Shown piece by piece: positions 1 through 64,000 of a DNA stretch of 64,000 nucleotides. Location: NCBI GenBank assembly GCA_001692895.1, contig KV748264.1, positions 310,001 through 374,000 of the forward strand. The letters are read 5' to 3'. The DNA comes from Cenococcum geophilum 1.58. Lineage: Eukaryota; Ascomycota; Dothideomycetes; Gloniales; Gloniaceae. The first letter of the stretch is position 1. Every line of letters begins with the position of its first letter. A program made the translations under genes and the position numbers. A model generated the notes under the pieces. That model made no database searches, was not told the origin of the DNA, and saw only the letters and a program-made list of their open reading frames with translations.

Positions 1-3000
1 TTTTTAATCTAAAGAGATTCGCTATTATAGGCGGGCGCGCTAAGAGCTACGTCGGGAGGGCCGACGTAGCAGGCGGGTAGGTAGGCGAGGGGGGATTAAA
101 GAGACTAGTATATAAGGATAGTATAATAGCAGAGAAGTAAATAAGTATAGGGAGGTTAAATATACGTCGGGCGCGTCTTAAAATAAGGGAATAGCGAGAA
201 AGGAAAGTATAAGGGAGAAAGTAAGGTACAAGCGGAACGCGAGGAGGATTTAAAGGTTAGGCGTAAAAAAGTTAAGCTAATCTAATGTAGCTTAAACTAA
301 GGCTTTGTGGGGCTTAGTTAAATACTAAGCTATAATAACCTAAAGTGTAGGAACATCGTTTACAGTCCTAGTTGTATAGGTTAAAAATATAGTGCGTATA
401 TAGGGTTCTGGTATTATTGGAAAGTTATAGGTAGCATTTATTAGTAATTATAGTTATTAGCTTTTAGTTTATTCCGCGACGTATAAGGCTCTAATATAGC
501 GATGCTAAAAGGCGCTAAGTAAGGTATAGCTAGCGACAGTGGGTTAATTATTAGGTTAGTCGTGTAAGCATTTACAATTAATTATATAGCTAGTTCTAAA
601 ACGAGCTAAACCTAATATACTAAATATAGATATAGCCAACCCCATTTCATAGCGCTTAATTGACCTATTTCCTATAACTAAGATCTAGTTCTTAAAACCG
701 GATCCTTTTTTAGGATCGCGCCCTTTTTACAGTAGTTAATTAGTCTACTTTATAAACCCAAATTAGAATCTTAGTTTTAGAATTAGATTCCGTTCCTAGA
801 ATTATAACTTAAGCTATAACTAAAAATAGCTCCTTTTTTCTAAGACCGTTAAACCGCTTAGCTTAACGCTATACCTTTTTGGCTATATTTAGTATGTTTA
901 GCTTAAAATTAGAATAGGATAAAGTCTTTAGAATTAGATCCAGTTCTTAGAATAAAATCCTATTTTTAGAGTTATAACTTAGGCCAATATTAAGAGAGAT
1001 ATCCTATATTTATTCTTAATATTCCTACCTTATTAATATAAAATTCAGAGTTAACCTATACCCTAGTTACCTATAAAAACGCCAGAGACTTTAATACCTT
1101 AACTTTAATTCTTTATAGAGGACTAAGCGAGTTATAGGGCGGCTAACTTATCGCTGCCAAGTATATAAAGGTAGAGGACTTTACTATAAGCAAGTTTTTA
1201 ACTTTAATTTAATGTATATATAAATAATAATAAGATACTCTTAACATGGAAGTAACTAGATAGAAAAACAATACCAAGCTAAAGAAATCCTAATTGGCGC
1301 CTTAATTCTTAACGCCAGAAAACAAGAATATAATTGCAAAAATCTTTTCTTATAAGAAATTTCTTATTTCTTTAGCTTCTTGGAGGCTCTATCTATGGTA
1401 TAATCCACCTTTCTTTTACGTATCCCTCTCCTTAATAGATCTAAATAATCATCTAGTACCTCTTTTAGTTGGTCTCTTTACTTATATAGTTTACCCTTCC
1501 AAGCTATCTCTATTATAATATCTTTAAGCGGTTTATATATCCTAGTATAATAATAGAGGTGACGCGGGTTCTTAGTATAGTATAATATAAGTTTCTTATA
1601 CGGTATACCCGCGGGTGAAACCTAAGTAAAATACCAGTATACTACTATAATAAGACTATATATAGATATAACTAATCTATATTTAGGGTTTTGGAGACAC
1701 TTTAAGTCCTCTATTATATAGCAAGTTAGTAACCACGATAAGAGATACTTTAGTTATCCGTCTAAAATTGTAGTATTAGAAATTGTTAATACTTTAGTTA
1801 AGGGAGATATATCTTTAAGGAAGTTTATATAATTAGCTAAACTATTCTCTGCTTAACTATTAGTATTACTAAAAAATATATAGGTGTTTTATAAATATAC
1901 CTAAAGGTACTGGCAAACCTTTAATATGGCCCTCTTTTAGTTAAGGTAAGTCTGTTTTAGCCTCGCTATAGCTCTCTATTAGCTTAGATAAGACTATCTT
2001 AGTTTTACTATAGCCTTCTAGGCTCTTAAGGTAATTAGCGTATATTTCCGTATCCTCTTATATATTACCCTCCGTATTATTGTCGATTTTATAAAAGTTA
2101 ACCTTATTAGGTATTTAAGCAGGTATATAAGGCATCTATTTCTATATAGGGTTGAAAAGCCGTAATTATTTCTTCTCCCTGCTAGCAGATGCTATGTCTT
2201 TATTATCGATGCGATTTTAGGATAATTTAAGGTTTCCAGCAAGTTGATAAATAGGTATATTATCTTTAGGGCGATAGCATATTGTGATGTTTTTATAAGT
2301 ACCGATTAAGGACCTATAGGTTATATTAGTAACGTATTTAAGCTTAGTTAAGGTAATATATATAATGTCTAGTATTCTTATAGGGATATTAAGGGATATA
2401 TGGTCAAGAGGTCAAATTTAAAGGTAAGTTAAATTAATGGCATATAAAAACTAGGAGCACGATATTTATATTCCATTTCTCTCCTAGGGCGGAGTTAGGA
2501 TAGAAGGTAAAAGGAAAAGGCGGAGTATACTAGCCGCCCTTTTCCACTTTATGTGGTATCTATAGTACAATATTTAGTAGCTATAATTACTCTTAGCTTA
2601 CGTATCGTTTATGCCCAAAACTATAGGTGCCTAGAGTAATTTATAAGTAAGGCATTATTAGGGGTAGCTATTAGCTAAGCTACTACTAAACTTAAATAGC
2701 TAACGATCCCTAACGGACGCCGCATACCTTAGTAGAGTTTAAAAGCGTTTGTATAAAGTTATAAACTAGAATTAGAAGTTAATAATAACCCCTAATAACG
2801 CCTCTTTTAGTAGGAATAGCATTATATAATCCACTTCTGACGCCTATCCTTCCTAGGGCAAGATACTACCTAAGCAGTAGACTTATCCTAGCCAGTTAAT
2901 CTCGTATATTAACCCCCTATCTATAGTAAAGGAGCTATTAGTACCTCTAGGGTAGTTTAATTGCTATTCTAGCTAAGCCCTTTATAAGCGCTCCGCCTTA

Positions 3001-4090
3001 TATAGGCGGCAATTAACTCCTATTAATCTGCCTTGCGTTAGGGGAGATCTTTTACTTAAAGCGCTAAGTAGCTAGTACTTAGAGGTCTATAGGCTTATTC
3101 TATATCCCAACAACATCAACTATAATTTCTCTTTAAGTGGTATCTGTAACCCTAAGTACCTATAAGCGCAGCGTCCCTAAATTATTAGCTAGTAAGTAGG
3201 CGTTTATAAATAGAAAAACCGACTTTAAAGATAACGGCAACGTAGAGGCGTTAGCTGGTTAGGAAAGTAACTTTAGTAATAAGGATTAAGAATAGGATGC
3301 AAAGACATTATATAATAGAGAAAATAGTTTTAGCACTAAAGATTAAGAAATAGGGGTAAATAGTAATAAAGAGATGTTAAGCAATAAGGCTATATAGGCA
3401 ACGGTTAGATATAGTGGCCTTAGCTTTATAGTCTTAAATCTATAAGTATAGGGTATAAATATAAAGAAGATTTCTAATAAAAGCTGGTAAAAGGGTTAAA
3501 ACTTTAGCTACTTTTCATTTAGCCTATCGCGAAACAAAATAATATTTTATTATTCCTACTAAAGTCTCTGCCCGCTTAACTTATAGCGAGCTATAAAGTA
3601 TTTATAATAATTTATACTTTTACTTAGATGAATTTATTCACTACCTTAAAAGCGATAATAAAAGGAAAATCTATACTAACGACCTAGGATTTTTTGAATT
3701 TCTTATAGACCTAGGACGTATACCACCTTAGTAACTATTAGTCGTATTTAAGACTACGGTACTTATAGATTTATATCTTAAGGATATAAATATATTTTTT
3801 AATAGTGTTTTCTTTTTATTTAAATTATTTCTCTACTTATAGTATATAGCGGTTATTTATCTATTCCGGTGTAGTAGGGAGGGGTAGTTAGGTTACGCGA
3901 GAGGGGTTAAACTTATAGCTACGCTTATAAAGCTATTTATATAGGAACTTCTCTAAGTATATATAAGGGGTCTTTATATAGGAACTTCTTTAATATTTCT
4001 AGATCTAGGACTTATATATTTCTTTTTTTTATAGTTCTAGTATTTTCCTAATATTTACTTCCTATTTACATGCTAGGCGTTAATAGAGGG
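1..4090. other. AT-rich RIP-mutated DNA, no recognisable gene
   Basis: The stretch is dominated by TA-rich sequence with TAG and TAA in every frame. Read on the minus strand, about 1.3-2.2 kb gives discontinuous protein-like text rich in charged residues, for example EIYANYLKSLEGY, which looks like an old coding sequence. I cannot place it in a family. No terminal repeats or target duplications were found. It is most likely an old transposon destroyed by RIP, possibly related to the relic that follows. Confidence 0.5.
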
Positions 4091-4096
4091 CGCTAG

Positions 4097-4660
4097 GTCA
4101 GATCACCCTACTCACACGATTACTTTACTTGCACGATCACTCTACTTGCACGATCGCCCAGCTCGTATAATTACCTAGCTCGCACAATCACCTAGCTCGC
4201 ATAATCACCCAGTTTATATAATCGCCCAGCTCACATGATTACCTAGCTTGTAGGATTGCCCAGCTCCCATAAGTACCATACTCGTACGGTTACCTAGCTC
4301 GCACGATCACCTAGCTTGTAGGATCGGCCAGCTCCTACTCACACGATCACCTAGTTCGCACAATCGCCTAGCTTGCACGATTACCTAGCTTATAGGATTG
4401 CCCAGCTCCCATAAGTACTATGCTCGTACAATTACCTAGCTCGTAGGATCGGCCAGCTCCCACAAGCATCTAGCTCGCACGATTAAAGCCAAAGTTATTA
4501 AACCCATTAATACCCTATTTACACGCTAGGCATTAATTAGAGGGCGCTAGGTTAGACTACTCTACTCGCACGATTACCTAGCTTATAGGATCCCCTAGCT
4601 CCTATAAGCCCCTAGCTCCTATAAGCCCCCAGCTCCTACGACCTCCTAGCTTATAGAACT
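4097..4660. repeat. 17-bp minisatellite with higher-order duplication
   Basis: Tandem units of about 17 bp of the form ACGATCACCTAGCTCGC follow one another with point variation from about 4110 to 4480, and again from about 4555 to 4660. Each block is preceded by the same lead-in, containing GGGCGCTAGGT (near 4088 and 4538), so a larger unit of about 450 bp appears duplicated. Variants are mostly C/T and G/A exchanges, as expected from RIP. There is no unique spacer between units, so this is not a CRISPR array. Confidence 0.8.
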
Positions 4661-4699
4661 AAAGCCACAGCCACTAAATCCGTTAAGATCCTTACTATA

Positions 4700-7600
4700 T
4701 GTGCGTTAAAGCAGGCACTTATAATATTATTAGGTTAGTATAGGGGTATATATAAAAGATAGGCCGGTATATAGGATATATTAGCATATAGCTAGGAAAA
4801 AAGTAAAATAGTGAAATTGGCGGGCCGGTACGCAGGAATATAATACTATTTAACTTTACTTAATATAGCTTAGAGGAGTATAGAGCCTTAACCTAAGCTA
4901 TAGAAATACGTCCTTTAATTAAGCCTCTATTATATAACCACTAACTACTTCTAAGCGCTGCGGCCGTATACCCCGCCACTTACCCTTCCTGGAACTTTAG
5001 AAGTTATACTAGTCCTTAGTTAAGCAATTAACGTTTAAAGCTCTAACTAACTAGCCAAATCTGTCGCAGATTAGATAAAGCTAATGATGACTTCTTAATA
5101 TATATATAGAGGCTCTAAAGCTATATTTAATAAAGTAGAGTTCTTATTCTTAATCGTCCTATTTAATACCAAATTACTCCCTTAAATATTGCTTAAGATG
5201 TAGTTAAAACTAGAGAAACATACCATCCAAGAGTGTTCTATTTGGCTTAGCGTAGCTTATAAATAGCGAGAAATATAGTAACTTAAAACTTATATACTAG
5301 GGGCTGGAGTTTAAAGTCTATAAAGTAATTATATGCACCTAATCTCTTATACTTACAGCTACCTGTAATAGAGGCTTTTAGGTAAAAGATAACTAAATAT
5401 CTAGTAGAATTAACCCTAACTAACTAACTAATGGGTAGGAGGCGGCGACTAATATTATAAATATTAATAAGTTCGATTCCGGCACTATTAAAAGGATAAT
5501 CTAATTTATATATAAGAGGGACTATAAGAATGGCAAGGAGGAGTAAGGATTTAATATCGACAACACTAATACCTTATCGCCATCTAAACTAGATAATAGC
5601 GGTGGCGATAATAAAGACACAACGATACGGCCGACGATGGCCTATATTACACTTCGTCACGTCTATATTAATATAATTGCCGATTACTATAATATACTAT
5701 AGCTAAAAGAGCTTATAAATATAAAAATCTAATATATTTTAGGAACTAGCTGGTCCGCAAATAGGTTTCCTAATATTATTAAGGATATCTTTAGCCTAAT
5801 AGGCGACTTAGCATTGTATAATATAATTACCTTAATAGCGGCTAAGCATATTAAAGAGCTTATTAAACTTAGGAACTTTATAAAGCTAGACGTTATAAGC
5901 AATTTCGCCATCGGCATTATACAGATAGCGATTACCGCATCCAAGGACATAGAGGAAAATTTTATGCTAAAACTTTAAGCTATTTAATCTCAGCTATAAT
6001 AAACAAAATCACTACTTTAATCCGCCGAGGTAAGGTATATCGCGGCTAAGCGCAAAAGTAAAAACATTAATAACTGTCTTAATACCCTCTACACGACCAG
6101 GACCTATTGTAATATTAGTTATAAAGCCGAGTTTACATATTACATTAAGGATAGTAGTTATCTATCTAACCCTAATTACCCTTATATACTTCGTTATAAA
6201 AGGTGCGAGCGTTATATATAAGTAAAGATACATAGCTTAGGAGATTGGCTTAGGTAGGAAGTTATTATATCGTTTAGATTGATCTAAGAAATTCAAATAT
6301 ATATCTCGTCTATAGTCGATCCGTTAAATATTATATAGCAACTATATTATCCATCTCCTATCAGCCTCCCCTTACCTCACCCCTTACCCTTTACCCCTTA
6401 CCCCTTACCTTACCCTTTATCTTATTCTTTACCTCACCTTTACCTTTACCCTTACCTATTACCCCTCGCCCCCCTAGACGAATTACAAAATCCTAGTTAT
6501 TATATCTATTCTACTAAATACTAAAATAGGATTAGATAATAATAGACTAAAATAAAATAAAAAGTGGTAAAGAATAATAAGATAAGCGAGAAATAACTAG
6601 GAAAAGGTCCTATATATAAGGAACGTATAGTTCTAAATTTACCAGTTATATACCTTTCTATTAGTACTAGAGGGTTAATATAGGATTCTTATATAAGTAA
6701 GGCGACTTACCTAGCGGTGCCTCTTAATTAGATGCTATACGCTATATATAAGGGCTACGTAATTTTTAAAATGCTTAAGTCCTTTAATCCACTCTAAATA
6801 ATAAGGATACTTATAGCGGAACCTCTACCTAAACACTCCTTCTATAACGTGATTATTGAGATATTTTTATAGTATATCCTTCTTCGTAAATAGGCGGGTC
6901 TACCTTAATATTAAGAGTTAGTTATCGCCGATGTAGATAAGGTAAATAAGATTAGTAAACGTTATAGAATACGGCAGCTATATTATCTTAACACCCTCTT
7001 CCTTAATTGGGACCGCGCTCTACGTCTTATTTAGGTTTTCTTAGAAAGGTGAGTCCAAGCTAATATATTCTTTTTGCCGCTTTACCTATTAATAGGTACT
7101 AGTATTAGTATCACTTACACCTCTTTTTACGCCTACTATACTTTAGTCTACTTTAGACCTAAGTTAAAGTCCAATAGCCTTGCTTAAGATCCCATTCTAC
7201 TAGCTCTTTTATTAATTATAATACTTAACGAGATTATAGATAAACTTTATACGGAGTTTTATAGCGTGCCCTTCTTTAAGCTTATTTAGCGGCTAAGATA
7301 GCAGTTTAGTAATAGCAGCATATTCGCGAAATTTATACTATACAGCTAAATAGGTAGAAATGTCCGTCCCAACGCTACCACTAAGCTGTCTTTTAATATT
7401 GTAATCGTTAATAGTGTTATAAAAATTAAAAATAATCTAGTCCTCTTTTTATTTATATAGGACGTTTATAACACTATAAAGTTTACGTCTAGCTTTATTA
7501 TAACGGTTATATAGTTTTGTTTCCTTTACGGCGTTAATAGGGTAATATCCTCGGCTCCTAATCTTTCGCTTATATTACTCTCGTTTCTTATAAAGCTATA

Positions 7601-9790
7601 AAATATTAGGGTGTTAATTAAGTTCTAACTGGAATTTAAGCTTCTACTTATTAGTTAGACCTATAGGGGCCTACTTATCCCTTAAAATCCCTATCTATAC
7701 GGCATATTAGATAAGGTTATCCTGCAATAAAGTCCCAAAGTAAATTAACTGGAAATCGCGCTTAATTAAATTAGGTAAATAAAACCGTTGGTAGGTATCG
7801 CCGTAATAACCTATTATCTAATTTCGCTCTTTTAGAGTAAGGATAGCTAGAAAGGTTAGTTAACAGATGCACTTATATTAAATTAGACACTTACTATTTA
7901 ATTTCCTTCTAGACGCTCGTCGCAGCTAGTAAAGTTTAAGTGATTATTTAAACCCGGCTACTTAGCCTAACTATACGTAGTAATCGCGGCATTTCTAGTA
8001 AGGGAATGCTTTAGTGTCTAACACTCCCCTATAACTAGCTATTATCTTAATATCTTAAAAGATGGGTTGTTCCTCTATCTGCTTCTTAAACTTTACTTTA
8101 AAAATCTCTTTATTTACTAGGATTTTAAGTTTAAAAATCTCTTCTAGTAAAGTATAATGGCGTTAAAATATATTATTTATAATGGTAAGGCTTATAAGAT
8201 AGGATAGAATATAAAAAGCTAGGATGCTTTTAAGACGGAAAATAAACCTCTTACTATAGGTCTATTAGCGCTATTCACGCCGTCTTTAATCAGCGTCGCT
8301 ATATACCGTCTGCTTATACCTTTAGAATTTTTAATATATATAAGACTTACAAGGGCAATAGTTATGGTTTAATTAAAGTTTTTCGTATTGTAAACTTTTA
8401 GGATTGTAATATATTTATATAAAAGCGCTTTATTAGAGCCTCTTGCGCTTAAACTTTTAATAAGAGCTTAGGGTCTTATTGCCGTAGCACTAAAGAGGAA
8501 GAGAATTGCTCCTATTTATACTCAAAAACGACTATAGTAAGGCTTCGCGTCTATTATTTAATAGGTATCAATAATTATATATAAGTCTTACATATACATT
8601 ATATACTTTTCTTTCTCCGACATATCCAGCTCATATATTGGCGTTAAGTAGGTTAGAATCCACTATAATAAATTAGCCAAGTTTTTTTTTTTAAAGGTTA
8701 AAGATTGCCCTATATCTTATATATCAAGTTCTGCGCTATTATTTATACTATAGCCTGCTATATCTATAAATTTATATAAAATTTGTCTCTAGTACGCCTT
8801 AATCGCGCTTTCCTTCTTAATTTAAGAATTCTTTACGCGCTATTTAAGGTATATTTTAAACGTATCGGCCGCGCACTAATAAAGGGCCTTAGTTAGGTTA
8901 GACTTAACTTTTAGGCAGAACCTAAATATAAATCGTTAGTATTATAAGGTAAATCTTAGTCTAAATATAAACGAACTTTTCCTAATTCCGGAACTTACGC
9001 TTAATAAGAGAAGTAGACTAGGGCTTCCGTTTTAACTTCGCTCTTCCTTAACCCTTATAATACGCAATCCTTTACTATAAATATTCCCCCTCGGACTCGG
9101 CGTCTTCCCTAGCTCTAGAGTTAGAGCTTAAATCTAAGTCTAAAGCTAGCTTAGAATAAGACGGCTTGCCTAGTTTAAGGTCTAAGCTAAAGGCTAAATC
9201 TATATTTTACCATTTCTTGCTTTAAGAGGGCATAGTAGTTAAACGTGTGGTATTTTAATGCTTTAGTAGCTGCCAGTTACCTACACGTAGAAGCTAGCTT
9301 AAGAGTGACTGCTGTTAATAGGAACGCTAAAAAAGGCTTTACGGGAGATAGGCGTTTTTAAGAGCGGGATAAGGCCAAAAAACCCCGTAAGTAGAAACCT
9401 AGAAATCGAGTATTAGAAGTAAACGACATAATAGCAGAGGAAAATGCATACATAGCTACTATAGGAAAAGGGTTGAAGGAGCGTAGTATAGAAGGGATGT
9501 TTCGTTGGGTAAGAGTAGTACTTTTAGCGGAGAATAAGGACGAAGGTAAAAACTAGATTAGGTAGGCGGCGGACGTCTATAGCTTCTTAAATAGCCATTA
9601 AGGGACGTTTAGGGAGCTTTGAGAGGTGTGTTGTAGGGCTGCACGCGCGCTTTTAGGTTTGGTGGGTAAGGGAGACCCTGCCGCCCTTGGTACGCTTAGC
9701 ACGTTGTAAAAGCGGCGACAGATATAGGTCTAAGCGAGGAGAAACAGCCTCCTAAAACGGGGGGTAGGAACCTCCAAATCTGGCTGCGTC
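4700..9790 (+). pseudogene. Large unclassified coding relic, plus strand
   Basis: Several plus-strand stretches read as protein apart from RIP-type stops: about 5.73-6.35 kb (KHIKELIKLRNFIKLD), 6.64-7.9 kb (RYRIRQLYYLN, YTSFYAYYTLVYFRPKL), 7.95-8.95 kb and 9.24-9.7 kb (EVNDIIAEENAYIATIGKG). A stretch near 9.10-9.20 kb is rich in Ser, Glu and Leu codons. Total span is about 5 kb in one orientation, the size of a large transposon polyprotein or of two adjacent genes. I see no DDE, reverse-transcriptase or tyrosine-recombinase motif that I can defend, and no terminal repeats. Family unknown. Confidence 0.4.
6350..6480. repeat. C-rich CCTTACC-type low-complexity tract
   Basis: Irregular repetition of CCTTACC and CCCTTTACC units lies inside the 4.7-9.8 kb relic, between two coding-like stretches. 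It superficially resembles telomeric CCCTAA repeats but the unit and spacing vary, so it is better read as a simple-sequence tract. Confidence 0.6.
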
Positions 9791-10571
9791 TTCCCCAACA
9801 ATAAGATTCTAGTAGTTATAAATTGCCTAAATCTATTACTTGGTACTCTCTTTATATTAATTAATAGAGAACTCGCGTAGTATACCTGCTACGCTTAGCC
9901 TCTATATATACTTAGCGTATATTTAGCCTATACTTACCTATATATACTATCCCCTTTAGGAACTATAGTATCCTTTCCTTTTAAATTAGAGTAGTAATTT
10001 AATCCTTAATATTAAGACTACTATACACTATATATAGTGTTTACGTTTTATACTTTCTATATAAAATATAGTACTGCAGTAATAGAATAAATCGACCTAT
10101 AGTATAGTAAGTAGTTTTATTTATATATACTATATATATATAGAGTATACGTATAGTAAGGCTTAGGATATTTACCTACTTTATTACTTTAACTATATTA
10201 TTAGTAAGGTTAATTAGTAGCTTTATTAGATATAGTAGATAATATATATAAGAATTTTATATAATAAGGCAAATATAAGGATACCGTGCTATATTAATAG
10301 GAATATAGTAATCTAACTGTATACTATATATTCAGCCTATTACTCTACCTTAGCCTTATAGGTGGTTAAATCCTATATAGGCTTAATATATATATAGCGT
10401 ATATATAGTGTATATATTATATACTATAATATTTTTGCTTTAACGTTATATATCTAATATAGGTATATTCTTATTTAACTTTTTAAGTAACTAAGTAACT
10501 AAAGTTGTTTTATATTTAGGTTTCTAATTTTAGAGCTCTTACTGCACCCGGCCCAAAAAGACCAAAAATAA
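9791..10571. other. TA-rich spacer before the LINE
   Basis: Low-complexity DNA with many ATATAT and TATAC runs and no coding-like reading in any frame. It may include the 5' leader of the LINE that follows, because the start of that element cannot be fixed from one complete copy. Nothing else is visible. Confidence 0.5.
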
Positions 10572-10989
10572 CTAAAAGAACCCTAAAAAATACCTAGAGA
10601 ATCCCCCTAAGATATATGCATCGCAGGGGAGGCACACGTTAAACGACGGTGGGTTGTACTCGCGTGCGTCTACCAGAACCACGCCTAGTAATAGCCCTCT
10701 ATAATAAAAACGGGCGAATACCACACTATAAAGCGGAAAGACCTCTATTAAGAAGGCATCTAACAAAATATAAAGCCTATTAGACGCGTCTAGTATCCAT
10801 AATTATAGGGGAGTAACTATTAGCTATAACAAACTAATGCAGCTAGTAGAATAGCTCCGCTAGTTTAGCGAACCTTAGGCGCCCCTCTAGTAAACCCTTA
10901 ATTAAATCCTCTAACGGCTAAGCAAAATTAAAAATAAATAAAACCCCTTTTTACCGGCGAACTGCACCTAGGCCGCCATAGCTACGCTT

Positions 10990-11790
10990 CTATAGTATAA
11001 GGAGCCCACCCCCCTAAAGATAATATCCGGATATATAATTATAATATAACCAAATATAGAGAAAGTAGAGGGGCTTAGGGGATAATTAGAAACAGAAGTC
11101 CTTATAGAAATTTATAAAGAGGTCTATAACGCTGTTATAGTCTAATACCTTAAAAGCGGAGATATTAGAGTTACCCTAAGGGACTAATAGGTAAAGGAAC
11201 GAGCTATAAGGATAGGGGATAGGCTAGGAGAACGTATTGGCATAAAAGTACTCCGTAAAGATTACCTAGTTAAAGTCCTAGCGGTTTCCCTAAGCCTTAG
11301 GGTAGAAAAGGGACGCTAGGCGGACAATATAGTAACTATATATAAGATAGTAAAATAAACGGAACGCCTTATACTAGGACTTAAGATTACCTAAATCTAA
11401 TAGCTTTAATAGGAAAATGTAAACTAAGTATATAATAAGAATAATAAAAGAATATAAGGGTTGCTAGAGACTTGCTAGGGAGACGCTGGTTAAACGCATG
11501 GCTCCTTTATTATTAGCACATATATACTAAAAATATATAAACTCCTTATCTAAAAAGGTATTATTATAAATGGCCTTATATATAACGCAAGGCTCTATAA
11601 CTATAAACTCCGCTTAGAATAATACTACTAATGCGTATAATGGGGACACACCTAATCCACATACGCAGTATAGGTGTGCTGCGGCCACTATATAGGCCCC
11701 CACGATATAAGAAACTACTTAAATTAAGACTAAATAAAATGCGCAAACTGCCACTAAAGCACACATAAGGTGTAGGAGAGAGGAGACTAT
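10990..11790 (+). pseudogene. LINE ORF1 (gag-like, zinc knuckle) relic
   Basis: Plus-strand reading shows the usual order of a Tad-type ORF1. A helical region with LGERIGIKVLRKDYLVKVL comes first, then a block with INGLIYNARLYNYKLR, then a Cys/His cluster: CCGHYIGPHD and, 20 residues on, CANC followed by TH. In intact relatives these are CCHC-type zinc knuckles that bind the element RNA in a ribonucleoprotein particle; here several Cys codons read Tyr or Val, consistent with G-to-A changes. Multiple TAG/TAA codons interrupt the frame. It lies upstream of ORF2 in the same orientation, as expected. Confidence 0.75.
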
Positions 11791-12299
11791 ATTAAATATA
11801 GGAGATAGAAGGTAAGGGCTTAACAGCTACGGGAATAACTATACGTTAGGGTATATAAATGGAAATAATAGGCAATAAGTTAGGGGGGCGTAGGTGTCTT
11901 TTTAGCGTTTCCTACCTTTAATACTAGGGGGCTAGGCTAGCCATCCTAAGCCTTAACGGGCTAGAAGCGACGCTGCGCGATATTACTAGACCATATAGGG
12001 ATATAAGGGTCACAGGGGATATAAGGGAGAGGACGCCCTATAGGAAGACCCCTATAGACAGCTATAGCAAGCTTAAAACTAAGACAATTAAGAATTAGAC
12101 TTAACGCGGTAAATATAATATTTATAGCCGACTTTTAAAGGGTATATAGCTAATTAGTAAGAATAGGGGAAGAACCGGAGATAATAATAGATTTAGATAT
12201 AGAAGCGCTAGTTAGAATATAAGATATGGGAATAGAAAGCTGTATATAAAATAAGTAGAAACTAGGGTATAGATATAAGAGATAGAAGTTCTAAATATT

Positions 12300-15200
12300 C
12301 TAGAGAAAGTGGAAATAGAAAAAGTAAGAAATAAAGGAAAGGTAAAGGACCCTCGCTGGGGGTCTGCTACCTATCTATTATACAGTATAACTGCGGTAAT
12401 ATAAACCACCGTCTTATAAGGCCCTTACTAGACAGCTTAGACCTAGAGAAACACTATATATCCTTACTATATAAGAGCCGTATTATAATACCTATATATA
12501 ATTAATATACTGCCCCTAAGGATTCCAGCTCCTATATAAACCAAAAGCAGCNATATANGTGTGCTTTATAATTAGNAANGCTATNAGCCTATNCTTATAG
12601 TTATAGNAGGCAGTTAACCNANATATTNTANTTATAATAATNTAGACATATAGGGGACCGGTATAGATTATTAATATATATAACCCTAGGGTTAAAGGGG
12701 TCCTATAAACAGAGAATATTATATTAGTAATAAGCTTACTAGAAATTAAAGGTATAGAGTCTATTTTATTAGGAGATATAAACCTCTACTACCTACGGTG
12801 GGGGGATATCTATATTACTATTAAACGATAGGTAGAGTATCTACTAAGAGCTATAAATACCTGGGGCCTTAAGCTAGCTACCCCCCTAGGAGTAATTATA
12901 TAGCAATAAGGTACTGCTAGAAGTATAATTAACCTTATATTTATAGATAAAGGCCTATACTAGAGACTTAAAAGGTATAACCCTAAAGAAGAATAGGCAC
13001 TTACCTTAGACTATATCCCTATCTAGATATAGCTAGATCTGGATATTAAGGCGTAACTAAATAGCAAAAGATACGTAATAAGAAAGCTTAAGATAGATAG
13101 CTTTCTTAGCACAGTTAAATAATAACTTTAAGACTTAGAAGAAATTCACCTAATACTAAATAAGCAAGACTTATTGGCTACCCCTAAGGAAATTAACCGA
13201 AGACTAGAAAGAATTTAGGCAGTAATTAAAAATAGGCTAAAAAAGCACTGCTTAGTCTTAAAACCGGGCCCTTATACGCGATACGTATAGTCTATATAAT
13301 ACGTAATTCTTATTACTAGCCAATAATAAGTAAGAAGAAAATATATAAATAGCTATAATTCTAAAGATAAGAGACAATATAAAGATATAAAAAACCAGCT
13401 AAAGAATACCCTAAAAAAAGAAGTAAGGAATAGCTAAAGACGGTTTATAAATAAGCATACTACTAACTTAAGCCTCCACTATAATAAAGGTCTTTAGAGG
13501 ATAGTAAAATAGGTAAAGAGAAAGGCGGAACGTCTAGTAGAAGACTTATACCTTCCGCCCCTGCAAAAACTAGGTAAATTACTAGCTATAAGAGATAATA
13601 ATAAGAAGGTAAAGATCCTTATAGAAAGATTTTTCCCTTAACTAGCTTTAGTAGACCTTAGCAATATTACAGGCAAAGCATTAGTAACTTACCTAAGGGT
13701 TAATAGCGACATAATAACTAAAGAAATGGCTAGAACTATTAGCCGCCTATTAAATAATACGGCACTAGGACTAAATAAAATCCTAAATAAAGCCCTAAAG
13801 ACCTACGGACTACTAATAGCTCCTTAGCTTACGGATATAGCTAGAGTATACTTTATAATAGGCTACTACCCAAGACTTAGAAGAGCTATAATAACGTTTA
13901 TCCTATATAAAGAAGGTAAAACAGACTACTTACTTCTAGGGAGCTACCGCCCTATTGCCTTAGAGAATACCCTAAGCAAGATCTTAGAAAGGGTAATAGC
14001 GGACTATATAGCAGATATAGCTAAGAAATACGCCCTACTACTATAAAGCTAAATAGGGGCAAGAAAGAACCGCTTAATACTATTAGCACTTACGCTACTT
14101 ACTGCCACCATTAAATCTATATAGGCGATGCGAAGGGACTTTATAGTATTAATGCTTAGCCTAGATATTAGTGGCGCCTATAATAATATACCCTATAAGC
14201 GTCTTCTATATATCCTTAGGGTAAAAGGCTTCCTAGAATAGATTATATAATTTATTTAAGGGTTTATAGGTTAAAAAGAAATATTACTAGTCTTTAGCGG
14301 ATACTAAAGCCCCCCTATCGCAGTTATAACAGGAATACTATAAGGATCACCCCTCTCGCCTATACTCTTCCTTTTCTTTATAAGTAACCTACTTAATTTC
14401 TTTAAGGAAGGGGCAATCTAGGGGATAGGCTTTGTTAATAATATAAACCTAATTATATATAGGCTAATAGCTACAAAAAATTGTAGAACACTAGAGAAAG
14501 TATATAATACCTATATAGAATAGGCAAGACAATATAGAGTTTAATTCTTACTAGAGAAATACCAGCTAATCTATTTTATAAGAAAACGCAACTAATCCAT
14601 AGATCTCTAGCACATAATTTACATTTAAGGCTTTAGGGGTTAACTAGCTTAGGGCCTAAGAGTACTAGGAGTATAGGTAGATAGTAAGCTCCGGTAGAGC
14701 GTATATACGGCGTAAGCGGCCTATAAGGGCCAAGTATAGTATATTACACTATTTAGGATTGTTAATTCTATATAGGGTCTATACTTCTAGAGGGCACGCC
14801 TACTATATACAGCAGTTATCTGGCTAACTATAATATATAGGTCTAGTATCTAGGCCATTAGAGAATCTAAAAAAGGCCCCCCTAAATTACTTCTTAAACT
14901 ACTCTAAAAGGTCTAAATAGCCTGCCTTTAGAGTATAATAGGCGAATATAAGCGAACGGCTATAGTACTGCTTGAGAAGGAAGCTAATATTCCCCCCCTA
15001 TAACTATATATTAAAGCTACTATAATATAAAGGGCGCAAAAGGAACGTAACTTTAATATTATAAAGTATATTAAGATATACCTAAATAAACTATAGAGGG
15101 ACCCTAGGGCGCCTTATAGGAGAATAAACTAATAACCCTAAAGTAGGGAAGATATATTAGAGAAACAGGTAGAGAAAGTAAAAGAAAAATAGTACTGCTT

Positions 15201-15735
15201 TAGGGCCTAGGCCTATATAAAGGAGGAAGGGAGACGCGTAAAAGGCTAGTAAGGACAATAATAAGAAAAAGAAAGGAGTTAAAGTAGAGCATAAAAGAAC
15301 GCCGGGAAATTATCTACCGTAATATAATACTGGCTAGACTAATGCTAAAAAGGCGTATAGGAGTTAAAGGTATAGAGGCTAACTAAGGCAAGAGAAACCT
15401 AAGCTATAGCATAGTTAACGCTATAGGGGGTAGATACTCTAAGACTTTAAAAAGGCTTAATAAAGGCAGAAAATATAATAGCAATACTCTTAAGAATAGG
15501 AATAATAGGACTAAAAAACTGGCTCTACTAGGTAGGTGTTCTAGTAGGTAGCCTAAAATATAAATGTAGCTAGCTAAGACAGACACTAAAACACGTAATA
15601 CTATTATACCCCTTACGCACTAACTAAAAAGTAATACTCTTAGTAGCTGGTATAAAGAACTATAAGACACTGCTCTTAATATAAAAAGGCCTTAAGGCGG
15701 TAACCTAGTAGCTTATTAGCCAAAATATACTAAAC
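12300..15735 (+). pseudogene. LINE ORF2 (endonuclease and reverse transcriptase) relic
   Basis: An apurinic-type endonuclease domain is readable at about 12.65-13.05 kb (LLGDINLYYLRWG, then GTARSIINLIFIDKGLY and LDYIPI). The reverse transcriptase runs from about 13.85 to 14.65 kb. It has YRPIALENTLSKILE, LDISGAYNNIPYKRLL, GSPLSPILFLFFISNLL and the catalytic box GFVNNINLI, where FVDDINLI is normal: both Asp codons have become Asn, fitting RIP G-to-A changes. The C-terminal part (about 15.3-15.7 kb) is less clear, and I could not confirm an RNase H domain. Frequent TAG/TAA codons make it non-functional. Target-primed reverse transcription is the known mechanism of the family. Confidence 0.85.
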
Positions 15736-16097
15736 TAGTTCTGGGTTGCAAAGGAAATAATAATAGAGGGCGGGGGGGCGAGCAACGGGCGCCCCCTAAT
15801 AACTCTATAGTAGTAGAGTAAAGTATACAATACTAGCGCGTCCGTAGGCTTATTACGGCAGCAGTGGTTCCCAAGGAGGTTAAAAAGTAAGGTAGTAGGA
15901 GCACCACAGGTGACTCGCAGGCGCCTTGTAGGCGCCTCGCAGGCGAGTCCCAAAAGGCGGGGAGATGGATCACGGGGTTTTCTTAAGTTGAGTCTTTCTT
16001 AATTTGAGTTTTCTCCCCACATGTAAATAAGGAGTAGTCCGCGTGGGCCCAATAGGGATCCGAATCGGACGTTAAGCAATGAATTATTATTATTATT

Positions 16098-16471
16098 TAA
16101 CTTTTTAAACTCTATATTTAATAAGTTAAACTTATGTATAACGCTTATTTGCGAAAAAGCTTTATAATCATGTTTTAGCCTATATTAGGCCCGTATTAAA
16201 GTGCACTTTGTCAGACTGCGGTAAAGCAGAAGCTAAATCATTGGGCATTAATTTTCTACTAGGAGCGTAGCAATGTAAATCTTAGTGCAGGAGTTACGTG
16301 TTTGTTAGCGCCGTGGGCTCATAAGGACTGATTGGTCTCCCGCAAGCAGAAGCTGACATTTGAGGCTGCGATTGCGCTTGCTGGCGGAGGCTATACTTGC
16401 CAGAAAGGCTGATTTAAAGCTCTCTATGCTCCATCTTTCTCTGATCCCAGCGTAGAGCATTCAGCAGCCCG
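16098..16471. other. Spacer between LINE and host island
   Basis: GC content rises and TA saturation falls from about 16.2 kb. No gene is evident. The stretch probably contains the upstream region of the pseudogene that begins near 16472, but no promoter motif stands out. Confidence 0.4.
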
Positions 16472-18510
16472 TTGACAGTGCTCACCAACCGTCTCAAAGG
16501 AGCCTACAGTAATTTGGAGGAATGGCTACCTCTATTACATAAAGCAACTTTTCTCTCCAGTCGCCATTTCGTTTCTATAAAGGCCCACCAAAATTTCAGC
16601 GTGGCCCCGCATGGGCTCAGGCAGGGGAGCGCAAAGTTAATACACCTTCAGGCAGCCCCTTTATCGATATCGATGAGATTATTTCACCAGATCCAGAGAC
16701 GAACGAAGGTACGGACCGCGTACATAACACGTCGGGTCGAACGATTGGAAGTCCTAACACGTCTAACAGAGAACGTCATAGTCATCAAGAGCGACAGCGA
16801 CAGCGACAGTGAGACCGATTCCGTTGATAAACCTCCGCCTAACCAACCGCGCTCTACCCTACCTTCCTCCAGTCCACCGCCCTCTCACCAACAGCTCTAC
16901 GACGAGCACTCCGACGACAAACTTCCCGACATTCAAGATTTGCTGCGCTCTCATTCGAGCCAGGAGCCATACATCATGCTAGTTCTCGCGGCTATCCAAC
17001 AAGGTTGTCCAGGCGAACTTGGTGACGATGTAACGCCGACTGCTTAGCGTTCAGAAGGAGATTGTGGCAAGGATGATCACGACAATGACAACGACAACAA
17101 GGACAATGACGCAGATTTGGAGGCGCAGTGCTTTGAGAAGAAGAGGAAGCGTTTTCGATTCCTATCTATTGATATAACGATACCCACGCTTAAAACACCC
17201 TATCCTGATGTTAGCTCGGACCTTAATGACGAGTCTCTGGTGAAATGGCAAAGGTTACACTAACATACGGAGAGTATATTGATGTTTATGAACATCCTAC
17301 CGGCAATTCCCTTTCCGTCACCAGCGCCCACCGGTATCGGTGATGAACGCAATGACGCAGGCCACGATGGAAAAGGTGCCGACCTTGATGGACGCCGCGG
17401 CTCTGGCAGCGACGGCGAAGACGCGCCACTCAACTCTGCCGACCCTGCCGAGCCGAGTACGCAGCCACCATCAGCCCTGCAGCGGAGTCCCAGCTATCAA
17501 CAGGAACAGGATGGCCCGCATGAGCCTGACGAGTTGCAGAACAACATTGACAATGGCCGTACCATCAACAATGATCGTGGACCACTGTCGCTAGCACGGC
17601 CATGGCAGCCAACAACCAAGCCATCACGCATAGCCATACCGGCCTCGTCACTCCCTCAGCGAAGCGCAGCAAAGGCCGTGAATCAGCAAACATACCGATC
17701 CGATGCCCAATCACTATCCGCCGAGACTACCGTGTCTTCACTGTCCCATCCTACGCTCTCCAGAACAGGAAAAGGCGCGGCTCACCTCGGCAACAATGGT
17801 GATGAAATGCGGATCCAACATGCTTCACTCAAGGTGGATGAGATTATCTTGCGTCCAGTATCGGCAGGAGTTTTATTCTTGGTGGCGACCATCCGAACCA
17901 CAGGCGATACGCTCCAGCTGGCCTGTCTCGAGCCAGCCGAACTGCTGGAAAGCACATTGGGTAACATGGGAAAGGTCGACAGCATTGCGGTCAAGCCATC
18001 CGCTCCCGCCAGATCTTAGCATGTGATCGGCCTTCTCCACCCACTCCACCCACGCAAAGCATACATTGACAACTCAAGGTTCACAGTTGAGCGCGGAGTC
18101 ATGCGAGCACCCAGCACGCTTCGCGACCAGGCACGTGCTCTTTATAGCGACACGGTGGATACTACCGATGCCCAGCACTAACGATGCGATCCACTGTAAC
18201 CGCCGCAATGGTATTGGCGGCGAAGATGGCGGCAGCGGAGGTGGTGACGATCACTATGACGATGAGAATTATGAGCTTCCCGTCCGCGCGAGTCGGCGGT
18301 GGGACCCACTGGAGGAGAAGCGCTTGTTAGCATGGAGAAAGGAAAACAGGCCATGGGATTGAATATTCGACCAGTTTCCCGATAGGACGGAAGCCGCTGT
18401 CCGCGTTCGCTGGTACATGTTACAGCGGCCCACACGAATGTACACTAGACTCGTGAGAAGGACTTGCATGGCAATACAGCAAGACCAAAAAAGACCACTG
18501 CGAGAACATC
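16472..18510 (+). pseudogene. Myb/SANT-like domain protein, pseudogene
   Basis: One frame is coding-like from 16472 to about 18190. It is broken by TAG at 17045, TAA near 17261 and TAG at 18017, each one C-to-T change from CAG or CAA. The text is low-complexity and acidic (IKSDSDSDSETDSVDK, then LPDIQDLL), with an Asp/Asn-rich block and KKRKRFRF basic patch near 17.1 kb. From about 18.18 kb the reading moves to another frame and gives RRWDPLEEKRLLAWRKENR, then, past a TGA where Trp (TGG) is expected, IFDQFPDRTEAAVRVRW. This is the typical single Myb/SANT-like helix-turn-helix near the C-terminus of fungal proteins, so the ancestral product was probably a nuclear DNA-binding protein. A small indel must separate the two frames. 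Introns cannot be excluded for part of the disruption. It is isolated between two repeats. Confidence 0.7.
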
Positions 18511-19003
18511 TTTGTAGAGTATAAATGTGAGGAAATTTTCTCAAGCAAACGACAAAGTATAGGACTCCTTGTTCCAGATAACGAATAGACTTATGTTCTG
18601 CACAAGTTACCGGTCAACGTCCACAGTCTCCCGCGGGTCTACGATCGAATAGAACGGTAGTATTGCTACTGCCAGGGCCACCAAAACCACCAGAATCCCC
18701 CTAGATAGCATCCGCACTCGCCGTGATGTGAAATAAAGCGTACCCTCTTTAGCGTAAACTCTGTCCTGCGGCGCCCCTGTGTGAGTTTAGCGGGGCTCTT
18801 CCCGCTATTTTCGGGGATGGCACCCCCTCCGCGCGTGGTTTCTCTGACACCCTCCTAACCTGACACCTCTCCAGTTCTGATACATTTTTCTCTCTTAACT
18901 GCCTTTCTCCCTCTCACTATGTTCCCGCGTCCCTTCCTCTAGGCGCTCTTATCTCGCTTAATGCTCGGACATTTGTTGACATACACCATTCGAGTCAATA
19001 ACT
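18511..19003. other. Intergenic region
   Basis: No coding-like reading. The part from about 18.85 to 18.98 kb is pyrimidine-rich (CTCTTAACTGCC, TTCTCCCTCTCAC), as often seen upstream of fungal genes, and could be the old promoter of the HET relic that starts at 19004. Confidence 0.4.
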
Positions 19004-19500
19004 ATGAGATCTGCGGAAAATCTCTCGACTTTGAATTTTTCCACTTGCGCCGATTCGTCGCTATACGAGCAATTGGACAAAAGCCGCCCCCTTATCAGAG
19101 TTCTCCAAATCCTGCCATCACCTCAAATTGAAGAACCTGTGATTTGCAGACTGAAAACAGTCTCCCTAGATGATAAAACCACTATACATCGCATTGTCTT
19201 ACGTATGGGGCGATGCGGCCGACACGGTGAATCTTACCATCAACAATGTCGTTAAGCCGGTCCCTTCCAACCTTGCCAACGCGTTACGACATCTTAGACA
19301 AGCCTTACTGCTCAAACAAGCATCACAGTCTTGTGTCTGGGCGGACGCTGTATGCACATATTCGTATCGATCTAGAATTAACTGCCGCAGAAACTTGCGG
19401 TGTTTGTTTCGATGTCTTAAAGAGCCAATAAAAATCGGGATCTTCTTTCGGATCACGGAAAATGTTTTGTCCGAAAGCCAATCACTTTGGCCAGATTCCA
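19004..19500 (+). pseudogene. HET-domain (heterokaryon incompatibility) relic
   Basis: The N-terminal part of a HET domain is visible: PLIRVLQILPSP, a hydrophobic ALSYVWGDA block and the WADAVC block that precedes the CINQ motif in the family. HET proteins act in fungal non-self recognition and trigger cell death when incompatible strains fuse. Only about the first third of a usual HET domain remains, and the locus is broken; it runs directly into the hairpin-ended transposon at 19501. It is treated here as a fossil. The neighbouring STAND-N-like ORF at 20424 would fit an ancestral recognition-gene neighbourhood. Confidence 0.7.
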
Positions 19501-19513
19501 TTACCTCAGCAAG

Positions 19514-19584
19514 CTCAGACGCGTAGAATCAATTAGCGGATATCGCTAACCTTTTTTGTCAAAAAGTTGATTCTATGGTCTGAG
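19514..19584. repeat. Left capped hairpin of copy A
   Basis: Main stem of about 18 bp (19514-19532 with 19567-19584) with one bulge. Inside it sit two smaller hairpins: TTAGCG/CGCTAA at 19533-19549 and CTTTTT/AAAAAG at about 19551-19566. The shape is a stem with two side arms. Confidence 0.75.
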
Positions 19585-20184
19585 GGACTTTCGTAAGGTT
19601 TATTAGGCGATCCGACTTATTTTGTATGTAGAGTAGTTACCTTTTTTAACGAAATTGATCTACACCCCCACGTTAGCTATTATTTCAGAAATACCATCAA
19701 ATTGATCCGCGGAACCAGCTCTATAATCGATGAACTTTTGGGCCTTATATATACACCCGTTGTGACATCCATTGCGACATTTATTGCGGCGTCTATTACA
19801 GTATTTGCTGTCACGTCCGTTGCCTAATCTTTAACAAAGTTAATAAAGCTATCTATATAAGGTCTAGGGCTGCATATAGGCTTAAAATAATCATAAGAAT
19901 TAGCTTTATAATAAATTAAATTTTAAGCTTTATATATATAATATTTATTGCAATATCCACTAAGTCGGAGTCCTTAATAACGGTTTTTTTGTTTTGGTGA
20001 AAATGATTTTAGCTTTAGGCTATTGTGGGCCAGTTTAGATCTAATATTTATGAAATATTAGGTTATCTCTCTAATCGATGAACTTTTAATAATATTTTAA
20101 GTTGTTGTGGTTGAGCAATTCAACTGCGAATGTAGGGAGAGTCGTAAAAAATGTCGGATTTCTTAAGAAACGTTGCGGAAGCCG

Positions 20185-20273
20185 CTCAGACGTGATTCTG
20201 ATGATGCAGCACTAACGTAGTTAGTTAGCTTGCGGGCCGATTGAAAATCCGCACCAACAGAATCACGTCTGAG
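20185..20273. repeat. Right capped hairpin of copy A
   Basis: A perfect 16-bp stem, CTCAGACGTGATTCTG at 20185-20200 paired with 20258-20273. On the opposite strand the interior can form two short arms, TGCGG/CCGCA and CTAAC/GTTAG. It mirrors the left end in architecture but not in sequence beyond CTCAGAC. Confidence 0.8.
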
Positions 20274-20423
20274 CTTGCTGAGGTAATAGATTCCAAATGC
20301 ACGCTTTTCTTTGATTAGCTCTCCCCGCATTTAAGCAACCTTATACCCTCTTAAATGATACATCATCCCATTTGAAGAGAAATCGTTCCAATCTATTCAC
20401 TTCCTTGAAATCATCTGGCGCCA

Positions 20424-21221
20424 ATGATTCCATTCGGATGGTCGGCTGGCGACCTTGTTAACGGAATAAACGTCATTGTTCGAGTAGCTGAGGCATTTAA
20501 AGAAACCGGTGGAGCGGCCTCAAAGTATCAGGCACATCATGATTTTGCAGTTGGACTCAAGAAGACTTTCGCATCACTCAAATTGTATACTGATCTTCAT
20601 GAACATGATGGATATTCGGACGATATTGCGGGGCAGCTCAAGTTAATTGAGAAGCCTTGGAAACGCTTTCAAACATTCCTCGAGAAGTATGACGAGCCAT
20701 TGGGAGCGCAGTCGACAATGTACAAACTTAAAAAGGCTCCACGCATTGTGAAATGGACGGCAAAGGATCTTTCCGGCGAGGTTGAGAAGTTGGAGAGGGC
20801 AGTGCATCGGCCTCTGGAGTCACTCAATCTGTTACTGAGTCTTGCAGCATTCGCTGGAAGTTCCGCCGCAGTCATCTCACAGCAACCTCGAAGCACTAGC
20901 AAGTCACCAAGGCAATACCAGCATTTCGCAGATTTTGAAGGTAGTGACGTGCGATTCGACGGATCAGAAAGTAATGTTCCTACGTCTACTGCGGCACCAT
21001 GGCGGAAGAAATCTAGAGACCTTCCGGCACATTCACAGGGCAATCCTGACAGCTCAGATGACGATCCAAGAGACTCCTCCCCTCCTAGTCGATTGTCAGC
21101 CCGAAATCAAGTTAGAGAATTGAAAAGTGAGGACGAAGAAGATTCTTCAGGAAACGATTCCGATGATCCTGATAGCGGTGATGCCTCCGCGGAAGCGACA
21201 ACTTATGCCGAACCGCCTTGA
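20424..21221 (+). CDS. STAND/NLR-type fungal N-terminal domain protein (265 aa)
   Basis: The ORF opens MIPFGWSAGDLVNGINVIVR and continues EAFKETGGAASKYQ, the pattern of the helical N-terminal domain found at the start of many fungal STAND (NLR-like) receptors. Residues 1 to about 155 are predicted helical; residues about 155-265 are Ser/Asp/Glu-rich and disordered (KSEDEEDSSGNDSDDPDSGD). No nucleotide-binding or repeat domain follows, so this is far shorter than a full receptor. Such domains act in signalling or cell-death responses during non-self recognition. A Lys/Arg-rich ORF overlaps its end in another frame (21127-21423); whether it is a separate exon is unresolved. The start is the first in-frame ATG after a cluster of stops. 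The region is little affected by RIP. Confidence 0.6.
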   Translation: MIPFGWSAGDLVNGINVIVRVAEAFKETGGAASKYQAHHDFAVGLKKTFASLKLYTDLHEHDGYSDDIAGQLKLIEKPWKRFQTFLEKYDEPLGAQSTMYKLKKAPRIVKWTAKDLSGEVEKLERAVHRPLESLNLLLSLAAFAGSSAAVISQQPRSTSKSPRQYQHFADFEGSDVRFDGSESNVPTSTAAPWRKKSRDLPAHSQGNPDSSDDDPRDSSPPSRLSARNQVRELKSEDEEDSSGNDSDDPDSGDASAEATTYAEPP

Positions 21222-21436
21222 TCGTAAAGGCCGAAGGAATTCTTTTGACGAAGAAGAAAAGGCTAGAAACTCTCGTTACAGGAAAAGGTATAATGGTGGT
21301 GATCGCTCTAGCTCTGGAGCAGCAAGGCCAGACGAACCTTGGATCCCTTCAAAGCTTCGCCCAGATAAATTCAAGCCAAAACGATGTCCGGATGACGAAC
21401 CACCGGCTTGGCGAATTAGATAAAGCTGAGATGTAG

Positions 21437-21867
21437 AAAGACCCAGGACTGGGCCCATAGCAGAATCCGCAACAAAGTCATCCTCTCGTCTGATATCTAT
21501 TGTCTGATGTTTTGCCTTCGTCGCGACCGAAGCCAGCAACAAGATGGGAGGAACGAAGTGCCTTGAAGGCGTGGAGGTGTGGAGGGCATGCAGGTGTGCA
21601 TGCCGACGCGTAGGCATGGAGGCACGAGCAAATGAAAGCCCGCGGAGCGCGGGCTGAAGCGGTATTTGTGGAAGTTGCGTTATGAATTTTGCTGCTACAG
21701 AGTTCTGTGTTGAGGGTTCACGTAAGTATGCCTGCTGGCCCGATGGAGTGATATTTACGTTACAGGTGGTGACGCAAACCGCTGGTCGCGGTTTGCCTTG
21801 AGGAACGAAGGCTAGACACATGCCCACGCGTCGCCATACACGCGCAGCGACGCGCTGCATTAAAAAA
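21437..21867. other. Intergenic region with short GGCATG/GTGGAGG repeats
   Basis: No supported gene. At about 21560-21630 short units such as GGCGTGGAGGTGTGGAGG and GGCATGCAGGTGTGCATGCC recur. They resemble, in reverse complement, the CCTCCACGCC-type repeats at 35.38-35.48 kb and 43.15-43.43 kb. It ends in an A-run directly before the MULE terminal repeat. Confidence 0.5.
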
Positions 21868-22010
21868 AAAAGGACAGTGGTAGATCGACACCCCCTAATT
21901 GATATTCGCACACCCCCCTTGATTTGGCTTAGCCCCTGCCACATCTAGTTAGAACTCACATGTGTTTGGCTCGTATGCATCTGCATCGCGAAAACTGTCG
22001 CGCGCCCATA
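21868..22010 (+). repeat. MULE left terminal inverted repeat
   Basis: Runs from GGACAGTGGTAGATCGACAC inward to TCGTATGCATCTGCATCG. It matches the reverse complement of 35205-35347 over roughly 140 bp, with differences that are almost all transitions. This half is nearly free of RIP changes. Confidence 0.8.
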
Positions 22011-22099
22011 CCCAAAACATCACCTCGCATTTGCCTTACCTCTCCCCACCTTTACTATAACTCTTAACCCACCCCCCCACAAGGTGTACGACTTTCCAG

Positions 22100-23319
22100 A
22101 GCTTGCAATTAATGATATCAACGAGTTTGCAAAAGGGCAAGGCTATACGGTTACGAAATTCTGATCTAAAACTGATAAGCAGATACTACCAACTACGCGA
22201 AAGATATGGCTTGGGTATGCTAAAAGTCGCGCCTATATTAACACCTCCAGAATGCGCTTTACAAGCTTCCGCATGACAGAGTGTCCTTTTAAGGCTATAT
22301 TAACGCGTACACTAATTAGATGGAGCCTAGAAGTAAAGGATCCTAATTATAATTACGTAGCAGCCGTCTACCTAACCGCTCTACTGCAACACTGTTGGTG
22401 TACTTATAATACAAATAACACGATTGCTAATATATTAGGCAGCAGTATTAGGGCTAATAAAATACTTACAAATCTGCTAAAGAAAGACGTTATAATTACT
22501 ATTTAAGATATCTATAACGAACGGAAGGTAATTAAGAAGAGAATCCTTAAAGGCCTTACCCCTACTTAAGCTTTAATCAAAGCACTGGGCGAGTACAGTG
22601 GCGACGATTTTAAATTAAAATACTACTTTGTCTACAAGGAAGACGATCGCAATTATGTTAAATATTTATTCTTTACTTATTTAAAATCAATTAAGTTCTT
22701 ATAGAAGAATCCTAATATTTTATTATTTAATTGTATTTACAAAACAAACAAGTTTAAGATGCCCTTTCTATATGTAATAGGAGTTAGTAATAATAGGCAC
22801 AACTTTAAGCTTGCTTATTACTTCCTACCTAGTAAAATAGAAGCTAATTATAGCTTTGCAATTCGACAGCTTTATCTTCTCTATTACTGTTATAATTTAA
22901 AGCCTAAAGTTATAATTACGGATAAGGAATAGGCTTTTAAGAACGTACTGTGTATATATTTCCCTAGTGTCCCTTAGCTTCTTTGCCTATGGTATATTAA
23001 TAAGAACGTTCTTACGTATATATAGAGTAACTAGGTAATAGATAGAAGCTCCTCTAATAAGGAGAAGGGAAAGGTTTAAGAGTATCGCGATAACTTTATA
23101 AACTATTGGGTAAGTTGCCACAGCTAAAATACGTTAAAGAAGTTTACTATAGCCTAGCACGAGCTTATAAAAGACTACCGCGATTAGAAAGAGCTTATTA
23201 ACTACTTATAAGATAAGTGGTGGCCATATTATAGAGAGTTTGTTACCTGCTATATAGATCTATTTATGCATTTTAGAAATCAGTAAGTTAAAATATAGTA
23301 TTAAGTAGAGCATTTACTA
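22100..23319 (+). pseudogene. MULE transposase, N-terminal and catalytic part
   Basis: A FAR1/MULE-type N-terminal block is seen (MRFTSFRMTECPFKAIL, with the conserved CPF) followed by a DDE core. Key blocks are CIYKTNKFKMPFLYVIGV, where DCTYKTN is usual and the first Asp has become Asn or lies in LFNC, then KVIITDKE with the second Asp, and LCLWYINKNVL, where CxWHI is usual. Sparse TAG/TAA codons (for example after TITI near 22506) replace CAG/CAA. The reading stops at 23319 where the 2.1-kb retroposon begins, and it resumes after 25440. The family cuts and pastes DNA through terminal inverted repeats. Confidence 0.8.
23308..23319. repeat. Target-site duplication of the retroposon (left)
   Basis: GAGCATTTACTA, repeated exactly at 25429-25440. 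It brackets the A-tailed insertion and lies within the MULE transposase reading. Confidence 0.85.
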
Positions 23320-25428
23320 GCCCGCGAAGCCCTACTGCACGCGTCCACGTCGCCGCGGGTGGAAACATCATCAGGAAACCGTTCCTCTTGATGGCCAAGT
23401 GCAGAGGCGATGGTAGAGAGCCGTCGCAGCGCGTGCAGCGCGCTGTCGTTGCGGCTCTGTGGAGTTGAGCCCGCGACGCGTACGAAGCATCGTACAAAGC
23501 ATCGCCCTCAACGACACCAGGAGCCTCACTGCCTCCGCTTGAGCTCCTGTTCTACCATCTAGGGAGGCCTATCAAGGGAAACTGGGATACGAAAACCACC
23601 CGATATACGACTACCTAGCTCGTAGCTAGGCCCGAAACTGGCCTTATTCAGCCAGTCAACGTGGACGCGACCTAGTCATACAACAGGACACCCTTGGGCT
23701 TGCACTAGCTCTAAGACCGTAAATGGAACGCGGCGAGGGCGTAGGGAACCCCTACTTATAAGAACTTGTTAAGGTTAACGCGTCGCAGAATCATACGAAA
23801 CTTGTTAAGGCCCCAAGGCCACCGCAAAGAACTTATTAAGGCCCTGCCTAGAGAACTTATTAAGGCCCCTCTACGAGGGCCTATCTGGTATCCGGTACAC
23901 CCAGGTGACTCAAAAGAGGGTCTTAATAGGCGTGGTGCGCGCGACCTGGACGACAGATACAACAGCGACGCGACGGCGACCAGACAGCTCAACGAGGTGG
24001 AAACATGGGCAAAGCTCTAGGCAGCGGAAACACAGGCCAGCTTCGACGGCCCCATGGCGACCAGGTGACTCACAGGAGGGTCTTAATAGGCGTGGTGCAC
24101 GCAACCTGCGCATATACATATGGGGGAGGCTCTAAGGAAACACAGGCCAGTCGTACGAGGACTCGACAGTTAGAGACACAGGCTAGCTTATAAAAAGGGG
24201 GGACACAAGCTTGGTTAGTAGGAGAGGGGGGAGCAGGCTGCCTGGCACGGGTCCTGGTCCATAGCCCCCTCCTGCAAGACACGGTCGGCCTATCATAAGG
24301 AGACTCTTACAGGCATCGCGAAACGGGAACTGGTGGTGTATAGGGTGTTGCGCCCCTATATTACTACTGGCCTCCCGCGGGGCGAAGTGCGTAGTTAGCC
24401 ACTACTAGCTCCAGGGACCTCACCCCTTAGCTGGGCTCTGACCCCTAGTGCACCTAGTATACAGGCAGGATCACGTCCTGGCCGGAGAAGACTACTACGT
24501 GGCTCGAGAGAACGGATGCGCGTGTCGGTACATCAACAGACGGAACCGTTCGTTTCTAGGGCGGTATACCAGTGAGATGTGCTTAAGGAGCAAACAGGAG
24601 TTACTCAGGCAGGAAGGTTTTGGCTAGGCCTAACTATAGAAAGTGCACCTAAGTCTACATTGCAGGATGTAGCCACGACGCCCTTGTAGGACTACGCCAG
24701 TAGGCGCGTAAGACGGGAGTTGCGACCCCTACAAATGGCAGCTTATGCCCGCGCCGGCGGAAACAATGAAAAGAGGCGTAAAACTAGAGGCTATAGAAGG
24801 CTCCCAAGCCGTGCAAAAGCGTACCAACTCTAGGAGGAAACTCTTATACAGACTGCTGGGGGGCGGACTAGTACTTGGGCTAACCCCATTATAAGATATC
24901 TGTAAGAACTGGTGAGAATCCCCGTACAATTGGTGGTGGCAACCAACTGCTTATAGATTGGGACTAAAGCACTAGAAAACTGGGGTAGAGGCCTAAATAA
25001 GTAGGCATATTAAACTCTACTGTATTACTAGCTAATATATAACTACCTGCTACTTTCAAGCTAGTAAGCTATATTGTTTCTCTTATTCTTATGTGCAAAA
25101 CTACAGAAAAAAAATCTATCTTTTAGAGCGCTTTTTCTACTCTAGAAACGGCAGAATACGGCAGAAATAGATAAAAGAGCCAGGATTTCTTTAGTGCGAT
25201 TTTGGTATAAACTAGACAGTAGTGAGCAAAATACCAGGACAAGACACCAATTCGCTAGGAGCTCCCCCTAGTATTTAAAACGGGCCAGAGTGTCCACTTA
25301 GCTACTAGTACATGTTAAGCTGCCTAGAAAGGATTCATGTATATAGAACTATAGCGCCATAGCTTAGAGGCTGCATGCGCAGTATTATACGTAGTATAAT
25401 ACAATCGGATATAAAAATATAAAAAAAA
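23320..25428 (+). mobile_element. 2.1-kb A-tailed non-coding retroposon
   Basis: An insertion bounded by an exact 12-bp duplication (23308-23319 and 25429-25440) and ending in an A-rich tail (ATATAAAAATATAAAAAAAA). These are the marks of LINE-mediated retroposition. The first 20 kb of neighbouring transposons are RIP-mutated but this piece is not: it is GC-richer and keeps CpA. No ORF of real length or reverse transcriptase is seen. The first 200 bp, read on the minus strand, has weak ankyrin-like text (SPLHLAIKRNG), which I do not trust. Internal repetition occurs at 23760-23880 (four copies of AACTTRTTAAGG) and at 23910/24066 (a duplicated GTGACTCA...GGTCTTAATAGGCGTGGTG region). It could be a retrotransposed long non-coding RNA, a chimeric transcript or a SINE-like family. 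Confidence 0.75.
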
Positions 25429-25926
25429 GAGCATTTACTAACTAAATGTCTTTTTAGTATCTTATTGCGACTTAAGAGCGCCCACGCCAAATTAAAGCGC
25501 TTCCTTTAAGTCTCTATCAGTAATCTATTTAATATTATATTAAATATTAAGAATCTTATTAAGAACGATATAAATAAGCATATAGAGACTTTAGCGCGCC
25601 ACTAAGATCGCCTACTGCATGACGTTCGCGAACTGGAGTTTGATAATATTTTATATAAAGTAATGCCTTAGGGTCTCCGTTATCTTAAAGACTAATTAAC
25701 TTTGGTAAAGTTATTTAAATATTAGCCAATCTGTAGCGGCGTATAGACTAGTATATGGCCTTTCTTACTGCTATACTTTTTATAGGCAGCTGCATTAAAG
25801 CTTTACTTTAATACTAAAAATATAGCTTATTGAAATTGATATACACTAGTGGTTCAATCGCCCTTTATTAGATCCTCTTACCGGCCTACTTATTAATTTT
25901 TTGCTTTTTATATAAGAGCCTCTAAC
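25429..25926 (+). pseudogene. MULE transposase, C-terminal part
   Basis: The reading continues here after the retroposon with EHLLTKCLFSILLRLKSAHAK and a helical tail (NLIKNDINKHIETLARH, LEFDNILYKVMPxGLRYL). This corresponds to the C-terminal helical region that follows the MULE DDE core. It ends at the hAT insertion (25927), whose 8-bp duplication starts at 25919. The remaining 3' part of the MULE lies after 34693. Confidence 0.65.
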
Positions 25927-26289
25927 CAGGGATGTATATAATAATTCTATTAGTTATATAAGTTATAATTACTATATAATCTAATTAATTATAATTAAAA
26001 TCAAACTTCTAATTATAATTATATGTTTATAATTAATATAATTACCTGTAGTAAAAACAGGTAGGAATAGAATATAGTAATAAAACTTTGGTGTTAAGAA
26101 AGTTGTCTATTTTCTAACTATATAGTTGGCATTAACTAAAAAGCACTAAGCCTGCTGTTTTATATATAAAAAACGTCTGTATGAGCTTTTAGGAAAAGTT
26201 TATATATACGCGTCGACGCGTATCTCATTTAAAGCCCCTTCTTAATTATTACCTACTGACTATATCTTCCTTACGACGTATACCTGCGC

Positions 26290-28682
26290 AAGCCTCCACC
26301 CAAAAGCGATTATAAGAAGAAGAAACCGACACTATTTCCCTTTTTAGCGATTATGATTCGCGTAAATTTAATAATGTAATACTTGCCTACGAGGATCCTT
26401 ACTACTAAATTAACACACCTAAAGCTAAAAGGAAGAAGTTACGGGAAGATAAGGAGTTTTGGTCTTATGTCTTATTAAAGCCTCTACTTAGTAAACCTAA
26501 CTGGGGTTATTTTAATTAAGAGATCTTTTACTGTAAGCGGTGCTTAAAGGACAATACCAGCGCTACTACTTTCTAGTATTACCTAAAAACTAAATACGGA
26601 ATCCACTATATAACAAAGAAGGTTAAAGCTAATGTTAATACTAAAGCTATATTAGCTGCCTTATTTGCAAAATAATAGCAACTAAATAATACTAGAAAGG
26701 GTCTAAAAGTGATAAAAATCCTTAAGGAAGCTGTGAATGAGAAGGACTTCCTAAATTCTCTTTATTACTTTATTGTTACTTATAACCTTCCTTATTTAAT
26801 TATTAAATAGCCTAAGTTTTAGGCCTTTTTATATATCTACAATTATACACTAGTTGGTAAAGATAGCTTACTTATAAAGTCACGATATTTTATGCCTTTA
26901 CTATTTGGTAAAACGTTTATGGTTTATAAAGATTTTGTTAAAAAGAAGCTCTTTACAGCTTTTTTAAAGCTTTATTTTATAATTAACTGCTAGATAGTGT
27001 TAAATAAGATAGCTTTTTAAGCAGTAATAGTTTACTTTGTTAATGAAGCTGGGTAACTCTTAAAGGCAATACTTGCTTTGCAAGAGTATAAGGAAAGTTA
27101 TAATAGTAAGTAATAGGTAGAGGTACTTATTAAGGTGCTTAAGGAGTATAAGATTGATGTGAAGTAGATTAGCTATATTACTAGTAAATTTCTATTCTCT
27201 ATTTCTGTTACTATTAAGCTCCTTACTAACTATATTAAATATAGGTAATAACTACGGTAGTAATAATAAGCTCTGTTAAATTCTATAAAAGTGCTTCCCT
27301 TTTTAGATTGCCGTTTACTACTAAATTCGCTATATTGGCTATGTTATTAATTTTATAGTATAAGCCTTCCTTTTTATTAAAGATAAAGAGGCTATAAAGC
27401 TCGCAGTATAAGCTATAGAGGAACTTTAGGCTAAAGAGTAGAGGCTTTATATTAAGTTAGAATATAAATATAATTAAAATGAAGCTATATAGGCTGAGTG
27501 GCGAAAGATAGGAGCCTTAGGCAAGATCTATAATATAGCCGTTTGGCTTAGAGCTTCGCTAGAATGATATTAAGCCTTCCTAAAGCTTGCTTATAAAATA
27601 ATATCGCGCGATAATAATATAAGGTAGAACTTGTGGCTTACTATGCTAAAGTCAGCAATAGAGCTTAAGAGCTTAATTTAAGTCTTTATTAATAAGAACT
27701 TTAGTAATCTATATAAGAATAAACTTAGTTATAATGAGTGGGACACTATTCGCGAAATGATTGCAATCTTAAAGCCTTTTAAAGACGCTATAAAGTCTAT
27801 AAAAGGCGATTAAACTATATTTAATAAGGTTTTATAGAGTATAGATTTCCTTATAGATTATATTAAAAGTAAGTAGGAAGAGTACGCCTTTAATTAGAAT
27901 CTCTTAGTGTCTCTTCTTACTATATGGCTTGTTTTTAATAAGTACTACAGCTTAATAGATTAGACTCCTGCATACGCTATTACCTTACTCTTTAATTTAA
28001 TATTTTAAAAATAGTATCTAAATAATTATTAGAGGCCACTAGAACTTTATAATAAAGGTATAATTAACTAAGTAATTAAATTTATATAAAAGCTTTGGCA
28101 GAAGGAATATAAGTATAGGTTAGTTAATAGTGATAAGAGTTAGCTAGTTAATTTTAATTTTATTACAAACACCTATCTCTAATAGAAGTATTTAGATTAA
28201 CTTAAATAAACCTCTAAAGAAGATAAATTTAAATGGTTTATTGCTGTAAATACACCTCTTTTTAATATTATTTATTTTAACTCTATAGTAGGCAAAGCTT
28301 TTATAAGCAATTACTATATCCTCCCTTAGCTAGTGGCTTGAATTAACTTAATGTGCAAAGTACCCACACCTCTTATAAATGGCCATTGATATCCTATCTA
28401 TATTAGCTATATTAGCTAAAATAGAACGCGTCTTCTCTAATACTTAGCAAATAATATTATAAAAGCGATTAAAGCTTAAAGCAATAGTAGTAAAGTAATC
28501 TGAGTGTTTAAAAAGCTGGCTTTAATAGATTGTTAAGTTGGGAGGCTTTATAACTATAGATATAGCTATTAAAGCTATTAACCTTAAGGAATCTATTAAT
28601 AAAATAATAAGTAGTAATACGGGTAAGAATATAGTAAGTAATAAGGAAGCAAATAAGGCAGTAGGTAAATTAGAGAATTAAG
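26290..28682 (+). pseudogene. hAT transposase 1 relic
   Basis: An N-terminal C2H2/BED-type finger is partly visible at about 26.5-26.6 kb. The middle has VWLRASLE, then NIRQNLWLTMLKSAIELK, corresponding to the RWNSWY region of hAT transposases. The C-terminal dimerisation domain ends with AIDILSILAILAKIERVFSNT and KQSECLKSWL, the usual hATC block (SAxxERVFS). Many TAA/TAG codons interrupt it. The length of about 2.4 kb fits a complete hAT gene. Excision and insertion by this enzyme family create 8-bp duplications, as seen here. Confidence 0.85.
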
Positions 28683-28783
28683 TAGTAAGTATAATTTATA
28701 AAGCCTTTTTTAAACCAAGATCAATCTAATCCTAATTAGGAAATTAGTGTATAATTAATATAATTAATATAATTAATTGGAAT

Positions 28784-28963
28784 TGTTAGGAATAGGGCAA
28801 ATTGCCACCATATAAGGCAAATTGCCGTCACGTATCGCCGCGGCGCTAGCGTGGCGAGGAGCCTTAGGCTCTTCGCCCTTCCTAATAAAAGAAAAATATA
28901 TAATAACAATCATCATACTATCTACGAACCATAGCTACGTGATATCCCCTTGTAAGTCCAACA
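28784..28963 (+). repeat. Copia 5' LTR
   Basis: 180 bp, TG...CA, with the shared core CGCCGCGGCGCTAGCGTGG. Compared with the 3' LTR it carries nearly all of the A/T variants, so it has taken more RIP. Confidence 0.9.
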
Positions 28964-31900
28964 CTAATTAATAGTTAACTTCACAGTTATGCTATAGAAC
29001 AGCTAGGTATTCACTAAGAAGAGACGAGCCACTATACCAGTGCTACTCGTGCTAAGGGAAGCTATCTTTTAAGGTTAGAACTGGTCCTAAACCTTAAATA
29101 GAACTCTTCTATAAATCTAAGGATCTAAAGGCTAGAACTAGTCCTAAGCCTTCCCTAGATTATAAATTCTTACGTCTATTATATAGAACAACACGCTTTA
29201 TAAGTCTTTGCAATTTAAGGCCAAAACTAGTCCTAAGCCCTATAATTACAAATATATATCATAAACGCGTACTAAACGATAATCCCTACACTACCAATAT
29301 TCCCTTCCTCCGAAGACATAACTATGGCTACTCTAAATAACTAGAGAGACTCCTTACTACTAGGGGTAGCTATATACGCGAAACTTATTAATAAAGATTA
29401 GGACGTATTTACCTTTAATATAATAACCTATACTATAAAACAAGTTAACGGCTTTCTCCTACACCATATTCTATTCTACTAAGATAGCTATTACACCGAT
29501 TTATAGTTATAGAAATACTTTAGGGAGGATTTTATAGGATAGACCGCCGATACCTAGGCACTTAGTAATATTAATATTATTTAGGATTTTTAAGACTCCC
29601 TCTAAAGGAATAGGGTGTACGTTACTAAGGACGGTAACCCAATTGCCAGTAATATTTACGCCGTTCTTACTAGTATAGAAGAACTAGTATAGACAAAAGC
29701 TAAGATTATACATTAACTACAAAAACCTAAAACCAACCTATATTCTTTAAAAGGCAACTTTAATTTAGAACGAAACCCCCAAAACACTACTCTCCTATAC
29801 CTAGAGGTGCTCTTCCTCTACCTCTACTACCTCTAACTCCTCTATCCCAGCCAACCAATAAGCCTTTATCTTAAGAAGTCATAAATCTAATAAAGGTATA
29901 TTTAGACGAAGAGAAGAAGTTTAAAGGAGAATTATACAATATGCTTAGAGCAAAACTATAGGTCTTTTATAACTGCTGTAACAAGGTTAGAATTTAACGC
30001 CACTAGTTCCATTATGCTTTCTCTATTATATTAAAGGGACGGGCAGCAATATTCTATTACAACTATATTATAGGTAAAAACTATAGCTTTAATATAATGC
30101 TTTAGCTTACTAGAGCCCACTTTAAAACCAATAAAAACCGCTAACTCTATATATCTAAATAGCGGGAGACTATATTCCAGAGAGTTATCACTTCTAACCC
30201 AATAATAACTCACCTAGAGTGTCTTTAACTACTCTTTAATAAACTCTAGAAAATCTAATATAGTTTTACTAAAACCTACCAAAATAAGAATAGTCTAAGG
30301 GACTAGGTTATCTTAGTATGCTATAGCATTCCTAAGTGCAACTTGGCGCTATATAAACCTATAGATATATTTAAAGAAGTATATACCAAACTACGCTTCG
30401 CTATAAGCACTATAATACAAATATAAGAACCCCAACAATTCTATACCAAAAACCCTATTTAAACCAGGATTCTAAACCAATATAATTATAACTAAACTAA
30501 TTAAACATATAGTGGCCGGAGTAGGGGATACAGCAGAGGGTATAATTAACGTTAACTATAAAGCAATTATGGAGGTCCTTATAGAGGTTCATTTTAGAAC
30601 AACTATTAGAAGAAGTGCTACGTTTATAAGAAGCTAAATTGCTAGTTAAATAGACACTCTCTTAATAAGCAAAAGGAGGTATATAATAAGTTCCGATAAA
30701 GTATAAGAAACGTTAAAAATTATAAGGTCACTACGGCCTACTTCTAAAGCTTTCTGGTCTAATATAAAGGTATAGAAGACCTTAAGGATAAGGTTAATAA
30801 GGCCAAATAGCTCCTTATAGATATAAACATTAAGAACTACTCTCCTAACCAATACTTTACTAAATATAGTAAGGTAAATAGCATACAAACTATTGCTATC
30901 CTTAATAACCAATCTACGTTCTATTCTGTTATAAAGTTAAATATCTTTAATAAGCCAAAGAAAAGTTCCGCGTTTTCCTTTAACAATAGATACTCGGCGA
31001 ACGTCTTCTATGGTATTATACCAGATACTAAAGCCGCAGGAGTATCCATAGTAGGAGAACCTTAAGTTTAAGCTCTTTAGCAGCTTAATAGCTCTATTTA
31101 AATTAACTAATTAATAGTAGGCTAATATACAATTCGCTTTAGTAAGGGTATTATAATTTCTCTCGGCATAATTAAGGTCCAAACCCCATTAGGATATATT
31201 ACCTTCCACATTATTCCTATAAACACCCCGTTCCTATTCTATATCTAAGATATAAATAAATTAGGCGTTAAGCTTAATAACCTTAAAAATATACTTATTT
31301 AGGGAGATAATCGGGTGCCCGTTATACGCAAGTAGGGTTACCCTTAGTTGCTCCTCTAATAACCAGAAAGGAGCGTTACTTAGAGTTACTTAACTAAGTC
31401 AGAGCTACATTAACTATACCGTCATTTTAGCCACCTATCCGTTCACCAACTACTTAGGGTTTTTTAATAAGTAGGTTATAAAGTTAAGGTTAAGGCAATT
31501 AAGCATCTTATAAAGTACTACTATTACTGCTAAATAAACCAAAAGTCCCCTAGCCAATTTAAGTTCACCCTTAAAAATAACTACAACTTTAACTTCTATA
31601 TCATTATTAATATTATATATCTTAACGGCAAGCCAGTCCTCTAAGCTATTAACTTATTAACCTCCTTTTAAGCCACACGTTTTTTAAGGGATATATTAGC
31701 TAAAAATATATAAGATACCCTTTAGTTATACTAGATCGATATCTACCTAGGACCCCCTAATTAAATTATTTATAATATAGGAAAGAACTTCTTATCTACA
31801 GAGTTTCAATAATAGGTAAAAGTAATGGCAATTAAGGTTAAGGAAGTCCCTATTAAGGCATATAACAGTATTAAAAAAGCGGAGTAATACTATACGCCAT

Positions 31901-34429
31901 TACGCCGAGTATATAAGATTATTTCTTTAGAACTAGAGGACACTAGCGAAGAAATTATCTTATAGATAGCTATTAAGGCCGTTAACAATTCCGCTGGCCT
32001 AAATAGGCTTATACCCACATTACTAGTCTTTAGCGCCTACCCTTAAATAACTAACAATTCTCCACTATCTCCCTTTATTATATAATAAGCTAAGGCTATT
32101 TACAAAGCAATAAAGGAGGTATAACGTCTATACGCTACGCGCCAGGTTAATAACGCACTAGAAATAAGAAATGGCCTAAATACCTTAACTACGCTTAATC
32201 TGCCACTCCAATCTAAAGTATAGGTATAGCGTAAAAAGGGAGGATAGTTAGGCCCATATAAACTTATTACAATTAATAGTTAAACTTATACTCTTTAGAT
32301 GCCCTATAGACCTACTTAATTCCATTCAATCGTTATTAGGCCCTATTATAAAGATAATAGTTCCGAGCCTTTATAGGATACCCCAGAAGATACCCTAAAA
32401 GATGCCCTAAAGGAGAACCACAATTAACGTACCCTAGAAGGCGACTGTAATCCTAATATAATTATAGTAGACGTGCCGCAACCACGACGCGGTAGAGGTC
32501 GCCCGAAGGGATTATAAAATCGCTAACATCTTATTAATTTCAAAGAGCAATTCGTTACTGCTATAGAGAGTAAAGTTAAGTTATTAATGGCCTTTATAAT
32601 AGCTAAAGAGAAGGCTAACTTTAAGCTCACAAAACAGCTCTAAAAAGAAGGTCGTATTATAACTCTAGGAGCTCCTTTCTAAGCATCTAATAAGTAGGAA
32701 ATCAACAGTCTTATTACAAAAGGAGTCTTTAAATTCAAGAAGTATAACCCTACTAAGTTCAATAAAATTCGCATCTTTAAGTCAAGAATGGTTAATAAGA
32801 TTAAGGGTAAGGCTACTAACGCCCTATTTAAGAAATCAAGGCTTATTATCCAAGGCTACAACGATAACAGTAAGGAGACAATCCTTACGTAATCCCCTAT
32901 AATTTAACAAGCTAGTTAGCGAGTCATTATTATACTAGCTCCCTCCTTAATAAAGAACGGAATAGCAGTTTATTTGCGAGATATTACTTAGGCCTACACC
33001 CAATTAAAGACACGCCTTTAGCGCTTAATACTAGCATATCTTCCGGAGCAAATTCGCCACTAATATCCCAAAGATACGATTATGGTTATACTTAAGCCAC
33101 TATATAGAATTACAGAGGTAGGAACTCATTAGTAGGCTACCTACAGTAAGCACTATAAAGAGAAGCTTCTAATAACTACCTCTATATTCAATCCCTACTT
33201 CCTTATTACAACTATAAAAACTCTATTTAGAATTATCGGCATATAAACTAATAATATAATTATCTTAGGAGACAATTAATTCTTAGCTCTTAAGGAAGAT
33301 AAGCTAGTAAAGGTAAATCTTATAGTAAAGCCAAAAAAAAGACTTAATATAATAACGCTATTGCTCTTTAATGGATATATCCTTTCCCTAAACAAGGACT
33401 CTATTGCTTTACGCTAGAAAGGTTAAGGTAAGAAGATCAACGTTATTAATATTAATTCCCTAAAGCAAGGATATATGGAGCAACGCGCTTGCGGAGCTTA
33501 TATTGCTTCTATCTATCAGCCTAAGGCTTCCTTTAATCTCTTTATTACTACTTAACACCAGGAACCAACTAAGGAGAATATCCTTACCCTAAATAAGCGC
33601 CTTTTTTAGTAAATAACCCATCTTAATTAGGGACTACTCTATATATCTATTGATCTTCCCACCGCTAAGCTCTTTATATTTGTTAACGGGTTATTTATAA
33701 ATAATAAAGATTTTAGCTCCTAGCTAGAATATAAGATTATTATCACAAATAAATCTACCGGAGAGAATGACTTTACAATCTACGGTAATCTTATCTATTA
33801 GAGCTTAACTAAGAGCAAGCGCGTTACTCAAAGCGTTCTAGTATTAGAGATATATAGAATAGTTAGCGGAGTTAACATAGCAATTACAATTGGAACTACC
33901 CTTAAGATAATTACAGATCGGCTTAAACTTCCCGCTATTCCTACGATCGTATACACTAACTTATATTCCCTTTATAAGTATTTAGTCAAGCTTAGTACTA
34001 TAAAGGAGAAGCGTCTTATAATCAATATTATAGCCCTTTAGTAATCCTACGAGCGTTAAGAACTTTTTAAAATTTAATAGATTAATAGCCAAGATAACCC
34101 AGTAGATGCAATAACAAAGGCAAACCCAAATAAGGCACTAAAGACGTTCGTTAACACAAATACTCTACATATACAAGTTAAAGGTTAAGTTAAAAGGGAG
34201 TAGAAGGATTCTACAGACCCTAATTCTAAACAGCCAATTAGGATTTTCCATCCCCAGGATAGAAAATCGCTATTCGCTCGCTTACGACTAGCGCCTTAGC
34301 GGCCCACTCGTCTTCGCGTTAACCCCTAACGCCCTTCTTCTTCTTCTTCCTTCCCTTAGCTTTATACCTTTATATAGTAGTAATCTATAAGTGTCTATAG
34401 ATGGCAACTACAAAAAGAAGAGTTGCCAG

Positions 34430-34609
34430 TGTTGGGAATAGGGCAAATTGCCGCCATGTGAGGCAAATTGCCGTCACGTGTCGCCGCGGCGCTAGCGTGG
34501 CGAGGAGCCTTAGGCTCTTCGCCCTTCCTAATAGAAGAAAAATATACAATAACAATCATCATACTATCTACGAACCGTAGCTACGTGATATCCCCTTGTG
34601 AGTCCAACA
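34430..34609 (+). repeat. Copia 3' LTR
   Basis: 180 bp, preceded by a purine-rich stretch (ACAAAAAGAAGAG) suited to a polypurine tract. It is followed at once by the GGAAT duplication and the rest of the hAT. Confidence 0.9.
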
Positions 34610-34693
34610 GGAATTAAATGCGGTAATTTTATAAGAATTAAAATCTATGGCCTAATTATAATTACACTAATTATATATATCCCTACCTCTAAC

Positions 34694-35204
34694 TGTTAAG
34701 CATCGCCGCGGCCGCCTAGTAGGCTCTTGCATTAATACATTAGCTTATCGCGAGCTATCTGCATTTGAGCTAAATACTAGATATACTACACGTAGTCATA
34801 GGCGTGGGCGTGGGCGTAGGCGTAGTTGTACTCGCGGAGGCAGCTTATAGATATTAAGCAAAGGTAGTAGTACTTAAATTAGGTTAAGCTAGGCTTTATA
34901 AGCTACTGTGCAATCTAATCAATTAACTTAGAAGTAAGTATGTAGTAGTATAGGTGGTGAGTATGGTAGTAAGTATGGTAGTAGAAATTAAGATGCTACT
35001 ACGAGTGTATTGCTAAGTGTTGGTGGTAATATTTAACAGGCTTATAGAAGTCGGGGGGCTTTGCCCTTTTAATAGGACTATGCTAAGGGGTCCTTTAGTG
35101 TATTTCGACTTTGATTTAAACTCTATTACTTATATAATAATTAAAATTAAGACTTAATTGAGGTGGTGTAGTTATAAAAGTTACATTTTAAAAGTTTGAT
35201 TTTT
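34694..35204 (+). other. MULE 3' segment after the hAT
   Basis: This is MULE sequence between the hAT duplication and the right TIR. It contains a short run of GGCGTG units at about 34801-34825 and no confident coding reading; it may include the end of the transposase gene and a 3' untranslated region. Confidence 0.5.
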
Positions 35205-35347
35205 ATAATGTAAATGCATACGAGCTAAATATATGTAAGTTTTAACTAGATATAGCAAGAGCTAAGCTAAATTAAGGGGGGTATACGAATATTAATTGGG
35301 GGGTATGTGAATATCAATTAGGGGGTATCGATTTATTATTGTCTTTT
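35205..35347 (-). repeat. MULE right terminal inverted repeat
   Basis: Reverse complement matches the left TIR. It holds two tandem copies of the roughly 25-bp CCCCC-AATTGATATTC unit against one on the left, suggesting slippage or an expanded transposase-binding array at this end. Confidence 0.75.
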
Positions 35348-35977
35348 AATATATATCCCTAACTTTGCCTAGGTGCCTACCTCTACTCCGTACGCCTCCA
35401 CGCCTATATGCCAGTAATGTTGCCTTTAGAGCTCTAGAGCTTTAGAGCTTTATACCTCTACGCCTTTACGCGCCTGCACGCCGTCCAGATCTATTACATA
35501 TTGGGGGGGGGGCGCTTTGGCACGGTTACGACCTGGAGTAATACGAGGTTAGGGCCACCCCTGCTGATAATCTACCTGAATTCCGCACGAGGTCGCGCAG
35601 CGACTGCCCTTAAGTACTTTTGTACGCGATTTTGGGCGAAAAGGTATATAATTTAAGTTCGATTGGTACTTCTAGATGGTCGCGTAATGTTGTTTTAAAT
35701 TTACAACACCTAAACGCGTTCTACTTCTATATTAAGGCGGTAATGCAGTCCTATATTGAGATGTCTTGGTTACTAGAGTATAGTCCTACATTAAGGCGTT
35801 TTAGTTACTGTAGTAGTCCTATATTGAGGTGTCTTGGTCACTATAGTAGTCCTATATTAAGGCGTCTTAGTTACTGTAGTAGTTTTATAGTAAAATAGTA
35901 TTATATATATATATACTGCTTAATATAGAGCCTTTCCCTCCCTTTACCCCCCCCTCTCTTCTTTTACTTCCCCCGCC
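35348..35977. other. Repeat-bearing spacer between MULE and Crypton
   Basis: At 35376-35480 lie short CCTCYACGCC and AGAGCTYTAGAGCT units like those at 43.15-43.43 kb. A run of ten G follows near 35503. At about 35745-35890, units of about 33-36 bp containing GTAGTCCTATATTRAGGCGT are repeated four times; this explains the 92-codon open frame there, which I do not take as a gene. A pyrimidine-rich stretch (35930-35975) precedes the Crypton end. Confidence 0.6.
35745..35890. repeat. Minisatellite, about 35-bp unit, four copies
   Basis: Repeated TAGTCCTATATTAAGGCGT followed by TTAGTTACTGTAG-type sequence. Copies differ mostly by G/A changes. Confidence 0.7.
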
Positions 35978-38541
35978 CTAAGGGCTAGTTGGTAGTTAGA
36001 TATTCTTATAAAGCCAATCTAAAGAACGCCGGCCTTGTAGCTGTTTTAGTTGGTCAATAGCCTATCTCTCGTCTCTAGCCGTACCGTCTTTTACGTGCCG
36101 TTCTATATCCTTAATTATCCTCTAGCGACGGCTATAAAACATCACCTCGCTGTCGACCCGCCAGCGCGCCCCCCAGTAGCGATTAAGAGCTTCAATTGAT
36201 GGCCTACCCGCTAGCCCTAAAGTCCACTTAGTCCAGAGCTAGAAGACCAAATTACCGCCTTAAAGTATTTTATATTTCCTTAACGGCGCCTATAGGTTAA
36301 GGATAAATGGGAGAGATAGTTGAGTATTAGCTTATGCCTATACTAGTAGGGGCGGTATGGATATTATAGACGGCTGAGTGGATGGTGTAGATATTGTAGA
36401 TAGTGGCTAAGTGGGCAGTGCGGATATTATAGGCGGCTGAGCGGGTAGTGTGGATATTATAGACAGCTAAGCGGGTAGTGTGGATATTGTAGATGGCTAA
36501 GCAGGCGGCGCGGATATGGTAGACATTATGGTAGACGGCGTGGGCTTGCCTAAAGGTAGATGTATAGACTCTGTAGGCTCTATTTAGATATCTATCTTCT
36601 CTTACTAAATCTATATAGGTGTAAATAATGCTAATAACCTTTCTATCTTACTAAGGCGTTTTAAGATTATCTATATGTATAATTAAACCCCCTTTATCTT
36701 TAAGATCGCGGCCTTATATCTTAGCTTAGCTACAGCCTTATAGGCAAGCTAGTATTTCTGCATTATTAGCTTATCTAATATAACTACGCTAGCTAGCGAG
36801 CTTTCTACCCGTGTGGCAAACCTTTGGTACTCCTTGCAGCTAAAGAGGGGGTCCTTCTATAGGGGGTAGAGCGGGAACTACTTACGTAGGATTACTAAGT
36901 CTTGTAATAGGATTACCCTAAGCGCGTAAAGGTGTAGAAATCCTAAGCCTGTAAGGTTAAGCTATATAACCTTATTATTGGCCCTACCTAAATAGTAGGC
37001 CTTTATGCGTTTTAGCTAGATGTTAGTCTTAGGCTATATTTTTAAATAAAGGGCCTTCTCTGGTACCTCCCGTGTGCAGAAGAGAAAGTAGCCCTTTCCT
37101 TCCTTTAGAAAGTTGGTAATTGACTATATAAATGCATAGGGTAGGTAGCTAAGGTAGGCTCCCGTTATCGCGTCCGTATTCTAGCGTCTGGCCTATTTAA
37201 TTTGGGTCTCCTTAACGCCACTAAGCTCGGTATATTAAATGCTCTGCTTATAGGCGCTATAGGTCTTCTTTTTTAAGTAAATTCCTACCCCCTGGAATAT
37301 CTTTTTATTTTATTTAAACTGCATATAATAGCTTAGCGGCTGTTGCAGTACTTTAATACTGCTAGAGAAGATATATAGGTTATAGTAATCCTCTAGCTGC
37401 TAAAAGGATAGGAAGTTTTTAGTGCCGTCTTTACCCTAACGGTTAAAGAAGTAGAAGGCTATTATAGAGAGGGGGTAGAGGATAGGGTTAGTGTTTTGTA
37501 TACAGCCTATATACTTAACCTTACTATACTGATTCTGCTTCCTTTATGTTATTAATATAATTATATACGGCGCTAATTTGTTTAGTTTAGGCCTTTTGTT
37601 TTCTAGTTTAATAAGAATAAGATTAGTAAGCTAAATGTTTTGTCTACTTTTACTACGGGTAATGGTAGTATAGCCTAAGGAACGGGTTAGAAAACGGCAG
37701 CTGTATAGACTGGGTAGGGTATATACAAACCTAATAAATGCTTAGCTGCAGTTTGAAGATAAGATTTGACTGAATCTGGTATCTTAGAGCCCGTCTCCTA
37801 ATACCAAGTGATCGCCTTTTTAAGCCCTTTGATGTTGTAGCCGCCAGTAATTGTAAATAGGCCTTAATTGATAAAGTTAATGTGTTAAATCCGGTCCTTA
37901 TCGCGGCGGACGCTATCTAGTACTGTTAAGAGCTTTGCCCCCCGCAGCGGCTGCGAGGTCTTACCTTTTGACTGCTACGTGTAAAGCTTGGTAATAGCGG
38001 AGACGTAGCTATTTACAACTGAGTATCAGACTGTCTTGTTGAATAGGGCGTCTAGGGCCTCTTTGTCCCATATCTCCCCTTCCTCCTTTATAGCTTCCTC
38101 CCCTGTGCCTGTGGCTGCCTCTGCGGCTGCCTTCCCCCCTAGCTGCCTTACCTGCTTGACCGTCTTCTGCCTCTTTTTTACCCGCTCGCCATCTTTCCAC
38201 ATCTCTTTCCATTTTGACTTCTGTTTTTAATAGCCAGCAGCCCGTGATTCTCGGTTGATAACTTGCTGCTCTAAAAATAGGCAAAGCTTATCTTCTATTA
38301 CCTGGGTACTGTCCGTATTGCCTTCTAGTGTCGCGTACTAGTCTTCCCACTCTTTTTGCTTTGGCTCGTACGCCTTTGTAGTATTCTTTAAGCGCTAGGC
38401 CTTATGAATATCGTGTAGCCGTGCAGTCTGGGCCTTGAATTCGTTCTGGAGGCTATAGGAGAAGGGGGAGGAGGAGGCTAGGGGGGCTTCTTTTGACTGC
38501 AAAGTAGACCGTAGGGTAAGAAGATTTTTAAAAGACTCCAT
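35978..38541 (-). pseudogene. Crypton tyrosine recombinase with GCR1_C domain, relic
   Basis: Reading on the minus strand from ATG at 38541 to the stop at 35978-35980 gives an almost continuous text of about 850 codons. N-terminal half: coiled, charged DNA-binding region (KAAAEAATGTGEEAIKEEGE, then DALFNKTVQYSVVNSYVSAI). The recombinase core follows: RFLTRSLGYTITRSKSRQN with the first catalytic Arg; LYPLSIIAFYFFNR; YTELSGVKETQIK around the HxxR box, where the second Arg codon appears mutated; and NTDAITGAYLSYLP with the Tyr nucleophile still present. A proline-rich linker of tandem repeats precedes a C-terminal GCR1_C domain (LAGRPSIEALNRYWGARWR, then RRSLDWLYKN). Breaks are RIP-type TAG/TAA plus possible small indels, denser in the 3' half. 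Cryptons move as circles through this recombinase. Element ends were not identified. Confidence 0.85.
36340..36535 (-). repeat. In-frame tandem repeat in the Crypton linker
   Basis: About five units of roughly 39 bp encode, on the minus strand, a Ser/Thr/Pro-rich linker (TISTLPAQLSIISTLPAQP). They sit between the recombinase core and GCR1_C. The unit length is a multiple of three, so copy number could vary without breaking the frame. Confidence 0.75.
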
Positions 38542-38869
38542 CTCTGCAAGAGGTTAGGGGGAAGACGCGTGAGCGTGGCGCGGGTATGGGTAAATAAAGC
38601 TACCGAATGCGTAAATATTAAAGGAGGAGGAGAAGAAGAGAGCTTTATATTATAGAATTAGAATTACAGCAGGCCGTTCTATATAAAATCAGAAGCCCCG
38701 CGCGAGCCAGGAGCCAGCGCGGGCACGAGAACAGGAAGAGGGTTAAAAAATGGATTGTCGAGGCGACGATGAGGTCGAAGGCGCGCGACGAGGACCTCCA
38801 TACTAACCCAGTACTAACCTAGGCCTCAAAAACGCGTCCGAAAAGTAGGGGCCACCACCAAAAGGGGGG
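38542..38869. other. Crypton upstream region and unassigned GC-rich sequence
   Basis: The first part is presumably the leader of the minus-strand Crypton. The part from about 38690 is GC-rich, little affected by RIP and ends in a purine run (AAAAGGGGGGGG) at about 38861-38870. No gene recognised. Confidence 0.4.
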
Positions 38870-38870
38870 G

Positions 38871-39111
38871 GTGATATTTGGACGATATGTGGCGGACCTT
38901 GGGGGCTCGTGCGTAACCCCAGGTTATGCCGAGCTTAACCCGGACCTCCGATACCTTCTTACTTATTAACTGGGCTTCGGATACCGAATAGCTACGGACA
39001 CCGAATATCCAGTTTAGGGTACCAGTGACCCACCTACCTCATGTATATATAATGGCTCTTAGAGCCAGCTTCAATAAACAGAGTTCTTATACTTAATCGT
39101 CCGTTCGACAA
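38871..39111 (+). mobile_element. Possible solo LTR (fossil)
   Basis: A segment of about 240 bp starts TGATATTTGG directly after a purine run and ends TTCGACA. It contains a TATA-like run (TATATATAATGG) and an AATAAA signal in the order usual for an LTR. I saw no matching second copy and no target duplication, so this is only a suggestion. If real, it is a fragment. Confidence 0.3.
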
Positions 39112-39169
39112 TTGCTATATGAATTAAGTTAAATCATGCTATGCTATTCATTCACTATCTGAGTTCCGT

Positions 39170-41410
39170 CAAAGAGCCTTTCTCAGCCAATGTAAGAAGT
39201 CACGCCTTATTAATCTTGTGAAGGTTTTCAAGGTAATAAAAGAGCGCTGCAGTTATTGCGAAAACGCTTCCATAATAGAAGGGACAGTTAAAATTCCTTG
39301 GCTCCTCATCCACATCAACAGATTTTCCTTTAATAGGTTTTGCCTTTATACCCTCTTCATAATCAACCATGTCACCCAGTCTCGGTTCCTTTCTTAATAG
39401 TAGCCAGTAGTCGAGCAGTGCTGCTTAAATTACAGAGTGGTAAAGTCCAAAATTCAATTCAAATCTCCGCAAAGAGTTCTCAACTATAGAGGAAATACGG
39501 TCGTTGACTAGAACTAACCTACCATCTATGCCAGTCTTCCTTCTGCAGTTCCTACATGCGCGTCATCACTCAACGTAAAGTGGACGAAAATTGCCATACG
39601 TCCATCGAGCATTGTTATCATAGAAACTTTTAGATCCATTATACAGTTCAGTTCTCTCTTTACACCAATAGCACCAGAGCTTAACCGTTAATAGACGTGA
39701 AGGGCCTTAACCTTCTTATTATATAGCTTTACCAAACCATAGTGGTTCTGGAGCCTTCAATTCTACTATTTCAAGGCAGTGCTAAACTTTCCTCACCTAA
39801 TTCATATTAGAGACTGGGCGCATAAATTAACAACCCCCGTTACACATCATTAAGCGGCATTTTCTTAACTGGCATGCTACATAATAGCCTAGCCTATAAA
39901 TAGAGAACTTGGGATCATCGTCGGTTGCCTTTTCTAATCCACAAGGGCACTTAGTAAGAACTTTGGATCCATTAAATCGGCTATAAAACAGCGTTTCGAA
40001 TTTCTTTATAATTCTCTGCAATTTCTCTTATTGGATGGCCATCAGACAATATAACATTTTTTTCATTATCGGCTGTTCTCGTTTCGCATCTAGCTTATCA
40101 TTCAATTAATTCCACTTGCTTACTACTATACATTTCTCAAAAGCTTCTGCGATATCATCACATCCTAAGACTGGCCCATACCAGAAGAGGACCTCCTTTT
40201 ATCCTCAAAACCACTCCAGCACATCAGGATGAAATTAATCGGGCGTTACCTAGTCCTGTTCAGTGTCGGTTAAGATTACTGCAATCGCTCTTAGTAGGAG
40301 AAGTCTAATCTAGGAATTACTATACGGATATTTATTAAAATAGATATCCCATCCACCAGAATCGAGCTAAGGTGCAGTTTAATTTGCATCTAGCTAGCTC
40401 AAAGGCAACTGGAAAAGATCCTTATATAATTCCAATTTCTCCAGTCTTGCTTCTTCCTTTACCTTTTATTCTGCCAACTAATATATTAACGGTATGTGCA
40501 AATACCATTTCCTAAGCTGATGGTATTCGGGATCGAATTAAATAGTTGGATCTGCTATGGAAACTGCTGCTTTCAGTGTCAGGTCTTATCGAGTAAGCGT
40601 ATAACTTTATCTCTTCTCATAAAAGAGATATTAAGGATAAGATGCAAACAGGATCACTTTTCAAAATCTGTAACCATCCTGCTTGTTGCTAAAGTTGGTT
40701 TTATAAAGTAATCCAAGGAATAAGCCGTAATATTCGCCCCAAAGAGGAAGAAGTGTCACTTCCATTATAGCAAGAATGCGCTTCTACGCAACTTGTCCAT
40801 AAATAATTTCAACTTTTACAAAAGAAGACTCTATAATCCGCCTTGTAAAGTCTTTATAGACGGCGACAACCTCTTATAAATAATCTTATATCCCTTCCGA
40901 ATTGGATAATTATCGATAAACATAGTCGAATATTAGTAATCCGGTCTTCCCTTCGCGAAATACATTTCCCATCACCATGGCAATACAACCGTTACTCTTA
41001 TCTGCTGTTTCATAATTGCCAAGCTAGAAATTAAAAGTTGTAGAAAACAAAGGCTAGTTAAGGTAATAAGCGATCGGAGAGTCGAGGGAGCCAGAAGGCC
41101 AGATAAGGCAACTTTCGAATTCGGGTGCAAGTCCTACGTGTTTCCACGCTTGTAATTCCATTTCCTTAAACTTTTAAAACTCTAATTCCATATCCGTAAT
41201 CCGGCCGTGCAGTACTAAGATAAAGAATAGTTAGAAGCGTTTCTCAGAGTAATTATCTTTAGCCAAGGACAGCAGGTAATTACTTACAACGAAGATCTCG
41301 GGAATCTATCTTGCGGATCTCTAGTAACAGATCTTAAATCAGTTCGCCTAATTCTAAAGCAAGACTTATACTCAGTAGTAGGAGTACAAAAGATCCAACC
41401 AAATAAACTA
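39170..41410 (-). pseudogene. Unrecognised host-like gene relic, minus strand
   Basis: Minus-strand text is protein-like over much of this span: ITDMELEF and ELQAWKHVGLAPEFESCLIWPSG (about 41.2-41.06 kb), MVMGNVFREGKTGLLIFDYVYR (about 40.98 kb), IIESSFVKVEIIYGQVA (about 40.83 kb), a Cys-bearing segment KVLTKCPCGLEKATDDDP (about 39.94 kb) and GIDGRLVLVNDRISSIVEN near 39.5 kb. Stops and shifts are scattered. The base composition is that of lightly RIP-affected host DNA rather than of the transposons. I do not recognise the family; a Cys-rich regulatory protein is one possibility. Introns may account for some breaks. Confidence 0.4.
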
Positions 41411-41924
41411 GATCAGAGGAGGGGGGTGATAATATATCCAATGCCGGACTAGCTTCCGTGTCTTTGCGAAAGGTAGAAGGCACATCAGCATCTTTGTTTA
41501 AAAGGAAAGTCGTATTATATATGTATCTCTACAGATCACTACCGTTCCGTTTTAACTTAATAGTTTATTCTTTCGCAGCGACGACCCTTTCTACATTACA
41601 TCAGTCACGTTCTATCTATCCACGGCTTGGGAGTACGTACCTGGTAATGCTAGACTGCACCTGAAATTTTTACCACTCGTTTTGCGAGAGAAATAACAGT
41701 TTGCGCAGCCACCTGCTAATTCTCTGTCGAGGAGGACACATTCTCATCCTGGACCGCCACCCAGGGTGGTTTTGGATAATGCGAATAAGCGAGCATAAAA
41801 TATCCTTTATCCAATAGAAAATGCATAAAATATCGCAATCGATAAGGATAAAAGTGCCCTGTGCGGGGCTTTTCTACCCCAACCAATCTGAATAGGATAG
41901 AACCGTCGTACGCAGAGCCGTCGT

Positions 41925-42240
41925 GCAGAGCTTTTGTATACAGAGTTTCGTGCAGAGCCTCCGTACGCGGAGCTTCGTGCAGAGCTTCGTGTAGAGCTTC
42001 ATGCAGAGCTTCGCGCAGAGCTTCGCGTAGAGCTTCGTGCGGAGCTTCGTGCAGAGCTTCCGCAGAGCTTCGTACAGAGCTTCGCGCGGAGCTTCGTGTA
42101 GAACTTCGTGCGGAGCTTCGTGCGGAACTTCGTGCAAAGCTTCGTGCAGAGCTTCGTGAAAAGCTTCGTGCAGAGCTTTATACGGAGCCTCCATATGCAG
42201 AGCTTCCATACGTAGAGCTGAATGTAGAGCTATATATAGA
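41925..42240. repeat. GAGCTTCGTGCA satellite, block 1
   Basis: Tandem 12-bp units GAGCTTCGTGCA with GCGGAGCTT variants, nearly all multiples of three in length. Both strands therefore stay open (132 and 123 codons), but the predicted proteins are pure repeats of RAEL or LHEA and I do not call them genes. The block lies inside the hAT-type element. Confidence 0.85.
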
Positions 42241-42362
42241 GCCACCTACTAAAATTTAGAAAAAGGGGATAATANAACTTTATTTACTAGGTTTAAATTA
42301 GTTATTTTTATATAATAATAATAAAGAAGGCGACTAAAAATTTATTTAGGGTATACTAAGAC

Positions 42363-42630
42363 TTATCGCGATAAGATTTATCCAAAACCACACCATAGTG
42401 GACGGGTATGCTCCNATATTAAAAGAGCTAAGCAACCTCTTATATTTTTAATTTAAAGGTATTAACAGAGTTAAGAGTTTCTAATTCTACTTCTAAAGCT
42501 ATATTTTATACGATAATAAAGAAGAAGGCAACTAAACATTTATTTGGGGTATGCCAAGACTTATCGCGATAAAACGCAATAGATATCCTTATCGCGATAA
42601 GGATATCCATTGCATCTTATCGCGATAAGA
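42363..42630. repeat. Palindrome cluster TTATCGCGATAA
   Basis: Copies at 42363-42374, 42561-42572, 42589-42600 and 42617-42628. The third is the centre of a perfect 26-bp palindrome (42582-42607) and the fourth of a 16-bp one (42615-42630). All lie in the right subterminal region of the hAT-type element, where hAT transposase-binding motifs usually cluster. Binding is inference. Confidence 0.75.
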
Positions 42631-42910
42631 TTTATCCAAAACCACCCTGCCGCCACCAGCTGCGCAGTGATTGCAAGGTTCTTCAGCCTCATAACCTCGA
42701 CGTTGAGCCAGTGCCGCCTCTTTCCCATAAAGAGGCTTTAGTGGTAATTTAGTATCTAAACAAATCAAATGGAAGTTTCGCATGATCGGCAGGATCTAAA
42801 TTCGTCTAAGAACAGCCGAATCTAAGTAACGGCCAATGTCTTCAATAAATTTTTGCAATTCTTTTAATTCTATAGGCGGATTTTCGAAGTCGAACTTTTA
42901 TCAAGGCATC

Positions 42911-43149
42911 GCTAGGGTATTGCAATCAGAAAATGTGGGAAAATTTAAAGGACTAGGGGCATAATAGAATCATAGGTAAAATAGTGATCAATTTGTAGCT
43001 ACCTTGTAAGTACACTAAAGCGAAGAAAGAATGAATTCTAGAGTTAAGACGTTCCGAGAAATAACCTCCAAAATATTATAAGAGATGTTCTCCCTTAAAC
43101 CGTATACCTTGCCTATCCGCGTGTTGCCAGTACTACCCATATTATATTA
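42911..43149 (-). other. Upstream part of the DUF3716 gene or spacer
   Basis: Minus-strand text is discontinuous (NILEVISRNVLTLEFILSLLQCTYK near 43.04 kb). It could be a 5' exon or spacer. Confidence 0.3.
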
Positions 43150-43435
43150 TCACAGAAAAGATAGGGATTTAAGCGCGCCTTTAGAGCTCCAGAGCTCCAT
43201 ACCTCCATTCCTCTATGCCTCCACGTCTACATACCTATAGCTAGCCTCCATACCTCTATACCTCCTTATAGCTCCATCTACAGCGTGCCTCCAGAGCTCC
43301 AGGGCTCCATACCTCCATGCCTCCTTATCGCTATATTGACGGCGTGTCATTAAAGCTCTAGGGCTACATATTTCCATACCTTTATGCCTCCCCCACGTTA
43401 CACACAGCGCATCACCTCCAGTATACACGATGCCG
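43150..43435. repeat. CTCCATACCTCCATGCCTCC-type minisatellite
   Basis: Irregular repetition of AGCTCCATACCTCC and ATGCCTCC units in two longer rounds (43175-43330). The same unit family recurs at 35.38-35.48 kb. Confidence 0.7.
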
Positions 43436-43469
43436 GCGTCGGGTTAAGCTCACCACAGGTAGGGTAGCC

Positions 43470-43735
43470 GCGGCAGCGTGCTCTGGTTGTAGCAAGGTCT
43501 GGAGGTGGCAGCAAGGTCTAGAGGCGGTAGCAAGGTCTGGAGGCGGTAGCGGGAAGCTCCAGAGGTAGCGGGTAGCTATAGAGGTAACGGGAAGCTCTGG
43601 AGGTGGCAGCGAGCTCTAGAACGGTCGAAGGCTTTAGATATAGTAGTAAGCAGGTTCTAGGGGTAGCGGCAAGGTCTGGAGGCAGCGGCAAAGGTCTGGA
43701 GGTAGCAGCAAGGTCTAGAGGTAGTAGCATGGAGA
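43470..43735. repeat. AAGGTCTGGAGGCGGTAGC minisatellite, block 1
   Basis: Units of about 18-19 bp, AGGTCTGGAGGYGGYAGCA, with GGAAGCTCYAGAGGTAGCG variants. The same unit returns at 44276-44380, on the far side of a second minisatellite. Confidence 0.8.
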
Positions 43736-43884
43736 TTAAACTCGTAGCGCGCGCTCACGCACGCTAATGTGCCCTGAAACGAACACAAAAGCTTTTTGGG
43801 CGGGTACAGCAAAATTCTTAATTCCAAATTTAGTAACAGAGGAAGAACGCAATAGTTGTAAACATACACTCTAATCGGCTCAGG

Positions 43885-44275
43885 TGACGTCTAGCTCCAG
43901 TGCGGCACCTAGCTCTTGCCCGCGGCGTCTGGCTTCTGCCCGCGGCGTCTAGCTCCTGCCCGACATCTAGCTCCTGCTCCTGCCCAGCATTTGGCTCCTG
44001 CCCGCGGCGTCTGGCTCCTGCCCAGCATCTGGTTCTTGCTCCTGCCCGGCATTTGGCTCTGGCCTGGCACCTAGCTCCTGCCCGTGGCGTTTGGCTCCGG
44101 CCCAGCATCTAGCTCACTGCCTGGCATCTAGTTCCTGCCCGCAGTGCCTAGCTCCTGCCTATGGCGTCTAGCTCCTGCCCGGCATCTAGCTCTTGCTCCT
44201 GCCCACGGTATCTAGCTCCTGCCCGCGGCATCTAGCTCCTACCCGGCATCTAGCTCTTGTTCCTACCCGGCACCT
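43885..44275. repeat. TAGCTCCTGCCCGCGGCGTC minisatellite
   Basis: About 20 units of 18 bp alternating CTCCTGCCCGCGGCGTCTAG and CTCCTGCCCGGCATCTAG types. It lies between two blocks of the AGGTCTGGAGG repeat. Open frames through it are by-products of the unit length. Confidence 0.85.
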
Positions 44276-44380
44276 CTAGAGGCGGTAGCAAGGTCTAGAG
44301 GAGGCGGCAGGGTCTAGAGGCGGCAGCAAGGTCTAGAGGTGGCAGCAAGGTCTGGAGGTGGCAGCAAGGTCTAGAGGCGC
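44276..44380. repeat. AGGTCTGGAGG minisatellite, block 2
   Basis: Five units of the type seen at 43470-43735, in the same orientation. Confidence 0.8.
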
Positions 44381-44384
44381 GCTG

Positions 44385-44839
44385 TGGGTGTAGCGATATC
44401 ATATATCATATATGCTTAATATATTAGAGATTCCAGAGGTGCCGGTCCACAAGTATGACCCAGGCCCAAATTGCGTAACCTAATAGTAAGTAGTAGTATG
44501 CGTACGTTGCACAGGGAGTCACAGTTAGGTTTTACATCTGCAAACGTGAAATTTAATGGGGCTGCATGGCCACGTAAAGCCATAGATGAATCTTTGGTAG
44601 CGATCAGGTGGTGCGTAAAAGTCTCGGCGCTACGTGGAGGTATAAGGAGGAGGGACAAGAAATGGCTCAGCAGAGTCCTTCTAACCTACGATATACGATA
44701 TATACAAAAATGAAGAAGTTCTGGAGCTTTCGAGAAATTCAGCTGTGGTGGCCAGAAGTTTTATGTAGCTTCAGGCTGCTTCCGCGCAACACTTTATTAT
44801 TCGCTGAATTACTAAGCATACTTTGGACGGGCGGTGTAG
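44385..44839. other. Spacer of mixed composition
   Basis: Starts with ATATCATATATCATATATG and continues with sequence little affected by RIP. Overlapping ORFs of 80-101 codons on both strands show no recognisable domain. It ends with the left 9-bp duplication of hairpin-ended copy B. Confidence 0.5.
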
Positions 44840-44851
44840 TTACCTCAGAAG

Positions 44852-44939
44852 CTCAGACCAAGAAATCGATTGCGGATATAGGAATATCCGCACCGTCCGC
44901 TAAGCTGATTTAGGACGGTAATCGTTTTCTTGGTCTGAG
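44852..44939. repeat. Left capped hairpin of copy B
   Basis: Arms 44852-44871 and 44920-44939 pair at 19 of 20 positions. Within them are two perfect hairpins: GCGGATAT/ATATCCGC (44872-44891) and ACCGTCC/GGACGGT (44893-44899 with 44913-44919). This gives a stem with two side arms, like the left end of copy A but with a different stem sequence after CTCAGAC. Confidence 0.85.
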
Positions 44940-45231
44940 AGACTTTGGCGAGATTTGTGGGAAAACCTAAACACGGTTTATACGAGAAGACCTCATCAAC
45001 TTTGACAAAATTAATCTACCCTCCCACAATACCTGTCGACATAAAAATTACACCAAATTATAGAGAAAAGCCTACTCTATAAGTTATGAGATCTTTAGCT
45101 CCTTATACGCGCGCGACGTTAAGAGGAATTCGTCGCGGTAGAGGCCCCAATTCGACCTCTGTACCGCTGAGCAGCTCAGTAAACACCAACGCTGAACGCT
45201 TACGCCCACGCCGCCAGCCCTCTGCGTAGAG

Positions 45232-45655
45232 CTGTGGAGCTTTGCGAGAGCTCTGCGAAACGAAGCTTAGGGGGAGACCTGCACAGAGCTCTGCACGAAG
45301 CTCCGCACGAAGCTCTGCTCGAAGCTCCGCACGAAGCTCTGCTCTGCACTCTGCTCTACGCTCTGCTCTGCGCTCTACACGAAACTCTGCTCTGCGCTCT
45401 GCTCTGCGCTCTGCTCTGCGCTCTGCTCTGCGCTCTGCTCTGCGCTCTACTCTGCGCTCTACTCTACACTCTGCTCTGCGCTCTGCACGAAGCTCTACTC
45501 TGCACTCTGCACGAAGTTCTGCTCTGCGCTCTGCACGAAGCTCTGCTCTGCGCTCTGCACGAAGCTCTGCACGAAGCTCTGCACGAAGCTCTGCACGAAG
45601 CTCTGCACGGAGCTCTACACGAAGCTCTGCCCAAAGCTTACCCCCTAGTAGTAGC
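45232..45655. repeat. GAGCTTCGTGCA satellite, block 2
   Basis: Tandem GCTCTGCACGAA and GCTCTGCGCTCT units (the reverse complement of block 1). The unit length keeps several frames open on both strands (155-186 codons of ALHE, ARSS or RAEL repeats). It lies in the body of hairpin-ended copy B, left of the mariner insertion. Confidence 0.85.
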
Positions 45656-45773
45656 AGAGGCACTCCGGGTCAAGGGAGGATATTTTCAAGGAAGGACCTA
45701 ACTATAGCACGTACTAGGTGTTACAATGGCTTTAAGTAGTAGATATCTACATATCTGTATAATTTTATCTATA

Positions 45774-45844
45774 CGGTGGTCGCTGCCCAAAGTTTTTGCA
45801 CCTTCCCGATTAGGAAGTTAGGGCTCACCGCCCGCGGCAGAATA
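45774..45844 (+). repeat. Tc1/mariner left TIR
   Basis: Contains TTTTTGCACCTTCCCGATTA and ends CGCGGCAGAATA; it pairs with 51150-51220. Confidence 0.9.
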
Positions 45845-45912
45845 CTTTCTGCAGCTTCTTACTCTTTTCACACCAACTTAACGCCACTAAAGTTTCTTAG
45901 TTGCTGTGTAAA

Positions 45913-47449
45913 ATGGCGGGTAAGAGCCTGCCTTCCTTAAATCTTACTCTACTAACTATGGTCTTCTACCAGATTGCGACCAGGGCTCAGGCCCTGGCTA
46001 TGAAGGCTATGGGAGCTACTCTCCAACAGATCCAAAATGTTACCTCTATTAAACGATGCGCCCTTTAGTATCTATTTACAAAAGCCGCTAATCGCGGCTA
46101 GAATCCTGTTATAAATCCTCTCGTTCTTAATGGTTACGTTATTGACGCTCCTCGTCCTGGCAGAAAGCGCATAGTTACCCGCGAGTTTAAACAATGAATA
46201 CTAAAGAAAGTTACCTACAACCGCTATGGGCGAGAGAAATCCTATGAATACATTGCTGCAGAATGCGGTTGCTCTGCTAAAACTGTCTAGCGAGTTCTAC
46301 GACGTTATAGATACCGGAAAACAAAGCCTACGAAGAAGCCTTGTCTTATAAAGGCTATGAAGGAAGCTTGACTTTAGTTCGCTTTGCGATATAAGGATTA
46401 GATAATTGAGGATTGGAAAAGCGTAATTTGGACTAACGAAACTGGCGTTGTTTTATACATCAGGAGGGGTAGTTATAAGCTCTGGCGATTAGCTCAGAAA
46501 AAGGTTAATAAGTTAAGTATTCATCCTTAATTTAAGAAAGCTACTGCGTTTATGTTTTGGGGGGCCTTCTTATATAATTAAAAGTCACCCTACCTTATAT
46601 GGAAGCCCGAAACTACAGCGGAGAAAAAGGCCTCTAAGCTTGAGCTTTAAAAGATTAATAACGCAATTGAGCTAGAGCTGCGTGAGGCGTGGGAGGTCAT
46701 TACTGGTATGCGACGACTTGGGCTTTGCAATAAACCAGGGAGGAAGCCTTAATTCTAAATAACTAAGGAGAACGGCGCCATCAAGCGTGCAGCTAAGAAA
46801 GGTGGTATTAATTGGTACCGGTATTTTACTAAGTGCCTCCTTCCAATCCTTATTCCTTTTGCAATTAAGTGCTAGATTAACCGCCTAGATATAATTATTT
46901 AAGAGAATAAGGCTCCTGCTTACTTATTAAAGCATTAATAAGTCTACTTTAACGCAGCAGGTCTCCGGCGCCTGCTTTAGCCCGGTAACTTACCTGATCT
47001 AAATATAATTGAGCCTTGCTGGTACTATCTTAAGCGGGTTATTATAAAAAAGGGAGCGCTAAAGAATAGAGCAGAAGCAGAGCGAGCTTGGCAGCAGGCA
47101 TAGAACGAACTTGAATAGTGGCGAATACAGGCTTAGATTGAGCGGATTCCTTGATATATACAAGAGGTAATCCGCTGCGAAGGCGGCAACGAGTATCGCG
47201 AAGGCGCTGCCGACAATGCACGAGATTGGAAGGCTCTTAAGCGCCAAGATGGCTATTGTCGCGATGTAGTTGCTTATATGCAAAAGCAGGTGCTCTTACG
47301 CCTTAATCGCGTTGATCCAAATGAGCCACCTCTTAGGAAGCCTCTGCTGCTAGAGCTTCCGCAGCGCATGTAAATGGGACCTCATCTACTGAACGCCTTA
47401 ATAGATATCGAGCCTCTACCATATATTTACACCCTAAAGCTTCGCCGCC
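45913..47449 (+). pseudogene. Tc1/mariner transposase, main part
   Basis: Starts MAGKSLPSLNLTLLTMVFYQI. Residues to about 150 hold the paired helix-turn-helix region (YEYIAAECGCSAKTV, RVLRRYRYRK). The DDE core follows: VIWTNETGVVLYIRRG, where TDETGV is usual; FMFWGAFLYN; ENKAPAYLL, where EDKAPAH is usual; and PGNLPDLNIIEPCWYYLKR, where the third acid lies. The first two catalytic Asp codons read Asn, a RIP-type G-to-A change. Several TAG/TAA codons also interrupt it. Downstream text IERIPxYIQEVIRCEGGNEY matches the family C-terminal region. The frame runs into the hAT at 47450-47457. Confidence 0.85.
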
Positions 47450-47457
47450 GTTAACGG

Positions 47458-50400
47458 CAGGCTTGGTACTCAATCACCCAGGTTTCAATATTGAATTGAA
47501 TTGAATGCCAAGACTCAATCAATTCAATCAACTAAGAGCTCGCTAGCTTGGCAATTCAATCAATATAAAAGTCCTAGTTGAATTAAATTGATTAATAAAT
47601 ATTAAAACTTTTAATATTATATAGAAATATGCTGAATATAACATACAATAATACTCTAGATTTTATTTTTCTTAGTCCTCCTTACTAAAAAAGGTTTACC
47701 CAAGCATCACCCATTATTTATAGTGTTATATTATCGCCAGAGTCTTAGCAGGTAAGAAGAGTTTTACTACTAGACTTGCCCACCAATAATATCAATTTTA
47801 TTACCACCATGGCTTCTAATATATTAGATAATAGCTAAACAAATACCTCAACACTCTCTACAGCTCGTTCTAATCCTACCGTCCCTACCAACCTCCAGCA
47901 CGCTTACAGCTTAAATGGCAATACTAACGCGTCTACCACCGATCCTCAGCCAGAAGACTATATAGAAGTTAATTAAAAGCGCATTCTTAGCTACCATATT
48001 CCTCATTTAACGGCAGGCAGACGTCGCGGGCCTATATAGTAGTATAAATACGATATTAAGCATGGTAAAACTAGTAGGCGGTATTAGCTCTACAAAATCT
48101 GCCATAGGAAGAAGGCCCATATATAATATATATATCTAGATTCGGGCACTACTAATTATTCTAAGCACATGCTAGAAGAACACAATATTAGCGACGGTCC
48201 TAGAAAGAAAGCAAAGCTAGGACAATTAGTCTTTAAATAGCTACATCTTTAAGCTAATAAGCTAGAGGATTAAGCCCGAATAAACACTATTATCTAGAGC
48301 CTTAGTCCAGATCGTTTTACTTAGCTTTTAATGCGATAGGTTATACGTAATAACATTCCATTTTATAAGCTTAAAAGCAGTATATTTCACGATCTTATAG
48401 GGTACGCTAATTAAGCTATATTAACCGCAGGCCTTCTACCTACTTATCGGATAATAAAAAAGCTAATAATTACTAAGTTTAATCGACATAAGGAAGTAGT
48501 TACTGCTCTACTATATAGAGCTCCGGGCAAGATTCATCTATCGTTTAATCTTTAAACGTCTTGTAATCATCTATCACTACTTAGTAAGCTTAGCTTTTAG
48601 GCCTTTATTGCATTAATTACTAACTACTATATAGGAATCGTCGTTTATTTTATAGACAAAAAGAACCAGCACCGTTCCTTTCTTCTAGCCCTCCCTCCTT
48701 AAGAAAAGCAACATCTAGGCGTTAATATTGCAGCCAGCGTTAAAAAAATCCTTACTAAGTTTGGAATTAGTAAGTAGTAGGTAGGCTACTTTATAGCGGA
48801 CAACGTAAATAATAATAACACCTGCATTAACGAACTCTTCATTAAGTTTGGATTTAATCCGCTATATCGTCGCCTTCGTTATATAGGCTATATTATTAAT
48901 CTAGTCGCTTATATACTGCTTTTTGGCGTAGATTCAAGGGCTCTAAATAAGGAAGAAGAGAATAAGGATAAAATCCTCCGGCAGATATTAGCTTAAAGGA
49001 AGATTAGGCCTATTAGCAAGCTTTATAATATTATTTTTTAGATATTTAACTCTAAGCAACGCATTAAAAAGCTACTTAAGCTTTAAGATCTAGAGCTTAA
49101 AGACAATACATCACGAACCGCTACCAAGCTTCTTCCAATTAAGCCAGTAGAGACGCGCTAGAACTCCATAAAATTAGCAATTAAACAAGCTATTAAGCTT
49201 CAAAACCCCATTAATCGCCTTATTAGTGACAAAGTTATTAAATAGATAATATACTAGGCTAAGGTTACTAAGAATGGTATAAAGGATCCGCCTATAAGAG
49301 TCCGTAAAAAGCCTAATATTATTAAAAACTACCTAACAGAGGACGATTGGGCTATATTAACTAAATATCAAGCTATTCTAAAGCCTCTTTAGATTACTAC
49401 AAAGCGACTAGAAGGATGCTTAAAGGAAGGCATATATAAATTAACGTTATTAATTTCTATCGTAAACTAATTAATATAGGCAAATTCGGATCCTTATAGG
49501 AGGTCCTTCCTATTTTTAAGTATCTACTTAATTAATTTAAGCGCTTTAAAATAGAGTACGAACACTACCCGGAGCCTCACTTCCGCCATAATATTAATAC
49601 AGCTTAGCTAAAGCTAACCAAATACTACTAACTTACTAATTGTTCGCCTGCCTATATCGCTGCCATAGTCCTTAATCCATTAATTAAATGGACGTTCGCT
49701 AATAAATACTGGACAGGTAAAGAACGGGCTGGTTAGAAGGAAGCAGCTAAGCAAGCTATTCGCGATCTATGGCTTAAATATAAATTCCTTCCAATTAAAT
49801 CAGTTACTAACGGCAAGGTTCTTAAACAGCGGCGCGTCTTCTTATCTAAAATCGACGACTATTTTACCGGCGGCTTCACTCAGCCTACGTCTACACAAGA
49901 TCGCGACAAGTATAACAATTAGCTAGCACGAGTAGGTTACCCTAAAGACGTTTAATATACGGATCTAATTACCTATTAGCGAGCTAGAGTAAACAGAACT
50001 TAATATCCACGACTCGCTCGCATAGCTCTCGATTTAATGACTATTCCACTAATATTGTCAGACCCTAAACGAATATTTAGCCTCATAGGCTTGCTCCTTA
50101 CTCCTAATCGCGCACGACTACAATCTAATATAATTAGAGCTTTAATGGCAGTAGGATCGTGGGACAGGGAAGGCGTAATTAAGATAGTAGATAGGCAGTT
50201 AAGGCGGCCGCAGAAGGAAGGAACAGAAGGTACACAGCAGGATAGTAACTTAACACCACGCTAAGACCCACAATAGGCCTATATTAACGGCAGAAGTAAC
50301 AGAAACGACAGTAGAAAGCGATCCGGGCGTCGCTGGGTAGGTCCTCCTGCATCAACACCATGCCAAGACTCGTAATAATCACTAACTACTACATAGTTGC

Positions 50401-50525
50401 AATTAGTTGCAATCGTTTCAATATTAAATTAATCAATTTAATTAACTAAGCCTTCTGCTTACAAAGCTTTCAATTCAATCAATTCAAGGCCTCAATTAAA
50501 TTAAATTGATTAAGTACCAAGCCTA
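47458..50525 (+). mobile_element. hAT transposon 2
   Basis: Ends CAGGCTTGGTACT and, inverted, AGTACCAAGCCTA. An exact 8-bp duplication GTTAACGG flanks it (47450-47457, 50526-50533). Length 3068 bp. Both subterminal regions are full of CAATTCAATCAATT-like units, probably transposase-binding repeats. It carries a full-length but RIP-broken transposase in the same orientation and lies inside the mariner gene. Confidence 0.9.
47809..50264 (+). pseudogene. hAT transposase 2 relic
   Basis: ATG at 47809 (MASNILDNS). A BED-type finger lies at about 47.99-48.2 kb (CHRKKAHIQYIYLDSGTTNYSKHML). The core contains GYFIADNVNNNNTCINELF and RRLRYIGYIINLVAYIL, the usual hAT blocks (NNxTxx and CxxHxxNL). The C-terminal hATC domain reads YPRLARIALDLMTIPLILSD, then PKRIFSLIGLLLTPNRARLQ, then MAVGSWDREGVI. 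About 818 codons, the usual size. Breaks are TAG/TAA in place of CAG/CAA or TGG. The last 75 codons are open. Confidence 0.9.
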
Positions 50526-50533
50526 GTTAACGG

Positions 50534-50714
50534 GCCATATAGCAAACTGCAAAGCCTCCTAATTAACCCTTAGCTGCCTCCAAGCCTCCTCCGCTTAAGC
50601 CTCTACCACCTATTAATCCTCTTTCACCTCCTATACGGCAGAACCGACTAGATACAAAGGGCAGAAACTTAAAGAAGGCGGAGTTTAAAGTTAGCTTCGT
50701 AGAGCCGCAATATT

Positions 50715-50746
<32 letters not shown>

Positions 50747-51078
50747 GAGGAGGAGGAGGAGGAAGTTCAATACTATAAGGCAGATATTAGGTAGAACATG
50801 ATCAATCAGCCAAAAAGGAAGTAGATAAGGAAGGACTCTTCACCTACCTCTGGTAAGGCAGTAGATTCGGACAGCGGGATAATTAACAGTGCATTAAGTT
50901 TGGCAGAGCCTCTACAACACCAAAGCTCTATACAAAAGACTTCAAAAGCTATAGGAAGACGTCAGCGAATTAAGCATATAGAGGACTCTACTCAACCGGT
51001 TGAAGACGTTCTTGAGCCTCCGCAGAGCCGACAGCTGCGCCCGCGCAGAGCTCAACAACTTCCAAATAGCTAGCTTAT
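50534..51078 (+). pseudogene. Tc1/mariner transposase, low-complexity C-terminal extension
   Basis: Continuing after the hAT, the text is proline-rich (PPPLKPLPPINPLSPP), then a Gln run and a Glu run, then KADIRQNMINQPKRK and PPQSRQLRPRRAQQLP, ending near 51078. Such long disordered tails are unusual for Tc1/mariner enzymes, whose catalytic domain normally ends the protein. It may be an acquired extension or simply 3' sequence left open. RIP-type stops are present. Confidence 0.55.
50714..50765 (+). repeat. (CAG)n-(GAG)n microsatellite
   Basis: About ten AGC triplets followed by about seven AGG triplets, in frame as poly-Gln then poly-Glu in the mariner C-terminal extension. CAG is a preferred RIP site (CpA), yet only the first triplet has become TAG. 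Confidence 0.85.
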
Positions 51079-51149
51079 TAATCCCACAATCAAATATATA
51101 TATATACCCTTTTGTTTAAAGCTTTGCGCATAATTTTGACGATTTTAAC

Positions 51150-51220
51150 TATTCTGCCGCGGGCGGTAAGCCCTAACTTCCTAATCGGGAAGGTGCAAAA
51201 ACTTTAGGCAGCGACTACCG
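51150..51220 (-). repeat. Tc1/mariner right TIR
   Basis: Reverse complement of the left TIR with about four G/A or C/T differences, followed by TA. Confidence 0.9.
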
Positions 51221-51475
51221 TATTAGTAGACTATTTAATAAAATACAATACGTGCTTACGCTTTTGACAACGCGTTTTTTGACTTTAACGAAATTAATAT
51301 TAGGACTGAGTAATAGCCGTATTATAAAATTCATACTATTTAAAAGCCCTAAGTCTTAAAAATAATGTATAAACTTTTAGTAATAATAACGCGTTATGTA
51401 AATAAATGAATTAGATATCCGTAATATCCGTTTTACGGATTTTGCTTACGTTTTTAACAAATCTTGCCAAAGCCT

Positions 51476-51546
51476 CTCAGACGTGATTTTGCAATTCGGA
51501 AGACGGCGTAGGTTATTCCGACGCTAGCTAAAAAATCACGTCTGAG
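51476..51546. repeat. Right capped hairpin of copy B
   Basis: A perfect 15-bp stem, CTCAGACGTGATTTT at 51476-51490 with 51532-51546. One internal arm (CGGAA/TTCCG) is clear, a second is doubtful. Confidence 0.8.
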
Positions 51547-51663
51547 CTCGCTGAGGTAAGCGGTGTAGCACCACATATACACGCTTTCAAAGCAGTAGAA
51601 CCGCAACACCATCATAGAACCAGCTAGAATCAGCTGGAACTGGCAAGAAGAAGCAATCACGTT

Positions 51664-51769
51664 ACAGGGGGGAAAAAACACATAGCAAACTTCGCCACAG
51701 GTCTAGAGGTCAAAAAGCACCAATCAGAGCGAAGCTTGGCGAAGTTTGCTATGTGTTTTATCCCCCTGT
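51664..51769. mobile_element. 106-bp fold-back element (MITE)
   Basis: A near-perfect inverted repeat of about 34 bp (51664-51697 with 51736-51769) starts ACAGGGGG and separates a 38-bp loop. The arms include CACATAGCAAACTTCGCCA. The hairpin is almost free of RIP changes. I could not see a clear target duplication, so an intrinsic hairpin of other origin remains possible. Confidence 0.7.
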
Positions 51770-51830
51770 CAGTTCTCGTGGTAGTAAACCCTTACACTCG
51801 TACCTCGTGTCGGTGTGAGTAGCGCGAGAG

Positions 51831-52103
51831 GGTACGCACAAAAGTTTCGCGCCCAACCAGCTGTGCTAAGATTATGGCTTTAACAAGTAGCACGGTGTCT
51901 CAAGACTCACAAATATCATTTCCGCTTAGAGAGCAATAATTTGGATCCTTTAGAGAACATTCCAATAGTAATCAGGACCGGGGAGCGTTCAAGCCACAAA
52001 ACAATCGTGGCCTTAGGCGCTATTCGCAGGCCAAACACACCCCGCTCATAGCGGTGTTTAAGTTTGGCATTGATGCCTGAGCGCGATACTTTTTGTGCGC
52101 ACC
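51831..52103. mobile_element. Possible small inverted-repeat element
   Basis: The ends GGTACGCACAAAAGTTTCGC (51831 onward) and, inverted, GCGCGATACTTTTTGTGCGC (52081-52100) match at about 18 of 22 positions over 273 bp. An inner hairpin AAACACACCCCGCT/AGCGGTGTTT occurs at 52033-52062. No target duplication was recognised. Confidence 0.45.
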
Positions 52104-52138
52104 TCCGTAGAAAAGTAATAATAACGTTTATCAGAATT

Positions 52139-52146
52139 AAAAAAAA
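52139..52146 (-). terminator. RNA polymerase III terminator of the tRNA-Gly gene
   Basis: Eight consecutive T on the minus strand, starting 9 nt after the tRNA 3' end. This is well above the four or more T usually enough for Pol III. Confidence 0.8.
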
Positions 52147-52154
52147 TAATTATA

Positions 52155-52280
52155 TGCACTGACCGGGAATCGAACCCAGGGCTCATCGATACAACGATGG
52201 CAACGATGAATTTTCTTTTACTCGTCAGTGTAAATGATTAAAAGCGGGGACAAATACTTACACCACTAAACCACCAGTGC
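52155..52280 (-). tRNA. tRNA-Gly(GCC) with two insertions
   Basis: Reads on the minus strand. The acceptor arms GCACTGG and TCAGTGC pair at seven positions (one G-T), followed by discriminator A. The A box TGGTTTAGTGG and B box GGTTCGATTCC are intact. The anticodon GCC lies at 52201-52199 between arms CATCG and CGATG. Two segments do not belong to the tRNA fold. The first is 47 nt in the D-loop (52261-52215), starting GTAAGT and ending TAAAAG with CTGAC before the end: the layout of a small spliceosomal intron. The second is 8 nt (TCGTTGTA, 52197-52190) between positions 37 and 38, the canonical tRNA intron site. Without both, 71 nt remain, matching the usual fungal tRNA-Gly(GCC) arrangement. 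It may be functional or a decayed copy. The flanks are little RIP-mutated. Confidence 0.85.
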
Positions 52281-52448
52281 TTTAATATTGAGAATGACTT
52301 AAATAAGGATAATTATATTATTAGAAAAGAGCGAAACCGATAGTATCCCTTAACCCGCTGAAATTCGTGCACACGTTATCGATAAGGAACCAGCCAATCA
52401 GATCAATGCATTAAAATCGTCGTGATCAGAAATATGAAGCTAGTTATA
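52281..52448. other. Spacer between tRNA and piggyBac relic
   Basis: No gene. A TTAA at about 52350-52353 (CCC-TTAA-CCCGCTG) is a candidate left end and duplication of the piggyBac element, but no partner end was found on the other side. Confidence 0.35.
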
Positions 52449-52482
52449 TTAATCAATTCTTATACAAATACATCTATATAGA

Positions 52483-52910
52483 TTATTCTTTGGAGTTGAG
52501 TCGCTTAATATGAGGTAGCCAGCAATCGTCCTCTCTGCAGAACGGTATTTGGCATACACTACAGCCATATCTAGTCCTTGGCGTCTGCTGAGGCCTTTTC
52601 CAATCCTTACTATCACGACATTTTTTAGTTGTATTTGTAGAGAGCTCCGAAAGAGGCTTGCGACGTCCCTTTGCTTTCTGAGACTTCCTGCCAGCCTCCA
52701 TGCATGCAGAACAGTTGACAAGCTTGACCCAGAGCTTCTTCAGTGTATGGTGGTGTAGAGGATACCACAGTATATCATCGGTAGAGCGTCGCAGAGGTGC
52801 ATCTTGGGTATAGGCCTTTCGCTTGCGAATAGAGCGCTTGAACAAGGCGTCGCGGAGGTCCCTTCTAAACTTCTTATGGCCATCGTTTCGACTAGCTCGG
52901 CAATTAGTAG
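52483..52910 (-). pseudogene. piggyBac transposase, C-terminal part
   Basis: The minus-strand text starts TNCRASRNDGHKKFRRDL next to the hAT insertion. It continues LFKRSIRKRKAYTQDAPLRR, HHTLKKLWVKLVNCSACMEA and GCSVCQIPFCREDDCW, ending KRLNSKE. The Cys cluster (CSAC, CSVC, FC, DC) is the zinc-binding C-terminal domain typical of piggyBac enzymes. This part is open over 120 codons and shows almost no RIP, unlike the N-terminal part. The two parts are separated by hAT 3. Confidence 0.75.
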
Positions 52911-53067
52911 GACGGTAGTCAGTGATCTATTTGGACTGGAGCCGATTTGGCGCGTTTGGCTGGAGCCGATTTGCATTGGCTGTGGATCCGGTGATTTGAT
53001 TGGTGGCGTGGAGTGGATCTTGAAGCTCTGGAGCTCTTGGAGCGCCAGTCGTATATCCAATTAGAAG

Positions 53068-56000
53068 GTGGCTATAGAGGAAGGATCAATGAGGTGTCAG
53101 AGCGTGGTATTGAGCCAATCGGTAGAGCCGTACAATGACTCAGTTTTCTGGAATGCGAACGTCCCCCATACAATCTATGAAGCCTGCTCATTTTCTTTCC
53201 TTCCTACTCTCCTTCCTGTATACTTGATTACTTGGTGGCTCAATTTTAACTCCCTTACTGCCATAGAACGATTCTTTCCTATACGCGCAGCCGTGCCCAC
53301 TGACGACGTCATTCTTGTACCAAAATTAATTAATCCAAAGGCCGACGACTCCAAGGAAGTTGACGAGTTTCGACTCTACGGCAGACAGTATATTCGGTGT
53401 TAATCTCTTGCAAAGCAGCTAAAGTATATTAAGCAACGAACGTCACCAATCTGGCGGTGGGGTGAGGATATGTCAATCGGAAGTCCGTGCACCGATTGTG
53501 AGAAAAGAAGGACTCGTGTAAAGATTGATCTATGAAGAAAAAGAGGCTATATATACATAAGGTAGATGCAGGTACAGGGGGGGGGGTACGTCATAGGGAG
53601 TCGGTGACTGAGTCGGTGACCGAGTCAAGGGGTAGGTAACTGAGTCGGCGGCATGACACCCGACTCAGGTCGACAGGATATCTTCCTGAAAGATTTAAAT
53701 AGCAAAACCACGTACTTTTACTGCTGGCTTTATGAAAAGCAGAAGCGCCACTAGGAGCTTATAATCGTATTAAAAGGAAGGTGTACGGCTTTAGATTACC
53801 TTACGGAAGATTATAATATGCATAGGACTAGCGGCGAGCTCTAGAATAGTAGTATGCCCGAATCGGATTAGCTAACGATTAAGGAGTACCCTACTTAGTG
53901 GGCTCTTGAGATAAGTTATAATTTTAATAGTTTTAAACGGCTCCTAATTTAATAGATTATATATTGCTATATTGCCTTTTTCTAATTTAAGAATATATAT
54001 TTTTAATAGCTCCTATTCTTCTTATACCTAGGCCTTAAGAAGCTCCTTCTAAAGGCCGTAAATATAATTTGGGGTTAGGTTATTACGGCGTACAAAAAGT
54101 AGAAAGAGCAATTAAAGAAGGACCTTAAGGAAGCCCGTAGCGCGATATTAATATCCTTTAATCTTTAGACGTCTCTAAATACATATATAGTTCTTAGGGT
54201 GGTTGCTTATTTTATTAATAGGAGAGGAAGGCGTTATAATACTGTTCTTGGACTATAAGAGATTTTAGGCGAATATAGCGGCGAGAATTAAGCGGGTGTA
54301 TTTATTGCTCTTTTTAAGGAGTATAAGATCTGCGGTAATATAGGATATTTTATAGCTAATAATGCGGAGTTAAATAATACTTATACTAACGCAGTTCTTT
54401 AAGCTCTTTATAGTAATATATTAGTAAAATAGCGGAAGGTATGTCGGCTATATTACTTTAGCTATATTATAAACCTTTACGCCTAGGCGTTTATTGTAGA
54501 AAAGGACTCCAAGAAGATTTATAAGTAGCTCTCTACGGCCTATCGCGATTAGGATATAGCGACTGTTAAAAAACTATAGTAAAAGCGCGGAGCGGTTAGA
54601 CTGCTTTATAATATTATCCAATATATTCGCCTAACCCCCTAGCATTATAGTTTCTTTACAAAGATCTAAATGGGAGGTTTATTGGCTAAGTTTAATGGCT
54701 TAGAGGTAGGTGCTAAGATCTTATATAGGTATTTAGTGTTAAGGTTTAAGCTAACTACACCCCTCTGACGTTATAAGTAGGGGGTTTAATTGGCTTAGTT
54801 ATGGATTTTCTAAAACGCTAGTAGAAAATCGTTAAAAGTCTCTATACGGTTATAATATTTATTTTATTTTATAGGTTAATACTAACGCTAATTAGTTAAT
54901 TTAGAATAACTAAATATAATAGAATTCCCTTTTTATGGCTATAAGTTGCTTCCTAAATTGCAGGAAACGTATTAAGCATTTCTATAATAAGTATATAACA
55001 GCTACCTTAAAGCCCCTTACTAAGGATAATATACTTTAACCCCACTATTAGAGGGAGCTTAAATACTTATATAATTACTTAGAAACCTTTTATAAGGCTA
55101 CCCTTATAGTAAAAGGGAATGCGATAAATCTTGCGGACTACTTTTAAACACTTAATTGGCTCCTAAATGAGCTTAACACTATAAGGCAGAAGTTTTTAGA
55201 GATCTTAGTTAAGAAGCAGAAGCTTTAGTAGAGCCGCTATAAGGCATAAAGCTATAAATATCTTGCAGGCTGTGTAGAAGCTGCATGGCAGAAGTATAAG
55301 AAGTACTTTAAGAAGGTAGATGTCACTAGAGCGTACTATATAGTGATTATACTAAATCTAATACTTAAGATAAAGTGGTTTAAGCAGCAATGGGGGAGCT
55401 TAGATAAGAAGAAGAAGTGGATTCTAATAGTTAAGGCTTTAATTATAGAGCTCTGGCTTAAATATAAAGATAAATATTTAGTAAGGTCCTTAAATTTACC
55501 TTATTTAAACTCTCTACCACGGCAGCTAAATTAAGAGAAGATGTACACCTCTGCTTAAGCTCATAAGCGCCTTAAAGTCTCTTACTAAGATTAATTAACC
55601 CCGCTTAAAAAAGACAATCTTATAGCCTACCTTAAAACCAATTGTGAGCCTGTTAGCGATAACGAACACTTCAACGTTTTATAATACTGGTTAGATCGCC
55701 TTAAGAGCCAGCCTGATTTGGCTTGCTTTGCCCTTAATATTCTAGCGGTGCCTCCTATATTAGATAAATATAAGAGGCTATTTAGCAGCTATAAGATTCT
55801 ACTTAAGGATTATCGCTCTTAATTGCGGATGGATATAGTTAAGGCAAATAAGTGTCTTTGGCACTCGTATGGCCGTCTATAGAAAGGTATATTTAACAAT
55901 TAAGTGGTTAGAGAGGTAGAAGGAGAGCCTGCGACTCCGCTAGTTTTACCCTTATAAGCTTCCGCGGCTCGCAAGGCTGCGGAAGCTCTTACTTTACTAC

Positions 56001-56170
56001 CTACTAAACCTAAGGACGCTTGGGGCTTTGGCTTTAAGGAGGAGTTTAATATAATTAAGGAAGAAAAGATTGGCTCTAAGGAAGAGCCTACGCCTGGCGA
56101 TGGGGTGGTAGTTATTAATAACGATGAGATTATAGAGGAAGGTAATAAGGAAACTGATAAGCAAATCTGA
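53068..56170 (+). pseudogene. hAT transposase 3 relic
   Basis: N-terminal part is open from 53068 (MAIEEGSMRCQSVVL) through SPIWRWGED near 53.47 kb. After the solo LTR it has a C2H2-like finger (KTTYFYCWLYEKQKRH), then VVAYFINRRGRRYNTVLG, NIGYFIANNAELNNTYTN and LYYFSYIINLYAQAFIVEKD, the hAT core blocks. Near the C-terminus PDLACFALNILAVPPILDKY and KRLFSSYKILLKDYRS form the hATC domain, followed by an acidic tail to a TGA near 56168. TAG/TAA breaks are numerous after 53.68 kb. Confidence 0.85.
53471..53675. mobile_element. Solo LTR (fossil)
   Basis: 205 bp starting TGTCAATCGG and ending GGTCGACA, flanked by an exact 5-bp duplication GGATA (53466-53470, 53676-53680). It holds a TATA-like run (CTATATATACATAA), ten G and several GAGTCGGTGAC units. 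No internal region remains, so it is a recombined remnant. It lies within the hAT 3 gene and is therefore younger than that element. Family uncertain. Confidence 0.8.
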
Positions 56171-56365
56171 TGATCTTTTTTGGTAAGTTTAAACGCCTCC
56201 TACCCTAAATACAACACCAAAGTCGTGCCAAGACTTACTATAAATAGTATATATCTATACTGGAGCTCCATGGCGCTCCTGGAGCCAAATCGTCTTTTTA
56301 GTAAATGGAGTGGATTTAACCTCAGATCCACGCCACTCCAGTCCAAATAGATTACTGGACGGTAG

Positions 56366-57903
56366 GAGGACAGTAGGTAGAAGTTGCCAAGGACAGTATC
56401 TAGTAAGAAGTGAAATAGAGGCTTCCACGTCTTTTTATGTGTCCTCTAAGTGTTAAAATACAACCACAGCTAATCAGTAATATCCACGCCGCCTATATAT
56501 AGATTGTAGTAGAATATAAAGGTAGGAATGCATTAAGCCTTAACTACCTTATCGCCAAAGACTTTGCGAGTCATTCGAGCGCCAGTTTAGGTAAGGGGAG
56601 GACGTCTGCGGTCGGTTTTCTGTGTTAATCGACCTGGCGATATATAACGAAATTAGTATTTTAAGCCTCATTTTTAGAAGATTTTTGGTGTATTATTTAC
56701 CGTCATTAATTGTACTTATAAAAAGCACGATATTAGCGTCCTTTTAGGCAAATTCTATAACCTAGCCATCCTTTAACGTCGCTGCATACAGTATACCCCA
56801 CTCTATTTAAGCTACGTGAATTAATTTAAGGTCAGTAAGCCTCTGGTTAATTTACTCTATAGCTATTTTAACCTTTTTCCTACTAGCTGAATAAGTTAAT
56901 ATATTGCCCTCCTCTCCCCCCTTTGTCTCCTACTCTATTTTAGTAGTTTAGACAGTTCCTGTGCCTTTAATACTAAGCCCTTGGAGTTATATAAGAAGCT
57001 TAACGCTTATAAATAGATTATTAAGCCAAACAATGTGCTTTCCTGGAGGATAAAGGGGCTCATTTAACTCTGGATCGCGCTAAGTAAGTAAATCAAGCAC
57101 TACTGCCTGCGTTTTTGAAAACCCTTCCTCCTTAGTAAATGTCATATTTAGATCAACTGGGCCTGCTTTATTACCTCTCGCGTGCCACAGCCATCGAGTA
57201 TATAGCCCTCGTTCGCCAGAACCCATATTTTAAAACCTTTAGGTGTTAGTTTAGAAGGAATATTGACGATTTCAGGTATGCGGCCCATAAAGCGCTTAAT
57301 TGTCTCGTCAACCGCAAGGTAGGTGCTAGGGCTATAGAGCTTCCTACAGGTAAGACGAATATATTTAGTAAGCTTATTAACTCTATTGAACGTAGATTGT
57401 GGTGTAGGATTGTTGTCTAACCATGGTTCTGTGCACTGAAAGTAACGATTAAGCTGTTTAAATCATATCTGGCTTATGTATTTTTTAATAATATGCTCTA
57501 AGCCAGTGCTATCTAAAAAACCCTAGTAATCCTTAATGGATAATTCGTGTGTAAAGCCCATATGAATAAGCACACCAAAATACGCCCAGAGTTCTTCTTT
57601 ACATGTTGGCAGCCATGGGTGGGCCTATGGCTGTTCACCTGCATCATTCAACGGGTGCAGCTCTGCGTACTTATTTATCCACTCTATAAGCTTATTCATA
57701 ATCTCACTAGTAAAGAATTGATTGAATATAGCGAACGGATCGTGTCGATCAAGCGTAGGAGGTAGATTTGGGGTGCCATGGTCGTCGAAATCGTCAATAT
57801 GCAGGGGCTCGAAATCGGGCAGCTCCCATGGCTTAGGGGGTGGTTTTTTAGCAACCCGACTTAGTGGAACTTTGTATTGAGTCGGTTGAACAAGATCTAT
57901 CAT
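56366..57903 (-). pseudogene. piggyBac transposase, N-terminal and catalytic part
   Basis: From ATG at 57903: MIDLVQPTQYKVPLSRVAKK, then DPFAIFNQFFTSEIMNKLIE and CKEELWAYFGVLIHMGF (the usual start of DDE_Tnp_1_7). The catalytic VDETIKRFMGR lies near 57.30 kb, GFKIWVLANEGYILDG near 57.22 kb and GGVDITD with HKKTWKPLFHFLLDTVLGN near 56.5-56.4 kb, matching the piggyBac DDD framework. The first 92 codons are open; beyond them TAG/TAA codons appear in place of CAG, CAA or TGG. The reading ends with SSYRP at 56366, where hAT 3 inserted. The enzyme targets TTAA. Confidence 0.85.
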
Positions 57904-58249
57904 TGGAAGTACGATTAGAAGGCATAGTTGATGGTAATTAATTGGTTAAATCTATGTAGGCTACACGCGTAGTTTTGATCAGACCTGCGGAGGATACGCC
58001 GGATAGCCCTCTCGGATAATAGACCTATCAGCTAATAGTATCCGGAGACTATCCGGATAGTCTCCGGATAGTCTTGGCAAAAACCCCTAATATACTTACA
58101 CTTGTAATGCACCCCCCAATATTAAATAAATCATTTTTCTATTAACATAGATTTATAGAGCCTATAAAGCTCTTTAAAATGGTACCACTTTTATCTAAAT
58201 ATCCTAAGGATAAGTAATATTATATAGATATAAAGAGCTCTCTAGGGAG
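57904..58249. other. piggyBac upstream region and spacer
   Basis: Probably holds the right end of the piggyBac element, which I could not locate. It includes the perfect palindrome at 58039-58070 and CCGGATA/TATCCGG repetition around it. TA-rich after 58.1 kb. Confidence 0.45.
58039..58070. repeat. Perfect 32-bp palindrome
   Basis: Centre between 58054 and 58055; each half is TATCCGGAGACTATCC. It contains three nested TATCCGGA-type sites. Confidence 0.9.
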
Positions 58250-58510
58250 CCCCGCACGGAGCTCTACTAAAGCTTAGTAAAAGCTCTGCACGAAGCTCTA
58301 TATAAAGCTCTACACGAAGTTCTACACGAAGCTCTATATAAAGCTCTACTTAAAGCCCTACTTAGGTCTCTAAAGCTCTACTAATACATAGCACTAATAT
58401 ACTATAACGCTCTATATAACGCTCTACATAATACTCTATATTAAAGACTCTATATATAGAGGCTCTATACGACGCTCTATATAACGCTCTATATATAAAG
58501 GCTTTATATA
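58250..58510. repeat. GAGCTTCGTGCA satellite, block 3 (RIP-degraded)
   Basis: Units such as GCTCTACACGAA, GCTCTGCACGAA and GCTCTATATAAA, grading into CTCTATATAACG. It is the same family as blocks 1 and 2 but strongly C-to-T/G-to-A shifted. It abuts the 3' end of Tad copy 2. Confidence 0.7.
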
Positions 58511-61500
58511 TAATAATTCATTGCTTAACGTCCGATTCGGATCCCTATTAGGCCTACGCGGACTACTCCTTATATATATATGGGGAGAAAACTCTATTTA
58601 AGAAAACCCCGTAATCCATCTCCCCGCCTTTTAGGACTCGCCTACGGGGCGCCTGCGAGGCGCCTGCGAGTCACCTATAGTGCTTCTACTACCTTACTTT
58701 TTGACCTCCTTAGGAACCACTACTGCCGTAACAAGCCTACGGACGCGCTAGTATTGTAAACTTTACTCTACTGCTATAGAGTCATTAGGGGGCACCTATT
58801 ACTCGCCCCCCTACCTTCTATTGCTATTTCCTTTATAACCTAGAACTGGTTTAGTACATTTTAGCTAATAAGCTACTAGGTAACCGCCTTAAGGCCTTTT
58901 TATATTAAGAGCAGTATCTTATAGTTCTCTATGCTAGCTACTAAGAGTATTACTTTTTAGTTAGTACGTAAGGGGCATAATAGTATTACGTGCTTTAGTG
59001 TCTATCTTAGCCAGCTATATTCGTATCTTAGGCTACCTACTAGGACACTTACCTAGTAGAGCTAGTCTTTTAGTCCTATTACTCCTGTTCTTAAGAGTAT
59101 TGCTATTATATTTTCTACCTTTATTAGGCCTTCTCGGAGCCCTAGAGTATTTACCCCCTATGACGTTAACTATGCTACGGCTTGGGTTCTTCTTGCCTTA
59201 GTTAACCTCTATACCTTTAACTCCTATACGCCTCTCTAGCATTAGTCCAGCTAGTATTATATTGCGGTAGTTAGTTTCCCGGCGTTCTTTTATACTTTAC
59301 TTTAGCTCTTTTCTCTCTCTTACTATTATCCTTGCTGGCCTCTTACGTGTTTCCCTTCCTCCTCTATATAGGCCTAGGCCCTAAAGCAGCACTATTCTTC
59401 TTCTGTTTTCTTTACCTATTTCTCTAATATATCTTCCCTACTTTAGGGTTATTAGTTTATTCTCCTATAAGGCGCCCTAGGGTCCCTCTATAGTTTATTT
59501 AGGCGTGTCTTAATATACTTTATAATATTAGAGTTATGTTCCTTTTACGCCCTTTATATTGTAGCGGCTTTAATATATAGTTGTAGGGGGGGAATATTAG
59601 CTTCCTTTTTAAGCAGTACTGTGGCCGTTCGCTTATATCCGCCTGTTATACTCTAAAGGTAGGTTATTTGGACCTTTTGGAGTAGTTTAAGAAGCGATTT
59701 AGGGGGGCCTTTCTTAGATTCTCCAATGGCCTAAATACTAGACCTATATATTATGGTTGGCCGGACAACTGCTATATATAGTAGGCGTGACCTCTAGAAG
59801 TATAGGCCCTATATAGAATTAACAATCCTAGATAATACGATATACTGTGCTTGGCCCTTATGGGCCGCTTAGGCCGTATATACGCTCTACTAGAGCTTAC
59901 TGTCTACCCATACTCCTAATACTCTTAGGCCCTAAACTGGCTAACCCCTAAAGCCTTAGATGCGAATTATGTGCTAAAGATCTGTAGATTGGTTGCGTTT
60001 TCTTATAAAATAGATTAGCTGGTACTTCTCTAGTGAGAATTAGACTCTATATTATCTTACCCATTCTATATAGGTATTATAAGCTTTCTTTAGCGTTCTG
60101 CAATTCTCTGTAGCTATTAGCCCGTATATAATTAGGTTTATATCGTTAATAAAGCCTATCCCCTAGGTCGCCCCTTCCTTAAAGGAGTTAAGTAGGTTGC
60201 TTATAAAGAAAAGGAAAAGTATAGGCGAGAGGGGTAATCCTTATGGTATTTCTGTTACAACTATAATAGGGGGGCTTTAGTATCCGCTAAAGACTAGTAA
60301 TATTTCTTTTTGGCCTATAAACCCTTAAACAAATTATATAATCTATTCTAGGAAGCCTTTTACTCTAAGGATATATAGGAGACGCTTATAGGGTACGTTA
60401 TTGTAGGCGCCACTAATATCTAGGCTAAGTATTAATACTATAAAGTCCCTTCGCATTGCCTATGCTAATTTAATAGTAGTAGCAAGTAGCGTAAGTGCTA
60501 ATAGTGTTAAGCGGTTCTTTCTTGCCCCTATTTAGCTTTATAGTAGTAGGGCGTGTTCCTCTACCGTGTCTGTTATATAGTCCGCTATTACCCTTTTTAA
60601 GATCTTACTAAGGGTATTCTCTAAGGCAATAGGGCGGTAGCTCCCTAGAAATAAGTAGTCTGCTTTACCTTCTTTATATAGGATAAACGTTGTTATAGCT
60701 CTTCCGAGTCTCGGGTAGTAGCCTATTATAAAGTATACTTTAGCTACATCCGTAAGCTAAAGTGCTATTAGTGGTCTGTAGGTCTTTAGGGCTTTATTTA
60801 GGATCCCATCTAGTCCTAGTACTGTATTATTTAAAAGGCGGCTAATAGTTCTGGCTATTTCTTCGGTTATTATATTACTGTTAACCCTTAGGCGAGTCAC
60901 CGGTGCTTTACCTATAATATTACTGAGGTCTGCTAAAGCTAGTTAGGGGGAAAATCTTTCTATAAGGATTTTTGCCTTCTTATTATTGTCGCTTATGGCT
61001 AGTAATTTACCTGGTCTTTATAGGGGCGGAAGGTATAAGTCTTCTACTAGACGTCCTGCCTTTCTTTTTACCTATTTTATTATCCTCCAAAGACCTTTGT
61101 TATAGGGGAGGCTTAGGTTAATAGTATACTTATTTATAAACTATCTCCAGCTATTTCTTACTTCTTTTTTTAGGGTATTCTTTAGCTGGTTTCTTGTGTC
61201 TTTATAATATCTCTCGTCTTTAAAATCGTGGCTACTTATGTATTTTCTTCTTGCTCGTCATTAGCTAGTAATAAGAACCGCGTATTATACGGACTATACG
61301 TGTCGCGCGTAGGGGCCTACTTTTAAGACCGGGCAGTGCTCTTCTAACCCATTTTTAATTGCTACCTAGATCCTTTTTAGTCTTTAGTCGATTTCCTTAG
61401 GGGTAGCTACTAAGCCTCGCTTATTTAGTATTGGGTGGATTTCTTCTAGGTCTTAAAGTTATTGTTTAACTATATTAAGGAAGCTATTTATCTTAAGCTT

Positions 61501-64000
61501 TCTTATTGCGTATCTTTTGCTATTTAATTATGCCTTAATATCTAGATCTAGCTATATTTAGATAGGGATATAGTCTAAAGTAAGTGCCTATTTTTCTTTG
61601 GGGTTACACCTTTTAAGTCTCTAGTATAGGCCTTCGTCTATAAATATAAGGTTAATTATACTTCTAGCGGTACCTCATTGCTATATAATTGCTCCTAGGG
61701 GGGTAGCTAGCTTAAGGCCCCAGGTGTCTATAGCTTTTAGTAGGCACTTTACCTATCGTTCGGCAGCAATATAGATACCCCCCTACCGCGGGTAGTAGAG
61801 GTTTATGTCTCCTAATAGGATAGACTCTATGTCTTTGGTTTCTAGTAAGCTTATTACTAATATAATATTCTCTATTTATAGGACCCCTTTAACCCTAGGG
61901 TTATATATATTAATAATCTAAACCGGTCCCCTATATATCTAAATTGTTATAACTGTAATATCTAGGTTAACTGCCTACTATAACTATAAGGATAGGCTGA
62001 TAGCCTTGCTGATTATAAAGCATATGTATATAGCTGTTTTTGGTTTATATAGGAGCTGGAATCCTTAGGGGCAGTATATTAATTATATATAGGTATTATA
62101 ATACGGCTCTTATATAGCAAGGATATAGTATTTCTTTGGGTTTAAGCTGTCTAGCAAGGGCCTTGCAAGACGGTGGTTTGTATTACCGCAGTTGTACTAT
62201 ATAATGGATAGGTGGCGGACCCCCAGCGGGGGTCCTTCGCCTCTCCTTTATTCCTCGCTTCCTTTATTTCCACTTTCTCTAGGATATTTAAAGCTTCTGT
62301 CTCTTGTATCTATATCCTAGTTACTACTTATTTTATATAGAGCTTTCTATTTCTATGTCTTATGTTCCTAGTAGCGCTTCTATATCTAAATCTGTTATTA
62401 TCTCCAGTTCCTCCCCTATTCTTACTGGTTGGCTATATACCCTTTAAGAGTCGGCTATAAATGTTATGTTTACCGCGTTAAGTCTAATTCTTAATTATCC
62501 TGGTCTTAAGCTTGCTATAGCTGTCCATAATAGTCTTCCTATAGGGCGTCCTCTCCCTTATATCCCCTATAACCCTTATATCCCTATACGGTTTAGTAAT
62601 ATCACGCAGCAACACTTCTGGCCCGTTAAGGCTTAGGATGGCTGGCCTAGCCCCCTAGTATTAAAGGTAGGAAATGCTGGAAAGGTACCTGCGCCCCCCT
62701 AGCTTATCGCCTATTATTTCTATTTATATAACCTAGCGTATAGTTATTTCCGCAGCTATTAAGCCCTTACCTTCTATCTCCTATATTTAATACAGTCTCC
62801 TCTCTCCCACGCCTTATATATGCTTTAGTAGCAGTTTACGCATTTTATTTAGTCTTAATTTAAGCAGTTTCTTATATTGTAGGGGCCTATATAGTGGCCG
62901 CAGCACACCTATACTGCGTATGTGGATTAGGTATATCCCTATTATATATAGCGGTAGCATTATTTTAGGTGGAGTTTATAGTTATAGAGCCTTATGTCGT
63001 ATATAAGGCCATTTATAATAATACCTTTTTGGATAAGGAGTTTTTGCATTTCTAGTATATATATGCTAATAATAAGGAAGCTATATGTTTAACCGGCGTC
63101 TCCCTAGCGAGTCTCTGGCGACCCTTATATTTTTTTATTATTCTTATTATATACTTAGTTTACATTTTCCTATTAAAGCCATTAAATTTAAGTAATCTTA
63201 AGTCCTAGTATAAGGCGTTCCGTTTATTTTACTATCTTATATATAGTTGCCGTATTATCTGCCTAGCGTCCCTTTTCTACCCTAAGGCTTAGGGGAACCG
63301 CTAGGACTTTAACTAGGTAATCTTCACGAAGCACTTTTATGCCAATACGTTCTCCTAGCCTGTCCCCTACCCTTATAGCTTATTCCTTTACCTATTAGTC
63401 CCTTAGGGTGACTCTAATATCTCCGCTCTTAAGGTATTAGACTATAACGGCGTTATAGACCTCTTTGCAAATTTCTATAAGGACTTCTATTTCTAATTAT
63501 CCCCTAAGCCCCTCTACTTTCTCTATATTTAGTTATATTATAATTATATATCTGGATATTATCTTTAGGGGGGTAGGCTCCCTATACTATAGAGACGCAG
63601 CTACGGCGGCCTAGGTACGGTTCGCCGGTAGAAAGGGGTTTTATTTATTTTTAATTTTGCTTAGCCGTTAGAGGATTTAGTTAAGGGTTTACTAAAGAGG
63701 CGCCTAAGGTACGCTAGATTGGCGGAGCTATTCTGCTAGCTGTATTAGTTCGTTATAGCTAACGGTTGCTCCCCCATAACTACGGATACTAGACGCGTCT
63801 AATAGGCTTTATATTTTATTAGATGCCTTCTTAATAGAGGTCTTTCCGTTTTATAGTGTGGTATTCGCCCGTTCTTATTATGGAGGGCTATTGCTAGGCG
63901 TGGTTCTAGTGGGCGCGCGCGAGTATAAACCACCGTCGTTCGACGTGTGTCTCCCCTACGATACATGCATCTTAGGGGGATTCTCTAGGTGTTTTTCAGG
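58511..64000 (-). mobile_element. Tad1-like non-LTR retrotransposon, copy 2 (runs off the window)
   Basis: Same element as copy 1 in opposite orientation. The 3' UTR (58511-58900) matches 15735-16090. The reverse-transcriptase core lies at about 59.9-60.9 kb and the zinc-knuckle ORF1 at about 62.8-63.1 kb. The sequence near 63.7-64.0 kb matches 10.57-10.9 kb. The two copies differ almost only by transitions, each with its own RIP pattern. The 5' end is beyond the window. Together the copies form a 5.4-kb inverted repeat about 42 kb apart. Confidence 0.85.
60000..61700 (-). pseudogene. LINE ORF2 relic of copy 2
   Basis: The minus-strand text repeats the copy 1 blocks: the GSPLSPILFLF region near 60.2 kb, the NNINLI-type catalytic box near 60.14 kb and the YRPIALENTLSKIL region near 60.63 kb. 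The endonuclease lies further upstream, near 61.5-61.85 kb. RIP stops are at other positions than in copy 1, as expected if both were mutated independently. Confidence 0.75.

Follow-up and report, generated by a model that had tools for sequence, protein, structure and literature searches.

On the minus strand of the window, by which we mean the whole 64,000-nucleotide stretch of Cenococcum geophilum DNA analysed here, a tRNA-Gly(GCC) gene (52155-52280, 126 nt unspliced) is interrupted in its D loop by 47 nt that begin with GT and end with AG. The locus thus raises the question of whether the insert is an mRNA-type intron, removed by the spliceosome from a working tRNA gene. A preliminary description of this DNA had left three options, namely a D-loop intron of a new kind, an inserted intron-like sequence that kills the gene, or a decayed copy. 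Our results favour the first of these, since GT-AG inserts were found in 15 further tRNA genes, and on the strength of sequence comparisons we regard it as highly probable (about 0.88) that this tRNA-Gly(GCC) gene works and that its 47-nt insert belongs to the spliceosomal introns (GT-AG, U2-type), of which at least 20 would then interrupt 16 tRNA genes of this filamentous fungus.

Anatomy of the interrupted gene and of its Gly(GCC)-like relatives

The unspliced gene scored 34.9 bits with the Rfam model RF00005 (gathering threshold 29), which placed inserts of 48 nt in the D loop and 9 nt in the anticodon loop, and an exact parse resolved three exons on the minus strand. Exon 1 (52262-52280, 19 nt) extends from the 5' strand of the acceptor to T20 of the D loop, exon 2 (52198-52214, 17 nt) from A21 to A37 with the GCC anticodon inside, and exon 3 (52155-52189, 35 nt) from position 38 to the discriminator A73. 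The 47-nt GT-AG intron (52215-52261, minus strand) follows mature nucleotide 19, that is, it lies between T20 and A21 in standard numbering (20/21). It starts with GTAAGT, contains a CTGAC (52224-52228, minus strand) beginning 14 nt before its end and leaving 10 nt of intron after its A, and finishes with AAAAG (CTGACGAGTAAAAG), hence GTAAGT...AAG; this CTGAC we take to be the likely branch site, going by the fungal consensus YTRAY. An 8-nt intron of the endonuclease type (52190-52197, minus strand) occupies the canonical 37/38 position, as indicated by the parse and by comparison with two related loci, L017 and L020. Upon removal of both inserts a normal 71-nt tRNA was obtained. The gene further displays the anatomy of a functional tRNA gene, with a spliced cloverleaf, the right anticodon, the A box (TGGTTTAGTGG, 52263-52273) and B box (GGTTCGATTCC, 52166-52176) of an internal Pol III promoter, and a T8 run (52139-52146) as Pol III terminator, all on the minus strand. 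The preliminary description agreed base for base with our reading of the insert (GTAAGT start, CTGAC 14 nt from the end, AG end), and its account of the 8-nt insert at 37/38, of the 71 nt left after both removals, and of a minus-strand gene with both Pol III boxes and a T8 terminator was borne out by the parse and the sequence.

The boundaries of the 47-nt insert are fixed by comparison, because three Gly(GCC)-type loci, L017, L020 and L143, have no insert at this point of the D arm and read TTTAGTGGT followed directly by AAAAT; the earlier claim that exact removal of 47 nt restores the D arm is thereby backed. No slide of the exon join is possible, not even by one base. The cloverleaf score taken alone is a weak test of the cut in this gene, with 31 of 1798 cuts tied at the top and two of them GT-AG. 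ARAGORN called no tRNA over the window; with introns of up to 60 nt allowed, the unspliced gene was returned as tRNA-Tyr and, once the 47 nt had been taken out, as tRNA-Gly(gcc). The D arm is absent from the predicted fold of the unspliced RNA.

The whole assembly to which the window belongs (177.19 Mb, 162 contigs) was searched for Gly(GCC) copies using a D-arm 14-mer with at most one mismatch (57 A-box places, all examined), the spliced 71-mer (three loci), and box B plus 3' end (five places). Five Gly(GCC)-like loci were recovered: the window gene, L017, L020, the decayed L015, and L143. In L017 and L020, 8-nt inserts are located at 37/38 as in the window gene, and the D loop has no insert (TTTAGTGGT followed by AAAATCC). 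These two loci (L017, positions 1496-1571, on contig C16; L020, positions 1496-1571, on C39) differ at one base in their exons and at several places in their 8-nt introns, and their flanks are unrelated; both are devoid of one anticodon C and of the T-loop CG, so that they are conserved despite having no usable anticodon or B box.

L143 (positions 103-225, on C17; L105 is a smaller piece of it) is the other Gly(GCC) gene whose anticodon is intact. It has no insert at 37/38 and carries instead a 52-nt GTAAGT...TTAAT...TAG insert after T25 (25/26), whose removal yields a 71-nt tRNA-Gly(gcc) according to ARAGORN, with one other of 1953 cuts scoring equally. Inspection by hand revealed a C-C mismatch closing the T loop and a B box altered to CCTTCGATTCG, and for these two reasons the transcription of L143 is uncertain. 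GT-AG inserts thus interrupt both of the Gly(GCC) genes recovered with a complete anticodon, at different positions (20/21 and 25/26). The preliminary description had reasoned that several intact intron-less Gly(GCC) genes elsewhere, together with a lack of reads from this locus, would mark it as a pseudogene; neither the 57 A-box places nor the searches with the spliced 71-mer and with box B plus 3' end yielded a Gly(GCC) gene that is uninterrupted and has its anticodon intact.

Inserts in tRNA genes across the genome

A genome search with the Rfam tRNA model, in which 63 of 10103 candidates were scored, did not recover the window gene, so the survey relied on DNA patterns. Patterns based on box B, two of which also required a downstream T5 run, led to 29 loci read as tRNA genes, including a Trp locus (L088) that entered the set via a chance match at its 3' end. 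An insert outside the anticodon loop is present in 16 of these genes (the window gene, L055, L066, L074, L075, L076, L079, L081, L084, L085, L087, L088, L092, L093, L096 and L097) and absent from 13, namely L063 (the same as L012, Asp), L005, L006, L007, L008, L009, L010, L011, L078, L082, L086, L094 and L131, the last one a tRNA-Thr gene with no GT-AG insert. Beyond the box-B set, L143 has an insert, and L002 (initiator Met) and L003 (Gly-TCC), which come from the Rfam tRNA search that favours uninterrupted genes, have none. Altogether, 17/32 tRNA genes read in this genome bear an insert outside 37/38, a figure that is not a census and is to be read with the knowledge that the box-B patterns do not systematically cover tRNA genes with a split or divergent B box. 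The genome searches were lossy: the spliced 71-mer missed L143, as the Rfam search missed the window gene. Among the isoacceptors not encountered at the loci read are those for Ala, Asn, His, Phe and Tyr.

Left out of the 32 were L004, L013 and its neighbour (organelle-like or unclear), L014, L015, L017, L020 and tRNA-like repeats. Also outside the count are 19 box-B places, consisting of C77:130652 and 18 repeats whose matched letters resemble L077, L080 or L137. L077 is a tRNA-like repeat and was not counted as a tRNA gene, and L080, L083, L089, L095 and L098 were judged by eye not to be tRNA genes. Dispersed tRNA-like repeats, perhaps SINE-like, include L034, L042, L118, L077 and similar loci (GGTGGTCTAGTGGTGAGATTACC..., GGTTCGAATCCTACAGCCC...). 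Only 21 copies of the tRNA box B 11-mer GGTTCGATTCC were counted across 177 Mb, as against 80 of the reversed pattern, which has no CpG, and only 5 of the 21 correspond to tRNA genes. L007 (C54), by eye, is a probable tRNA-Lys(TTT) with about 4 extra anticodon-loop bases, a very small 37/38 intron if real.

Related inserts at other loci, which the preliminary description had named as one kind of support to look for, do occur and at varied positions. A clean GT...AG insert is present in 16 of the 17 interrupted genes, giving 20 inserts on 13 contigs, with two each in Arg(ACG), Arg(TCG), Glu(TTC) and Leu(CAA). They are located in the D stem or loop, at 25/26 and 26/27, in the anticodon stem, in the variable region, and in the T arm at 53/54; none of the 20 is found at the canonical 37/38 position. 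The exon between the two introns of Glu(TTC) is 10 nt long. In Arg(TCG) (L097, on C33) the second intron splits the B box between 53 and 54, and the AG that ends the intron, together with the exon TTCGAGCC, forms a B-box-like AGTTCGAGCC within the gene. After splicing of Leu(CAA), one anticodon-stem mismatch is left by hand parse. The remaining interrupted gene is the Trp locus L088 (C61), whose D-loop insert ends in CTAACATCCACATAG, showing CTAAC...TAG as in the others, with no clean GT start (GAGGTTTT); splicing there may start at an unusual donor or at a GT whose use would leave a longer D loop. For this gene 219 cuts outscore the chosen one, and the parsed mature form is called Gly(tcc) by ARAGORN; it was excluded from the count of 20 introns.

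Splicing signals and comparison with mRNA introns

The 20 GT-AG tRNA introns measure 45-59 nt, with a median of 48. For each of them, all cuts of 35-65 nt in the hand-parsed gene were evaluated with a home-made cloverleaf score, amounting to 1798-2325 cuts per intron. The GT-AG cut lies at the score maximum in 12/20 introns, with 1-9 better cuts in the remaining 8, and it is the best or joint best among GT-AG cuts in all 20; between 1 and 313 cuts per intron score equal to or better than the chosen one. ARAGORN, applied to the 16 unspliced genes, called no tRNA in 10 and a wrong tRNA in 5, and identified the tRNA correctly but misplaced the intron in 1. With the GT-AG introns alone removed the expected tRNA was recovered in 14/16, and with both intron kinds removed in 16/16; the 37/38 borders had been shifted by 1-2 bases after the first results in Glu(CTC) (twice), Arg(TCT), Ser(TGA) and Val(CAC).

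Regarding the internal signals, 18/20 introns have a YTRAY whose A lies 6-24 nt before the intron end, compared to 5.1 +/- 1.8 in 500 shuffles of the interiors (largest 10); the other 2 have none in that range. G is found at +5 in 17/20, the three exceptions being GTGATT, GTAAAA and GTAACG. Recurrence at other loci and these intron signals exclude a random indel as the source of the window insert. An introner-like shared family was also rejected, as no matches longer than 10 nt emerged when 19 introns were compared all against all.

As a reference we used 20 mRNA introns from three tubulin genes of the same genome, delimited by spliced alignment requiring GT-AG. The donor consensus GTRNGT is followed in both sets (+5 G in 17/20 tRNA vs 19/20 tubulin introns; +6 T in 12/20 vs 14/20), and the YTRAY branch site is found in 18/20 of each. 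Lengths overlap, the tRNA introns being shorter (45-59 nt, median 48, vs 46-121 nt, median 62.5; p = 7e-6), and AAG ends are commoner among them (4/20 vs 0/20); on both grounds, the tRNA introns are not a plain sample of mRNA introns. Runs of at least four T were counted in 2/20 tRNA vs 10/20 tubulin introns (p = 0.014) and runs of at least five T in 0/20 vs 4/20 (p = 0.11), in a small set and uncorrected for length. Transcription by Pol III would require introns to be short and to avoid T runs.

A U6 gene also contains an insert of this type. In L099 (C12), a 48-nt GTAAGT...CTGAT...TAG insert (positions 1571-1618) follows GGATGACA and precedes a U6-like 3' end and a T8 run; it was the one match among the 47 candidates scored out of 8638. 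That the spliceosome can reach Pol III RNA has a precedent in fission yeast, whose U6 is a Pol III RNA known to be spliced (PMC10484740).

Alternatives, proposed processing and related systems

Paralogous genes inform on the function of the spliced products. The two Glu(CTC) genes, L055 and L066, are identical at 72/72 positions of their mature parts, whereas gapped alignment of their GT-AG introns gives 58% identity (shuffles: mean 50%, largest 59%) and their upstream flanks 53% (shuffles: mean 51%, largest 58%). Perfect exons beside near-chance introns and flanks imply long selection on the spliced product of both intron-bearing genes. Furthermore, the Asp gene L074 carries a 51-nt GT-AG intron exactly where its paralog L012 has none, the mature parts being again identical at 72/72 positions. 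Queries for Cys and for Trp each led to a single locus, interrupted in both cases, and further copies are possible, as the same type of query missed L143. The two tubulin genes inspected for codon demand contain 23 Cys codons and 8 Trp codons, and use GGT or GGC for 65/70 glycines.

These data bear on the proposal that the window gene, possibly along with others, is a defunct or decaying copy with an inserted intron-like sequence, working intron-less genes being located elsewhere. The existence of the decayed Gly-like L015 and of L017 and L020 with a defective anticodon and T loop speaks for it, as do the T-arm mismatch of L143 and the incompleteness of the assembly and of the searches. Nevertheless, we consider it very unlikely, in view of the exon identity in Glu beside drifted introns and flanks, the equally perfect identity in Asp, the interruption of the only Cys and Trp loci found, and the lack of any uninterrupted, intact-anticodon Gly(GCC) gene in the searches described above. 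In addition, the acceptor stems of the window gene and L017 differ by two compensatory pairs, 3:70 (A-T for G-C) and 4:69 (C-G for T-A), and these changes together with the genome-wide pattern weigh against the decayed copy that the preliminary description had listed.

Two further proposals concern the machinery rather than the state of the genes. The inserts might be non-canonical tRNA introns that the tRNA splicing endonuclease excises at bulge-helix-bulge (BHB) motifs, a type known from Crenarchaeota, nucleomorphs and the red alga Cyanidioschyzon; their positions do resemble archaeal ones (20/21, 25/26, 29/30 and 53/54, as given in PMC4090602), and D-arm introns exist in some eukaryotes. 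However, a strict BHB (two 3-nt bulges and a 4-bp helix) was found at 0/20 junctions, compared to about 2% at random for each of two strand arrangements, and a relaxed one at 1/20 against 8.4% at random, so the motif is not enriched. A BHB origin would, moreover, leave the GT-AG ends, the branch sites and the uniform length of 45-59 nt unexplained, and the 37/38 inserts of the same genes, the usual substrate type of that enzyme, are GT...AG in 0/14 cases; we therefore hold this proposal to be very improbable. An origin from very small or degraded group I introns, or from a family of mobile elements that the spliceosome does not excise, is scarcely credible, since the inserts have GT-AG ends in 20/20, along with branch sites, and the 19 introns compared share nothing beyond 10-nt matches. 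Group I introns usually have a U just before the splice site, and a T is found there in only 6/20. In favour of such an origin, fungal rDNA has yielded introns of only 56-81 nt that were putatively assigned to group I (PMC3160393).

Under the spliceosomal reading, Pol III would transcribe the whole gene, from the internal boxes to the T run, and the spliceosome would take out the GT-AG intron as a lariat, allowing the D arm and the cloverleaf to form; the tRNA splicing endonuclease and ligase would then remove the 8-nt intron at 37/38. We infer that the spliceosome acts before the endonuclease because the D arm is missing from the predicted unspliced fold and a subunit of the yeast tRNA endonuclease probably contacts the D arm and the acceptor stem (PMC3978253). 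Transcription, lariat splicing, the order of the two steps and the use of the product are likewise inferences drawn from the gene.

More broadly, we think it likely, judging from gene structure, that the spliceosome is an essential tRNA-processing machine in this fungus, that translation needs ordered spliceosome-then-endonuclease splicing of one Pol III transcript, and that mRNA-type introns have invaded tRNA genes genome-wide: about half of the tRNA genes found carry them, among which are both intact-anticodon Gly(GCC) genes and the sole Cys and Trp genes recovered. If so, the tRNA supply would depend on the mRNA splicing machine, and the spliceosome, thought to play no part in tRNA making, would probably be needed for many tRNAs of this organism. 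It would also show that bulk intron gain can reach Pol III genes, and would explain why standard tRNA finders miss genes in this genome. tRNA paralogs with, without, or with a differently placed intron would offer a direct test of intron gain.

Several known systems share part of these traits. The U6 snRNA gene of fission yeast has an mRNA-type intron (Tani and Ohshima 1989, 1991, as cited in PMC10484740), and thus represents, like the genes described here, an mRNA-type intron in a short Pol III gene, which in that case is removed by splicing. Unlike it, the hosts here are tRNA genes with internal promoters, many genes and positions are involved, up to two GT-AG introns occur per gene, and an additional endonuclease-type intron lies in the same transcript. 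In the rDNA of lichen fungi, ectopic spliceosomal introns have been described, one of them of 57 bp, which yeast removed from a Pol I transcript (PMC8527467); these are likewise spliceosomal introns in non-Pol II RNA, but in Pol I rRNA instead of Pol III tRNA. According to PMC4090602 and PMC3978253, the non-canonical tRNA introns of archaea, nucleomorphs and Cyanidioschyzon merolae rest on BHB motifs and the tRNA endonuclease. They resemble the present ones in affecting the D, anticodon, variable and T arms, with several per gene and often beside a 37/38 intron, and differ in that BHB motifs are not enriched here, and GT-AG ends, a branch site and a length overlapping that of fungal mRNA introns are present. 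The canonical 37/38 introns, processed by endonuclease and ligase, are represented in the parsed set by 14 inserts, among them the 8-nt one of the window gene; the GT-AG inserts differ from these by sitting elsewhere with other signals. A 2026 review still gives tRNA splicing as spliceosome-independent (PMC13149111), and no earlier report of spliceosomal introns in tRNA genes was found in the literature searched, which mostly excluded bioRxiv preprints and papers behind subscription. Among tRNA introns they would represent a new kind; among spliceosomal introns they would extend the U6 and rDNA cases to a new class of host.

Other features of the window lie apart from the tRNA gene. AT-rich stretches at 1-16000, 22000-38000, 48000-50000, 54000-56000 and 58000-64000 display TpA/ApT ratios of about 1.5-1.9 and a low (CpA+TpG)/(ApC+GpT), the signature of repeat-induced point mutation. 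Positions 45103-45701 harbour a coding-like minisatellite, with ELRAELRAERRAE-type runs on one strand and related repeats in other frames.
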